Source: Trileptium ribeirensis
Taxonomy: Eukaryota > Nematoda > Enoplea > Enoplida > Thoracostomopsidae
DNA: 64,000 bases
Reading direction: 5' to 3'
Assembly: GCA_030248225.1 (NCBI GenBank)
Contig: JASANE010019548.1
Location: 61,879-125,878 of the forward strand
In this document: positions 1-64,000 of the stretch, piece after piece
Layout of the letters: each line of letters begins with the position of its first letter
How positions within the stretch are numbered: position 1 is the first letter of the stretch
Program-made: the position numbers and the translations under genes
The notes under the pieces: generated by a model
The model's input: only the letters and a program-made list of their open reading frames with translations
The model's database searches: none
What the model was told of the DNA's origin: nothing

Positions 1-2080
1 TCAGCCTCTACCCAACTACTGCAAGGCGAACTCACTTATCGCATAAGTGCCGATAAGGTCCCACTACGGCTCGGACCTCCAAGCCATTTCCCGGTGAAAA
101 CTCAGCTCTGTCGACCCCTGCTGGTCGCCAAAGGCGACAGAAATATTTTTACGCTAAGTTTCTTGTTCATAAATGACAAGAGTTCCAACATGAGCAATAT
201 TGTACATAATAGAGCAGTGTTTCAAACAAAATACAGCTTATTCAGTAAGTACGAATGAGTTCTGACAAAAACTTTTGCCAAACATTTATGAAGACTTCAA
301 ACGATGTGTTTGCTTATGTCATTAGTGGTTGTGTTGCTAATTAGTGTAATATTTTGTATCGTTTTAATGACGTTGTGTTTTATGGTCGGTGAATAAATTA
401 ATAATTAAGATTTGTTACACGCTGTATAAATATTAAATCGTATTCTTCTTTCAATTTTTAATATAGTGCTTTTAATAAATGCTTTTAGATATATGTTTTC
501 GTCACTATATTTACATTTTATAGTTTTTTTATATGTTAATATTTATATTTGTGTCACTATCTGCGTCTATATCGTAAGCAAATTTATATATTTACTGTTG
601 CTGTGTTACCATTTGGTTGTAAAATTATATCCTCGAAATTAAAACAGATAACTACATCACCAAAACTCGCACGTATTTGTAAAATTCCATAATTCAGACG
701 ACAGGCCACAAATATTGGCTGCTTGGGTTCAACTACATCTAATTTAGTTTCAAATAACCCTAGTGAAACCTCATGAATGCGACTACATCTTGACTTCACG
801 GCAACTACGGTATGGTTCTCTGTAGGACTAGCAACGAACCTCTTACCGTAACTAATGCGGCCAGTTTGAACTGCGGGGATAAAAAGTCTACATTATGCCA
901 CGGATAAATGCCTAACATGGCGATACGTTTACACAATTATTCTGCATGGCAGGGAAAATTTCTTTTATGATTAAAAAGAGGACAACCTTCAGAATAACTC
1001 ATAAAGTACATGTTTGAAGAAAAATTAACTTTAGAAATAAAATTAAATTAGAAATAAAAATTTTGTGCATTATTTCATATTCTAAATAGCCGTAGTGGTT
1101 ATATGCCATCCAGGCACAAGTGCTTGTATCATATTCTGATGACTACCCCACTACGTACAGAATAATTTAGAAAAAATTATAATTAAATAATTTTCGGTAT
1201 CGAATCTTCTTCAGCGTCCACAAGGTTAACAAATAAGATACCGAATGTAGGTTTAAACCAATGAAATCAACACATTTACCTGGTCAAATAACATATAGTT
1301 CATATACAAGGAACCTTTGCTTAGGTAGTACATGCTTCCTGAGGAAAGTGGGGTAACCTGGGGTAACCAATAATTTTCTCCGTTTGCCAATTTTCATTAT
1401 ATTTTCCTAATTTTCTCCAATTTTTCTTCATTATTTTGTAATATTACTCATAATTTATATAATTTTCCATGCGTCTTGGGCACGCAGTTAAGTGGATCCG
1501 GGGTTTCAGTGAGGGAATTCGGTCCGTAATGGATAACATCTTACCCACTATGGACACATATAAGGCCATCGTTTGGATTAAACAAGTCAGGAAGCTACTT
1601 AGTCAAAATTAAAAACTTTCGTTTATACGGTATTCTTCAAACTTCGGTATATAGTTCGCAGAGGCCGCTCTGACAAAAATTGAAAAAGTATTGGACGGTG
1701 GTTATCACTTCTCAAGCAGACACCCCTGGCAAGAGTTATAGCCATAAATGTCTTCGGCACGGAGTAACACAAATATAATTCAGAAACCCTTGCCCGTTTT
1801 TACGAAAATTTGAGTAGGAAGGAACACAAAGCTGTTTGGATAACGACATTCTAAAAGAGCGGGAAAGGTTGTTAAAATTCATTGATCTAGTTGAGAGTTT
1901 TATACATGACACTGTTAGACAAAACCACATTTTTTCACAATTAACCTGTTAGTTGGCTAACCTCGGTTGGTTGTTGGTTGCGCTCACTCTGTTTCAGAAA
2001 TGTGCTCAATAGCACTATTTAATACTAAAGAATCTTAGAATTTAAACTACTATTACAAATTTTTGCTAATTGGCAATAAC
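1..2080. other. AT-rich non-coding stretch, nothing recognised
   Basis: No coding exon, RNA gene or transposon end that I can support. The first ~135 bases are less AT-rich than the rest and could be the edge of a repeat whose other half lies outside the window, but I find no second copy inside it. The remainder is low-complexity A/T sequence with only short chance ORFs. Confidence 0.4.
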
Positions 2081-2084
2081 CATA

Positions 2085-2335
2085 GATACTCATGGTGGGG
2101 TGGGGCGAGGGAGATTATACCTCCGTAATGCTCTAACCCGTCCTAGAGCTCGGCTACCGCGCGCACCTAGAGGAGCCATAAACGCCGAACTAATAGGTGC
2201 CTTATGAGGCTTCAGATGCGCCGCAGTTCCCCACACGACCCTCCGCAGACCGCCTCTACCCCGCCCCGACCGAGGCCGAAGCCCCGAGGTTCCGGACCCC
2301 TCTTGGGACATCGGACTTCGGACCTCGGTCTATGT
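2085..2335. other. isolated GC-rich patch
   Basis: About 250 bases are clearly GC-rich inside AT-rich flanks. The minus strand has a short open frame rich in Gly, Arg and Pro (2090-2311), which any GC-rich stretch tends to give; there is no splice site or domain to support a gene. It could be a SINE or a piece of a structural RNA gene, but I see no A/B box pair and do not recognise an rRNA segment. Confidence 0.3.
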
Positions 2336-2340
2336 ATGGG

Positions 2341-3719
2341 AATAACTTTTATAAAAACTTTGTATTATAGTTTTTGAATCTTTTAAATATTTTGTAACGA
2401 ATTGTGTATGAAATTCCGGAGCATTTTTGTGATCAGTGCAGCATATGCGTTGCACATTGTACGTAAAGTATAACAATGGTTCGAATTCAACCGGTCACAA
2501 TATGCTTTAACTGCACATTTCCTATAAGTATACTGTTTAACGTGTTAGCATTTTGACCGAAAGTTCGACACACAGCTGCAGCGCAATGTGATTTGCAAAT
2601 ACCTAATTTTGCTGACGCGTGCACGGCAGCAGCGCTAAAAATAATGGCAGCGCTTATTTAGTTTGCAGTTTTTATGAGCTAAAATTAGGGTGTAAATGTC
2701 TTGAAATATTTTCCAGAATTCACATTCCGAACCGAATATGATGAAAAACGGTGTTAAAGCTCGGCTTTGCCCATGCAGGTCTTCTGGAATATTTCACTGT
2801 TAAATGAGCCAAGACTGTCATTTTAGTCTTCGCGAGAACCTTGGTGACCTATGATATTCCTAACGAACAATGTTGTCAATTTGAAACTTGCAGCTGTTAA
2901 TACATTGAAATATCTAAAACATGATGAGAAATATGGTGTGTTGTATTTTGACTGGATTCTAGCTTATAAGCTTAATTTCAGAAAAAAGTTGACAGCGTCG
3001 AGCAACGCAACGGGATTTACCGTCAACCTCGGGTGCAGGTCGATCGCTAAATTACAATGCAGAATGGACTAGTCAGACTCCGAAATTTAGCCCAATTACG
3101 TGTTAGGTATAATGAACCTTGCGAGACACGTTGTTTAAATATATTAGTTGTCAGACCGGGCTGAAATTCGTCGGTCCGATTCGGGAATATACGAAACCCA
3201 AGTGGCGCAGCTTGGCTACGTGCAGCGGTTTTAGTACCTCTAGAATACTCTTTACAGTCTCCAATGTTCTGAGTCTGTAGAATCATGTAGCGGTGCTATG
3301 AGTTGATATAAGATATATGGGTCTATTCAACATTCCCAAGCAACAATGCGGCGATTAATGTCGAATGCCATAGGAACCGCTTAATAGGTGCTATAAAAAT
3401 TTCAAAAATAACGTAAAATGATCGCGCAAATTTTGCTTGAAAAAAGCCCAATATTTACGAACTCTATAATAAGATAGGTATCAGCCGGAGAAACACTAAA
3501 AACACAAGATGTGACAGAGCATGTCACATGTTATCTGAGCGAAAAATTATACAGTAAACTCAAAATATCTGGTTTAATTTGTGAAAAGTTATAAATGCTA
3601 TTCATTTGCAAGGCATATAACTTGCACCTATTTGTTTTCATTTGTCATATTCATTGATTCATTATTTTTGACATGAAAAGGATTTATTGAAGTGTTGCAG
3701 CACGCAGTACAGCACATAC
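2341..3719. other. non-coding stretch, nothing recognised
   Basis: Only short ORFs without domains, splice signals or repeat structure. It ends where the 3' tail of the LINE begins. Confidence 0.4.
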
Positions 3720-3720
3720 A

Positions 3721-3745
3721 AAGTCAAAGTCAAAGTTTATTGAAC
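3721..3745 (-). repeat. 3'-terminal hexamer repeat of the LINE
   Basis: On the plus strand the motif CAAAGT is repeated about three times at the left edge of the element, immediately after unrelated flanking sequence. Read on the coding strand this is the ACTTTG tail at the 3' end of the transcript, expected to be the reverse-transcriptase recognition and priming end. Confidence 0.6.
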
Positions 3746-4089
3746 ATCAAGATTACGTGCATACAGATATACATGGCACAACGAATAGTCGGTGCATATA
3801 GATATACATGGCACAACGAATAGTCGATAATAAATTTGAAGTGTTAATATGCAGCAACCAAGAATATTCAATAAAAAGGTTAGAAAGGGGGACGAGTCCT
3901 ACTCTTACATCTAACCTAAGTTCCGGTTATAGTAGAGATATCTATTCAAGTTGATGTCCTTTTCCAACTGATTCTTAAAAGTTCTTAAATTCGCTGAACA
4001 TACGACTGAGCTAGGTAAACAGTTCCATATATCAACATGCCGCAGAATAAAGTTATTTCTTGCTGCATTGGTGTGTCACTTACGTTTTA

Positions 4090-6724
4090 TCAGTTTTTAC
4101 CGTTTCCTCGTGTACTCGTATTTTGCGAGAGCATGAAAAGGTTTTGACAAGCATTTACATCTCGGTTCAGACATTTAAAAATCATGCAGAGGTCAGCTCG
4201 CAGACGCCGCAACTCTAATGGTTCAAGGTTGTAAAAGTCATTAGGCGCTCTTTGTAACTTATAGGAGCACCGTTGTTTCTATAATTTAGTTTTCGAGTAA
4301 AATATCTCTGTACGCGTTCAATTTTGTCTATCTCCATTAGGGATGTGGGTGACCAGACTGACGATGAATATTCCAAAAGGGGTCGAATATAGGATTTATA
4401 ACAAAGCAGTAAGGCATGTGGGTCGCAGTTTATAAAACAACGAAATAGCATGTTAGTAATACGATACGCCTTGGAAATGATTGCATTTATATGAGATTTA
4501 AAGTTTAGATCGTAATTAACTATTACACCCAAATCTTTTACTTGATGCAAAGTGGGCAAGTCAATGCCATTTATACTATGGTGTACTTTTGGATTATTTT
4601 TACCAAGATGCAAAACTCCACACTTTGATTGTGATATGGCAAGCTGCCAATTGGAAGACCATTTCGACAGTAGGTTAAGTGCGTTTTGCATTGATACCTG
4701 AGAACAGCTATCGTTCTTATCAAGGCTAATATATATTTTAACATCATCAGCAAATACTTTAAATAAAACATTGCTTAAACAAGATGTTACATCATTAATA
4801 TATAACAAAAATACAATGGGGCCGAGAACGCTACCTTGAGTACACCAGATATCACATTTCGTGGTTGAGACAAAGTGTTGTCAAGTTTCACTCGCAATTG
4901 TCTGTTATTTAGAAATGCTTTCAACCATCTTAGTAGCGTCCCAGTAATACCAAAAGAAGGCAGCTTACGGATTAATTTAACATGAGATACAGTATCAAAC
5001 GCTTTTGCAAAGTCAATATATACTATATCCACATCCTTTTTAGAATCCAGAGCAAACGACCACTCATGTACAGTTTCCAATAGTTGAGTACAAGTGGATT
5101 TTTTTGACACAAAGCCATGTTGCTCAGGTGATATCAAGCTGTTTTCTTGCAAATATGATTTGAGAGAATCACATATTATGGTTTCCATTACTTTACAACA
5201 ACAAGACAATAAAGAAATAGGACGATAGTTCAAAGGTTCACATGAATCTCCTTTTTTATATACTGGCACAACGTTAGATTGTAACGATGCTTTTGGTAAA
5301 ACGCCCTGCACAAATGATTGTTCGAAAATGTGTGAAAGCGGTAGTGATATCGCATCTTTTAGTTGTTTTAAGAGAAACTGACTAAAGCCATCAGGAGTAT
5401 TGCGATGCTTAGGTTTGAGCTTATGCAATGCCTTCCATACCACTTGCGGGCTAAAAGAAACCCATGAAATTTTGCTTTCGGTCACAGGATGAACGTCACA
5501 AGTTACTGAGTCGTTATCAGAAACAAAAACAGAAGCAAAAGCTTCAGCCATAATTTCACAGCACGTGGACTTATCGGCACAAAGAGTACCGTTAGGTGCT
5601 TTCAGAGCCATTACAGTACTTTTACGGTACAATTTGCTATTTACGTAGTTAAAAACTGAATTCCTATTAGAATTATTGATGACACGGTTTTCTTGGTATT
5701 TTTTTAATTTATCAATAACTTTCACGCATTTTTTGCTAAATAGTTTATATTCGTGAAAATTGTGTGTCTTTTTGGCTAAATGCCAGAGTTTATTTTTATG
5801 ATTTAACATTTTTCTAATGTGAGACGGGTAGCTAAATTTGGGCTTTTTAACTTTCTTTGGAACAAAAGTTTCAATAACATCTACAATTACCGACCAAAAT
5901 AAACACCATTTCTTTTCCACATTGAACACTGAATAAAACATATAATCCCAATTATACTGAGACAGATGATCTGAAATAACAGAGTAATCAGCATTTCTAT
6001 AGTCATAATATATATCAACACAAGACCTAGGTTCACCAGTCGCATTACCTACAATATAGAAATCAATAGATATGTGATCGGAAAACATATCGCCTTGTGA
6101 GACATTGCTAACATTCAACAATGAATTTGTTAAGACTAAGTCGAGCGTGTTGGCGCCCCGTGTAGTAAACTGAACCAATTGAGTAAAACCTTTTTCCATA
6201 GCAAATTCTGCAAACATAGCAGCTTGGCCATAGCTAGGCCATGTTAGCGAGCTCCAGTTTATTTCAGGAAAGTTGAAGTCGCCCAATAGAGTTATTGGGC
6301 AATTCACTTGGCAAAGCTCGTTCATCTGATCAATTAGATCTGCTGTATATTCAAGAGTGCTATTAGGAGGTCTGTAAACACATATTAATCTATGCTTATT
6401 TGTTATATACAAATCTACGCATATAATCTCTAAATTTATGTCAGAACAATTCACAAGCAATGATTTCACAGAGTAATGAACAAAGATGGCAACTTCTCCT
6501 CCACAGGATTTTGCCCTATCTTTGCGGAACACTAAAAACTCTGGACAGCTAACTTTTGAGTTTGCAAATTCGTCGTGTAACCATGTTTCACAGAAAGTAA
6601 TAATTTTAAAGTTTCTACTGTTAAGAAGGCACTCCAATATTGTTACTTTATATGCTAAGCTTCCCACATTAGCTAGTTTGCAGGGTATTGGAGAAGCATT
6701 TGTACGCGTACGACTCGCCCCCAT
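4090..6724 (-). pseudogene. LINE ORF2: endonuclease-reverse transcriptase, two frameshifts
   Basis: The first 645 codons (6724 down to 4787) hold an exonuclease-endonuclease-phosphatase domain with motifs CETW (residues 45-48), YRPPNS (117-122), LLGDFN (146-151) and SDH (215-217). Reverse transcriptase motifs follow: NYRPISLL, the finger/palm aspartate block YIDFAKAFDTV, and VISGV. Just after VISGV (about 4830) a single-base loss shifts the frame. The catalytic FADD box and thumb continue in the other frame (4808 down to 4215). A second one-base shift near 4240 separates the last segment (motif LELRRLRADL), which ends at a stop at 4090. The start ATG sits 2 bases after the ORF1 stop (TAGATATG), so coupled reinitiation is likely in live relatives. 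The protein would nick DNA and prime reverse transcription at the target. Confidence 0.88.
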
Positions 6725-6726
6725 AT

Positions 6727-7884
6727 CTAGTTTTTCGAACTAGAATAATGGTTTGACTCCGCCATACAGCTGTTTACGTTAACTGTAATGTTTCTACCAA
6801 CTCCTTCAAACGAATATTCTACCGGATACCTTTTGCCACCAACGAGGTTGTTGTCATTCATAAAACATCCCTTATACACAAACAGTTTTTCGTTCAAAAC
6901 GAGATATTTGGTGCGATCTCGGGGATCATTATTGAGTTCGGAATTCAGACTCTGAGCATTTTTGTACAATACCGATAGACGAATTCGCTCTTCGGTTGTC
7001 ATTGAACGCCGGGGAAAAATTCCTTTCCACTGTTCGCTGCTTTTCAGATTGTGGGCTTCACGCAGCACAGATTTCACCACGGTAGAGGAGTAGAGCCTTA
7101 CTTTAAGCAGTCGAGGAATTGAATTTTTTGAATTAGAAACTGATTCAGGTCGCTGTCTTTTCGATTCAATTGTCCCCATTCTGAAGACTGATTCCACAGC
7201 AGCACTCTGGTCCAAATACTGGACAATTTCAGTGGCTGTTTTGAGGTCGTGATCGTGATCAATTTCTGTGAGTCCCTTAATAACCAGACATCGGCGATGT
7301 GGGTCTCCCTCAGCTGTATTGATATTGGGACAGAAATTTGTTCTATCAGCAATGTTTCTTGCCACAACTTCTGCAAAAGACAGCGGTTGTGATTGTTCAA
7401 TGGCGGAGGCATTGTCCGTTTAAGTTGCGGGATTTAAAGAGTGTTTAATCGCATCAATTGATGACGTGATTTCATTCATTTGCGCTTGCATGGCGCTAAA
7501 ACGAGCATTAATGGTGTCCAGTTCGGCAGCCACAGGGGTTGTCCGCCGTGAAATGTTTTGACAGCTGCTACAAACTACTTGCACAAAGGAATTTCCTTGT
7601 ATTGCGGCAATGATTTGTGCGTTAAGACCAGTGCATGAGTAGTGTATCCACCCATCGCAGCTATCACATGCGAAACAGTCGTCTCCACCCTCGCGTTGAC
7701 ATTCGCAGCAAAGGGTTGAGCCAACAGGCTTTGTTGTGATCGAAGTTGCAGATGTGTTGAGCTGCGCTGCAGGATTTTGGATAGAGTGTCGTTGAGCAGT
7801 TGATTGTTTTGAACCCTGGGAGCCGTGCGTTCGTACTTGTTTTTCCTTTGAACCGTTTGTTGTGCCGGTTTGTTGAGGTCCCAT
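6727..7884 (-). pseudogene. LINE ORF1: PHD finger plus RRM-like nucleic-acid-binding protein, one stop codon
   Basis: The frame opens with ATG at 7884. Residues 59-108 form a C4HC3 PHD-type zinc finger (paired Cys at 59/62, 70/73, 76, His81, Cys84, Cys105/108), followed by a short helix and an in-frame TAA at 7422-7420. The same frame continues without any shift to a TAG at 6727. The second part has the run of basic and helical motifs typical of LINE ORF1 proteins (SVFRMG, then RLLKVRLYSSTVVKSVLREA, then TTEERIRL), the RRM-like region that packages element RNA. A single nonsense codon between the two domains is the only damage seen, so this is either a recent pseudogene or, less likely, a readthrough stop. 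Confidence 0.8.
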
Positions 7885-8035
7885 TTTTCTGTGACGAACG
7901 GCCGATTTATTGGTGTTGTTAGCCTTAATTGTCGAAGTACGTATCTCCAGATATTCAGCGACAGTAGCAATTTAACGTCCTTAGACAATAATTTGTTATA
8001 TAATATGTCTGGTGTAACGCACCAGAAACGCATTC

Positions 8036-9463
8036 ACCTTTAGTCTTCCTCCTAAAACTGAATGCAATTGGGTTAAAACCAATACGTTATATACTCATAT
8101 GCATTACATACACTGTCGTTTCGTTTAAGACAAAGTCTACACTGGTACGATGTTGCAACATCTGGGCAGGCCTGGCCCATTCGTTTGGCCCAAGCGGTCC
8201 GGATCCGGACACGTGCCTAAATTCTCCCCTCTACTACCCTGCTACGGCTACATAAAGCTTGACAGAGACCGGAAACAGTGTCACAGTGTGAAAGTTATCA
8301 CAAAACAACACTGATAAAATGAGTAGAACAGTGGTAATAAATAATTCAATATTAACGACAAAGGTGTAAGAGTTTGAATAATGAAAATAGTCAGCTAAAT
8401 AGGGTGAAAGCCCTAGCAGGTAATCAAGTTACACTATAGGATAGTCCGTTGCGACAATTATTTATCGGTGGAAATATGCACCTCGTTTGCTGGCATAAAA
8501 ACGTAATTAATACGCTTAGCATGAGAAAATAAATTTCTATGTTACTTACCCGGCCAATATCAGCTTTAGAGGCCGTGCGTTATGTTGTTAGAAAAAAGAA
8601 CAGCTTAGTGAGGGGGGTTCGGTGGCTACTTAGGCTTAGGTTTAGCATATATATCGAGAACGGCATAACATACATTTCACTTCCTCAAGTTAATGATATA
8701 AAGTTGAAGGCAAATTGAAGTACTTACAGTGTACAAAATAACAAAACGTGAAACTGCAAACTTGTGTTTTTGCTTTTCATTATATTTCTATTCTGCACAT
8801 AAAAACAAGCCCTTTCATTCTTTGAGTAAAAATTTTGATGATCCGAATTAAAGCAGTGGATACGTTTTCAAATATCTTAAAAAAATTTGCAGCATTCTTC
8901 GAATAGTGGAAAATTATAGCCCTAAATAAGCCCTTGAAACTCTGTTATAACTAAATAAGTCTGGCTACTATTATTTAGAAAGAAAACAGCGAAACGGCAG
9001 CTGCAGTAATCTAAGATTCTTTAATTTCTTTGGAAAGCCCAAAACTCTCTGGTTAACACTAGATCAGTATTCCAGGAACAAAAAACAAATTTTTTACCTA
9101 ACAAAGGTGGGAAAGTCAGACATTGTCAAGGCATTACATATTTAATTCTTTTCCTGCTTAGCAATTCGTAAAATGTTGAAAATATCCGAGATTATAGCTT
9201 TAAATATGTTGTAGTGACCTTTAATTCCGGCCAAAAAAGACCTAACAGTCCATAATATTACATAAACAAGCCCCGCCATATATGATGATAATAGCAGACC
9301 TACAATTCGTGCTTAATTCATTTATTATTTGCTTCGCATATAGAACTAATAATATATAGGCTGTAGATGCGCTTAAACACAGTGCGAAAAGTCTACAAAA
9401 TTTAACCTTTAGTGTAGAAAAAAATCGGGCGCTGCAATAAAAGGCTGCAGCTCAATTTATATA
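8036..9463. other. non-coding spacer between the two retroelements
   Basis: AT-rich, only trivial ORFs. I looked for missing C-terminal exons of the NUB1 gene here on the minus strand and found none that match in sequence and phase. Confidence 0.35.
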
Positions 9464-10354
9464 TGTAGCGGGTGGAGTCGCTACAAGTTTATATTGGTGG
9501 GTTCAGTGACGCGCCCCTCAACGTTGTGAATCCCAAGTCCTGCCTTCCTCAGATTACTCGAACGCAACAAGTCCTGTCACCACTCCGCCTCGAACTAGTC
9601 ACGTCCTGGCTCACAGTGGAACCGCGAACGAGACAAGTCCTGGAAATAAGCAAGCGACTCGAACTAGTTCAGTCCTGTAACAAAAGGAGGCACGAACCAG
9701 GGTCTTACGATTAGACTGAACAGCCGCGAACGATATTGCGTCCTGGCTAAGAAACACAGTGCACCCCTTTATATAGTCACTTTATTAAACAGTAACAAAC
9801 CAGCTTCATCTAACGGCAAAAGAACGACTTTCGGTGGACCAGAACAAGCGTAACTTACTAACTAAATAATAAGCTTAATAAGCAGGAGCGACTGAGCACT
9901 ACTGAAAACACAGGGAACAGTTTCAAAGGCGCAGAGAGCGTAACTCTAGGCCAAGCTAAGAACCAACTTGTGAAGGAATGCCATGCGAAAGCGTTCTTGC
10001 CTTGCATATATACACAGTTTCATTAAAAGTTCAATGCTGAAAAACAGAATTAAATGTCAGTCATTTCAGAGTCAGATAATGCTATCTTAAATGTCAGTTA
10101 TTTTTAGAATCCAATAATAACAAAAACCTTACACACTACTATCTACAACAAAATGATATTATCCCACTTAGTGTTAGATGTATATATGAATTGTAAAATA
10201 TCAGAACAATTTCAAGCAGCTCAATAGTTCGCAGAAGTTCTTGAGATGTAAACTTCAAACATACACATCAAAAATCTGAGTCAAAACCAAGCGAGCTCAA
10301 TGTACCAGTCAAAACAATAAAACCACCACGCGCAACAAGTTCGGGTTCGCTACA
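9464..10354 (-). repeat. 3' LTR
   Basis: This 891-base copy matches the one at 21365-22259 along its whole length. It begins TGTAGCG and ends CGCTACA, a perfect 7-base terminal inverted repeat. It contains a minus-strand TATA box (9766-9776) and, downstream of it in transcript sense, six spaced copies of a CAGGAC core (about 9740, 9671, 9636, 9602, 9569, 9535). An AATAAA on the minus strand (about 9781-9786) could serve polyadenylation but lies upstream of the TATA box, so that role is uncertain. Confidence 0.93.
9766..9776 (-). promoter_or_regulatory. TATA box in 3' LTR
   Basis: CTATATAAAGG on the minus strand. The matching site in the 5' LTR (21667-21674, TATAAAGG) keeps the core although neighbouring bases differ, which supports function. 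Transcription would start about 25-30 bases further left, placing the CAGGAC repeat array in the transcribed R/U5 part. Confidence 0.5.
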
Positions 10355-10366
10355 TGACCCCCCTTC
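10355..10366 (-). promoter_or_regulatory. polypurine tract
   Basis: On the minus strand the sequence GAAGGGGGGTCA lies directly before the TG of the 3' LTR. This is where the plus-strand primer of LTR retroelements is cut, and the position fits exactly. Confidence 0.75.
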
Positions 10367-10389
10367 GTGCGAAGCGTGGTCCCCACGCT

Positions 10390-12348
10390 TTACTCATCTT
10401 CAAAATCTTCAGAATAGTCGAGCTCAATGTCGTAAGCCCAAAATAAGGGGTCTTCTTCGCAGTGCATTGGCTTCATCACATTCGAAGTGCAATCGGTAGA
10501 AATGATTACCTGATCGACGGATGCATTGCTGGAACACTCACCACTTGACTTGCTCGTTGATTGCTGACTGATTGAGCTCGAGTTACTGGCAGCACCAGTG
10601 GCGATTGGCGTGATAATGTGATGTCGTTCTTGATTTTGACTTGACTCACGTTGTGTCGTTGACGTTTCCGGCAAGGCGCATTTGTTGTTGTCGTGGTTGC
10701 CATCGTCATCGTTGTTGTTCCCTTTATTGTTGTAGTTGTGGTTGTTGTGGCTATTCTTGTTGTTGTCGCGATTGTTATTGTTGAGAATGCTTGGCGTGGT
10801 GGGATGCCGAAAACGTTTGTCGTTGTAACGTTGATCCGTATAACGTTTACTGAGACGGGGGGAGTCACTGATCCGTGTAGCGCGGGTTTCGTCGCTGCGA
10901 TCCCGTCCCTGATTTTGTGTTCGCTTTGCTTCTCGAAGTTGTGAAATCTGACGATCGCGAACCTGATATGATCGACGTCCAGGTCTTTTCGAAACGTCGT
11001 GTTGCGTACGCGTATCCACTAAATGATGGTCTAGATGTTGACGCTTTTTAGCTATCACCTTTGGGAACGAACGCTGATGATAATCATCTTGTCGCCTCTT
11101 GTGAGGGTTAGTTGGCAATTTATTTCGATTCGTTGATGTATTGCCAGCAGTTTGTGCCTGTTGCTGCTGATGATGCCGTCGTTGATGATACTGCTGCCAT
11201 CGTTGCTCACGATGATTGTGTTGTTGTCGATAATGCTGCAGTCGTTGATGATGGTGAACTCGTTGTTGATAATGACGCCGATGTTGCTCGTAATAGCGTG
11301 TTCTTCTTGAGGACTGTGAAACCGGTCGTTTGGACAACGATAATGAGTTGAGCGGAGTTGATTCACGAGCAATTAATGAATGAAGTGCCTTCGGGGAATC
11401 ATTGGGAATCGTTTTAGTCGGAGATTTTGATGTTCGGATTTCATTGATGGTAGTATTAATTGTTTTTTCCGTAGTTTTAACTGATGGCGGACATATTCCT
11501 GTTGTAACTGTCGAATCAGCATTAGATACATCGTTTGACTGATGACGATGCTGCATCGCACGACGCCTGCGAACATGACGCATCTTGTTTGTCTTTTTTC
11601 GAGCAGCTGAAGATCGGCGGCCTTTTTTCCGCTTATATGATGTTTTACCATCAGAAATAGTTACAGCTGATTGGGGTGCTGACGTTGGTAACGCGTTGGC
11701 TTGGCCGGCAACACTATCTATTGTCATTACTGAAGACTGTATCGGCAAATCCGTCGTAGTTCCATCAGACGGCGGCTTTCTCGGTGTTGACATCGAGCAT
11801 GATGCTAGATCTGCCACAGGTGAAGACTGCATCGATGTTTGTTGCATCGTTGGACATATCGTGGGGTCACCAGTGGTGGGGAAAATTTGCACTATCGACG
11901 GTCGTGGCGTTGCAAATGAAGCGTCATAGCTGGCTTCCTGAGAAGGCTGCTGACTTATTTGCGTTAACGGCTGAGTAACGGAAAAAATTTTCGGCATTTT
12001 ATTGAGAAACGATTCACCACCATCGTCCATCATTTGAAAAATTTGCGGTACGTGACAGGAAAGCTGACGCTTCGGTGATGGCGAAGGTGGAACATAGTCG
12101 ACTGGAGATGAAGGCGGAGCAAGTGGATATTCGGCGGCCATTTGGTACGGTGTCACGATTGAACTAACAACTATAGTGTCATTGGTGTTTGAAGAAATTA
12201 GGCGCTTTGGCTGCATCCGTAGCTCGTCTGCTAGAATTAAGTTCGTGTCACGAATTGTTATACGGGAGGCGGCTTTGAGGCATGCAAGTTTAGTAGGGGT
12301 GAGGTCAGGCCTCCGATTTAAATGTTTGTTTTTAGTACCATTCAGCAT
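10390..12348 (-). CDS. accessory ORF of the LTR element: basic low-complexity protein with acidic tail
   Basis: This 652-codon ORF starts at an ATG at 12348 and ends 35 bases before the 3' LTR, the place where env normally sits in gypsy-type retroviruses. It has no signal peptide or membrane segment, so it is not an envelope. Residues 60-235 are Ser/Thr/Pro/Gln-rich. Residues 237-270 are a dense Lys/Arg block (KRKKGRR...RHVRRRR) that would act as a nuclear signal or RNA-binding patch. Residues 345-395 are His/Arg/Gln-rich, and 522-556 are almost pure Asn/Asp. The last 22 residues are acidic with aromatics (FWAYD...DYSEDFEDE), like an acidic activation domain. I infer a nuclear regulatory or RNA-binding accessory protein; no homologue is recognised. 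It lies in a separate ORF 329 bases past the Pol stop, so a spliced or subgenomic RNA is likely. That it stayed open over ~2 kb argues it is used. Confidence 0.75.
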   Translation of the reverse strand: MLNGTKNKHLNRRPDLTPTKLACLKAASRITIRDTNLILADELRMQPKRLISSNTNDTIVVSSIVTPYQMAAEYPLAPPSSPVDYVPPSPSPKRQLSCHVPQIFQMMDDGGESFLNKMPKIFSVTQPLTQISQQPSQEASYDASFATPRPSIVQIFPTTGDPTICPTMQQTSMQSSPVADLASCSMSTPRKPPSDGTTTDLPIQSSVMTIDSVAGQANALPTSAPQSAVTISDGKTSYKRKKGRRSSAARKKTNKMRHVRRRRAMQHRHQSNDVSNADSTVTTGICPPSVKTTEKTINTTINEIRTSKSPTKTIPNDSPKALHSLIARESTPLNSLSLSKRPVSQSSRRTRYYEQHRRHYQQRVHHHQRLQHYRQQHNHREQRWQQYHQRRHHQQQQAQTAGNTSTNRNKLPTNPHKRRQDDYHQRSFPKVIAKKRQHLDHHLVDTRTQHDVSKRPGRRSYQVRDRQISQLREAKRTQNQGRDRSDETRATRISDSPRLSKRYTDQRYNDKRFRHPTTPSILNNNNRDNNKNSHNNHNYNNKGNNNDDDGNHDNNKCALPETSTTQRESSQNQERHHIITPIATGAASNSSSISQQSTSKSSGECSSNASVDQVIISTDCTSNVMKPMHCEEDPLFWAYDIELDYSEDFEDE

Positions 12349-12677
12349 TTTAGAGTATAAAACCGGTTGTTGACTATTACCTTTAGTAATTGCAGAATAT
12401 CGTGGTAATTGTTTTTATTGGTATGAGTAAAACTAGCTGATTGTAGTGATAAATTATTATTACCATAGGTAGTATTGCTAATTTGTTGCGAGCGAAATGT
12501 AGATGTATTGGTGTGAGTTTGACTCGTTGCGTTATAGGTTAATAAGAGATGTACTGAGTAAACAGCGATTACTTATCTAAAACTATTATATTCATATAGA
12601 CTAGGCCTAATATATGGTTATATTGTGAATATAAGATAATATATATTAGATATACAGCTTGCTAAAACAACAAAACA
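12349..12677 (-). other. gap between Pol stop and accessory ORF
   Basis: This 329-base AT-rich spacer has acceptor-like minus-strand sites, for example GTTTACTCAG near 12560, that could serve a spliced mRNA for the accessory ORF. No other ORF is seen. Confidence 0.4.
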
Positions 12678-15600
12678 TTACAAATTAGAATCATTCATAG
12701 CATTCCCTTGGTCGCCACCAGGATGGTGTGATCTTAGGCTATATGGACATGTCGTCCTGAATGACTGCGATGTCTGGGCGGGCGAAAGCTCGTCTTCATC
12801 ATGTTCGATTTCACGTTCGATTCCATCCGAAGAATGTAAAGGTACTGGACCCGGCGTCGGCGCTGCGTGTTTTAGTCGACTAGTATTAACTCGCTTAAGT
12901 GTAGCACCCGGACAACACTTGATGGGCAAAAGATACGCGCCTGTACCATCAGCAGACATTCGAATGATGCGAAATGGACCGTGCCACTGACGTGTCAATT
13001 TACGTGTCTTACCTTGCGGAATATAGGGCATATGCAAGAACACGCGGTCACCTTCGAGAAACGACTGTCCCTTACACATTTTGTCATAATGTCGTTTTTG
13101 TCGGAATTGCGCTGCTCCTAAAGCACCGATAGCCTTGTCCCATGCTTCCACCATCTGCGAAGACATTTTAAAAGAATATTCGTCCGTGTCAGACACAGTA
13201 ATGGTTGACTGTCGCACTAGTATGTCCAATGGCAGCTGTGCATCTCTACCAAAGTTTAGAAAGAACGGTGTTTCTGCTGTTGATTCCTGAACACTGTTGT
13301 TGTAAGCGAAGCGTACAAAAGGCAACATGAGGTCCCAGTCATTTTGAGGTTTGTTCACGAAAATTCGCAGCATGTTTTCCATCGTCCGATTGAATCGTTC
13401 CACCAAGCCATTGCCAGACGGGTGATATGCAGTGGTTTGAAGCTTTTTGATTCTGAGTAGAGTACAGACATTTTGCATTAGTTCGGACGTATAATTTGCA
13501 CCTTGATCGGAAAGCAGACATTCTGGCACACCAAATCGACATACTATGTTTTCAACAAACAATTTGGCGACACGACTCGCTTTTGCATCCGGCACGGGAA
13601 AATATTCAACCCATTTCGTAAACGAGTCAGTGAATACGATTATGTACTTGTTACCGTTCTTCGTTCGCGGAATGGAACCTACGATATCAGTTGCAACCCG
13701 CTGCCATGGTCGACTAACTGGAATAGGCTGTAGAGGGGGGCGATAGCGCACCGGAGGATCTTTCGCTGCAGTGCATGCTGGACACTGCTTGCACCACCGT
13801 TTAATATCATCACGCATGGCAGGCCAATAATATTTCGCGGCTATCTTTGAATACGTCTTTCGAACACCAAAATGACCCCCCATGAGGTGATCATGACAAG
13901 CCGTCCAAATTTGATTGTGTAGTACTGTTGGTGCTACTAATAGATCTCTGTTACCTGTGATACTGTTCCTGCGCCAGAGAATACCATCCTTTAGATAACA
14001 ATCTGTGGCGACGCGAGCAAGGTTTTGAGGCAGCGACGAGAAGTGGCCGTTTTTAAGCGCTTTTATCAAAGGTCCAGTAACATCGTCACTTTCTTGTAGT
14101 TCACGTATGTCCACTGGGTTACCATTTTCCATGGGTTCGAGCTGTTCTACGATTGAAATATTCAGTACATTGTGCGATGAAAGAGCTTGCTGATACATGT
14201 CGTTACATATTTCACACCTTTCGAGTGGTAATTGTTCGGGTGTCTCCTCAGCCGCCGGTCTACGAGATAGAGCGTCAGCGTTGCCATTATGGATTCCAGG
14301 TTTGTGAAAAATCTCCATGTCATACTCCTGCAACATTAAACTCCAGCGGCAAAGTCGACCATGAGGATCTTTTACGCTCAATAACCAACGCAATGGCTGG
14401 TGATCGGTAACCACCGAGAATTTTCGCCCATACAAGTATGGTCGAAACTGCTTGATTGCCCAGACCACAGCCAATGTTTCCCGCTCCACAATAGGATAAC
14501 GTCGTTCGGCTTTCGACAGGATACGACTAGCGTAGTAAACAGGATGCTCTTTGCCGTCGTCATGTGTTTGACTCAATACAGCACCAATGGCGAAGTCACT
14601 AGCATCTGTTTGTACAATAAACGGCTTTGTTTCGTCAGGAAACGCCAAAACGGGTGCAGAGCTTAGAAGCCGTTTTAATTTATCGAAGGCGGTCTGACAA
14701 TCTTCGGTCCATTGAAATTCAATGTTTTTCTTGTATAGAGCGTGCAGGGGACTTGCTATTTTTGCGAAACACCATACAAATTGTCGATAGAATCCAGCCA
14801 AACCCATGAACGCCTGAACTTCCTTCGCTGTTTCAGGAACAGGCCATTTGACGACTTTTTCAACTTTGGAGCATTCAGGAAAGAAACCATCAGCCGAGAG
14901 CACATGCCCAAGAAAAGGGACCGTACTACGGCCAAATTGGCATTTCTTCATCTTCAATTTGAGACCTGCTTGCCGGATTCGTTGGAAAACCAAGCGCAGT
15001 CGTTCTAGCATCTCTGCGGGTGTACTGCCCATGACCAAAATATCATCGAGGTAAACCAGGCAAACCTTCCAGTCTAGGCCCGTCAAAACGTTCTCCATAA
15101 AGCGTTGAAAAGTAGCAGGCGCATTGCTGAGTCCAAATGGCAGACGCACAAATTGAAACAAACCTTCGTATGTAGTAAAAGCAGTTTTGTGCTTACTCGA
15201 AGGATACATGGGAATCTGATGATAACCACTGTGCAAATCAAGCGTGCTGAAGAAACGGGCTCGCTTCAGTGATGCAATAACATCGTCGATTCGTTTCATA
15301 GGATATTGATCTTTACGAGTAACAGCGTTTAGCTTTCGATAATCGACACAAAAGCGCCATGAGCCATCTTTTTTCTTAACCAATACGATGGGTGATGCCC
15401 AGTCACTTGCAGATAGTTCAATGATTTTATCCGCAAGCATGCTTCGTATCTTCTCGGCAATGACAGGACGAAGAGAAAATGCAGTGCGGTACGGCTTTTG
15501 ATGAATTGGCGCTGCGTCCCCAGTGTCAATTTTATGCGTCACCAATTGTGTTCCTTGCAACTCATGATCACCTCGAGCGAAAATATCTTCGAATTCAATC

Positions 15601-18600
15601 AATAGCTTAAGCAAAGATTGTTTGTCGGCTTGTTCGAGGGTGCACTTGTTCAAATCAAGATCCCGAAGTTTAGAGTGCTCAGTTTGTGCATCACAATAAT
15701 CGATGTTGCAAACTGTGGAGGACTGTTTTTGATCAATCAGTTGACAATCAATGGTGACCACGTCGTCATCCTCCAGCGTGGATTCAATTGCTACTCTAGT
15801 TCCCGCAGACAGTGTAATCGGCCTCCGTGTAGGGTTTAGAATACGCACCGGAATTTCTGACCTTGTTTTCGGGTACACAATTTCTGTAGCAATGCAAATA
15901 CCTCGCCGCGCGTTAAGTATGAGCTCCGATTCGACCAACCGTGGTTGTCCAACCGGTAAGCCACCTCTTGCCGGTGCAATCATCTCAGTTCGTGGAGGTA
16001 TTTTGATAGTATCGATCAAACAAACGGAGGCGGTCTGAGCAGTTATCCGTGGAGCTTGGGTTTGCAATGACTGCCCACCAATTTCAATTCGACCTTGCCG
16101 AACATTCATGACAAAGGTTCCCACTTGTGCGAGAAGATCCCGTCCCAGCAATACATCGCAGGGAAGGTAACTTGTTACAGCCAAAGGTCCCTGCAGTTCC
16201 AGATTGCCGAGAACGACTTTCACCACAATATATCCAGCCACAGGTAGTATGTGTCCAGAGGCAGAACGAATATCACGACCGTTCGACAAACGTTGTAGTT
16301 TAATATCGTTTTTCAAAAGGCCAGTAGCCTTCTCCGCAATTAAAGAAATTTGAGCCCCCGTGTCAATCAACGCACGCAGCTTGTAGCCATTCACATCCAC
16401 CAATGCTGTTCCGTCCCATTGATGCGTGGTTCGAACGCCAACAGTGCACAGATTGTACGGCGAAAACTGGGCATTCGATTCATGATTAACTCGTGGAACA
16501 GCGCGTTGGACTTGTGGTATTTCAACATCCTGCTGTTGCTCAGTAGCAACTTCAACAACTTGTGCAAATCTGGGTTTGAAATATTTAAAAATAGGGTAAT
16601 CAAAGACATTTGCTCGTCCCATTACTTGCTGCGCTAGTGGTGTTACCGGTATCAAGTTTCGACAACACTGAAACATCATTTTGATTGTAACGCATAGGCA
16701 GCAACCGAAAACCCACAATTGAATTGGATCTGAAGTAAATCCCCGCAAGAAACCAAAAAGTCCCATGCTGACAATATTCATAGCTGTTCTATCAGCGACG
16801 TCGTTGAGCGACCGCTCATCGTTTTGTTCACCGCTAAGGTACTGGAGGATTTGTCTTTGTCGATTGAAATCCCGGAAAAGATCGTTAGTGGAAATATGAG
16901 AGTTGAATTCCTTGATAGTGTACATTACTACAGGATGGAAAATGACGTCTGGCAATGTTTGTAGATTATTGTAGCCAACATGAAATGACGGTAACTGGTG
17001 TACGTTAGTCGCGGGTCGTAAATCTCCGGTATGGTAGAAAACGTACGTGCCGTTGCGAAGTGTCAGTGGACGCTGTTGAAGATCTAAGCAGCGGGTATCA
17101 ATTGTCTGAAAACGGTGGATTTCATTTGTAGTGGAGTCCATATACCCAGTATTTAATTTACCGTGCAAAGAAAACGTGATTGGTATATCTAAGGAACAGG
17201 TATCGTTAGTGGGTAAAAAACTGAAAGCACCGTCTTCCAATTCCAAACAGGGACGTACCATTACAAAGTTGCCACCAGATCGAGCGACAATGGTTGACGT
17301 ATTGAGTAACTCCCGGATGGCATGCGTTGGATTAGTTAACAATTCGGTGATGAGAAGGCGATACACATGCTGCATGGCATGGCATGTCGTCGAAAGGGCA
17401 TGTGAAAAAGAAAACTCGAATGATTTACGCGTATGAACCTCCAATGCCTGTAGTTCGGCAGCTAATTGGCTGGAAGTTACCATACCTGTTTGTGACTGAC
17501 GGCGCACACGTTTTTGTGGCTGCACAGGGATTACCGAATTCGCCGCAGAAATAAGTTTCGGTTTCTCTGAATCTAGTATTCTAAAAGGAATTCCCTGGTC
17601 ACTGATTTTGATCGGGAAGCCGTCACAATCTATCACTTGCCGTTGTTTCGTGAATGTCAATGCGAGGGTGCCGTCATTTGACAACCAATCCGTGTCACTC
17701 ATCTTGCCATGGACTACTTGCCAATTTATCAATGCGCACATCTCCGTTCGGTTGGGGTGCCAAAACAAAGATCGCCCATCCTTCAAACTGCATGCGCCCT
17801 CTTCATATCGACAATGAGAAACGTCACCAACCGTTGACTCCATTGTTTGCTCGCCATGACGTTTATACACTTTTGTTCTTGTAAGGAAGCAATTCGTGGC
17901 CGAAAATTTTTTCCAATAGCAACAGTTGACTCCACCTCCAGGATAATGCCAATTTACTTCATTATCCGTTCTCCATACGTCACCATGCTCGTGCAATTCT
18001 CCGACATGGCATTGATGAAATTTCCTCATTCTGGAACACTCAGTAACACTAACGGGCTCGGAATTTGTTGCGGACCTTTTCAGATTTTCGTCGTTGAAAA
18101 AATACGTGAGTGTTTCAACTTTCGTAGTTATTATTTGACATATCCACGCGTCGCTGGTATATTGGAGAATGTTTTGTCGGTACAATTGAAGCGTTGTATC
18201 TGTTGGAAGTTCTATGCGCTGTCCACGGTTGGCCACGCAGCTAGGCAGGTCAGGTAACTTCCATAACTGTTGATGAGATGAAATGTCACACAGCAGTGGA
18301 TTTGGAAAATTCAGGGTCCATATCGGGTTCAGACAACAAAACAGCAGAAAGATTAGCAGGCATATTTGTTGCCATACAACGTGTGTTGTTCCAACTCGTT
18401 GAGCAGATAAATGAGGCGGTGTAATCCTTGTGTCCGTTTGTGGTAGGTGAACTATGCATACGTTTTCAGTTGGCTCATTTGTTACCAATGTTGTCTTTGG
18501 CGACTGACAAACTTGTTCATTGTTTGATTCTCGCACGTTTTCTGCGGAGGTCATCGACGCACGTAGTGCTGTAGTACCATAGTGCTGGTTGAATAATGCA

Positions 18601-20966
18601 GTATCTTCGTGCCGTAATGTTTCGGAATTAGGCCAAGGGCAAGGAACTGCTCGTTTAGCTCCGAAAAATTCTGGCATCAGCGGTTCAGGATATAAACGGC
18701 GAAATAATGTTGGCTCTGGAGCCGCCCCAATGTAGCATCCAGTTTCCGAGTAATAGTCCGATGTCGCTGAATGAACTTCATTCGCACGGGTTCGTAACGT
18801 AAACATTTCTTCCATTTTAACGATGCCCATGATTTTGCCTGGCATTGCCTTCTCAATCTCCTGACGCTCCACACTAGGATTTCTCATCAGCTCCGTTGCG
18901 AAATTTTGTACCCTAAACGAAAACGAGTGCGCGAATGCAATACGACCTTCAAGGCTCAAATATGGTAGATTTGGAGTCAAAATACCTTGAATTTGTTCGG
19001 TGCTAAATAATAATTCATTATCGAGCACGAAATTAGATTTTAACCGGGCTTGGCTCTGGAAGAATCCATAGCGATGAAAACATTGACGGCCGAACGTGAG
19101 CAGTATTGGGGATACACCCATTAACGGTAGCAGGTTTGACCAATATATGTTTTTAGCACGATTTCCAACAACGTACTGAACCCGTAGAACTGCTTTAGAA
19201 ATCAGATCATCGAGCTCTTTGCATGCCACCTGTTTGTCCTCTTCAGCGAGCCCTAACAAGTCGTTGGATCCAACGTGAATAGTTAACGTGTCCACTATGT
19301 TGGGTGACACTGAGTCCAAAGCACTATCGAGATGTAGGCAGATATTACTCAGACTGGCGTCTTTCGCTGCAACAACCACAGTGTTTTCAGTGTTAGGAAA
19401 ACCGCTGAGCTGCATGTCACCAACGAACAGATGTTTAACCTCAGGTAAGGAATATTGTCGTGGCACACAAGTGTACTCTTTTCTGGACGCGTCAATAACG
19501 CGACAGGAACCGTCGTGTCTTAATGACACTTCATGATGAGACATTTTGGTCGTCGCAATATTTCCTTCGGCGCCCTTTGCTTTGTCACTATGTGCATCTT
19601 GTTTGCGCCTTTGCATGTCGATATTACCGGCGTTTGAGAAGTCTACCGCAGCCAGCTGTTCTATTTCATCCTGAGATTCTATTTTTTTAATAGTACATTC
19701 CAGACCTTTTTCTACTTTTTCATCTTGTTTGGTTAGCTCGTCAGTATATTCATTCATCATTCCAACAAACGAGGTGATTTGCCAGCCTGGGGTTGTTGTA
19801 ATGGAACGGCCCTCGAAGTCCATCACAGGAATCGTAGCAGTTGGTGGATCGTGGATAGCATTGGCGGTGGCGGTGCTATTACTTCCAGGAACTCGTGCGT
19901 TCATTATAGGTGGACCGATCCGGTCGCGACGAAATTCTCTATTCTGTGCAATGTTTTGTCGCTGGCGTTGGCGACATTCCTGAGTAGTATGACCACTCGA
20001 CTGATGAAATTCACAGAAGGGCCGCTGCTTTGCCCTAGCATTTGACCGACAATTGATTGCGATATGCCCTGTACGACCACAAATCTGGCATATCGGGCGG
20101 CTGTTTGTTGAATACTGCTGTTGTGGGAACATGGGTAACTGATATGAGCGTATTGCCGGCCGTGTGCTTTGCTGTAAATTGGCATATTCACAGGCCTCAA
20201 TACGCTTTATAAGACGATCTACCCACTCAGGTTGTGCCGAAGACTGACTTGGATCGTGCCGATTGTATTCGTTGTATTGCTGTTTGTGAGAGCCTTCTAG
20301 GTTGCAAACACGGTTAACTAGGTTTAGTGCCCACACTGGTGTTTGTTCATTAGAACACCCCAGAGCGGCAACTTGCGACGTACCAACCTTTTCGATGCGT
20401 TCAAGTCGTCGGGCGACCTCTTCAAGGCTTTTTGCGATCTCAGGTTGCGCCTTTAACTTGTTTTCAACTCGCTCGGATGCAATCAAGGCTTCACTCATCG
20501 TCTTTGGTCCCATGCATTTTACCTCTTCTCGGATTTCTGGTCGTAATCCGGCAATGAATTGACTCATTAAATTCTGCTCTCTTTCCTGCTTGACTGTCAT
20601 ATAGCTTAGGGCGGATCGGGCCAAATCTGTTATATCACGAGCATAAGCACCAACCGATTCACCGGCTTTTTGCATTCGGCTCGTGTATTGCTCGCCCAGG
20701 TATCGTTTACGGTCATCAGTAAGTAGTGATGCAGTCAAAGTTCGAACAGTAGCTTCGTAATCACGCCTAACATCGTCTTCGAGACTGTTGAATACAAATT
20801 GAGCTTGACCTTCAAGGTGAGCACCAAGAATGAAGCTTTTGTTCTCTGCAGACCATCCGTTGGCAAAAAATTTCGTCTCGAATTCGTTTTGGAGCCAACT
20901 TTGGAAGTCTTCGCCGCGTGCACCTCCAAATCTTTTGATAGCGAGGTTCGGGCCACGTGATGCCAT
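12678..20966 (-). CDS. Gag - SGNH-like - membrane glycoprotein - protease - RT - RNase H - integrase polyprotein
   Basis: The frame is open from 21107, but its first ATG is at 20966 in a strong context (GCCATGG), giving 2762 residues; numbering is from that Met. Gag: zinc knuckles at 293-306 (CCHC) and 318-331 (C-x2-H-x4-H-x4-C). SGNH-hydrolase-like domain about 508-690 with HVGSND at 564-569, but GDM replaces the catalytic GDS (Met518) and Tyr669 stands where the catalytic His is expected. Membrane glycoprotein about 866-1434: hydrophobic signal/anchor 866-884, about 16 ectodomain Cys, N-glycosylation sites at 1072, 1222, 1254 and 1305, a furin-type KRVRR at 1152-1156, and a C-terminal transmembrane stretch about 1410-1434 followed by CC. 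Pepsin-like protease with DTG at 1535-1537. RT about 1848-2023 with YLDD at 1972-1975. RNase H about 2119-2235. Integrase with HHCC zinc site (2360, 2365, 2395, 2398), D2427/D2487/E2523 with D-35-E spacing, and GPF at 2663-2665. All catalytic residues of Pol look intact. Glycoprotein between Gag and Pol in one frame is not the usual retroviral order. Confidence 0.92.
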   Translation of the reverse strand: MASRGPNLAIKRFGGARGEDFQSWLQNEFETKFFANGWSAENKSFILGAHLEGQAQFVFNSLEDDVRRDYEATVRTLTASLLTDDRKRYLGEQYTSRMQKAGESVGAYARDITDLARSALSYMTVKQEREQNLMSQFIAGLRPEIREEVKCMGPKTMSEALIASERVENKLKAQPEIAKSLEEVARRLERIEKVGTSQVAALGCSNEQTPVWALNLVNRVCNLEGSHKQQYNEYNRHDPSQSSAQPEWVDRLIKRIEACEYANLQQSTRPAIRSYQLPMFPQQQYSTNSRPICQICGRTGHIAINCRSNARAKQRPFCEFHQSSGHTTQECRQRQRQNIAQNREFRRDRIGPPIMNARVPGSNSTATANAIHDPPTATIPVMDFEGRSITTTPGWQITSFVGMMNEYTDELTKQDEKVEKGLECTIKKIESQDEIEQLAAVDFSNAGNIDMQRRKQDAHSDKAKGAEGNIATTKMSHHEVSLRHDGSCRVIDASRKEYTCVPRQYSLPEVKHLFVGDMQLSGFPNTENTVVVAAKDASLSNICLHLDSALDSVSPNIVDTLTIHVGSNDLLGLAEEDKQVACKELDDLISKAVLRVQYVVGNRAKNIYWSNLLPLMGVSPILLTFGRQCFHRYGFFQSQARLKSNFVLDNELLFSTEQIQGILTPNLPYLSLEGRIAFAHSFSFRVQNFATELMRNPSVERQEIEKAMPGKIMGIVKMEEMFTLRTRANEVHSATSDYYSETGCYIGAAPEPTLFRRLYPEPLMPEFFGAKRAVPCPWPNSETLRHEDTALFNQHYGTTALRASMTSAENVRESNNEQVCQSPKTTLVTNEPTENVCIVHLPQTDTRITPPHLSAQRVGTTHVVWQQICLLIFLLFCCLNPIWTLNFPNPLLCDISSHQQLWKLPDLPSCVANRGQRIELPTDTTLQLYRQNILQYTSDAWICQIITTKVETLTYFFNDENLKRSATNSEPVSVTECSRMRKFHQCHVGELHEHGDVWRTDNEVNWHYPGGGVNCCYWKKFSATNCFLTRTKVYKRHGEQTMESTVGDVSHCRYEEGACSLKDGRSLFWHPNRTEMCALINWQVVHGKMSDTDWLSNDGTLALTFTKQRQVIDCDGFPIKISDQGIPFRILDSEKPKLISAANSVIPVQPQKRVRRQSQTGMVTSSQLAAELQALEVHTRKSFEFSFSHALSTTCHAMQHVYRLLITELLTNPTHAIRELLNTSTIVARSGGNFVMVRPCLELEDGAFSFLPTNDTCSLDIPITFSLHGKLNTGYMDSTTNEIHRFQTIDTRCLDLQQRPLTLRNGTYVFYHTGDLRPATNVHQLPSFHVGYNNLQTLPDVIFHPVVMYTIKEFNSHISTNDLFRDFNRQRQILQYLSGEQNDERSLNDVADRTAMNIVSMGLFGFLRGFTSDPIQLWVFGCCLCVTIKMMFQCCRNLIPVTPLAQQVMGRANVFDYPIFKYFKPRFAQVVEVATEQQQDVEIPQVQRAVPRVNHESNAQFSPYNLCTVGVRTTHQWDGTALVDVNGYKLRALIDTGAQISLIAEKATGLLKNDIKLQRLSNGRDIRSASGHILPVAGYIVVKVVLGNLELQGPLAVTSYLPCDVLLGRDLLAQVGTFVMNVRQGRIEIGGQSLQTQAPRITAQTASVCLIDTIKIPPRTEMIAPARGGLPVGQPRLVESELILNARRGICIATEIVYPKTRSEIPVRILNPTRRPITLSAGTRVAIESTLEDDDVVTIDCQLIDQKQSSTVCNIDYCDAQTEHSKLRDLDLNKCTLEQADKQSLLKLLIEFEDIFARGDHELQGTQLVTHKIDTGDAAPIHQKPYRTAFSLRPVIAEKIRSMLADKIIELSASDWASPIVLVKKKDGSWRFCVDYRKLNAVTRKDQYPMKRIDDVIASLKRARFFSTLDLHSGYHQIPMYPSSKHKTAFTTYEGLFQFVRLPFGLSNAPATFQRFMENVLTGLDWKVCLVYLDDILVMGSTPAEMLERLRLVFQRIRQAGLKLKMKKCQFGRSTVPFLGHVLSADGFFPECSKVEKVVKWPVPETAKEVQAFMGLAGFYRQFVWCFAKIASPLHALYKKNIEFQWTEDCQTAFDKLKRLLSSAPVLAFPDETKPFIVQTDASDFAIGAVLSQTHDDGKEHPVYYASRILSKAERRYPIVERETLAVVWAIKQFRPYLYGRKFSVVTDHQPLRWLLSVKDPHGRLCRWSLMLQEYDMEIFHKPGIHNGNADALSRRPAAEETPEQLPLERCEICNDMYQQALSSHNVLNISIVEQLEPMENGNPVDIRELQESDDVTGPLIKALKNGHFSSLPQNLARVATDCYLKDGILWRRNSITGNRDLLVAPTVLHNQIWTACHDHLMGGHFGVRKTYSKIAAKYYWPAMRDDIKRWCKQCPACTAAKDPPVRYRPPLQPIPVSRPWQRVATDIVGSIPRTKNGNKYIIVFTDSFTKWVEYFPVPDAKASRVAKLFVENIVCRFGVPECLLSDQGANYTSELMQNVCTLLRIKKLQTTAYHPSGNGLVERFNRTMENMLRIFVNKPQNDWDLMLPFVRFAYNNSVQESTAETPFFLNFGRDAQLPLDILVRQSTITVSDTDEYSFKMSSQMVEAWDKAIGALGAAQFRQKRHYDKMCKGQSFLEGDRVFLHMPYIPQGKTRKLTRQWHGPFRIIRMSADGTGAYLLPIKCCPGATLKRVNTSRLKHAAPTPGPVPLHSSDGIEREIEHDEDELSPAQTSQSFRTTCPYSLRSHHPGGDQGNAMNDSNL

Positions 20967-21344
20967 GGCAAAATTGTTTTGTCGGAGATTATCCTTTAAT
21001 GTTTGTTGGAAACGGTCGGTACAATCACATACAGCAGACGACGAGGTTGTTGGATTTGCTATCGTGTGTTGGGATTGGGTTTCAGCGAGCTGGTTTAGTA
21101 TTTTCAAATGTTTGCCGAGTTCGGTTGTTATTGGAGTTGGAAGCGTCGGCTGATACCGAGTTCCTGCGGCTCAGTAGCTTTGGTTTGGTATCCGGACCTG
21201 GCAGGGTGGCGGTTGAATGGATTGGAAACAGGTGTCAAAACAGGTCTACGAACGATTGGCAATCGGGAACTATATGCTGTACGATGCTTTGGTTGTTGTA
21301 AAATTAACGAACGATACACGATAGGAGAACGAGTAGTGTGCTAT
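20967..21344 (-). other. 5' leader of the LTR element
   Basis: This stretch lies between the primer site and the first ATG of the polyprotein. The polyprotein frame is already open from about 21150 without any ATG, so a non-AUG start or a splice junction in the leader cannot be excluded, but the Kozak-like ATG at 20966 is the simplest start. Confidence 0.5.
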
Positions 21345-21363
21345 GGTCCCATCGTGGTCACCA
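21345..21363 (-). promoter_or_regulatory. primer-binding site
   Basis: One base inside the 5' LTR the minus strand reads TGGTGACCACGATGGGACC. It begins with TGG, complementary to a tRNA CCA end, and the first 8 bases fit the 3' end of animal tRNA-Trp (GGTCACCA); further inward the match has mismatches. Trp priming is known in some gypsy lineages such as CsRn1. The tRNA identity is an inference. Confidence 0.5.
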
Positions 21364-21364
21364 A

Positions 21365-22259
21365 TGTAACGGGTGGTGTCGCTACAAGTTTATATTGGTG
21401 GGTTCAGTGACGCGCCCTTCAACGTTGTGAGTCCTAAGTCCTGCCTTCCTTAGATTACTCGAACACAACAAGTCCTGTCACTGCTCCGCCTCGAACTAGT
21501 CAAGTCCTGGCTCAGAGTGGAACCGCGAACGAGACAAGTCCTGGAAATAAGCAAGCGACTCGAACTAGTTTAGTCCTGTAACAAAAGGAGGCGCGAACCA
21601 GGGTCTTACGATTAGACTGAACAGCCGCGAACGATATTGCGTCCTGGCTAAGAAACACAGTGCACACCTTTATAAAAGATACTTTATTAAACAGTAGCAA
21701 ACCAGCTTCATCTAACGGAAAAAGAACGACTTTCGGTGACCAGAACAAGCGTAACTTACTAGCTAAATAATAAGCTTAATAAGCAGGAGCGGCTGAGCAC
21801 TACTTATAACACAGGGAACAGTTTCAAAGGCGCAGAGAGCGTAAGTAACTCTAGGCCAAGCTAAGAACCAACTTGTGAAGGAATGCCATACGAAAGCGTT
21901 CTTGCATCGCTTATATACACAGTTTCATTAAAAGTTCAATGCTGAAAAACACAATTAAATGTCAATCATTTCAGAGTCAGATAATGCTATCTTAAATGTC
22001 AGTTATTTTTAGAATCCAATAATAACAAAAACCTTACACACTACTATCTACAACAAAATGATATTATCCCACTTAATGTTCGATGTATATATGAATTGTA
22101 AAATATCAGAACAATTTCAAGCAGCTCAATAGTTCGCAGAAGTTCTTGAGATATAAACTTTAAACATACACATCAAAAATCTGAGTCAAAACCAAGCGAG
22201 CTCAATGTTCCAGTCAAAACAATAAAACCACCACGCGCAACAAGTTCGGGTTCGCTATA
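21365..22259 (-). repeat. 5' LTR
   Basis: This 895-base partner of the 9464-10354 LTR carries the same TATA core (21667-21674) and CAGGAC repeats. Differences from the other LTR include a 4-base insertion near 21843 and scattered transitions. Its outer end reads CGCTATA where the partner has CGCTACA. Confidence 0.93.
21667..21674 (-). promoter_or_regulatory. TATA box in 5' LTR
   Basis: TATAAAGG on the minus strand, equivalent to the site in the other LTR. It is the probable promoter for the element's genomic RNA. Confidence 0.5.
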
Positions 22260-22271
22260 TATATATTATTT

Positions 22272-22800
22272 TGCGCGAGAAAACTTAAGGTGACCCCGTT
22301 AACCATCCTATTTTGCAATTAAATTTTACATAAAATTTGTTAGCGATAGCTTTTTGATCAAGTGAAATTCGGCGTAAAACTGACACGAACACAGCGCTCA
22401 TGATTGAAATCTAACCATTTTGTGTTCGCAAAAATTCAAGGAAAATTACCCAAATTTTGAAAATTTGTCTATTTCAACAAAACTAGTTTTTGTTCGCGAA
22501 CGCCAAAAGCTTAACTATAGGATCGATTTGATTGTGAGGTCACTTTTGCATTAAATTTGTTCGCAAACACTTAATAATAATCTAAATTTAAATGATTTGG
22601 CATCAGGGAACCGAATTTCTGCAAATTGAAATCGCCGAAATTCTGTTCGCACACAATGTCTAATTTCTGGCACTTGATAATTTTCGGTTAGCGAAAACCG
22701 AATGAAATTTAGCCTTTTTTCTGTAACAAGGGTTTGCGATCCGATATCGGAAATGACAAAATAGGATTGTTGGCGGGGTCACCTTAAGTTTACTCACGCA
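22272..22800. mobile_element. MITE with ~44-bp terminal inverted repeats
   Basis: The left end TGCGCGAGAAAACTTAAGGT and the reverse complement of the right end (TGCGTGAGTAAACTTAAGGT) match, and the match continues inward for about 44 bases (GACCCCG...CCTATTTTG) with few changes. There is no ORF inside. A diverged copy of the same terminus lies at 30508-30556. The LTR element inserted about 12 bases from its left end. Confidence 0.75.
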
Positions 22801-23055
22801 TTTATGTGACATAGTTTTGATGCATTTGACATACAATGTTAGTTTATAATTTGTGCTTTACCAAGACTGTATAATGATACACGTCAAAGGCAGCAAAAGT
22901 GTTTCACACCTGTATACAAATACTGTGATTTTATACTATTAAACTTTAAGCCTGGTGAATCGTTATGCCTAAATATTTTGCCATAGACTCCTAACATTGC
23001 CTCGAACTCAGCGAAAAAATAATCCCTGCATAGCCTATAAGTACACATTACTTAG

Positions 23056-23416
23056 AGTTACAATCAGAATTAGGTGCATAAAAATCGAACGATATCACAA
23101 TCGAACGAAATTAAGTTCAAATGAAATGCGTCAAATTAAAAGCAATTTGGTTTAATCAATTTTTTTTATATTAACGCAGTCTCAAATAACGTTAAATTAA
23201 TCGCAACCGATCGATTCTCGTCTAAGCGAAAACTGTCGAAGTCGAACGAAAACTCATTCGATTTTCGAGCACTTACAGTACTCGTCACAAAATTGACTGT
23301 AGGTTTACAAGCGAACAAAAACAAGCAATTAAATTTCAAAATTAATTTTCTCACACGAGCAAGTTGCGAGCGAGCAGTGATCATTCGTGGCGACTACTGT
23401 AATTCTGATTGTAACT
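23056..23416. mobile_element. foldback/MITE with ~18-bp inverted ends
   Basis: AGTTACAATCAGAATTAG at the left pairs with the reverse complement of the right end, AGTTACAATCAGAATTAC. There is no coding potential. The right half resembles sequence near 27030-27075, suggesting a family. Confidence 0.55.
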
Positions 23417-25370
23417 GCACAATTATTATTATAATTTTTCTAATAATTATCTATGTTTTGCCACAGTAAGCGTTGTTATTAATTTTACAACCTTTTAAAT
23501 ATTAAATTTGTATTCTTCCTGAAAACGGAAAAAAAAGACTTTCATTAATGTTCGCCGTTAATTTATTACAGTTTTAATTTCGGTCGCTCTATTCTGGACA
23601 GTCTATTGGCATACTAAAACATTATAGTCGGTTTTTATCTCTATTACGTATGTATGTACACAGTATTGCTCTGGGTTCACATTTTGTTGACATAACACTC
23701 ACTTCGGGTTCATACGTCCGTTTACTGCATCGAACCACATACTGCAGTTTGAATATCCAACGATTACACCAAGGCTTCGGTCAGTCGTTATACTTTCATC
23801 TATCTGTCAGTGGTAGTGTTGAATCGTACCCCATTGTACCAAAAATTACGATACTGTTCAAAATCCATCTAGTACCGATCTCGATAGCATCCAAGCATTT
23901 TGATAACAATAACACAATAATAATTATTTTGGGACTTGTCATTTCAAGCAGAATAGTAATGATTATTTCTCAGATTCCCTTCTTTGGTCACGTCTCACGC
24001 ACAACAAACTAAGCAAGTTTCAGCTGACTAGCACACCTTTCAACCCAGATTAAATAGTATGATCATGAGTACAAGTGCAATAGAAACCTTCAAATTGCAG
24101 TCATATTTACATCTTTGACCACTGAGTCAAAGTTGTGGCGAACTGAGATGACTGAAAGTGCTGACCATATTCAACATAGTATGCCATTCACCGTAGCCGA
24201 ATTATATTTTCAATCCTGGCGACTAGGCTAAAAATCGCGAGATTTCTTCTAGCTGTGTTAAAATCGCGAGAAAATGAGCAAAAATTTTCAAAACTTTTGA
24301 CTCCCAAAATATTACGAACATTTATCCCACCTGACAAGTTCCCCCATGGTGATAACATCCCCGAAGTTCTCGCAATCCCCCTAAGGCTTCGGACCTCACC
24401 GATGCATTACCAAATACCGCTGTGTTACGTACTGACGTAGGTACTTGCAAACAAGTTAAACAATCATCTCTCCGTTACCATTATTATCCAATACTTTTGC
24501 GCACCATTCTGATACTTCGTCACCGGTTAATCACCGATAAACAGCGGCTCGTTGTTGTAAACATTAAGTGCCTCACAGCTAATGAAGAACCCGACAAAAC
24601 GATCACGATGACCATCTGCTTCAACAACTACACTGGAGCAAACACATTAATCTTCGTCCTGTCGCGTTTGCACAACCTGTCCACGCTAGAAAATTTGCTC
24701 ACCTAACCGGCCGTAGAGATCCATTCCAAGGCTGAGCAAAATCTTCTAGCGTAGCAAATTGTGCTTACTTTCTACACAGTTACACCGGAGCATCACTACG
24801 ATATATGATTAGCTAATCCAAACACATTAGACATCGTGTTTAGCTATCCACAACCGTTCACCAACATGCTTTCATATCGCAATGGTACTTGAACGCGTTG
24901 TAAAGTATTGCATTGAATTTTGGCTACGTAGACCGTATCAATGTCGTTTTTCGTGGATACAATATTCACATTCGATGCAGAGTCAGATGGAATAATATTA
25001 ATACAATTAGTCACCAGATTATAAAGATAGCTGACTTGGCAACGTGAAATTCCAATGAAATATCTATGTATGACTTAAACTATGTACGTCATTCTCGGCA
25101 CCATCGTGCATTTGTATAAGCAGGATATTCCTGACAACTTAGTTGGTTAGATTACAAGTCTCAGTTTTCGCTTGTATGGAAATTTAATACCAGGTATAAA
25201 CGAAAAAACTATGTTTTACTTATTGCTAACTGATAAACACTGTTTTCGCATTTTCTCGTTTCGAACCTCGTAAATGCAGTTACGGACAAAATCAAACGAA
25301 TTAATGCAACTAATCTTGCTCAAATTTATAACAAATTGATATGCTTTCTGTCATTGTTGTTGCTAACTTG
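23417..25370. other. AT-rich stretch without identified genes
   Basis: Contains a 120-codon plus-strand ORF (23650-24012) with no domain or splice context, judged to be chance. I searched the minus strand for the remaining NUB1 exons (UBA repeats) and found no convincing match. Confidence 0.35.
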
Positions 25371-25897
25371 CCAAAAAATCTGCTTTTATTGCTGTCCCTA
25401 ACTGTATTTGATTTTTGTTTTTGTAAGTTGCTGATGCTGAGCGCTTCGTATTAACTGCCAAAAAATCTGCTTTTATTTCTGTCCCTAACTGTATTTGATT
25501 TTTGTTTTTGTCAGTTGCTGATGCTGAGCGCTTCGTATTAACTGCCAAAAAATTTGCTTTTATTTCTGTCATTAACTGTATTTGATTTTTGTTTTTGTCA
25601 GTTGCTGATGCTGAGCGCTTCGTATTAACTGCCAAAAAATCTGCTTTTATTTCTGTCCCTAACTGTATTGGATTTTTGTTTTTGTCAGTAGTTGCTGATG
25701 CTGAGCGCTTCGTATTAACTGCCAAAAAATCTGCTTTTATTTCTGTCATTAACTGTATTTGATTTTTGTTTTTGTCAGTTGCTGATGCTGAGCGCTTCGT
25801 ATTAACTGCCAAAAAATCTGCTTTTATTTCTGTCCCTAACTGTATTGGATTTTTGTTTTTGTCAGTTGCTGATGCTAAGCGCTTTGTACTAACTGAA
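25371..25897. repeat. 87-bp minisatellite, six copies
   Basis: Units start at 25371, 25458, 25545, 25632, 25722 and 25809; five steps are 87 bases and one is 90. All are multiples of three, so the minus strand stays open through the whole array (29-residue repeat containing NTKRSASATDKNKN). The right edge of the array coincides with the probable donor of NUB1 exon 12, and each unit repeats a relative of that exon-intron junction. I regard the long ORF as intronic repeat, not protein. Confidence 0.8.
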
Positions 25898-25932
25898 ATG
25901 CAGTTGAGATGCTCGCGCACTGTCAATCATAC
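25894..25932 (-). CDS. NUB1: NUB1 candidate exon 12 (start of UBA region)
   Basis: A 39-base exon with an AG acceptor (TTGCAG) and donor GTTAGT; its phase (2 in, 1 out) continues exon 11. It encodes SMIDSARASQLHF, which aligns only loosely with the first UBA segment of NUB1. This is the weakest exon of the chain, and the UBA-encoding exons that should follow were not found. Confidence 0.35.
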
Positions 25933-26629
25933 CTGCAATTTAAAACATATTTTTTGACAAAATATTGTGCCTATTGTTTTGGATGAATGTTACTGCCCCA
26001 ATAAAATGGATTATTCGCCCTATATAGGACCGGTGTTAACTATTGTAAACAATAATGTCTACTCCTAAAATTTCGACCCACAAAAACTCGGATATTCCTC
26101 GTTTTTCATAATTTTATAAAATACTAACAGGTTATTATTCTTAATTATTAATAATTATTGGTTGCTAAAATAAAAAATATGCTATTTCGCTGGAAATTTA
26201 ATAAATATATATTTTTGAATAAACAAAAATGGTGTAAAGTGAATAAAATGTATATAACGATAAAATTTATTTATTAAAATTATATATTCAATAATATTAA
26301 TAAATAAAATAGTCGTGTTATTATTATTATGAAATGAATATACCCATTTGATTGTTGATTTCTGTTATATCGTTCATTTTTGTTATGTTGCATGGAAATG
26401 AACGCAACGAGATATTATGCAAATTGCCGTGTCTGAAAGTACAACTGCACGCAATATATTAAAACTTTAATCTGAAACATGAAGCTCAAAAATTTAACAA
26501 TGTTCTCCACTAACTAAAATAATTTCAACTATAATAATCAAAGTAAACTTTTGCGTGCACAGCCAATCCGCTCTCGATAGCATACGTCGATATGCTATAT
26601 GTAGATATCACACAATACGGCACAAATTA

Positions 26630-26885
26630 GAACAAAACTAACACTGGCAATAAGTTTCCCATGCCCGAAAACCCACAGCTTTCAGTCTCCCTGGACGTCA
26701 GAACAAATTTTCGAATTTTGGATCCAGGAACGAAAAAAATAACCTTGCTTCTGTGAAGGGTACTAGAATGGAGTAAAACCTTTATTTTTTGACCACTGAC
26801 CCCGAACCGTGGAGGCGCCATAACTCCGTACCCATGGAACCAGCATAACCAACACCGCCAATGAGTTCCCCATGCCCGAAAATAA
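26630..26885. repeat. two partial monomers of a ~300-bp satellite
   Basis: The motif ACACTGGCAATAAGTTTCCC (26643) and a relative near 26850 (ACCGCCAATGAGTTCCCC) match the units at 37303 and 37621. Shared inner blocks include AATAACCTTGCTT and GACCCCGAACC. The monomers are truncated and lie in the intron between NUB1 exons 11 and 12. Confidence 0.65.
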
Positions 26886-27233
26886 TCGAAATTTTACAAT
26901 TTTGAAACATATTTGACTGCGCCAAATTCGAAATCGATCGAAAATCCGCTTAATCGAAAACGATCTAAATGGAAATCCAATATTAATTTTGCACTTATTT
27001 CTGACCGCGACTGTAATATATGTTCCCTTCTCATTGCCACGCCCATTTCGCTCACTGCTCATTCGAAGTTAATGGAGTGTTCGATTAATGCTCGAAAAGC
27101 TACATTCTTTTTTGTAGCGCGAGTATTTTTACAACTACTTATACAAATTGGACTGAAGCATCATGGTAAGACTTCTATAATAAATTTATAGTAATGCCGC
27201 AAACGTAAATCAAACAGAGTCACTATTTCTTAC

Positions 27234-27285
27234 TCCGTAAAAGTTTACTTTCGTCGACCTCCAATTCTTTGATACCCGCTTCTGC
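27234..27285 (-). CDS. NUB1: NUB1 exon 11
   Basis: A 52-base exon, acceptor TTTCAG, donor GTAAGA. It encodes AEAGIKELEVDESKLLR plus one base, matching the end of the helical region just before the first UBA domain of NUB1 (the part read as KARQLFKELYIDPSKVDNLL in the human protein). Confidence 0.75.
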
Positions 27286-27350
27286 CTGAAACAAATCGGC
27301 CAAAAATAGTTTATTGCGTCAAAAATTTAATTTAACTATTCTTTGACAAT

Positions 27351-27584
27351 CAATACAGTATTCACCAGAAATGAGTGCTATTCGTTCGATATTAGCTCGG
27401 ATTTTTTCACAATGGTCGTTTGAAATAGCCTTAATTTGCTCCAAAGCGTTCAATTTTGCGCCAAAACTGTTGGAATTTTAGTACACTTTTTAAAAATTTG
27501 TTCCACCGTTGTACGAAGGCTAGATAAATTTTGACCAACCTTCCTTCGGAAGACAATACTCATTCTGGCACGTACTGTATATTG
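27351..27584. mobile_element. MITE copy A (CAGTA...CCAGAAATGAGT ends)
   Basis: The left end CAATACAGTATTCACCAGAA and the inverted right end CAATATACAGTACGTGCCAG match. The same family is at 56597-56807. It sits in the NUB1 intron between exons 10 and 11, and there is no ORF. Confidence 0.6.
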
Positions 27585-28659
27585 TTCAAGAAACTATAAG
27601 TGTCATAGCAAAGAATCGTCAAGTTGGCTAATGACTACAACGCGCTAAAAAACTGAAACCATTCCAAGGTATTCGAAAAATGGGCGGAACATCGGGGCCA
27701 GGGGGGGTGGCATGGTTATTCTTCAGGGAAATTCCAATGGGCGGTGTAATAAATTTTGCTTAAAAATACTAGTTATTTCTATACTTTCATGTAGTTTTAC
27801 TGGCGTGCATGTACTTTCAAGCAATAAAACGACGTTATAGCGTTAGAAATAGTGATAATTAATGTTTAAAATTTTTGATACAAAAACTTTTGAATTTGGA
27901 TGAACAAGGGGTTTTGCCGAGGAGTGTGAGGGGGGCGGACACTGGGCTCTATATTGGGGTGGTGGTCGCAATTGGTTCAAAACATGTGTCCCGTGACAAA
28001 TTTTGGCCTTCCCCGGTTCATTGCCTCTTGGCAAATTTGCTTGTTTCCAATCGGTCCAAAGTACATAAAATTTAATCAAAATGTGTACTAAAATTCCGTT
28101 ATGAAGCCAAAAATTTAGCAAATTTTATCAAAATTTAGTTCAAAATCACTATTTCTCTTCATCAAAAGCGTTTTGGCAGTGTTTCTGACACGATTTTTAA
28201 CCGGTTTCACCGGTTCGGAACCAAGGGACTCCCGGTTCATACCACCTGGCAGAATTTTCAGCTAATGGAGAACCATGGGGAATCAAACGAACATGCGGAA
28301 TTTTGAAAGTGAGGGTGCCAACCCCATCCCCACACTGTGGACAGACCAGCATTACATTGAAACCTGATCCACATAAATTTAAACATCTGAGTAAAAAGAA
28401 ACTAATGTTAATTAAATTCACAACAACAGCGTTTTGTGGAATGCTCGCTACAGAGCAGCATTTTGTGGAATGCCAATACAGAGCCAAACGATGATTCCAA
28501 AGCAAACAAAACTTTCACACGGGCACATGATCCGGCAAGGTGATTTTGACGTCAGCGAACGACTATTAGCTGAACAGTACTATTGTAAGGCACCAAAATT
28601 GTATTATTGGTGAGTGCTGTCAGATTAATGTAAACGCTTATTGCTGAATGTAAACTAAC

Positions 28660-28767
28660 CTGTTGTATAAACTGAAACGAACGCGCCGACTCTTGATTAT
28701 AGTAGTAATATATGCCTTTAAGCAGCCACAACCGAATGAACAAAGCTTTTTCAACTTCGGTACTTTT
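28660..28767 (-). CDS. NUB1: NUB1 exon 10
   Basis: 108 bases, phase 0 on both sides, acceptor TTTTTTAG, donor GTTAGT. It encodes 36 residues including EKALFIRLWLLKGIYYYYNQ, a close match to the helical segment of NUB1 that reads EKVLFLRLYLLQGIRNYHSG in human. Confidence 0.85.
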
Positions 28768-29743
28768 CTAAAAAACAGTTAATCTTTTTACATGAAAATG
28801 CACTAATTGTCCTAAGAAAATAACTCGCCAATCCTTAATTATCGATCCAAACGATTTGGTGAAAATGGAACAGAAGGTCATCAAAAGTCTCATCTTAAAA
28901 GGAAACGTCAAAATAGTGCTAATCTGGACAACAATGAAGGAACCTAGGGCATGGCGTATGGGGTATATAACGGAAATGCGGCTGATTGAATCGCATCTAG
29001 CAAAACTGAAAATTTGAGCCTTCTACGTCTTAATATAATAAAATATGTCAAAATTTGGCAACAATAATCCTCCAGCTACCAAAACCGGACATGCTATCCT
29101 TTTGCAATAGCGTCTCAAAAAGGTAACACTGAAACATCACAATTTAAGCATGATTGAATAAATTTATAATAAATTTTACGTTTCGCGGTAATTGAAAGAT
29201 TTGGCTGATGAATCGAAATCCCCTAGTAATAGATTGCAGCTCGCGAAATGACACATTCGTTTTATAGTAGCTCACATTGATTGTTTTTAAGATGAAAAAT
29301 CAATGGCAATATTCTTATCAATGGTTTCCATTTTTGCTTCGATTCCGGCGCGAAACGTTATACTACTCAGAATGTGGAACGTCCTATGGCGAGATTGCAA
29401 ATACAGTAACGGCAAGACATACGTGCAAAATAATCGATCCGAATTTCGACTAAACAAAATTTCGTTCGATTCCTATTAACAAAATTTTGATTTTACAGCA
29501 ATTACATAATTTTACTTTTTAGGAAATAAACATAAATCCTTAATCTGCTGAAATATAAGGCGACTGTCTGTGGGACAAGATGCAAAAATATTATCGCAAG
29601 TTTGCCATGTCGAAATTGGCTAACAAAAGTATTACACATGAAGGAAATGATTGTGCAGAAAACGGTTCGTCCTATAAAACAATACAACATAATGTAGTAG
29701 CAAGCTTATTCCAGGCGAAGCATTACGGACGACGATTGTTTAC

Positions 29744-29820
29744 CTTGAGCATGGCTAGACGTTCCAAATTTGGTCCGTAGCTTCGATTAAATCCCGCTTC
29801 ACATTTCTTCAATTTTTCAC
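29744..29820 (-). CDS. NUB1: NUB1 exon 9
   Basis: 77 bases, acceptor GTTCCAG, donor GTAAAC, phase 2 in and 0 out. It encodes EKLKKCEAGF and then YGPNLERLAMLK, matching the NUB1 stretch with YGENHQRLVHIKG. Confidence 0.85.
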
Positions 29821-29869
29821 CTGGAACATACACAAAATATACTAGTCGGTAGTGGAACTACATTTGTGA

Positions 29870-30290
29870 GCGAAGCTTGGGCTGTGGCATTACGAATGTA
29901 CTCAATTTTATGTTCTTGTAACTACATTGCATATGGCTTTATCATTGGTAAAAATATTATATTTGAATTCTTCGACCCAAAAAACCCTATAACGGTTTGA
30001 TCGAAACGACTCTATTTCAATAAATAACACAAATATTGCAAAATTTTCTATTTTAGCTGCATAAAATTAACTAATTAGCTAATTACTAATTAACCACTCA
30101 AAATTTTTTAATCCCAAATATCAGGTACACACTCTGACATGATAGGCTTTCAAACAAAAAACAGTTATTTAAAATCCGTTCAGCGGTTCTTGAGATCCGT
30201 CGGACCGAACGAACGGACGGACATCGACCTTTTTACTCCCAGACAGAAAATAAAAACGCTTCGCTCGGCTTCGCCGAGCTCCACTCAATA
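29870..30290 (+). repeat. repeat family R1, left arm of inverted pair
   Basis: About 420 bases nearly identical in inverted orientation to 31921-32330. It includes the blocks TTCTTCGACCCAAAAAACCC, a TTAGCTAATTAG core and the end CTTCGCTCGGCTTCGCCGAG...CTCAATA. It lies between NUB1 exons 8 and 9. Confidence 0.8.
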
Positions 30291-30499
30291 TCTAATTTTG
30301 TTTCTGCAGAGTAAACATCACGCCATCAGTTGGCACAGTTAGAAACGTGAAAATTACAGCAATATTGGAAAATCTCCCCGCTTTTGTAATCAAAAGTGAT
30401 GCTCACCTTGGCATGTATGATCTTTAGGGGTCGGACGTTATAACGTTAAAAAATAAGAACAGTTTAGAACGGTGGGTTATGGAGCGGCAGCCCCCCCCC

Positions 30500-30860
30500 C
30501 CGACTTATGCGCGACTAAACTTGAGGCGACCCCGACAACCGTCCTATTCTGCAATTCCCTATGTGGAATCCACATCCATTGTCACGGAACAAAAATAGAA
30601 TATTCGCTTCGGTTCATTCCTAGCGCAGTCATAGGGATTTGCATTCGGGTTATGGGAGTTCAGTAATATTTCATATAGCGATGAAATAGGATTCGACTCC
30701 CTTTGCGAACAAATTTAATGTAACTGCGAAGTTATAAACTGGCCCTTCGTGGAACCTAGCCCAAACATCGGTATCCTTGAATAATTGGAGGACCACACAC
30801 GACATATTTCTTACTGTTACTGAAAATAGGAATGACGCCGCTAACCATCTGCCAATATTG
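30500..30860. repeat. diverged MITE copy, partial
   Basis: 30508-30556 (TGCGCGACTAAACTTGAGGC, then GACCCCG...CCTATTCTG) is a diverged copy of the terminus of the MITE at 22272-22800. The other end is not clear. A run of C (30488-30500) precedes it. Confidence 0.45.
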
Positions 30861-31136
30861 CATGCTGAATCACTGATTTAACGATCATTAGCTTATTCGC
30901 GACAAAATAACGAAATAATACAAACAATTTGACAACGTTTTCCGCAAATACTAAATAACCTGAATTCTACAAAATGCGGACAAACGTAGCGCTGTAAAGC
31001 TACAGCACAAAAATATAAAATGACAGCACATTATTTAGGATATATAATAGGAAACAGGTTCTTAAACCAAGAATGAAACAATTTAATTTAAAAAGCAACG
31101 CATTAATAGGAATACAAAAAAGAGCGGATAACCTAC

Positions 31137-31246
31137 CGGAATCTGGCAAATTCGTGAGTGAACGAAGGCACAAGTAACACCATACAATATCAAGGCAAAC
31201 AAGGGCGTAATTGTCAACCGCATCCAGGATTTCGCTTCTGCAGCGA
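31137..31246 (-). CDS. NUB1: NUB1 exon 8
   Basis: 110 bases, acceptor TTTTTTAG, donor GTAGGT, phase 1 in and 1 out. It encodes [20 protein letters not shown], nearly identical to LLDTVDNYAVLQLDIVWCYF of vertebrate NUB1; this is the exon that identifies the gene. It lies in the loop between the two arms of an inverted repeat (29870-30290 and 31921-32330). Confidence 0.92.
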
Positions 31247-31920
31247 CTAAAAAAGATAGTAAATGACATGTAACTTTTATTGGCCGGAATGGTGCAATGG
31301 ATAGAAAAGCATACAGCAAATAATGCAACAAGGTTCTCTGCACGGTTTATTTTTTTGTTCGCATTTTTAACCAAGCTTTGCGTAATTTACGCCTTTTATT
31401 TTAGGACCGGGCAAACTTAGCAGCTTATATACGGACCGGATATATTCCGCAAAATATTCGACATGATTCCCAATGCACAACAGCATTTGCTACAATGACA
31501 ATGCATTAATAGCAACATAAACTGTTTGCCTTTCAAAAATCCGTTGAACGTATACGTTCTGGAATGGTAGAAACACTCACATGCTAATGTTAATGCATAT
31601 TTTATATGTACGCATAAGTATTTTTGAGTTCCTTTTTATGATAAAAATTACGCTTTTTTGGTATACCGTTACGCATTTTTAAAAAATCAGATTTGTGTAA
31701 TTTTCGCTATTCGGAAATTGAAAAAAATCTCTGGTTCTCTGATAGATGAAGGACTTACACTCTCGGGCTTAAACATTTTTAAATGTTATTTTTTTAAACA
31801 TGCAGTTCTAGTGCACCATTTTCCAAATTTTTGAACAAACTGTTAAAAATTAGTTCGAAATTGCAGTGCAGGATAAAGCACAGTATTGAAAAAACCGGTA
31901 CCAAGCAGGTTACAAAAATA

Positions 31921-32330
31921 TTTATTGAGCGGAGCTCGGCAAAGCCGAGCGAAGCATTTTTATTTTCTGTCTGTGAGTAAAAAGGTCGATGTCCGTCCGT
32001 TCGTTCGTTCGGTCCGACGTATCTCAAGAACCACTAAACCGATTTTAAAAAAACTTTTTTTTGTTTGAAAGCCTATCATGTCAGAGTGTGCACCTGATAA
32101 TTCGGATTAAAAAATTTTGAGTGGTTAATTAGTAATTAGCTAATTAGTTAATTTTATGCAGCTAAAATAGAGAATTTTTCAATATTTGTGTTATTTATTG
32201 AAATAGAATCGTTTCGATCAAACCATTATAGGGTTTTTTGGGTCGAAGAATTCAAATATAATATTTTTAATGTAGTTACAAGAACATAAAATTGAGTACA
32301 TTCGCAATGCCACAGCCCAAGCTCCGCTCA
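31921..32330 (-). repeat. repeat family R1, right arm of inverted pair
   Basis: Reverse-complement partner of 29870-30290; the ends and the TTAGCTAATTAGTTAATT core match. It lies between NUB1 exons 7 and 8. Confidence 0.8.
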
Positions 32331-32999
32331 CAAATGTAGTTCCACTACCGACTAGTGTTAATCCAAAGATACTGATTTATCACTGCCAAAGTATAATATA
32401 AAACGAAACCGGGATGAAGAGAATTTTATATAATCAAACATGTTAAAAGCAAAAATCGATTTATAACACTCAATTATAGCTACAGAGGTTGTTACCCCCG
32501 CTTAATATTCCAACATTGTCCACGACTATGAGAGTACTGAACAATAAAAATGCTTAGAACAAGGTATAAGGTTAAGTTAAGACTATAACTATTCTGACTT
32601 ACAAAGGTTTGCTTATTACTAACTGTTCATTAGTAATAAGCAAATGCGAAATTTAATAGCTTGAATATGCTGACCCATCAACTATATACAGGCTTCGGCA
32701 GAAATGACTATCACCCTTCCAGTGAGCAGCGGTCATTTATGGTACTGTATTTAGTTTTAGCAAGAGTGAATGATACTTCGCTAAGACTATCACACAAATC
32801 ATTGTATTTACCCATAAGAAAAGTCCATTCTCTATGCTATGGATAATCCGTACATAATCAGACAAAACCAAAACGTACTACATTATAGAAACCGAGTTGG
32901 TCGACCAGAAATGTCTTGAAACCCCAAGAAAGGGTATAATATAACCAAGTTGGACTCTACACAGCAAAACCATCGCACTTGATTACCTGATAGGCAGTC

Positions 33000-33560
33000 A
33001 TTGTAAAGTAAAAACAAGCAACACCCCGGCGAAATTTGAAAAATCGCAACTCTGGTAAAGGTCGATCAACCATATTCGGGCCCATATCGGCCCCGGAAGT
33101 AGTCACAAAAAAAGTTGTAGTCAACAAAAATGCACAGCACCCGCCAAAAATGACTGTCGCTCGCGACTCGCTCGAAATAAATTTGTTCTAAAAATAGAAT
33201 CTGCTATTATTTAAATAGTTTCGAAATCACGAGCGAGCCAATCGTTAGCCGCTCGATCGAAATGCGACAGTCATTTTGCGAGTACTGAAGATCTTGATGA
33301 GCTCATTTTTATATGCGAAGCCTGTATCGCGAGATATTGGCTGCGAAACACTGGTACCAGTATGGCCAGATTTTTCAAAGAACTCTTAATAATCTATTCT
33401 ATTCATTATGACTCGGGATAGGGTCGGAGATGTTCACGTGCAACTAAAGAACGCACTCCCACCACTTTTGTTATTGAATAAACAAATTTGCCGAAATCCA
33501 TCCATCCGAAAATGAGTTATGAACGAGAGAAACAGAAAACAGCCCTAAAAAAACCTACTG
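33000..33560. repeat. repeat family B copy
   Basis: Shares GAAATTTGAAAAATCG, GCGAAGCCTGT.TCGCGAGATAT and ATCCGAAAATGAGTTATGA-type blocks with copies at 36280-36660, 37960-38360 and 43370-43740. It is interrupted by a small foldback (33145-33279). Confidence 0.6.
33145..33279. mobile_element. 135-bp foldback element
   Basis: CAAAAATGACTGTCGC at the left pairs with GCGACAGTCATTTTGC at the right. It is inserted in a family B repeat, with no coding capacity. Confidence 0.6.
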
Positions 33561-33600
33561 TAATATTAATGTTTGATACATGTCAAAAAATACAACTTAC

Positions 33601-33707
33601 CTAAATTCCGCTTCGGCTTCTAGCAAAAATAGCAAAGCCCGAGCATAGTCTTTCTGTTTTAGTCTAGAACGACCTTTTTCGTGTAGAGCAAGAGCGACGG
33701 CAAGTGC
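33601..33707 (-). CDS. NUB1: NUB1 exon 7
   Basis: 107 bases, acceptor TTGCTAG, donor GTAAGT, phase 0 in and 2 out. It encodes ALAVALALHEKGRSRLKQKD, then YARALLFLLEAEAEF, matching the NUB1 segment with [26 protein letters not shown]. Confidence 0.9.
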
Positions 33708-35133
33708 CTAGCAAGTTATCAAAAGACAACTATAGTAATTACGACTTATCATGAAAGCGAGATAAGCGAAATTATTTAAGAATATTGTGCTATTCTCCAG
33801 AACTTTATGTTTTTTAATGGTTTTTCTAAACAGCTAAAACACCTAACAACTACACAATACTTGTGCGGAACAAGATTTCTTAAGACGCAACCAAAGGCAT
33901 CGCCGAAAACAGAAAATTTCATTATTTCTTCAATATGACAATAAAAACGAAAAAGTGGAAAGAAACTTGTTTTATATTTGATTTTATCATCACATATCCA
34001 CTGACAAATCCATGAGATGCGGAAGTGTGACACAAATATCTGTTTTATCCCTAAAATACAACGCTATAGTCGCTTCGCACAAGTTAGATAATCGAAGAAG
34101 CCATCAAAATATTAGAAAATAGCGCAACGCATACTGACCGGTCCACATTGGGGATGGCGGAACCCCTCCTGCTGCTTTCCAAATCCACCCATGTTCGTGA
34201 GATTTTCCTCCACATGTTCGCCACATCCCGCTCTGCCGAAACCCCATGTTCAGCTAAATCCAAAAATTTTTCATGCCAACAAATTTATGTGTTTTCATTG
34301 CAAGATGTTTTTTAAACATTAATTACCAAAATGCTAAAATGTCGTCTTATAGCCTGTAAATACAAGCAAGACAGGAAAGCTACAGGAATATAAAAGTATT
34401 TAGTATTTTTAACGAAAATACTAAATTTTTAAATTTCATCCGAGAATGAATATCCCCCACTTCGAACACATAACGTTTGAATATGCTGGTAGGAAAATAT
34501 TTTGTAGCGGCGCTGCAGAGCTAACCACCGGCCCTATATCACCAATTCCTTTAAAAATCTTCCGATTGAAAAGATATAGCGAGTTAGACAATTTATTATG
34601 AGGCAATATATAAGTTAGACATTTGATTATCCGCTCCGATGGTATTGTGCCTTCGCGCCAGAGAAGTCCGGCTTCAGACACACTGCCATTGCTAATCCTG
34701 ACCCATCGATCACCTACAGCTAGCCCCAGGCAACGTCAATACATGTTTTAAACATAGTTTCTTGGCTAATAACCTTGTTTGTTACCATACAATTTCTCGA
34801 GAAGATCTACAGCTACCGCACCGATAATAACATGCGAATGTGTTTTCAGAATTTGGTAATATTGATGTGGCGTGGAGCTGACAAACTAGCTCTTCAAATC
34901 GGGTGACTAAAAATTTTCGATTTCCGTTGGCTCAAAATTGGTACCTTTAAGTTCATGTCTCCTGGCAAATTTTTGCTTCTCCTGCCCGGCAAAAACTCCT
35001 ACCATTTATATACCACGATGCGGGTACCAGTGTTTCGCAGCCCACATCTCGTGGCATGGCATTCGCAACTTGCCTCATTTGCACATTAGAAATGCTTATA
35101 ACCATAGCGGCGGCAAGTCATGAGTATGAAAAG

Positions 35134-35198
35134 TTTTTCCCTCTCCGCATCAGACGACGCCTCTATAACAATGTCACGGATACTGTTACACTGAACCT
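35134..35198 (-). CDS. NUB1: NUB1 exon 6 (3' border irregular)
   Basis: The acceptor TTCACAG and entry phase 2 fit exon 5. The encoded EVQCNSIRDIVIEASSDAER leads to the next exon as expected from the NUB1 order SIRIPPSERK-AL. To keep phase 0 into exon 7 the exon must end near 35134, but no GT donor is there (the intron would begin CTTTTC, or GAAAAA if six bases shorter). Either a non-canonical donor is used, the exon boundary differs, or the site is mutated. Confidence 0.5.
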
Positions 35199-35659
35199 CT
35201 GTGAATGTGCTATCTGATTCCTTGTCGTATATGATGTGCACCAGTGAGAGCACATGCAGCCACTGTACCACATGATGGTCGTTCAGACTTATTCATCTTA
35301 GCCGCCGCTTCATGAGTATCACTTGTTGGCAAACACCTAGATCGTTTATTTACCTGTCTGCGCTCGCTTGTCCAACATTAGACTGAAGCAGATCAGCTCG
35401 CTTATTAAGTACACTGTCATAAGTGACCCCAAAGTTTGTAGGGTCTTGCTGGTCATACATGCCGCTTCGCCTTGTAGCCACCGGCAAATTGCCAGTTGGC
35501 TATCCGCAGTTGGTACCATTTACCATTTCTATAGCAGTAACCATCCCGTGTAATGATTCCAACCCCATGTAATCGTTTAGCTATGATAATATTTCTATAT
35601 GGATTCGGTATTGAAACTACCAACCTGTTTTTCCGTTGTAGGCAGCTGCATGCTGTTAC

Positions 35660-35704
35660 CTTGCTGATCAGTAATGTCCAATGCATAGTTGTCATGCAAT
35701 GAGT
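35660..35704 (-). CDS. NUB1: NUB1 exon 5 (45-base exon)
   Basis: Acceptor TTTTTCAG, donor GTAACA, phase 2 in and 1 out. It encodes DSLHDNYALDITDQQ, matching DPEMTPYLDIANQTG of vertebrate NUB1. Confidence 0.8.
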
Positions 35705-35744
35705 CTGAAAAAATACAATGTTATCAGCCTACAGGAATTAGTAA

Positions 35745-36730
35745 CACGCAAGCGAAGATGAAACGGAGCCAGCGTGGTTTCATGAAGTGATAATTTTGTG
35801 AAATCACCTTGGAACAGGTTTTGTGTTTGATGTATATAATACACTAATCTAAAACCTCTGTAACCGTGAACCCATTGAAAATCCTAAAACCTCGTCGGCC
35901 CTAAGCCCATCGAAAACAACTGAAAACCCACGAAGTATTCGCGCTAGTCCCAAGATAATAAACAATCGTATTCAACGTACCGAAAAAACTATATAGCCAA
36001 ATCTTGATACCCTGCAAGTAATAAATAGTAAGATAATAAACCATCATATTCAGCGTACAAGCCTATATATACATACGCCAATCTTGATACCCTGCAAGTA
36101 ATAAATAATCTAATAAAATGAAAACTCACTTAGATATCGGATTCGTCGAATATAAAACCCTTGATACCTATGAAAACGAATACTATTATTCAACTCGTAC
36201 TCTGGTTAACAAAACCATCGTGTTCAACGTGCTTAATAACCTAATATACATTCGTTGTAAGGTAAAACATACAACAGCATGTCGAAATTTGAAAAATCGT
36301 TATTTCTTGCAAAGGGTCGACGCACCATATTCGAGCTCACAGTGGAACAGGGAGTGTTCACAAAAGTTGTAGTTCTCGATGAGCTGATTCTGATAATGGT
36401 CTCTTTTTTTCAGCATATGAAGCTGAAAGCATGTGAAGCTAGATATGGGCTGCCACATTGTGGTACCCTTCTGGCGAAATTTGACAAAGAACCCAAAAGA
36501 ACTGTTTTTGCCACTTTGACCCTGAATATGTGTCGCAGCTTTTAGCGTTCAACTAATGGCACATCCTCATCATTTTTGCTACCGAACAATAAAATTTTCA
36601 AACTCCATCCACCCGACGATGAGTTATGAATGAAAGAAGCAGACAAAAAAGAGAAACTTTAACTATTTTCCACCTACCGCCCTCAGTGGAAGCTACATTC
36701 GCTCCGTTTCAATAACATTCCAGCCAAAAA
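35745..36730. repeat. composite repeat A-B copy
   Basis: The A part has TGAACCCATTGAAAA-type and CCTCGTCGGCCCTAAGCCCA-type blocks; the B part has TTTGAAAAATCG, then AAAGGGTCGACGCACCATAT; the end is CGCTCCGTTTCAATAA. The same A-B order and termini recur at 42770-43755; an A-only copy is at 52440-52930. No ORF of note. It lies in the intron between exons 4 and 5. Confidence 0.65.
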
Positions 36731-36889
36731 ACTGAAAATCCCAGCCGTGGGTATCCTACTAGTAACTGGAGACACAAATGATATCCTAATAATTTGTCAT
36801 TTCCATGCGTAAGCTGCTCCATTTATCGACTCCGGAGGTACGGAAGGATGAGCGGCCACTCCCGCATTCAAACACGTCACCTCGCAAGC

Positions 36890-37160
36890 GACACAGAGAC
36901 GTATCAACTAGAATTTCTCAATCGAGAGTGAAACGGAGCGACCGTGGTTTCATTAAGCGGTCATTTTATATAAACACTTGTAACAAGCATTCTGTTTCAT
37001 GTATATAATAACTTCTGTAACCCTGAACCCATTGAATACCTTAAAACCTCGTCGACCCTAAACCCATCGAAAACAACTGATAAAGCAGTAATCACAATAG
37101 CGGTAGCCTATAGATAGCCAAACCACCGTATCCAGCGTACCGAAAAACATATACAAACTA
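36890..37160. repeat. repeat A, partial copy
   Basis: GTGAAACGGAGCGACCGTGG opens the copy and CCTGAACCCATTGAATACCT follows, as in the other A copies. The copy breaks off before the B part. Confidence 0.55.
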
Positions 37161-37289
37161 GTAACTCTACCGAGATTGCAGAACGTAGTGAAGCATAGGT
37201 ACACCTACGCCTACGCCTGTTGCGTGCACATCAAATGAGCTCTGGATAGCATTCGTCGATATGCTATACGTGGATATCACACAATACCA

Positions 37290-37940
37290 GCACAAGTTAC
37301 AGCAAAACTAACACCGGCAATGAGTTTCCCACGCCCCAAAACCCCCAGATGCAACTTATCAGCCGCCCAGGACGTTTGAACAAATTTTTGAATTTTGGGT
37401 CGGGGAACCATTAGGGCACCATGTCTCAAACACCATAATTCTAGAACCAGAGCCTTAATCGAAAAACAAAAAGGGAGATCGGTAGTTATCATTTTACTAT
37501 AAAATACAACCATCCAGAGATAAAAATAACCTTGCTTTCGTGAAGGGTACTAAAAACCCTCGTTTTGACCTCTGACCCCGAACCATGGGGCGTCATGCCC
37601 CGTATCCATGGGTCAAAGAGCAAAACCAATACCGGCAATGAGTTTCCCATGCCCGAAAACCCCAAGTGAAACTTATCAGCCGCCCAAGACGTCAGAACAA
37701 ATTTTCAAATTTTGAGTCGAGGAACCATTGGGGCGCCATACCCCCGTACCTCAAACCGCATAAATCCAGAACCGGAGCCTTAATCGAAAAATAAAAAAGA
37801 GAGATCGGTATTTATCATTTTACTATAAAATACAACAATCCAGAGATAAAAATAACCTTGCTTTCGCGAAGGGTACTAACAACCCTGATTTTGACCTCTG
37901 ACCCCGAACCATGGGGCGTCATGCCCCGTACCCAATAGAC
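37290..37940. repeat. two tandem ~318-bp satellite monomers
   Basis: Units begin near 37303 and 37621 (ACACCGGCAATGAGTTTCCC and ATACCGGCAATGAGTTTCCC) and share long blocks such as GGAGATCGGTAGTTATCATT and ACCTCTGACCCCGAACCATG. Fragments recur at 26630-26885. The array is followed by a family B repeat (37960-38360). Confidence 0.8.
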
Positions 37941-38797
37941 ACTCATTGTAAGGCGAAACTCGGAATAGAATACCGAAATTTGCAAAAACGATATTTCTGG
38001 GAAAGGGTTGCCGAACCATACTATGACTCATGGGATCATAATGTACCATAGAGTAATCCTACGAAAAGTGTAGCTGAACACAGTACTACATTTCGGTGAT
38101 CAGATTTTGCCTCCGTCTTTCTCTATCTCGTCTCGTGTCCGTTTTTCGACGCGAAGCCTGTGTCGCGAGATATGTATGGGCTGGGAAAACGCATGATAAA
38201 ATTAAGCAAGAAACCGGAAAAACGTAAAACGTGTTTTTTTGCAATTTTGCCCAGTAATATTATTCAGTGTCGTTCGCGCTCATCTAAACCACATATCGTC
38301 GAAATTTCTGCTATCGAATGAAAAAATTATTGAAATCTATCCACCCGAACATGAGGAATGAGTGACAACGGCAAGCAAATCATTAATTTTCACGTTTTTA
38401 TCTTAGCACCCCCGCTCACTTATGATCCACGCTTATACGAATGCACCTGTTACATAAGTAAAGTGGGTTTTCCATGTAATGTCAAAATGTCAAAAATCTG
38501 CAAACATCTTTTACGACTTTGACTATAATACAGCTCGTTTGGTCGAAAGTATTGACATTGTACAAGCTCTTATTTTTGTCGTATTTGTTGAAAAATCAGT
38601 CCGTTTCGAAAATTCTGAAATATGAAAATCGGTGCAATTTTTTTGGACTCCGTCAATCTGATAAATCAAAAAATATGAATTTGGAGTATAAGACACGATG
38701 TTAGTCCTATGCAGCGAATATTGATAACGAAATTATTTTATAAACTATGTACCATCACCCTCTCACACCCACAAAAACACAAAGTATGAAATTTTAC

Positions 38798-38918
38798 CCC
38801 TGTCAGAAAGCTTTTGAGCAATCGCTTTTGTCTCGTCAATTTCAAGACTCGTCGCACGATTCACTGCAGCTTCTCTCTCACCGGCACTTATTTTAATGCA
38901 CAACACTTCAGTGTTATC
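38798..38918 (-). CDS. NUB1: NUB1 exon 4
   Basis: 121 bases, acceptor TTATTTAG, donor GTAAAA, phase 0 in and 1 out. It encodes DNTEVLCIKI (last strand of the ubiquitin-like domain) followed by a charged helix rich in Glu/Ala/Lys, as in NUB1 after its UBL. Confidence 0.82.
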
Positions 38919-38962
38919 CTAAATAAGAAGAATGACTAGCAAACATAATCAATTATAAAAAG

Positions 38963-40831
38963 TTAGCGGAGCAACAGGTAAAGTATTTGGTCTCTTATTT
39001 GTGTATACATGTCAGGTTTTTTTTTTCAAAAATTGTACCGTTCGTACTAAAAATTTGTACTGTACTGTATTGTACTAAAAATTTGGTCATGTATAACCGT
39101 GAGTGTTCATTTTTAAGAATGGCTAGTCTATTTTACAACTAGCTATGAACCGCTTAGATATGCCCTTATACGTAACCAAACTAGCATATATTACATAGGT
39201 GGGTGTATTACTTAAGCTATATATACACACATAACTTAAGTGTCTGGTGTACTGCTTTATATATACAAATGTAACGTGACGCCGAGGTGTTGTATCACCA
39301 CGGGTTCAGAAGTCGTAAACCCAAAGTAACAGTGCCGTTAGCCTAGTTAAACCGCAATGAAGTGTAAAGCAATGGCGTTCAGGCGGATATATATCAAGCG
39401 AGTATGGCTCGACTTATGTCAAAACGTCTAGGCCTGCCGAAGTCTAGCGACGGTGTCAGCCACTTCAGAGCGACACGTCGGCCTATTCTAAGCGACCAAG
39501 TTCGCCAGCTCAAATCGAGAATGCCTGCCAGGGATTAGCGATAATACCTGCGTATGCCTCAACGCAGAGTCAACGTTAGCGGAATGCGCCGATTTACAAG
39601 CGCTGGGGTAATTCCGCCAGTAGTTTAGGTGAAACTATAGCAATCCACCGCCGAAGCCAGCGCACCAATAACTCAGTGCAATTGCAAGAAACGCAGCTGC
39701 CTTCCCAACAATAAGAACGCCGCTTCTAAAATTTACTGAAACTACTTACTGATCTCAAACTAGAAAATATGAACGTATTTATATGTGCCACAACCAGGCT
39801 AAAGTCAAAACAACAACCGACCAATTTCTTGTAAAATATCAATACCATTTTAATATGAACTATTGATTAATTGGGACTATTGCTCCGGCAATAGTCCCAA
39901 TATTTGCACACATCGGCTACTCTTAACCATTAACAACATTAACTGAAAATGTTCGGCAACGTCAAAACAATATTTGTAGCAGCTCGCTAGAACTCGGCTG
40001 AGCTGTTACATAAAGACTCTGCATTACACATATATGAAGAATAGCGTATGAACATTACGAATCATATAGTCTTAAGCATTACAAACAAAAATCGGTTTCG
40101 AACGATGGTTTTGGTGGCGTTAAATGTTCCTGTTCATTTGTATGGTCATTTATAAGAAATTGTGTTCAAAAGGACATATTTTGACCAAAAACCTGATACA
40201 TGTATTTTCACTAAATATTTATTCAATATATATATAATAAGTATCACATTATATATTATCAAATCCACCATACAAAAAGCTCGCTACCTAAAAATAGCTA
40301 ATTAGAAACATCACATAATTTCCTAATTAATTAACCAACTAGCACACATAGAGCTTTAAGAGCCACATATTGATCAGCGACATAGAAAATTCCCGAGTGC
40401 AATTTACATTTCATTTCTAAGCACTTTGAAAAAATTAGCTAATTTTAATAAGTTATTAGCTAATTAACTAACTAATAGCATGTTGTTAACTTCCTCGAAT
40501 AGTAAGTAATAAACACCAAATTCACAGTTATCACGGCGGGATGTAGTATATACACCAAAATAACAGCTGTACACTAAGTATTCATTGAAAAATAAGCATT
40601 TTTTGTTTTAAAATGTTAAAAATAGGCTGGCACATTTAACTAATTATATAACTACTAATTAACTTAGGCAAATTTTTACAAAATTTATATGTCTTGCAAC
40701 TGCCCGATATTAGGACTTTCAAACAAAAAGTTTTTAAAATCGGCCCAGTAATTATTGAGGAGTTCAACATACGGACAGTGCCAAATTTACCCCCTCTGAC
40801 AAAAACAAAAACACTTCGCTTCGCTCCGCTC
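38963..40831. repeat. repeat family R2 copy, split by a hAT-like insertion
   Basis: Begins AGTTAGCGGAGC and ends GCTTCGCTCCGCTC. It matches 50423-51259 block by block (AATCCACCATACAAAAAG, TAGCTAATTAG runs, CGGCCCA...TTATTGAGGAGTTCAAC). The copy is interrupted at 39013-40195. Ends with inverted GAGCGGAGC/GCTCCGCTC and AT-rich TTAGCTAATTAG cores link it to family R1. Confidence 0.7.
39013..40195. mobile_element. non-autonomous hAT-like element with 8-bp TSD
   Basis: The left end is CAGGTTTTT and the right end AAAAACCTG, a perfect 9-base inverted repeat, flanked by exact 8-base duplications ATACATGT (39005-39012 and 40196-40203). The intact copy of the surrounding repeat (50423-51259) has a single ATACATGT at this point, so the empty site is visible. 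The interior (39240-39720) is less AT-rich but has no transposase ORF. An 8-bp duplication with CAG-type ends is the hallmark of hAT. Confidence 0.85.
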
Positions 40832-40839
40832 AATATTAA

Positions 40840-42760
40840 TTCAGTGCAAATATACCACGATATAGAAATACTTTATAGTGCAAAGAGTTAAGTCACTTAT
40901 TACATTTTTTTAATCTGAGCTGTGCACAGCTTTCCGAAACGTTGGGGGTGGGTGGGGTAATCTTGGGGATTCACCTTCATTTATGGACAAAACTTCAAAG
41001 TGCAAAGTGGGCAAACAAAATGTTGTTCTTAAACTCTGGTACTTTTAGTTTACATAATACTAGGTTTTTGCATCAGGAATAGTTTTAATTAATATTTAAA
41101 AAGTATATTAAAATTAGTATTAATAAGATTCATTTCAGCATATAGAAAACCTAGATTATTGGACATTAGTAAATCTCGGAGTTTGTTGAACAAGGTGTTT
41201 AGGCGTGGAGGCATGAACATAGTGGTAAATGCCCCGAGCATGAATAATTTGAAACGTGTGGCTATGGGGTCCCTCTCCACCCGCCCCATTGATTTAAAGG
41301 CAACTTCATTCGGAATTCGTGTTCATGTGGAAAAATTTGGATTTTGCTGATAACAGCTTTTGTAGAAACTCGGCAGCACAAATTAGTACCGACTGTAAAT
41401 ATTATCATAATCAACACACTCAGCGTAAATTACCCACATAATAATATATTTATCGATTATTATATCTAGAGTAAGATTGTAACTCAAACCAACGAGTAAT
41501 AAAAATCAAACCCTTTACAGAACAAACATTAAAGGAACTCGTGACCGATGTAATACCTCACGCACAGGCCGCAGGAAATTTCTTACCATTCTTAGTTCAA
41601 CATTTAAATATTCTCCCAGTTTTAGTTCAAAAACGGTTTTTAAAAAGGAGAGAACTAAGCGAGTGAGCGCGCTGAGGGGGAAAATCTCGAAAATTTCTTT
41701 GTTTCTGTCATTCATAACACATCTCCGGATGAATGAATTTCGGTAAACTTTTTATTCGATAGAAAAAGTGACCAGGATGCGCCCTTTACTTGAACTGAAA
41801 CAGCGACTCTATTTACGGGTCAAAATGGTAAAAACATGTTTTTAAGGATTTTTTTTTGAAATCTGCCCACACGAGTACCTTTGTCTCGCATCTCATATAT
41901 TGCGACACATCGAAAAGCGGAAACTACCCAGAATCAGTTTATCGAGTTCAACAACTTAGCGCTGGCAGACTCCGTGGGCCACTATAGGGCGGATTATGGT
42001 TCGTTGACCCTTTGCAGAAATAGCGACTTTCAATTTTCGGCATGTTATTGCATGTCTTTGAGTGAGATTCACAACGAGTGCCTATTAGGTCATCAAGCAC
42101 GCTGGGCACGATGGCTTTGCTATCTTCTAACTTGAGTATATTATATCTTTTGATCGGGTTTCGTGGCTTTAAGTTTCGACGTAGCCGATTGTCGAAATGT
42201 ACTGTGTTTTTAATCTGTCGGTTTATCTCCTGCAAGCAGGGCATCAATAATGGTCTATATATAGGTATTTCCGAAAGCTGAATACAATGATTTGGTAGCC
42301 TAGAGTTCAGCATTCGTATTTCATGCCTTTTCATGTGTTTTCAACGGGTTTATGGTGAATGAACCCAATTTTCGGAATATAGTCTGGCTTAAGTTGTTTG
42401 GTTACTTGTGTACAGGTCATCGAGAATTTATTGTCTATATAGGTTTTACGATAGGTTGAATACGACAGTTTGGTTATCTAGAGACAAGCACGAATCCTTG
42501 GGGCGTTGTCAGGTGTTTTCGATGTGTTTAGGGTCGACTAGGTTTTAGGATTTTGAACGGTTTTAAGTTTCAAAAGATTTTACGGTGGTATATACACCAT
42601 ACGCAACCAGTTACTGGTGATTACACAAAACAGTAACATAAAAATGAAACCATCTATAATCCTAAAAGAAGCCATGAGCCGGAGGTACCGTATTTTTGCC
42701 GGCGGGTACCCCCGTTTTGCCCGGGGGGCAACCGAAAATGCCGCCCCCACTTTTGACTAG
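40840..42760. other. intron stretch without identified features
   Basis: Part of the NUB1 intron between exons 3 and 4. The 128-codon minus-strand ORF at 41948-42334 has no domain and no fitting splice sites. The stretch 41870-42550 resembles family A/B wording only loosely. Confidence 0.35.
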
Positions 42761-42769
42761 CCAGTGATC

Positions 42770-43755
42770 TTATAAACTCGCAACTCGCAAGTGAGAGCGA
42801 AACGTAGCGAGGGTGGATTTATCTTGTGACAATTTTGTGCATCACTTGTAGCAGGCGTTGTGATTGATGTATATACTACACTAAACTTCCGTAACCCTGA
42901 ACCCATTGAAAACCTCGTGCACCGTAAACCCATCAAAAACTGAAATCACACGAAGTATTCGTGCTAGTCTGTAAATATCGTATTCAGCAAGCCTAAAAAT
43001 GTATATATAAACCATTCTTGACGTTTTGTAGGCAATATATAACCAAACTACTGAAAGACAGACTGTATTTTGGCAATCCGGTGCATTGACCCAATATCCA
43101 TTGAAAACATCTGAAAAGGTATGAAATATTCGTGACTCTAAATAATAAAACCATATTCAGCGTACCGAAAAACCTACATATAGACCATTCTTGATGCAAG
43201 CAATAAATAAACAAACAAATGAAAACTCACATTTTGGAAATAGGATTCGTCCATCGTAAAACCCTTCTAGCATTACAAAAAGGTATAATATATCAGACTG
43301 GACTCTAAATAGCAAAACCCTCGTATTCAGCTGCAAGATAACCTAATATACACTCGTTGTCAAGTAAAAATACGCAGCATGCCCAAATTTGAAAAATCGT
43401 TTCTTCTGGGAAAGGGTCGACGGGCCATATTCGGCTCACAGCAACCGTGAGAGTTGTCAGCCAAAGTTGTGGATATAGACGAGCTGATTTTAAATGACGG
43501 GTTTTCGTTGCGAAGCCTGTGTTGCAACATATGTGCTGTGAAAGACTAGTATCAGTTTGGCCAACTTTGGGGTCGAAGTTGTTCGCATTCAACTAAGGGG
43601 CACATCCTCATCACTTTTGATATCGAATAAAAAAATTTTATCGAAATCCATCTACCCGAAGATAAATCATGCGTGACAGAAGCGGAGAAAAAAGAAATTT
43701 TCACAATTTTCCCTCTAGAGCATTCAGTGGAAAACCCGCTCGCTCCGGTTCAATA
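42770..43755. repeat. composite repeat A-B, most complete copy
   Basis: Starts around GAGAGCGAAACGTAGCGAGG and ends CGCTCGCTCCGGTTCAATAA. It contains both A (CCCTGAACCCATTGAAAACC) and B (GGGAAAGGGTCGACGGGCCA) blocks. Its end lies about 13 bases from the donor of NUB1 exon 3. Confidence 0.65.
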
Positions 43756-43769
43756 AACAACATGTATAC

Positions 43770-44030
43770 CTTAACACCTTGGCTTGTCAACAGAGCATTG
43801 TCGTCCAGTATTCGCCCAGCCGCAATCATTCGAAATGTCTCGGAATCGGTTTCTTGCTCAGTGGCGATTTTCATACGAAGATCTTTGCCATTGAAGTCAG
43901 AACTAACCGGGATTGGATATCGTCTAGCGTTATTATTGTTAGTGTGATCATCGCTTTTGTTCCCTCTTGATTCGCTAATGGCTCCCGAAGACGATGTTGG
44001 CGAACCTTTTCGTGCCAATTTTAGTGAAGG
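43770..44030 (-). CDS. NUB1: NUB1 exon 3: ubiquitin-like domain
   Basis: 261 bases, phase 0 on both sides, acceptor TTTCATAG, donor GTATAC. It encodes 87 residues: a Ser/Asn-rich linker and then the ubiquitin-like fold with DLRMKIATEQETDSETFRMI and AAGRILDDNALLTSQGVK, matching NUB1 (strand, KIA helix, loop, QGV turn). In NUB1 this domain mediates contact with the proteasome. The long Ser/Asn linker looks specific to this animal. Confidence 0.88.
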
Positions 44031-44699
44031 CTATGAAACAAATTTTAATACACATATCTCATAACAGGCAAAATTATGTTGCTGTAAGTCAAAGCAGCAA
44101 CCAAAGTAAAGTTGGTTATTTCAAAATATTCAGTAAAAATTGTACATACTGAACAAAATAAGAAAATATATTAAGAAATAGTCAAACATCTCAAGCAAGT
44201 TCAGAAAATTGTTATTACCAATTAAAGCATAAACCACTGTTCTGATTTGGAATTTCACGTTGAGACTAAGCAGCATCACGAGCCACCCAAAACATCGCGA
44301 GACACGAAAAAATATTTCAGTAAAGACCAGATACTAGTAATAAAATCCGAAACACATGCCGTGAACATGATATTGTAATTTCAGCACCACACTGCAAAAG
44401 TTGGCACACTATTAGCGATTAATGCGGTCCAAACAGGCTCGCACATTTTGTTCTAATGCTCTAATAATATTCCAGGCATACATTCAAACGTTGAGCAACG
44501 TCAAACCCTATTTACACCAAAGATATTAACGCTTCAAAGCCAGTATTCATCAATTGTATATGAGCAGTCCTAAAGCATCGCAATGCACCGTATATTTACT
44601 GATCCGAATAACGGATAATATGCTGAGTGTCTAACCAAATGATGATTTTCAGCTTGAATTCAGTTTTGCAAGCGTTATGGCACACCTTGGTTTATTTGT

Positions 44700-44716
44700 A
44701 TTCCTAATATATATGT

Positions 44717-44774
<58 letters not shown>
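44700..44774. repeat. (TA)n microsatellite
   Basis: About 70 bases of TA repeat ending exactly where the hAT-like element at 44775 begins; short TA runs also follow its other end. Confidence 0.9.
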
Positions 44775-44777
<3 letters not shown>

Positions 44778-45954
44778 GGAATAACCGGAACCGAAATTTA
44801 CCGGAACCGGAACCAGCAACCGGAACCGTCCATTTAAACCGGATCCGGAACCGGAACCGGGTCTTCGAAATTTATATATAGTAAAACAGATGATGGAAGA
44901 AATGAAGGTATAGTGGATTTAAAATGCATTAAAAATAACTTTTACATTAAACTTAAGGGTTTGCGATGGTATTGCCTTTCTGAAACTTTAAAGAGACTGA
45001 TGAAGCTAATAATGTTTATTTATCGATCAAATATGTCGATTTTTGGACACCCAGAGCAAAAATGCCTTCCACTATACACCATTGCATATACTGCGTCAAA
45101 TCGAATATGCTTACAAAGCTTGGAGCGTAGAATACACACTTTCGCTCCGTGTCCAGTCGCCTCTCTTTACTACGCATACGTTTGTTGTATGTTCTTCTGT
45201 AGGAAACTTAAAATTATTGGTTTATATGATTCTAAGAGAAAATAATAGATAGAAGGTAACTTTCTGATCAGTGGTCAGAGACACTGTTTAGGCTAGCGTT
45301 GGACAAACAGTGCCCGTCAGTTAGATCATAATGATGATAACTTTCTAATCAGAATGCTATAAATAAGACACACTGTGATGCTGCTCGCACAGTTTCAATA
45401 AATACAGTTCATTGCCAAGAAAGCAGTTTCTAGCTGCGTTGCAGATAACGTTAGTTTACTTCAATTTAGACTGATTTACCAAGTTTACAAGCGCGCTGGC
45501 GGGTGCTTGACGCAATTTATGTTAGCCACGCATACCCTAAGTACTTCTGCGTAAGCCATACTCTGTTACCGATTTGGACCGGTTTAATTCAAACGTATCC
45601 CACAGACTTCTGGATGTGTAAAATAGCTGCTACACGCATCGACCTGGCTTTGATTTAACAAACTTCTGCAGGTTATTATGAAAAATTCCTGCTCAAATTA
45701 TGTGCCATATTTACGTTTTACACGGCAAATTGGTTAGTTAATCTTTTCTCTTGCTTGGTTGTATTGGAGCTTGATCATTGTATAATATATATTACATATG
45801 TTTGGATTACAGGATAAAGCAAAAAACGTGGAAAATTTCAAACAGAATTTTTAAACCGGAATTCCGGTTCCGGTATGGTTTTTGCCCTTTGCCGGAACCG
45901 GAACCGGAACACGATTTTCGCCGGAACCGGAACCGGAATTCCGGTTACTCCCTG
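44775..45954. mobile_element. hAT-like element with CAGGGARTAACCGG ends and CCGGAA arrays
   Basis: The left end CAGGGAATAACCGGAACCG and the inverted right end CAGGGAGTAACCGGAATTCC match. Subterminal blocks at both ends carry many GGAACCGGAACC units, which look like transposase-binding repeats. Insertion into a TA run means any 8-bp duplication is trivial (ATATATAT on both sides). The inside has no recognisable transposase, but 45350-45420 shows a TATAAATAAG box and an AATAAA like a solo LTR, perhaps a nested insertion. Confidence 0.75.
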
Positions 45955-46453
45955 ATATATATATATATATAAATATACCTTGCAACATGCTTAGGAAGGT
46001 TGGATTTGGAACATCGGTGTAGCAAACCCGCTATTTCATAATTTATTTCATTGGTATAAGTTCGTTGCTACTGAGCAATATACAGTTTCTCGGCACCTCG
46101 AATACACCGTACGTGTCGAACATACATTTTACTATATATCTCAGTGGCAATTATATTCATGTAACGGTCAGTCTCTGAGGGCACTTACAATAATCACGCT
46201 GTTAATGTATCCATTCGCGGCGTGCATTAAACAATTTAAAGTAGATAAGATTTTTTGAAAACTCACTCCTTCTTGTATACTCACAAAGAGCACCTACAGA
46301 CAATCGGTAGAGCCATACGCTCAATGTACGGTAAGTCCAACTCATTATTTGGATGAATGTACCGGCAAGTGTTGGAAGACAAACTACATACGTATGACGT
46401 CAAAATGAACAAAAAATAACAGCATGGCCCTTGTAGCTAATTATTGCTCATAC

Positions 46454-46684
46454 CTGCAACTCAGATCCTCTCTGATTATCTTCGCGACCGCTGAAGCTAT
46501 GGCACCTGACCTCTTCGTCAGGATCTACAAATCGAACCACCACGCTTGACAGTGCTGTCGGTTCAACATTAAAATTTTCGCGAGCTTGTAACTTCGACAA
46601 CGCACGTTGCTGCAGGCGCAGTAGTGAATCAATCACAAATACATCGGCAATACCGCTCTCTTCTGAGTAGCGCTGTATTAGTTC
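46454..46684 (-). CDS. NUB1: NUB1 exon 2
   Basis: 231 bases, phase 0 on both sides, acceptor ATGTTTAG, donor GTATGA. It encodes ELIQRYSEESGIADVFVIDS, then a helix with LLRLQQRALSKLQ and a beta-like stretch VVRFVDPDEEVRC. This is the N-terminal coiled region leading into the UBL, consistent with NUB1 although similarity is weaker here. Confidence 0.75.
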
Positions 46685-47739
46685 CTAAACATATTCGTTC
46701 TTAAATGTTTTAATAATATGCGTTTATAAAAAATAAAATATATACGTGCTACACACAGCGGATTGGACCGATTCCCATTACCCTAACTCTGAAGCATGTA
46801 CGAGGTCTAGAGTTGGAATTAGAGCCACCAGCCATCACAAAAATTGGTCATTTAAGATCGTATGCGTCTCAATTTAGCGATCCCGGGGGAAGACCAGATT
46901 CCAACATCCAACCTAGCGGTCGACAGTCCTGCGTTCTCCCAGCGAAGCCAATGGTGCAAACAACAAATTATGTTTTACCATATCTCGAGTACTATATTAT
47001 AATATAGTACTCTAACTAGCTACATGTTCGAAGATCACGAGGGCTACGCGAAACCGTTTTAACCAAAACTATCCACTCGCGTTACAAAGAGAACCCTTTA
47101 GGCTAGTCAACGCTGTAAGCTTAACATGCATAAACTGAAGAGTGTCGTACTCTTCAGCATAATATAAACAACAACAATTAGCAACATGAATCATCACATA
47201 GCTACCATTTACAATTATACATCCATATGACAGATTCAACAGTACATGGTCGAATAAAAACAGTCACTAACAACATGACCTAATCAATATAAGCATCATG
47301 TCTAAATCAGCAAGACTAGATAGCACTAGTGAACTGAACCGTGTTAATCTGACCTCTTCACAGGACTAAAATTTTACTAGCGGCCCTAGCTCCAAGCGGG
47401 AAAGAAAGCCGTTCCCCATGTCAACTAGGGGGTCTTGTAGTAGCATTATATAGCGTTTTTCCTGCATTTATAATATACGTACGTATCGTTATTTCTGTCG
47501 CACATTTATTGTTTCCCTAGTGAAAATGTGTATTTCTACAGGCCACACTTCATTTTATTTAGAATTTTGACATACATGTCGAAATCTATGCAATAGTTTT
47601 GATTTTGGTTCTATGCGATTTATGGCGGTCAGTTTTATGTCGGAAACATTTGAACCAGAACGTTTTAGGTGTATTTTCATGCGAAATTGTTTGATTTGGT
47701 TTTATCCGTACTGTACCAGAATTGCCATTATAAGGTAAG

Positions 47740-50370
47740 ATGCATAAGCGGATTGCATCAATCTCCAGAGCAGACAATGTCCAGCCGATAATTCATCGAA
47801 AAGCTGTGATTCGGAGTTTCCGTGATCTGCAAAACAGCAAAGCATCGGTAGCGCAACGATATTCATTGTTCTGGGAGAATGTGAGACGTGTGCAGCAACT
47901 CTTTGAATATTTTGAAATTCGGAGCACAAACGATCTCAGAAGGAAGTCTGTTCCGTATGTCAACGGTACGACAGGTGAAACAGTACCGGGCACTGTTAAG
48001 GCATAGAACAAAGCGAACGCGAAGTTTCAGTGGATGCCCGAGCAGACGGCCGTCGTTATTAACGATGAAGAAACGAGACAGCGGCAAATCTACAAGTCCG
48101 TGTGCCATTCGGTACAGCATGATTATGTCCTCCCGTAGTTGCCGCGATTCCAACGGCTGTAGCTGAAGCCTTTTCAGTCGGTCAGGCTACGACAGATGAG
48201 CTATTTGAAATACTATCTTTGTCGCACATCCCCGGACATCCTCTAAAACAATTATGTCGCGCCGATAGTTTGGGCACCAGCTGGTTGTAGCATATCCAAG
48301 TCGAGGTATATAGTATTAGCGCCTTGTAAATGGGCAGAAAAACTGCGCGAGTTGGGTAAGCAAAATGGCGCCGCAGGACCTATACAAGTTTATTACACTT
48401 ATTAACTATTTCGGTACAATGCTTGGACGCCTTAAGAGAGTAGGTCATCCATACTCAGAGGTCGCATTCGCTGCTACTGTTTGGAATATCCATGTTAGCT
48501 ATTTTGAACTGGAAACTTGGATTTGAACGGCCGATATGGAGACAAAAATGCATTTGCTGCCAGTGAATACTACCAACGTGTCCGTGACTACAGCACTGCC
48601 CCATGATGTCGTTTACCATATCGACATTAACGACCTAACCTTTAAAATAGATATCTTATGTATGCGACGACAGAGTTTCGTGTCATCTGCAAATTTGTAA
48701 TTTTTGCAGAATGTCAACATTGTTGATATAGTATAAGAACAGTACGACACCTAACACGGAACCTTGTGGCTTATCGCTTGTGACGTCCGTCCAGTTACTA
48801 CTACTGCCATTAACCATTACCGATTGACCTTATGACAGCTATAAATGACCTTATCCATGACAACAGGGCGTCTACTACCCCATACATTAATAATTTGCGA
48901 ATCAATCAGCCGCCGATGGGGGACCCGATCAAATGATTTTCTTCGATCTCAATAAACAACGTCCACACTGTCGCTACCGTTTACGGTTTCCTACACCCAA
49001 TCCACAAAGTCCAACAACTGTAGCTCAGTAGTTTCGGAAGGAACCGAAATTGTGATATATGAAAGATGCTGTAAAAGCTCGGATGCCATGATTTTCTCCA
49101 TAACTTTGCTAACTGCGAAGGTCCAGCTAATAAGACGATAATTGTCTACAACGAAGCTGGAGCCCTCTCCTTTATAGACGTGAGCAACGTGGGTTTTTAA
49201 CCAAGCGGGAAGCGTATTTGCAGACGCGATACAAGACTAAAACAGCGTAGCAAAGTTGGGCGACAAAATAGCAACGCACTGTATAAGGAATAAGTTCGTG
49301 ATTTGATCAGGCCCAGGCGCAGTATGTTTTCTACAGGACAGAACTGTACTTGAGACAATCTCAAGTGTAAATGTCACTGAAGATATTAGAGCATAAATGC
49401 TGCGCGTAGGCGGATCAAGCGATGCGTTTGGCTCGCTCTGGTAAACAGACGTTAAATAGGTGCTAAATATGTTTGCTGTCTCGGCATCGTTTGTGGTTGA
49501 CCGGGAGTATCAATGGTCCAACCGCTGGACTCCGACTGTTATGCTGGCGATCCCTCGGGTAGGCCCAGAACGATTTTGGGTCATCTTTAATACTCGTGGC
49601 CAATTTCTGCTCGAAAACTCGTCTAGCGCGCCGATTCCTGATGAACGAAGTCACCCGTGGCTCGATATAGCAGCAGATTAACATAAGTCGGTTGTCGTTA
49701 GTAGCGGCGACAGGCGGTCGATTGGGCAGTGATAGCTCGTATCGCGATAGCATCAACCCATGGCGGCCCAGAGTGTTTTCGTTGGAGAGTGATCAGTGAA
49801 ATATGTCGTTGCATAGCTGTACCGATGGCAGCTTGCGGGTAGTCCCAAGCTTGATTGTCTTCAGGTGACAAGTTTTCGGGGATGGCTGTTTCAAGTTATT
49901 TTTAATATATAGCTTGCCAGTTGGCAGTTTTGTGTCGCGGAGTTGCTTAGGTTGTCGTGATACTTTACAAAAATAGCTTAAATGATAGCGCAGAGTGGTT
50001 CCGTGCAGCCGATTCCGGCACAGGCAGTGACATTATCAATCAAGTGGTCGTCATAAGTAAAGACCAGGTCCAGCACGTTGTTATCTTGACTTGGCTCGCT
50101 GACCAACTGAGTGAGCCAAGCAGTAAGAATACTGTCCATAAATTGGTCACATGATGCCGGCCACACGTTTTCCGCCCAGTCAATGAGACGCATATTGATG
50201 TCACCGACGAGCACAATGGTGTCAAAACAGTTATTTGGAATAGTTTTAATGACATCATAAAGAGTTGGCACGGTAAGCCCATGCTAACAATAGTTTTTGT
50301 GATACGCCATTGCGATGGAGCATAAAATATCGTCATAACTAGTTGTGTAGATGGTTGACACTGGAACAAA
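47740..50370 (-). mobile_element. second CR1-like LINE, heavily decayed
   Basis: Read on the minus strand: endonuclease remnants with LVGDINMRLIDW (near 50210), a connecting region with FWAYPRDRQ (49463-49756), RT-region fragments (about 48700-49400), and the C-terminal tail with IIMLYRMAHGLVDLPLSRFF and GHPLKLR (47863-48153). Frameshifts and stops are frequent, so no long frame survives. It lies in the first intron of the NUB1 gene and differs clearly from the LINE at 3.7-8.0 kb. Confidence 0.8.
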
Positions 50371-50422
50371 GATCAAATGTTTCGCAACACATATTACTAC
50401 TAAACGTAATAAATTACAAAAA

Positions 50423-51259
50423 GTGAGCGGAGCAGAAAGCAAAGTATTGGTATCTTATTTGTTGAATACATGTATTTCAACTATATAAATATTTAATCAA
50501 TTTATAAGTATCACGTTTTAGGCAATTGATGTCAAATCCACCATACAAAAAGTTCGCTAGCTAAAAAAATTAGCTAATTAGTAACAACAACTAATTAGCT
50601 AATTCATTAACTAATTAGAATCCATGATAAAATCATAGAGCTTTAAAAGCCATATATTCATTATCAGCGATATCGAAAACAATCGATAGCGCAACAAATT
50701 AGCAATTTTGAAGTGATTATAGAATTTGCATTAAATTACCTAACTGTCATGTACGGCCAAGTTTTAGGGCTTCCGAAAAGTAATATACATATATATACGT
50801 TATCAGCGTCATCGAAAACCCGTGTGTGCAATTTATTTTTCATTTCTGAGCACTTTTAACATTTTCAAAAATTAGCTAAATAATAATTAATTAGTAATTA
50901 GCTAATTAACTAACTAAATAGCATGATTTCAAATCCCTCGAATAGTAATAAATACCAGATTCATAATCTCCACGGCGAGATGCACCAAAATAATAGCTTT
51001 ACACTAATTATTCATTGAGAAATAAGCAATTTTTGTTTGAAAATTCATAAAAACAGGCTAACACGCTTAACTAATCAGGTAATTACTAATTAACTGAAGC
51101 AAATTTTGACTATGTCTTGCACCTCACCGATATTAGCCTTTCAAACAATTTATTTGAAATCGGCCCATTGGTTATTGAGGAGTTCAACGGACGGATGGAC
51201 AGACAGTGCCGAACTTTCCCCCTCTGAAGAAAACAAAAACGCTTCGCTTCGCTCCACTC
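50423..51259. repeat. repeat family R2, uninterrupted copy
   Basis: Begins AAGTGAGCGGAGCAG and ends CTTCGCTTCGCTCCACTCAA. This copy shows the empty site (ATACATGT at about 50465) of the hAT-like insertion in the other copy. No ORF. Confidence 0.7.
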
Positions 51260-51990
51260 AATAACCACACCTCTCATTTATATATATAACCTACTTGAGC
51301 GGAAATATGCATAATTATTCATTTCAAACTCATTTTAGAAATATACTTGAAATTGCCCAGGTCTCACACAACAGAACCAGCTCTGTATATCGTTGCGTGT
51401 GCAGCGTTAAATGTAATAAGTGTAGATGTCCATAATACTTACAGTAATATAGTCGGAGTAAGTGTATAAACTTATTTTCTCTGCCCGAAGCAGTACATAT
51501 ATACATATTTTTTAATATTTACACTATCACAAAGTTTCTTGGCTGGACCCTGGACCGGTAAAAAGTTTAGGAAGAATTTGAGTATCACCATGCACATTTG
51601 AATTAACACAAATTAAACTATTTCCTACGGGACACCACTTATGCGGATCACCACTCCGTCAATCCTCTTGCATCCCCAACAGCAATGTGTGGGCTCCGGG
51701 CATGAAACCGGCTGGACTCGATCGAGCCCAGGCGAAGTTAAATTTCAAACTTCAATTTTTTACATTTTTAGACTTCAACCACTACATTTCGCCCTCCGGT
51801 TCAAGCCAGGAACCTCCAGTGCAAGCCTCTTGGCAAAATTGGGTGCCTCCACCAGTTGCGAACCAGGGGCGCAGCTGTTCATTCCCCCATGTCAAAATTT
51901 TCAGGAAATGGAGAAACTAAGCGGCCCTTTGCGGAGACGCCTATTAAGAGTTGATGGTTTTGTAAAAATAAAATAATACAATCGACTAAC

Positions 51991-52101
51991 CTGAGGAATG
52001 TTAGTCTCCGAATTTTTAAAGTATGGCTCAAGCCATAACTTAATTGAATCGCGTCGAAGTAGTTGTCTGATAATTTCATCGTGCGCTTCAACTCCAGTCA
52101 T
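51991..52101 (-). CDS. NUB1: NUB1 exon 1 (start of NEDD8 ultimate buster 1 homologue)
   Basis: ATG at 52101; 37 codons ending at donor GTTAGT in phase 0. It encodes EIIRQLLRRDSIKLWLEPYF, like the N-terminal helix of NUB1 (LTQFLREDRIQLWKPPYT). The gene runs leftward through exons at 46454-46684, 43770-44030, 38798-38918, 35660-35704, 35134-35198, 33601-33707, 31137-31246, 29744-29820, 28660-28767, 27234-27285 and perhaps 25894-25932, about 442 codons in total, over more than 26 kb. Known NUB1 is an adaptor that binds NEDD8 and FAT10 through UBA domains and brings them to the proteasome through its UBL, lowering cellular neddylation. Here the UBL and helical core are present; the UBA exons must lie further left or be lost. 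Introns range from about 0.46 to 5.3 kb and are filled with transposons. No clear promoter element was recognised upstream. Confidence 0.85.
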
Positions 52102-52439
52102 TATCTACTTAATTCATTATTTGTGATGTACATACGCATAAGAAAATAAATAAATAAAAAAGTAAAAGCTAAATAGTAATATTATAAATAAAGAAACAAT
52201 GGAAGACATCGTAATAAAATGTGGCAATTTCATTTTGAAAATTGAATCCTTGACTCCATATACACTGCGCAATTTATCAGAGGCTCATTGTATTGCATAT
52301 ATAATTGAAGCTGACCGAAATCAATGTTAGTTTTCATTCAATATATACGAGCATGCATAATTAATACCTGAGCACAACTTTTGTATTATTGGGTCCCGGC
52401 ACCGCACAGTCACCTTAGCATATACCAGTATTTCGAAAG

Positions 52440-52930
52440 CGATGATGAAAGAGAGCCAGCGTGGTCAAATTTTTAAGTTATTTTGTTTAATCACCTGCAA
52501 CAAGTTGTGTTTGACGTAAATATACCGCCCTAAAACCTCTTGAACCCTGAACCCATTCAAAATCCTAAAACGTCGCCGACTCTAAACCCATCTAAAACAA
52601 CTATATAACGTAATAAGTACTTGTGCTGGTCTCAAGAGTACCAAACCATGGTATTCAGCCTACCGGAAAAATACTAGAACAATTTTTGATGACCTGCACT
52701 CAATACGTAACCAAACAATTGAAGACAGACTATATTCTAGAAATCCGGGTTCATTGCCTCTAAACCTATTAACAAAATAGAAAATAGGTATAACATATGC
52801 ACGCTGGACTCAAGAACATTCTCAAATAACAACTCAAATCATTGTATTCATTATGCCGAAAAACTTCCATACAGATTATTTTAATGAAATGTACGTACTA
52901 AACTACTGAAGACCGACTATGTGTAGGTGT
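52440..52930. repeat. repeat A copy
   Basis: Starts GATGATGAAAGAGAGCCAGC and contains TTGAACCCTGAACCCATTCA plus a CGCCGACTCTAAACCCATCT-type block. It lies just upstream of NUB1 exon 1; the B part is missing. Confidence 0.6.
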
Positions 52931-53089
52931 AGCATATTGCCAACTCTAGGATTTGCATAAAAATCCAATGTTTTATTAATTTTGAGGAAATGATCAAGAA
53001 AACAATAGTTTTAATGCTGTCCAATTCGAAAATAAAAAAGCAGTTTGAAATTGGACGGTGAGGTTCGATCGTATGTCTAAAAAACTGCG

Positions 53090-54120
53090 GCTTTCAAAAT
53101 ATACGGTTAGCCTACTCAGTTGCAGAAGCACAACACCGCTGACTTTATATTACTTTACATAATGCAACGATCGTCAGGACTTCCATTTATTCTGCTTTTC
53201 CGCTCGTTTTTGCTTTCAGGACTCGCAGCTTCTCTTGTTCATCGTCAATCCCATCTTGAGCTATCGCTTTTTCGGGTTCTTTTAGAAATTTCTCGAAGCT
53301 TGACTCGCCCTTGTACGTTTATAAATTTCGGGCCTCGTTTTCCATCTTGACCATAATCCCTTGGCCGATTGATTGTTCTGCTGTATTCGGTACCAGAGGC
53401 TTTCTGTGGTCACCACTTTGGTCAATACTTCGATGAATTCCTGGTTCATTGTCATTAGATCATTGATTTGACTCGTTGTCGTTGTTTGTTGGGGTTGATG
53501 GTGTTAACATACGTATGGTGTTGCTGTTGCTAACGATACGTACTCCGGGATTGATCATCAAGTTGCTCCCCGCGAGTGGGATTTGATTATATTGCGGCAC
53601 CAATGATGTTGCAGCGTAGTATCGATACGCGCCATTTCATTTATCGTACCGGTTGCCGTAGTTTGCGCTTGATTCCATGTATTCATCGGTTGAAACGCGC
53701 CGCAAGTCGTTGTTGCGTACGGGACTTTCATCCGATTGCATCCGTTCTCGTTTTGCGTTCACCGAAATTCGTTCGGGATTTGTGCTTGATTCGCGTTCCC
53801 AGTTTGACTTGCACCGACTCGATTTTGGATTGTATCAAATTGGAAATCGTTTGCATCGGGTTGGTCTTGATTAGCACCGAGTTCCGCTTAGTTGCGTTGG
53901 TCTCGGCTTGCATTGCATTGTGTTTGATTTACACCGTATTCTTTCGATTTTTACTGTATACTTCGTTCGTAGTTTGTATCAATTTGGTCTCGATTTCTAA
54001 CGAATCGCACTTGGTTCATGCCAAGTCGATATTTGTTTTCAACAATTTCGTCGCCACTTGCACCGAATTGTTCAGGGTTTGCGCCGAATTGATCGACACT
54101 TGTCCTGATCGTTTTTGATT
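53090..54120 (-). pseudogene. gag-like fossil of an LTR retroelement
   Basis: On the minus strand, fragments in shifting frames read like a Gag protein: a Gln/Asn-rich N-terminal part (repeated GANQ-type motifs, about 53720-54120), an Asn/Thr-rich linker near 53480, and then FEKFLKEPEKAIAQDGIDDE (about 53230-53310), a common retrotransposon gag helix. Several stops and shifts break it. No LTRs or pol were found next to it. Confidence 0.5.
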
Positions 54121-54361
54121 TGCACCAATTTTTAAGGCTCGGTTGTTGTGCTCTAGCACTTGCTGGATCTCAACTGTGTTCCCTGCACCGATTGCTTCTT
54201 GATCATTCAGTGTAATTATTATCGGTTGTGCCAGCGGAATCTCCGATTGGACTTTATTATAATTTTAGCATATTCGTTCAAGCTCATTGTAAAGGTGGCA
54301 TGCTTCTTGATGAATTGCAGCTGCCTTTCTTTTTGTTGTCAGCTTTTGTATCAGTAGTATA

Positions 54362-54731
54362 AGACCCCTTTTGGTGACAGCCGTTTTTGTGGTCCCAAGT
54401 GGTACCTTTTCAGAAACCTCAAAAACGTGCGTAGTGTTTTGACAAACATTCGAATGCATCAGAGCACCTTTTCAGAAACCTCGCAAAATATGTCAAAGCT
54501 CCTCAAAAACGTGCGTTGTGTTTTGCCAAACATTCGAATGCATCAGAGCGCCTTTTCAGAAACCTCGCAAAAGATGTCAAAGCTCCTTAAAACCGTGCGT
54601 TGTGTTTTGACAAACATTCGAACGCTCCGCAAATTTTACGGCGTCTTTTCAGAAACCTCAAAACCGCGCGTTGTAATATGACAAACATTAGAGTGATCCA
54701 CCACAAAAACGGCTGCCATCAAAAGGGGTCT
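54362..54731. mobile_element. MITE with ~33-bp inverted ends and internal tandem repeat
   Basis: AGACCCCTTTTGGTGACAGC at the left and the inverted right end AGACCCCTTTTGATGGCAGC match, continuing through CGTTTTTGTGG. The flanks show a TA duplication. The inside is built from ~100-bp units (TTTTCAGAAACCTCGCAAAA, CAAACATTCGAATGCATCAG), about three and a half copies, which keep a plus-strand frame open for 84 codons by chance of unit length. Confidence 0.8.
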
Positions 54732-54914
54732 TATTTTTAGGTTAAGTCTGTTTAGTAAGTAAAAAAGTCAGCGATATCTTCTTAAAGTATTACGTACATA
54801 TTCTATTTTCTAATTTAAACCTACATGCGCTAAATCCAGATGATTTTCATAAATTGAGTATATCAAGACCGTCAATTCATGATTATTGTACCGAAGATAA
54901 AACATTTGAATAGC

Positions 54915-55025
54915 ATCGCGGACAAAACACTTGAAGGACCAATTGAATAAATTGATTGAATGACCAATTATTGAATAAATCGATTGAATGACCAATTGAA
55001 TAAATCGCTTGAATGACCAGTTGAA
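54915..55025. repeat. ~28-bp tandem repeat
   Basis: Several copies of the unit GAATGACCAATTGAATAAAT with small insertions. Confidence 0.7.
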
Positions 55026-55039
55026 AATTGTGTAAAGCG

Positions 55040-55400
55040 ATATTCCATTTGTGCAGCATGAATTCCAAGACATTTACAAAAACGCAGCGCTCCATTTGAA
55101 AAAAGCAACTCACTAAAGTAGAAATGACAATTATATGAAGCTCAACACCCTGATGAACGAAAACATATTTGTGCAGCAGGACTTCCAAAACATTTACAAT
55201 AAACGCAGCGCTCCATTTGAAAAAAAAACGCAACTCACTAATGTAGAAATGACACTTTTGTGAAGCTCAACACCCTGATGAACGAAAACATATTTGTGCA
55301 CCAGGACTTCCAAAACATTTACAATAAACGCAGCGCCTCATTTGAAAAAACCACAACTCACTAAAGTAGAAATCACATTTTTATTAAAGCCATACTCTCT
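55040..55400. repeat. ~125-bp tandem repeat, three copies
   Basis: Units share TTTACAATAAACGCAGCGCT, CAACTCACTAAAGTAGAAAT and AAGCTCAACACCCTGATGAA; the third copy is the most diverged. Confidence 0.8.
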
Positions 55401-56596
55401 GATCAGCGAAAACATATAACTGCTTTCAGTTCTAAGTTCTTGAATTTTTACGTTTTTCTACGAAAAGTCTACGTTTGTAAAACATCCAAGAATTACATTT
55501 CAGCACCGCCAAAAATTTGTAAGAACAATTTTTTGTTGTGTTAGTACCACTTTAGCACCATCGATTCATAATTACGTATTTTTTTTGCTAAATTAGTTTT
55601 TTATATATTTAGAATAATGAAAAAGTGTGTCTCCCGCAAAGAAGAAAATGGTCATTTTTCAAAATTACTAGGACCTCCAACAACATCGAATAAAAAAATA
55701 TTGTACAATCGTGATTGGCCTCTATTTTGGAATCAAAAATTTTATTGTGTATACTATATGCTGTATCTGTATATCTGTAATATTTTTTTGAAATGAAGCG
55801 AGACAGTCAAAATTAAAATTTCCTTTGGTCGTATAAGTTTTGCGCTAGTACGCTCTTTGCTAGTATTATAGTGAAATAACTATACGTACCTGCTATAGCT
55901 TATTATTTCAAAATCACTTACAACCATTACAAATTCGTTCAATCACCACAGTACAATTCGCTAATTGAAGTAATTATATTCCACGTTTTCTCCACTAAGC
56001 ATATCAAGCTTACGGATTCCCTAATTTGTTACCTTTAGTTTGCAAAATATATAAATCAGTCAAACAATAAAATTTTCTATTCGCTTACAGTATTTATGAT
56101 AGTCACAGCAGCAAAAGTCTCACCATTATTTTTTTCCCAAAAAATCAAACATTTGTAGCAACATGAAATATTCATAAGAATATAAATGTTAGATATGATA
56201 ATGTAAAAAACATTAGGCGTAATGTCCAACGAAGTACCAAGCCAATATTATAATAGCACTTATACTTTTTCATCCCTGTGTTCAACAAACTGAGTTGAAC
56301 TATGGGCGATTGGTCCCCAACCGCACTCTCTAACAAGGAGTAACGACGCCACTGTTGTCAGCTTCTTGAGGCCCCCCACAACGTCAACAAACACGAGGAT
56401 AAACATGCTAAACCGAACTGAGTTAACGCTCTAGTTCGTATTGTATTTAGGGTCGCAGAGCAAATATATACATGAAGGGTTAACGATGCGACACACCCTA
56501 CTGTGTAAGTGCATTATTTACCGCTGTAGGTGCAATCGCGCATAATCTACTGTGTAATTGCAGTATTTACCACTGTACTAGGAATTACGCACAAAT
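55401..56596. other. AT-rich stretch, nothing recognised
   Basis: No exon-like frame, repeat pair or promoter-like structure that I can support. Confidence 0.35.
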
Positions 56597-56807
56597 TACA
56601 GTACTCGCCAGAAATGAGTGCCGCCTTTCGAACGAACGAACATCAAACAGGAATCCAACAAAATTTATTTATTCTCGAGCAAACATCGAACAGCTCTCGA
56701 TCAAATAAAAAAATTGTGTCAAAATTTCTAACACCTCTCGAACAAAACTTTTTAATATATCCAATGAAGAGCACTCATTTCTGGCAAGTACTGTACTGTG
56801 CATTTAC
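56597..56807. mobile_element. MITE copy B (same family as 27351-27584)
   Basis: TACAGTACTCGCCAGAAATG at the left pairs with the inverted right end ACAGTACTTGCCAGAAATGA. The 114-codon plus-strand frame across it (56530-56874) includes both inverted ends and is not a gene. Confidence 0.65.
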
Positions 56808-56905
56808 ATCATTTTCCGTTGTAGTAGGAATGACATTTTTTCTCAAACTATATTTGCAAAAAAAAACAAAATAAAATCACAATGACAAAAATGTCAAAAT
56901 ACAAA

Positions 56906-57293
56906 TTAAAGGTTCGTCAAACTTTCATTCAAGTCAGTTATAAAATTAGAAATATTTTGCAGCTCATTGAAATTTAGTAAAAGTTTCAAACGAAAGCTAG
57001 AGCAGAATTGTTGCTGGTTTGCAGGTTTACCAATGTGGAAAGCACAACAGTCTGCCCATACATGACGCTCCAATATACGATAGTTAGGAATATTGAGGTT
57101 TGTAACGTCAACGACAAAATATGGCTTATTCGCGATACAGTGCTCGATGAACAACCTTTGTTCATGACCTTTAGTGAATATCGTTGAATTGTAAGGTAGT
57201 TGCTTCGATAAAGTTCCCATTGCTTCTTGTGGATGAACCAAGAAGACGTGATTAGAGCCAATTCCATATGTACCGTTCATTGCACGCGATGAA
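56906..57293 (-). CDS. unrecognised terminal exon, 124+ residues
   Basis: This open frame ends in TAA at 56906 and can begin either at ATG 57280 or, as the last exon of a longer gene, at 57293 after an acceptor-like CTTTTTAG. The protein looks real: mixed composition, six Cys, and motifs NGTYGIGSNHVFLVHPQEA, NKPYFVVDVTNLNIPNY and WADCCAFHIGKP. I do not recognise the family. No transmembrane segment. No upstream exon could be placed with confidence, and there is no sign of LINE or gag/pol motifs. Confidence 0.5.
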
Positions 57294-57772
57294 CTAAAAA
57301 GGTCAATCGATTTTCATTGCAGTGGAAAAATTTTTGATACAAAGATTGATTTACAAAACAAAAACTATTGCAAATAATTTGCGTTAACAAATAATTTTTC
57401 GAATTTACAAGTACTTTACCTAATCACAGCAATGGCAAGTCATGAATTAGATTGCAGTTCGACCAGCGTTGAGTAAACTGGGAGGTGCATTAAATTAAAC
57501 TTATACTCGCTAAGCACTCAGGCATGACGACTGATTTGTTCCGATCGCTAATACTCTCAAAAACACGAGAGAATAACACAAAACACCAGGTCATTTAGTC
57601 GCCGTACAGCAACCACGTGTGCGAAGAACTAAGGCTACACAGCACATTAACTAAGCTTCAAATTTACGCCCGCTAAGTACTCAGGTAGTTTGCTGGCAAG
57701 CGGTTTTGATACACTTTCAACTATAAAATTTTGGGAACAAATTAAGTAATACTCTTACTTCAAGTTTTTTAA

Positions 57773-58024
57773 TTGCTTAGCAGACAGCTGTGCGTCGTTG
57801 ACTGGACACAAGAATGTATAATGTTCCAAAACTTTCGAATGCATAATATAAAACGAAAGTTCCGATGTGATGCAAAGACATTCTCCGACGTTTGTGGTAT
57901 TAGACGTCACAATTGCCATTATTCCAAAAATCCAAAAAGCAATTTGGAAACTGACGTCGAAGACAGTAAAAATTATGGATTGGAAAAATACGGAATAATA
58001 TTTGATAAAAATACAGAAAAGTGA
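57773..58024 (+). CDS. possible small exon with Cys-rich segment
   Basis: Plus-strand frame after an acceptor-like TTGCTTAG, ending in TGA at 58024. It reads CVVDWTQEC, then FRCDAKTFSDVCGIRRHNC, and a charged tail. The Cys pattern with DVCG recalls a Kazal/follistatin-type module, but the spacing is incomplete and no neighbouring exon was found. The frame has no clear ATG start of its own near the beginning. Confidence 0.25.
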   Translation: MLSRQLCVVDWTQECIMFQNFRMHNIKRKFRCDAKTFSDVCGIRRHNCHYSKNPKSNLETDVEDSKNYGLEKYGIIFDKNTEK

Positions 58025-59479
58025 CTGTAGCGAAAAGATTTATATGTGAAAATTTTAGCTAATCCGTACCGATAGGTACCATTCTTGAACACAATTGGGT
58101 TATTGGTGAAGCAAACACGGAAAAAAAGCAAAAATAATTACAAAGCATAACTTCCGAAACAATGAACTTTCATCGTCCGTGATTATATATTTTAATACAC
58201 ATTGCAAAAATGTTTAGATAGATAATGATGGAAGAGTAACACAAAATGCTACCTAAGCATTTTCCAACAACATTGCATTGTCATAAAAAGTTAATAACCA
58301 AAATATGTAAATATTGCTTAATAACAAAAACAGTTTATTGGAGCCGCATACCTTATCTCTACATTTTCGTAATCGGCTTTACAGTTTCAAAAAACAAATT
58401 TGGTAAAATATAGCGTAAATACAGTTAGCAGATATCGCTTCAAATGCTAATATTTTTATAATATATAGTGGTACCTTGTGATGCCATGCTCTAGTATTTT
58501 ACTAAACGTCACAACTGGACTTGTATTGAAATAGATTGCATAATTCCAATAACAATAAACAAATGTCTCCTGATCAAAATATCACCAGATTTCTTAGGAT
58601 TGTCTCAAAAATCAACAAAAGCTTTGTATATAAGGACGTATTTTCTAGCACTTTTCGCAGTTCAACGATGAAGACGATCAGTTTCGAACAGTATGTCTAG
58701 AAAACGAGCAAAACGGTAAATACCAATTTTTATTGCATAATTTATGAAAGAGTGTAAGAAGTTCCCTACATATTTAAATATACACCTCCAAATATTTTAT
58801 AAATTTCTGTTAGAGGATTTTATTTTGTCGCTAAAATATCTCCAATAACATAAAATATCCCGACGTGAGAACATTAAAACTTGATTAATTTTACACGTAA
58901 GATCAAGTTGCAACAACACTCAATATGTAACGTTTGGAACTAGATAATTCCTGAACTAGTATCGCAAAACTAAAAAATTAAGTTGCACTGTATTTCTCGA
59001 TTCCAAATGTCTTGAATTTCAGCAATGAGTTGATTAAACTTGATTTCACACATCTATCAAAACTGAAGTCAAATTGTTACATAAAATTAAAATCAGTTTT
59101 ATTGGAAAAGTGACACCATAATCGAATCAATCAAAATTAAACTTGAAATTAAAACATTTTAAATTGATAACTCGAATTGTTTTCGCAAACGATTATGGAA
59201 CCGATTGAGACAAATGAATTAAGATCAACATAGCCAAAAATCAAACTCATTTTAAATCGAGAAACCAAATAATTTCATTGCATAACCATATTAGCAACAG
59301 TACTCATTTATAATTGCTAACACAACTTTGTAGACACAACCACCGAATTTCTACAAATTGCATTGAAATCGCAACATATGCTTAACACAACCATCTTTAT
59401 GGAGAATGTAAATATTAAGCTCGCCTCTAAGGCACAAAAATGTCGAAGAAAAAAGTTCCAATTAAAAGAACACTTAAGC
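58025..59479. other. AT-rich stretch with one promoter-like spot
   Basis: Mostly featureless. At 58627-58720 (plus strand) a TATATAAGG is followed about 30 bases later by a GCAGTTC initiator-like site, two ATGs and a GTAAAT donor-like site, which could be a first exon; no downstream exon was found, so no gene is called. Confidence 0.25.
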
Positions 59480-59813
59480 TCAATATTCAGGACTTTCATT
59501 AATTGAGCAAAAGCTACCAATATTACCCATCATACTGCCACTACGGCTACAGGTTACAACATCGTCATTGTGAACAACAATATTATCTGAGACGTTAACC
59601 ACAATTTCACCACCAACTGGGGCGCCAGAAACAGTCATTATCCCACTATTATGTTCATCACCACTGTCAACAGTGTCGTTACCGCCGTTTGAAACCATAT
59701 TTGCACCAGAACCCTCGCCACCGTCGCTTGGAACTGCACTTTTATTGGTCGATGTAATATTGCTTCGTAATCCATGGAACACGTTTTTGACCCTGTCTGC
59801 GACACTAGGTATC
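59480..59813 (-). CDS. membrane-protein gene, last coding exon (cytoplasmic tail)
   Basis: Acceptor GATTTTAG, entry phase 2, stop at 59480. It encodes IPSVADRVKNVFHGLRSNIT followed by a Gly/Asn/Asp/Val-rich, mostly hydrophilic end. The phase matches the donor of the exon at 61759-62025. See the exon at 63027-63225 for the protein as a whole. Confidence 0.65.
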
Positions 59814-60054
59814 CTAAAATCATAGAGCACAAACTAAAAGCACTTTTCGACGATAGTGTATCCATGATGCATATTTTAAGAAAGATATATCACATTTCTA
59901 AGTATCGTAGACAAAATGTAAGTTCTATCATATTTCTAGGCACAGCGTTTCATTTAAAGAGCGATCTTTTGCTATTTTACACAAGCAAGCTAGACGCACT
60001 TTCAGTCCGACTGATACATAGACTATACAGTATCACGGACAAAAATAAGATTAT

Positions 60055-60255
60055 GTGGTGAAGTGAGGTTGGTCGTATGAATCTAACAGCACGGTGTGGA
60101 TCAGGGCGAGTGTTGTCGTTTCTTTGCACTATGTGCACTCGAGGACCCCTGTGAAGCCACATACTAAGGACTCGACAGGAACACATCACAGGAGGCAAAC
60201 CTGTGATGCTTCAGGCAACCTCAGACAATGGTAGACATGCCAACTTCACCACATC
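60055..60255. repeat. ~200-bp foldback
   Basis: ATGTGGTGAAGTGAGGTTGG at the left pairs with CCAACTTCACCACAT at the right. No coding capacity. It lies in an intron of the membrane-protein gene. Confidence 0.55.
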
Positions 60256-60639
60256 TGTAGCTCTGTTCACCTTTTTACATCTACTTAAAGCATTTGCCAG
60301 GTGAACTGGACTATGGATACTGAGTCACGCCTCGCTGAAATGTCTCCCGTCTTCAATTGAAATGTTCAAACTTAATGACCATAAATCGAATTATGTTGCC
60401 CTGTAACGAATATTTACCGAAGCTACAGCCAGAGTCACGGGGCGACCAGATGGCGCTATCCGCTGGGGGCCGAGGTAATAGTTCCGATAACAACATAATG
60501 GGTTTTATGGTCTGAAAATTTCAACAGCTTCAGTTCTAGACGTCAAATAGGGTAGGATGCTAGGTTATGTAGGTAACCCTCAAGCTAATACAAAAGACGG
60601 CAAATTTAAAAAATCATTTCATAAATACCAATACTTTTG

Positions 60640-61430
60640 ATTTTCCAATTTTGCTCATAACTCCCTCAGTATTACTCAAAATTGGGAAAATCTTTTGGAC
60701 ATATAGGTAATCCGACATGAGAAAGCTAGATCCACAGGAATTTTTGAGCTAAAATGTGTCAATAATAACTTGAATTTTTGACTGCAACCACTATCACTGA
60801 CAGGTTCTCACTTTTTAGAATTTAAATTTTCGTGCAAAGTAGGTGAATATTTGTATGGTCTGAGATTTAGAATTTTCCAATTTTGCTCATAAATCCGTCA
60901 ATATTGCTCAAATTTCAATAATCTCATCTCAAAAACAAAAACGAGAAAAAAACAATTTTTGAGCCAAAATTTGCCAATCAAAAGTTGAATTTTTGGGTGC
61001 AACAAGTTTGCTGAAAATTTTCAACTTTTATAAATTAAACTTTTGAGCAAAGTAGCTCAATATATTTATGCATTGAAATTGAGCATTTTTAAATTTCGCT
61101 CATAACTCTCTCAATATTACTCAAAATTGAAAAATTCTATCAGACATCTTGGCAATTCGGTGAGATAAAACTGGATCCGCAAGAATTTTTGAGATAAAAT
61201 CCAGCAATCAAAAGTTGAATTTTTGGCTGCAACAAGGATATGTGAAAATTTTTATTACTTAAAAATTTAAACTTTCGTTCAAAATTCTCCAGCGTTTAGG
61301 TGCATTGTGATTTACGATATTTTCTATTAACGCGCTCAATATTTTTCAAAATAACAAAAAAAATCCATCTGAAATATGTATAACTCGGAGAAAGCCTGAT
61401 TCTTGCCTCCAACAAATTTTTGCCACATGT
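60640..61430. repeat. ~220-bp satellite, about 3.5 copies
   Basis: Units begin near 60647, 60881, 61097 and 61315 with TTTTGCTCATAACTCCCTCA-type sequence and share AGAATTTTTGAG.TAAAAT and CAATCAAAAGTTGAATTTTTGG blocks; spacing is 216-234 bases. The last unit is the most diverged. Confidence 0.8.
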
Positions 61431-61758
61431 TAAATTATGTTACTTGAATAACTAATGTTCACAACATGAAAATTCCTAACCGTTCGTAAAGATCGCTATT
61501 ATCGAATGCTGGAGCTCGACGAACACTTCTTTCCGAAAAACCGCTAAATGGCGATGAACTAAAATTAAATATGAAGACACTAAATTAGGTTAAATCATTT
61601 ACGGTGTAATCTAACGAAAGTTTAAAACTACGCTAAGAGCTAAAGATTAAGCTAAACTAGTCTAAATATGAAATTTCGATTATTTTTGAGCAAGCTAATT
61701 GATATTAGCAATTTTTTAGCAAGCAAATGGATCTCGATTTAGCAATTTTGTAACTGAC

Positions 61759-62025
61759 CTAGCAGCAATTGGCTCTGAGGTATCTCGATATACGACCTCT
61801 GTTGATGATGAAAAATTAGACCATTCATGGTTTCCCGCAAAGTTGGGATCTACATATACATGAGCAGAATTTTCGCTTGCAATCGTTTCGTATACGTTTT
61901 CACTTATAGCTGGCAATATCGACATCTCAAAGCTACGACAATTACTACAATACAATTCTTGCCTACTTGGTAATGTGTTGAAGGAATTATCGGTGTTGTT
62001 TCGTCGTTTTCTTTGGATCGCAAGC
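61759..62025 (-). CDS. membrane-protein gene, exon with stop-transfer and tyrosine motifs
   Basis: 267 bases, acceptor ATATTTAG, donor GTCAGT, phase 2 in and 2 out. It begins LAIQRKRR, which completes the transmembrane helix of the previous exon and supplies the positive stop-transfer. The tail carries NVYETI, HVYVDPNF and VVYRDT, tyrosines in contexts like those bound by SH2 domains when phosphorylated. This suggests a signalling or adhesion receptor tail, by inference only. Confidence 0.65.
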
Positions 62026-62034
62026 CTAAATATT

Positions 62035-62226
62035 ATGAATTCGTTCACAGCAGCTAGTGCGGAATCATACGAAATACTAGATCTAATAACTGCAAAGTGC
62101 CACACCTCTTATGTATATACATCTCGGCGCAAAAGCGATAATAAGCTATTTGTTGTGAAGTACCAAAATTTACATGATTCAACCTCGTCTCCAGAGGAGC
62201 TCACGACTTTATTGGAATTACCATAC
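62035..62226 (+). CDS. kinase-like first exon (possible STRAD-type pseudokinase)
   Basis: ATG at 62035, 64 codons, donor GTAAGC in phase 0. It encodes SYEILDLITAKCHTSYVYTS and KLFVVKYQNL, then EELTTLLE: the beginning of a protein-kinase N-lobe with the VxK strand kept but no Gly-rich loop (TAKCHTS), which recalls STRAD pseudokinases. A possible second exon at 62562-62600 (VSTCNIFSAKFTK) would use a GC donor (GCAAGA). Further exons would lie right of the window. The exon starts 9 bases from a splice acceptor of the opposite-strand gene. Confidence 0.4.
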
Positions 62227-63026
62227 GTAAGCATTTAACTTTAAATTTTTGTACTGCAGCCACAACTGTAAGATGTGTGCAGCGAAATGAGGATATAATT
62301 TTTATCGAACCTTCTTTGAGATTCTACTAACTCTGAAAAACCTCCGTTTAAATAATGATGCTACGTCAGATTAGATAGAAATAAAATACATCTTGCATTA
62401 TCAAATTCGAGAAAAATCAATTCTACTAGATTTCACTGCATATTTAATACACTTCATTTGGAGCAGAAATATATTTCATGAATGAAATAGAATCTAGTGT
62501 TCTGCATAACTAAAAAGTAAAAAGATCAGCACTTTAACAATATTTTCAATACTAATCTCAGGTATCCACGTGTAACATCTTTTCTGCTAAATTCACTAAA
62601 GCAAGACGATCATAGAACGATATCGAAAATGCTTAATAAATACTTAGTTACCGCATAAAGATATGGGCCTCAATGCAAAATTAGTGCTCTGCAATAGACA
62701 ACGTGTAGCAATAGTTGGTTCTGCGGTGCATAACCGAAGTTAATTACAGTTTTTGTTCACATTCGTGCATTACTTAAACTTATCAAATAATAAAATTATG
62801 CGATCGTAGGGGTTCAGCTGAGAGTTAGTGTTAAAATATGTCCAAATACGCAGGACATGATTATCGATAACTCTTTCATTCCGAGTTTGTGTGTAGAGCA
62901 AACGTACTCCTGAAATTGAGCACAGGTCATAGCAATGAACTTCACAATTCGGGAGACCACTTGTATCTAATAACGGTTAACACAAAATAAACTAAGCAAG
63001 CAGGAGGAAAAGCGCACAATACTCAC
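62227..63026. other. intronic, AT-rich
   Basis: Intron of the minus-strand membrane-protein gene; the only candidate inside it is the small plus-strand exon noted above. Confidence 0.35.
62562..62600 (+). CDS. possible second exon of the kinase-like gene
   Basis: Acceptor AATCTCAG, in phase with the exon at 62035-62226, encoding VSTCNIFSAKFTK, like the stretch after the kinase alpha-C helix (NI...F). The only usable donor is GC (GCAAGA); reading on hits a stop 13 bases later. Confidence 0.25.
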
Positions 63027-63225
63027 ACAATTCTCAAATAAACAACTGAACAAAGTACAAAGGCCATTGAAGTGTTTCCACTGAGCACTAATGGATCATT
63101 TCGGTAACCGCTCGCCATAATTGTAGCTATCGAACCATTTTCGCTAATATTACTTGGCAAAGTACGCATAGTTGTCGACGAAGTTGAGGTAGTTGTCGAC
63201 GAAGTTGAATTAGTTGTCGAAGAAG
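63027..63225 (-). CDS. single-pass membrane protein with Ser/Thr-rich ectodomain, transmembrane exon
   Basis: 199 bases, acceptor CTACCTCAG, donor GTGAGT, phase 1 in and 2 out. It encodes TTNSTSSTTTSTSSTT-type mucin-like repeats with N-glycosylation sites, then SMAFVLCSVVYLRIV, which joins the next exon's LAI to form the transmembrane helix before QRKRR. Exons 63311-63693, 63027-63225, 61759-62025 and 59480-59813 connect with matching phases, giving a C-terminal part of about 390 residues. The N terminus and signal peptide lie beyond the right edge. I do not recognise the family. Confidence 0.6.
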
Positions 63226-63310
63226 CTGAGGTAGTTATGGTTGAAGTACTGGTAGAGTTACTAAAACGAACTTTGGGTTTCCAGCCAATATGGAAACAAA
63301 ACAACTTCAC

Positions 63311-63693
63311 CTATCAGTTTAACTGTTGAGGCTTTAGTAGTGGAAGTCGGAATAATTTTGGCAAACGATGAACTTGGTACAGTTTTTGCAACGCCAAAAA
63401 CAAATGGTATATGGGTAACAAATTTTGTTTGTGTCACAAAAAATCGTACTGCTTTGAAGGATAAAATGTTTATATTAGATTTTGGTGTCACCAGCTTTGT
63501 TGAATCAGTCCAACGTTGAATTTTGGTAGAGGCTATTACTGATAATCTCATGTTCTCAGTAGGCAAAGACACCTCGGTAACAGCCGAAACAAATGACTTG
63601 GTTGCGGCAAACGTCGTAGGCTTAACGGTTAGGGTAGGCGTTGAAGGAAATGTCGATGAAATGACTGAAGGCTCGGTCGTAGTCGTAGCAGCC
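63311..63693 (-). CDS. membrane-protein gene, ectodomain exon
   Basis: 383 bases, acceptor ATGTTTCAG, donor GTGAAG, phase 2 in and 1 out. It encodes AATTTEPSVISSTFPSTPTL and further Thr/Ser/Lys-rich sequence with few Cys, typical of an O-glycosylated stalk. The following intron is only 85 bases, if the acceptor chosen (63226) is right; other acceptors in that intron would break the frame. Confidence 0.6.
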
Positions 63694-64000
63694 CTGAAAC
63701 ATGATTATTTCAAGGTTGCTAGACTACTAACATGAGCAAAATTACGCAAGCATCGACGCAACTGAGATATGTTATTTAGGGAAGGCTAAATGGACAATTG
63801 CTCATAAACCTCACTTTTCTAAGAGAAAACATGTTTCAACAAAGACATTATAACATTTCAGTGCCACAGGTACTATATTGGGTAATCCTACCAAAAATGA
63901 TGTCCACTTTGAACAATTCCATAACATTGTCACACTGAAACTAAAACCAATGCTATCAAAAATTAAAACCATTTGAATACCTTCCACAGTGAAAGCATTG
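63694..64000. other. right edge, intronic
   Basis: Probably an intron of the membrane-protein gene running off the window; no exon seen. Confidence 0.35.

What the first reader, a model, noticed from the sequence alone, without database searches (positions are those of the whole stretch)
12678..20966. Membrane glycoprotein embedded between Gag and protease/Pol in one uninterrupted retroelement ORF
Seen: one open frame contains Gag zinc knuckles, an ectodomain with signal anchor, many Cys, N-glycosylation sites, a KRVRR cleavage site and a C-terminal transmembrane stretch, followed by DTG protease, YLDD reverse transcriptase, RNase H and DDE integrase. Known: in retroviruses and gypsy-type errantiviruses env lies downstream of pol and is made from a spliced RNA. 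Inference: this is a retrovirus-like lineage with a gag-env-pol layout, where the glycoprotein was acquired separately from the errantivirus env.
Basis: partly seen in the sequence, partly recalled or inferred. Interest (0 to 1): 0.93.

Follow-up and report, generated by a model that had tools for sequence, protein, structure and literature searches.

The report
Retroelement with envelope inside Gag-Pol
This is a virus-like jumping element whose membrane-fusion envelope protein lies in the middle of its main protein, between the shell and enzyme parts, instead of at the end as usual, and many related copies in the same genome share the layout.

Summary
Confirmed and extended. Window 9464-22259 (- strand) is a 12.8-kb LTR element with Ty3/gypsy-type Pol. 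One 2762-codon frame reads Gag - SGNH-like spacer - membrane glycoprotein - protease - RT - RNase H - integrase. By sequence profile the glycoprotein is a class III viral fusogen: a 20-sequence profile finds 13 herpesvirus gB sequences in the PDB at E 3.8e-5 or better (best 2.9e-11, over part of the protein), and Monjiviricetes_fusion matches 17 of 20 members. So it is not the F-type env of insect errantiviruses. In the host assembly 77 glycoprotein matches were scored. In 30 of 30 loci examined (this copy included) Gag or spacer lies upstream and protease downstream, 22 of 30 in one open frame; 29 of 30 protease-RT loci have the glycoprotein just upstream. Between copies its dN/dS is 0.09-0.24 where dS exceeds 0.05, and its divergence tracks PR-RT (Mantel r 0.93). 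Some unnamed proteins from elsewhere show parts of the same order. Best mechanism: a membrane-threaded Gag-Env-Pol polyprotein. Structure prediction never ran, and the nearest paper could not be read.

The parts
21365..22259 (-). 5' LTR (895 bp; first dinucleotide TA in place of TG); TATA on both outer flanks could be a 4-bp target-site duplication but lies in AT-rich DNA
21346..21364 (-). probable primer-binding site TTGGTGACCACGATGGGAC just inside the 5' LTR (tRNA identity not tested)
12678..20966 (-). ORF1, uninterrupted Gag - spacer - glycoprotein - PR - RT - RNase H - IN frame, 2762 aa from ATG
20538..20819 (-). Gag capsid-like region (Retrotrans_gag, residues 50-143, weak)
19974..20090 (-). 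two zinc knuckles (CX2CX4HX4C at residue 293; CX2HX4HX4C at 318)
18747..19469 (-). spacer domain (residues 500-740), conserved in many copies; SGNH-hydrolase-like motifs by eye, catalytic Ser absent; fold unproven
16665..18371 (-). class III fusion glycoprotein (by sequence profile), residues 866-1434
18303..18371 (-). internal signal-like hydrophobic segment (residues 866-888)
17499..17513 (-). KRVRR furin-type site (residues 1152-1156); a basic site at this place in most copies
16671..16727 (-). C-terminal hydrophobic stretch, probable transmembrane anchor (residues 1414-1432)
16119..16403 (-). aspartic protease (DTG)
14901..15380 (-). reverse transcriptase (YLDD); with RNase H, closest solved relative is Ty3
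14322..14636 (-). RNase H
13419..13931 (-). integrase (H2C2 and rve core)
10390..12348 (-). ORF2, 652 aa: S/T/Q/N/H-rich, Arg/Lys-rich patch (residues 230-270, net +16), acidic C-terminus; no hydrophobic segment; accessory protein of unknown function
12662..12677 (-). splice-acceptor-like TGTTTTGTTGTTTTAG just after the ORF1 stop (consensus only)
10355..10370 (-). polypurine tract next to the 3' LTR
9464..10354 (-). 3' LTR (891 bp)

Best explanation
The element is an endogenous, retrovirus-like member of the Ty3/gypsy group whose envelope, a class III fusogen related to chuvirus/mononegavirus-type and herpes gB glycoproteins, is a fixed middle domain of one Gag-Env-Pol polyprotein. Inferred working: the ribosome makes Gag in the cytosol; the internal signal sequence directs the chain to the ER, the ectodomain enters the lumen, the C-terminal anchor stops transfer, and PR-RT-RH-IN are made again on the cytosolic side. 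Signal peptidase and furin (KRVRR) cut on the lumenal side, and the element's protease cuts on the cytosolic side. Gag and Pol thus start out tied to the membrane that carries Env, which would couple particle assembly to envelope incorporation without an env splice. One acquisition followed by co-inheritance explains the many copies. Shown: gene order, open frame, fusogen class by sequence profile, purifying selection, co-divergence with PR-RT. Inferred: topology, processing, absence of splicing, particle formation, cell entry.
For: Order and frame: 30 of 30 glycoprotein loci (this copy included) have Gag/spacer upstream and PR downstream, 22 of 30 in one open frame; 29 of 30 PR-RT loci have the glycoprotein upstream. 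Of 61 matches covering at least 500 of 569 residues, 43 have no stop and 30 lie in open frames of 2000 aa or more. Fusogen: the 15 best of 19 PDB hits up to E 10 are gB, 13 of them at E 3.8e-5 or better; at E up to 0.1, Monjiviricetes_fusion in 17 of 20, Glycoprotein_B in 6 of 20, BDV_G in 3 of 20 members. Membrane-protein features: of 24 stop-free copies 22 have the N-terminal and 23 the C-terminal hydrophobic segment at the thresholds set, 21 a basic site by a lenient pattern, 24 have 15-17 ectodomain Cys. Selection: dN/dS 0.09-0.24 for the 8 of 14 listed pairs with dS above 0.05; pairs share members. Co-inheritance: Mantel r 0.926, 0 of 2000 permutations, 20 of 30 loci. Parts of the order in unnamed sources: 2 of 8 relatives join gag-type knuckles to the glycoprotein (P0005, P0009), 1 joins it to PR (P0007). 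No strong donor/acceptor pair brackets the glycoprotein.
Against: No RNA or protein data. No structure model could be made, and the gB matches cover only part of the protein (best stretch about 190 of 676 profile positions). Splice-site scans used a simple consensus, and weak sites exist (donor-like 18985, acceptor-like 16834). A 1:1:1 Gag:Env:Pol output with no frameshift or stop is unusual for assembly. The C-terminal hydrophobic stretch of this copy is modest (1.63). In 8 of 30 loci the chain is broken by stops or frame changes. Of 8 outside relatives, 4 show the glycoprotein alone. In P0007 a 2A-type motif precedes the signal segment, so at least one relative may separate Gag from Env at translation. 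The LTRs differ by 3.9%, which would predict about 6.7 stops in a neutral frame, so this copy's history is not simple.
Confidence: 0.62

Rival explanations
1. The env segment is reached by splicing: one RNA keeps it, another removes it as an in-frame intron to give ordinary Gag-Pol, and the open frame through it is a by-product.
For: Splicing is the usual retroviral way to express Env. Cer1, a gypsy element with no stop between gag and pol, still uses splicing for its 3' protein (PMC10309623, abstract and passages). Weak donor-like (18985) and acceptor-like (16834) sites lie in ORF1, and a better donor-like AAGGTAAGA (13012) with an acceptor-like site (12662) near ORF2.
Against: No donor of 8 of 9 or better lies in Gag or the glycoprotein and no strong acceptor between 21576 and 13728. 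The joint frame is kept across strongly diverged copies.
Confidence: 0.2
2. The glycoprotein is kept not for infection between cells but as a membrane-targeting part of Gag (intracellular budding, or vertical transfer within the germ line), with fusion activity lost or irrelevant.
For: Copies are numerous; nothing here shows fusion. A fixed position next to Gag fits membrane targeting.
Against: A basic cleavage site, the ectodomain Cys and the whole ectodomain are retained under purifying selection, which a mere anchor would not need.
Confidence: 0.15
3. One-off insertion, mis-assembly or chimera of a viral gene in a retroelement.
For: None found beyond this being a draft assembly of 20,229 contigs.
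Against: Same order in 30 of 30 and 29 of 30 loci on many contigs and parts of it in unnamed outside sequences.
Confidence: 0.01

Closest known systems
Atlas virus (belpaovirus-like, hookworm; PMC9094657, passages read)
   Same: One uninterrupted frame (2828 aa) with Gag, Pol and a membrane-fusion Env; no introns
   Different: Order Gag-Pol-Env; class II phlebovirus-like Env; belpaovirus Pol
Anakin (BEL/Pao with chuvirus glycoprotein, mosquitoes; PMC7642597, passages read)
   Same: LTR element carrying a chuvirus-type glycoprotein
   Different: Pao-family Pol, not Ty3/gypsy; the passages read do not give the glycoprotein's place relative to gag and pol
Insect errantiviruses (gypsy; PMC12992720, passages read)
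   Same: Ty3/gypsy elements with Env
   Different: F-type Env encoded as a third ORF
Env-carrying gypsy elements across animals (Chary and Hayashi 2025, not held, not read; cited in PMC13172572, passages read)
   Same: Gypsy elements are said in PMC13172572 to have type III fusion glycoproteins, as RNA viruses do
   Different: [quoted passage not shown] whether a gag-env-pol order occurs there could not be checked
Cer1 of C. elegans (PMC10309623, abstract and passages read)
   Same: Gypsy/Ty3 element; no stop between gag and pol; large 3' ORF at the env position encoding a non-Env protein
   Different: No glycoprotein between gag and pol in the passages read; CERV is made from a spliced mRNA and needed for RNA export; homology of ORF2 to CERV was not tested
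Bdelloid rotifer LTR elements (PMC5408684, passages read)
   Same: Captured fusion glycoprotein (TelKA) and, in other families, GDSL/SGNH-type ORFs
   Different: These are ORF3s; the Env is paramyxovirus F-like (class I)

Membership tests
Metaviridae / Ty3-gypsy | LTRs, Gag with zinc knuckle, PR-RT-RNaseH-IN order | tested here: met
Metaviridae / Ty3-gypsy | RT-RNase H closest to Ty3 among solved structures | tested here: met
   Ty3 (4ol8 9.9e-78, 7q5b 2.4e-77), next 8r0s 4.2e-48; no phylogeny was built
Errantivirus (insect ERV) | F-type (class I) Env | tested here: not met
   the fusion-protein matches are to class III families; no direct comparison with an F protein was made
Errantivirus (insect ERV) | env as a separate ORF downstream of pol | tested here: not met
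   glycoprotein lies between Gag and PR; the downstream ORF2 has no hydrophobic segment
Class III fusion glycoprotein | sequence-profile homology to gB / Monjiviricetes fusion proteins | tested here: met
   (part of the length)
Class III fusion glycoprotein | class III fold with fusion loops, trimer | not tested
   Structure prediction accepted no job (12 attempts)
Class III fusion glycoprotein | signal segment, single C-terminal TM, Cys-rich ectodomain | tested here: met
   (hydropathy and Cys conservation only)
Atlas-type Gag-Pol-Env polyprotein elements | Env at the C-terminus of the polyprotein, belpaovirus Pol | tested here: not met
Anakin (BEL/Pao + chuvirus Gp) | BEL/Pao Pol | tested here: not met
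   Ty3-type RT; no BEL/Pao reference was compared
Cer1/CERV-type accessory ORF (for ORF2) | nuclear protein from spliced mRNA required for genomic RNA export | not testable with these tools
   only position, composition and splice-like sites seen
SGNH/GDSL hydrolase (spacer) | SGNH fold and catalytic blocks | tested here: inconclusive
   1 of 13 members hits Lipase_GDSL_2 at E 0.031; no PDB match below E 0.4; GDx without Ser and HxGxN motifs by eye

The most novel reading that the evidence does not exclude
A previously undescribed lineage of retrovirus-like elements in which Env is a built-in, membrane-spanning middle domain of Gag-Pol, so that Gag, Env and Pol are made together with a topology like that of alphavirus or flavivirus polyproteins, while the classical env position holds a nuclear, Rev/CERV-like accessory protein.
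Probability: 0.4. Interest if true: 0.87.

Novelty: new variant of a known kind. Interest (0 to 1): 0.76.

Why it matters
Retroviruses and env-carrying retroelements are usually described with env last and made from a spliced RNA. A numerous lineage, under purifying selection, with a class III fusogen inside Gag-Pol would be another way to become virus-like. It would remove the need for env splicing and tie Gag and Pol to the Env membrane from the start. It also gives a testable case of how often negative-strand-virus type fusogens were captured; one survey reported no clear evidence of Jingchuvirales glycoprotein capture by Gypsy elements (PMC10084718, passages).

Tried and rejected
Tried without result: glycoprotein queries (P0002, P0011, P0007, P0004) and an RT piece against viral contigs, glycoprotein queries against prokaryote genome contigs and phages: no relative. 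Host identification from 10 long reading frames (no family). Rfam and tRNA scans of the window (nothing). PHROGs (nothing) and NCBIfam (one chance-level match). A genome search with the LTR did not complete, so LTR copy number is unknown. Paper searches for the gag-env-pol order or a 2A-env retroelement gave 0 papers; so did one for gB and Mavericks; others gave related work only.

Considered and dropped: ORF2 as the true Env (no hydrophobic segment). SGNH identity of the spacer as a firm claim. The glycoprotein as a herpes gB capture in the narrow sense (the Monjiviricetes profile matches more members). The 719-aa frame in L061 as a clean ORF2 homologue: the tblastn match (39.5% over 81 aa, E 1.8e-6 in a search of three stretches) lies in the preceding 286-aa frame, and the 719-aa frame shows no alignment better than E 1.1; the genome-wide ORF2 search did not list it.

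Rows dropped before counts: 6 of 30 loci for stops in the features test; 10 of 30 loci from the Mantel test for stops, frame breaks, missing domains or short overlap; dN/dS used 25 of 30 loci and only the 14 closest pairs were printed; 8 of 25 stop-free glycoproteins left out of A5 as duplicates or close kin of others; 5 of 18 spacers left out of A4. The 30 loci are not independent: several pairs are over 97% identical, and this copy is in both sets. 30 of 85 PR-RT rows had no listed glycoprotein match; 5 of these 30 were held as loci and 4 of those 5 do have it; the other 25 were not examined. The 99 spacer rows were not all checked for a neighbouring glycoprotein.

Full report
What is there. 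On the minus strand, 9464-22259, lies an LTR element of about 12.8 kb. Its LTRs (895 and 891 bp) agree at 854 of 889 aligned bases; a possible TATA target duplication lies in AT-rich DNA. ORF1 runs from 20966 to 12678 (2762 aa from ATG; listed from a TTG at 21107). Dinucleotide shuffles of that DNA gave at most 202 codons in 200 trials. Pfam on four pieces gives Retrotrans_gag (weak), zinc knuckles (weak), Monjiviricetes_fusion (1.7e-6, 26.8 bits against a cut-off of 27), aspartic protease, RT, RNase H and integrase, in that order. The RT-RNase H piece is closest to Ty3 among solved structures (9.9e-78). A second frame, ORF2 (10390-12348, 652 aa), lies where env is expected; it has no hydrophobic segment and no Pfam family.

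The glycoprotein. Residues 866-1434 have an internal signal-like segment, 16 Cys between residues 893 and 1293, four N-x-S/T sites, KRVRR at 1152-1156 and a C-terminal hydrophobic segment. Three protein searches gave 8 relatives, P0004-P0011. A profile of 8 pieces hit two PDB sequences at E up to 10, one named Envelope glycoprotein B (5.1e-3) and one named ORF8 (5.6e-4). A profile of 9 proteins hit four, all named glycoprotein B (best 7.2e-4). With copies from the host genome the 20-sequence profile hit 19 distinct sequences up to E 10. The 15 best are herpesvirus gB, 13 of them at 3.8e-5 or better (best 2.9e-11) and two at 0.56 and 0.6; the other four, one ribosome-assembly GTPase, are chance-level. 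The best gB matches cover about 190 of 676 profile positions, so the homology is seen in part of the protein. Some of these chains are listed as BALF4, GP110 or ORF8; that these names mean gB is recalled. Of the 20 members 17 match Monjiviricetes_fusion (best 4.2e-10), 6 Glycoprotein_B (best 8.6e-8) and 3 BDV_G (best 1.3e-6) at E up to 0.1. Class III is thus supported by sequence; that these families are class III is established knowledge, not a result of these calls. The fold itself was not tested, because the structure tool accepted no job.

Relatives elsewhere. P0009 aligns to Gag (our residues 13-311, E 1.7e-17) and, further on, to the glycoprotein. P0005 has CCHC knuckles, then the glycoprotein. 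P0007 has the glycoprotein followed by protease. P0008 is a chimeric-looking prediction: a protease lies before its two glycoprotein pieces and, by eye, another protease start after them. P0004, P0006, P0010 and P0011 show the glycoprotein alone. In P0007 the sequence DGDVESNPGP (residues 194-203), which matches the 2A ribosome-skipping consensus as I recall it, ends a few residues before the signal segment. No NPGP was seen in the glycoprotein-bearing open frames of the 30 host loci.

Copies in the host genome. The assembly has 687 Mb in 20,229 contigs. The glycoprotein search scored 77 of 552 candidates, this copy included; 61 of 77 cover at least 500 of 569 residues, 43 of these 61 have no stop inside and 30 of 61 lie in open frames of at least 2000 aa. 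In 30 of 30 glycoprotein loci Gag or the spacer domain lies upstream and PR downstream; in 22 of 30 these are in one open frame. Of 30 loci found with PR-RT, 29 have the glycoprotein just upstream; the exception, L040, has only 226 bases before the match. Within the 1.5 kb held upstream, some loci show the spacer domain and others Gag itself, which suggests layouts with and without the spacer. The 30 loci are not independent; several are near-identical. Of the 85 PR-RT rows, 55 have a listed glycoprotein match just upstream; 25 of the other 30 were not examined.

Selection and descent. Among the 14 closest pairs listed, the 8 with dS above 0.05 have glycoprotein dN/dS of 0.09-0.24. Five closer pairs give 0.15-0.61 on few changes, and one pair of copies is identical. 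Glycoprotein and PR-RT distances across 20 of 30 loci correlate at r 0.926, reached by 0 of 2000 permutations. This fits one acquisition and long co-inheritance, rather than repeated swapping. Near-identical copies on different contigs suggest recent movement, but allelic or duplicated contigs were not excluded.

How it probably works. Inference: Gag is made in the cytosol, the internal signal threads the ectodomain into the ER, the C-terminal anchor stops transfer, and Pol is made in the cytosol; signal peptidase and furin act in the lumen and the element's protease in the cytosol. In 24 stop-free copies 22 have the N-terminal and 23 the C-terminal hydrophobic segment at the thresholds used (1.6 and 1.3), and 21 have a basic site, by a lenient pattern, between the SDQG and LQAL motifs; in the other three the SDQG-LQAL stretch itself was not found. 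Consensus scans show no strong splice pair around the glycoprotein, only weak sites. Expression by splicing remains possible.

ORF2. The longest ATG-started ORF in 500 shuffles of its region was 275 codons. It is S/T/Q/N/H-rich with a +16 patch at residues 230-270 and an acidic end. In the genome search it has one further match, broken by stops. At the same place in the copy on contig C1419 a stretch matches its N-terminal part (39.5% over 81 aa, E 1.8e-6) in a frame that ends before a further 719-aa frame of like composition, which itself does not align; two other copies examined showed no convincing match. Cer1's 3' ORF encodes part of CERV, needed for genomic RNA export (PMC10309623). A similar role for ORF2 is a guess from position and composition.

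What is known. Atlas virus has one Gag-Pol-Env polyprotein with Env last (PMC9094657). Anakin is a Pao element with a chuvirus glycoprotein (PMC7642597). A survey found no clear capture of Jingchuvirales glycoproteins by Gypsy elements (PMC10084718). PMC13172572 states that gypsy elements and RNA viruses both have type III glycoproteins and cites Chary and Hayashi 2025, which is not held, so I cannot say whether the gag-env-pol order is already in print. Of these papers I saw passages found by search terms or search listings, and for PMC12440569 and PMC10309623 also the abstract; none was read whole.

Open problem. At the LTR divergence of this copy a neutral frame should carry about 6.7 stops (P of none about 0.001). 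Recombination between element copies, LTR gene conversion or selection could explain the intact frame; none was tested.

Noticed in passing
window 10390-12348 (-): 652-aa accessory ORF at the env position: Arg/Lys-rich patch, low-complexity Q/H/N/S/T stretches, acidic C-terminus; related sequence found at two other places only.
   Followed up: partly
window 18747-19469 (-); many places: Conserved spacer domain between Gag and glycoprotein with SGNH-like motifs but no catalytic Ser; seen upstream of the glycoprotein in some copies, while in others Gag lies there directly.
   Followed up: partly
P0007 residues 194-203 (unnamed source): 2A-type motif DGDVESNPGP shortly before the glycoprotein signal segment, suggesting a second way to separate Gag from Env.
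   Followed up: partly
window 9464-22259: LTRs differ by 3.9% yet the 8.3-kb frame is intact (about 6.7 stops expected if neutral).
   Followed up: partly
window 4215-8033 (-): Degenerate non-LTR element with endonuclease and RT, and a weak PHD-finger-like match upstream.
   Followed up: no
window 22272-22800: 49-nt inverted repeat arms (86%) 431 nt apart, abutting the 5' LTR: MITE-like.
   Followed up: no
window 25364-25895: Tandem array of an 87-bp unit, about 6 copies.
   Followed up: no
window 37301-37934, 54417-54622 and 55047-55417: Further tandem repeats with units of 326, 84 and 125 bp.
   Followed up: no
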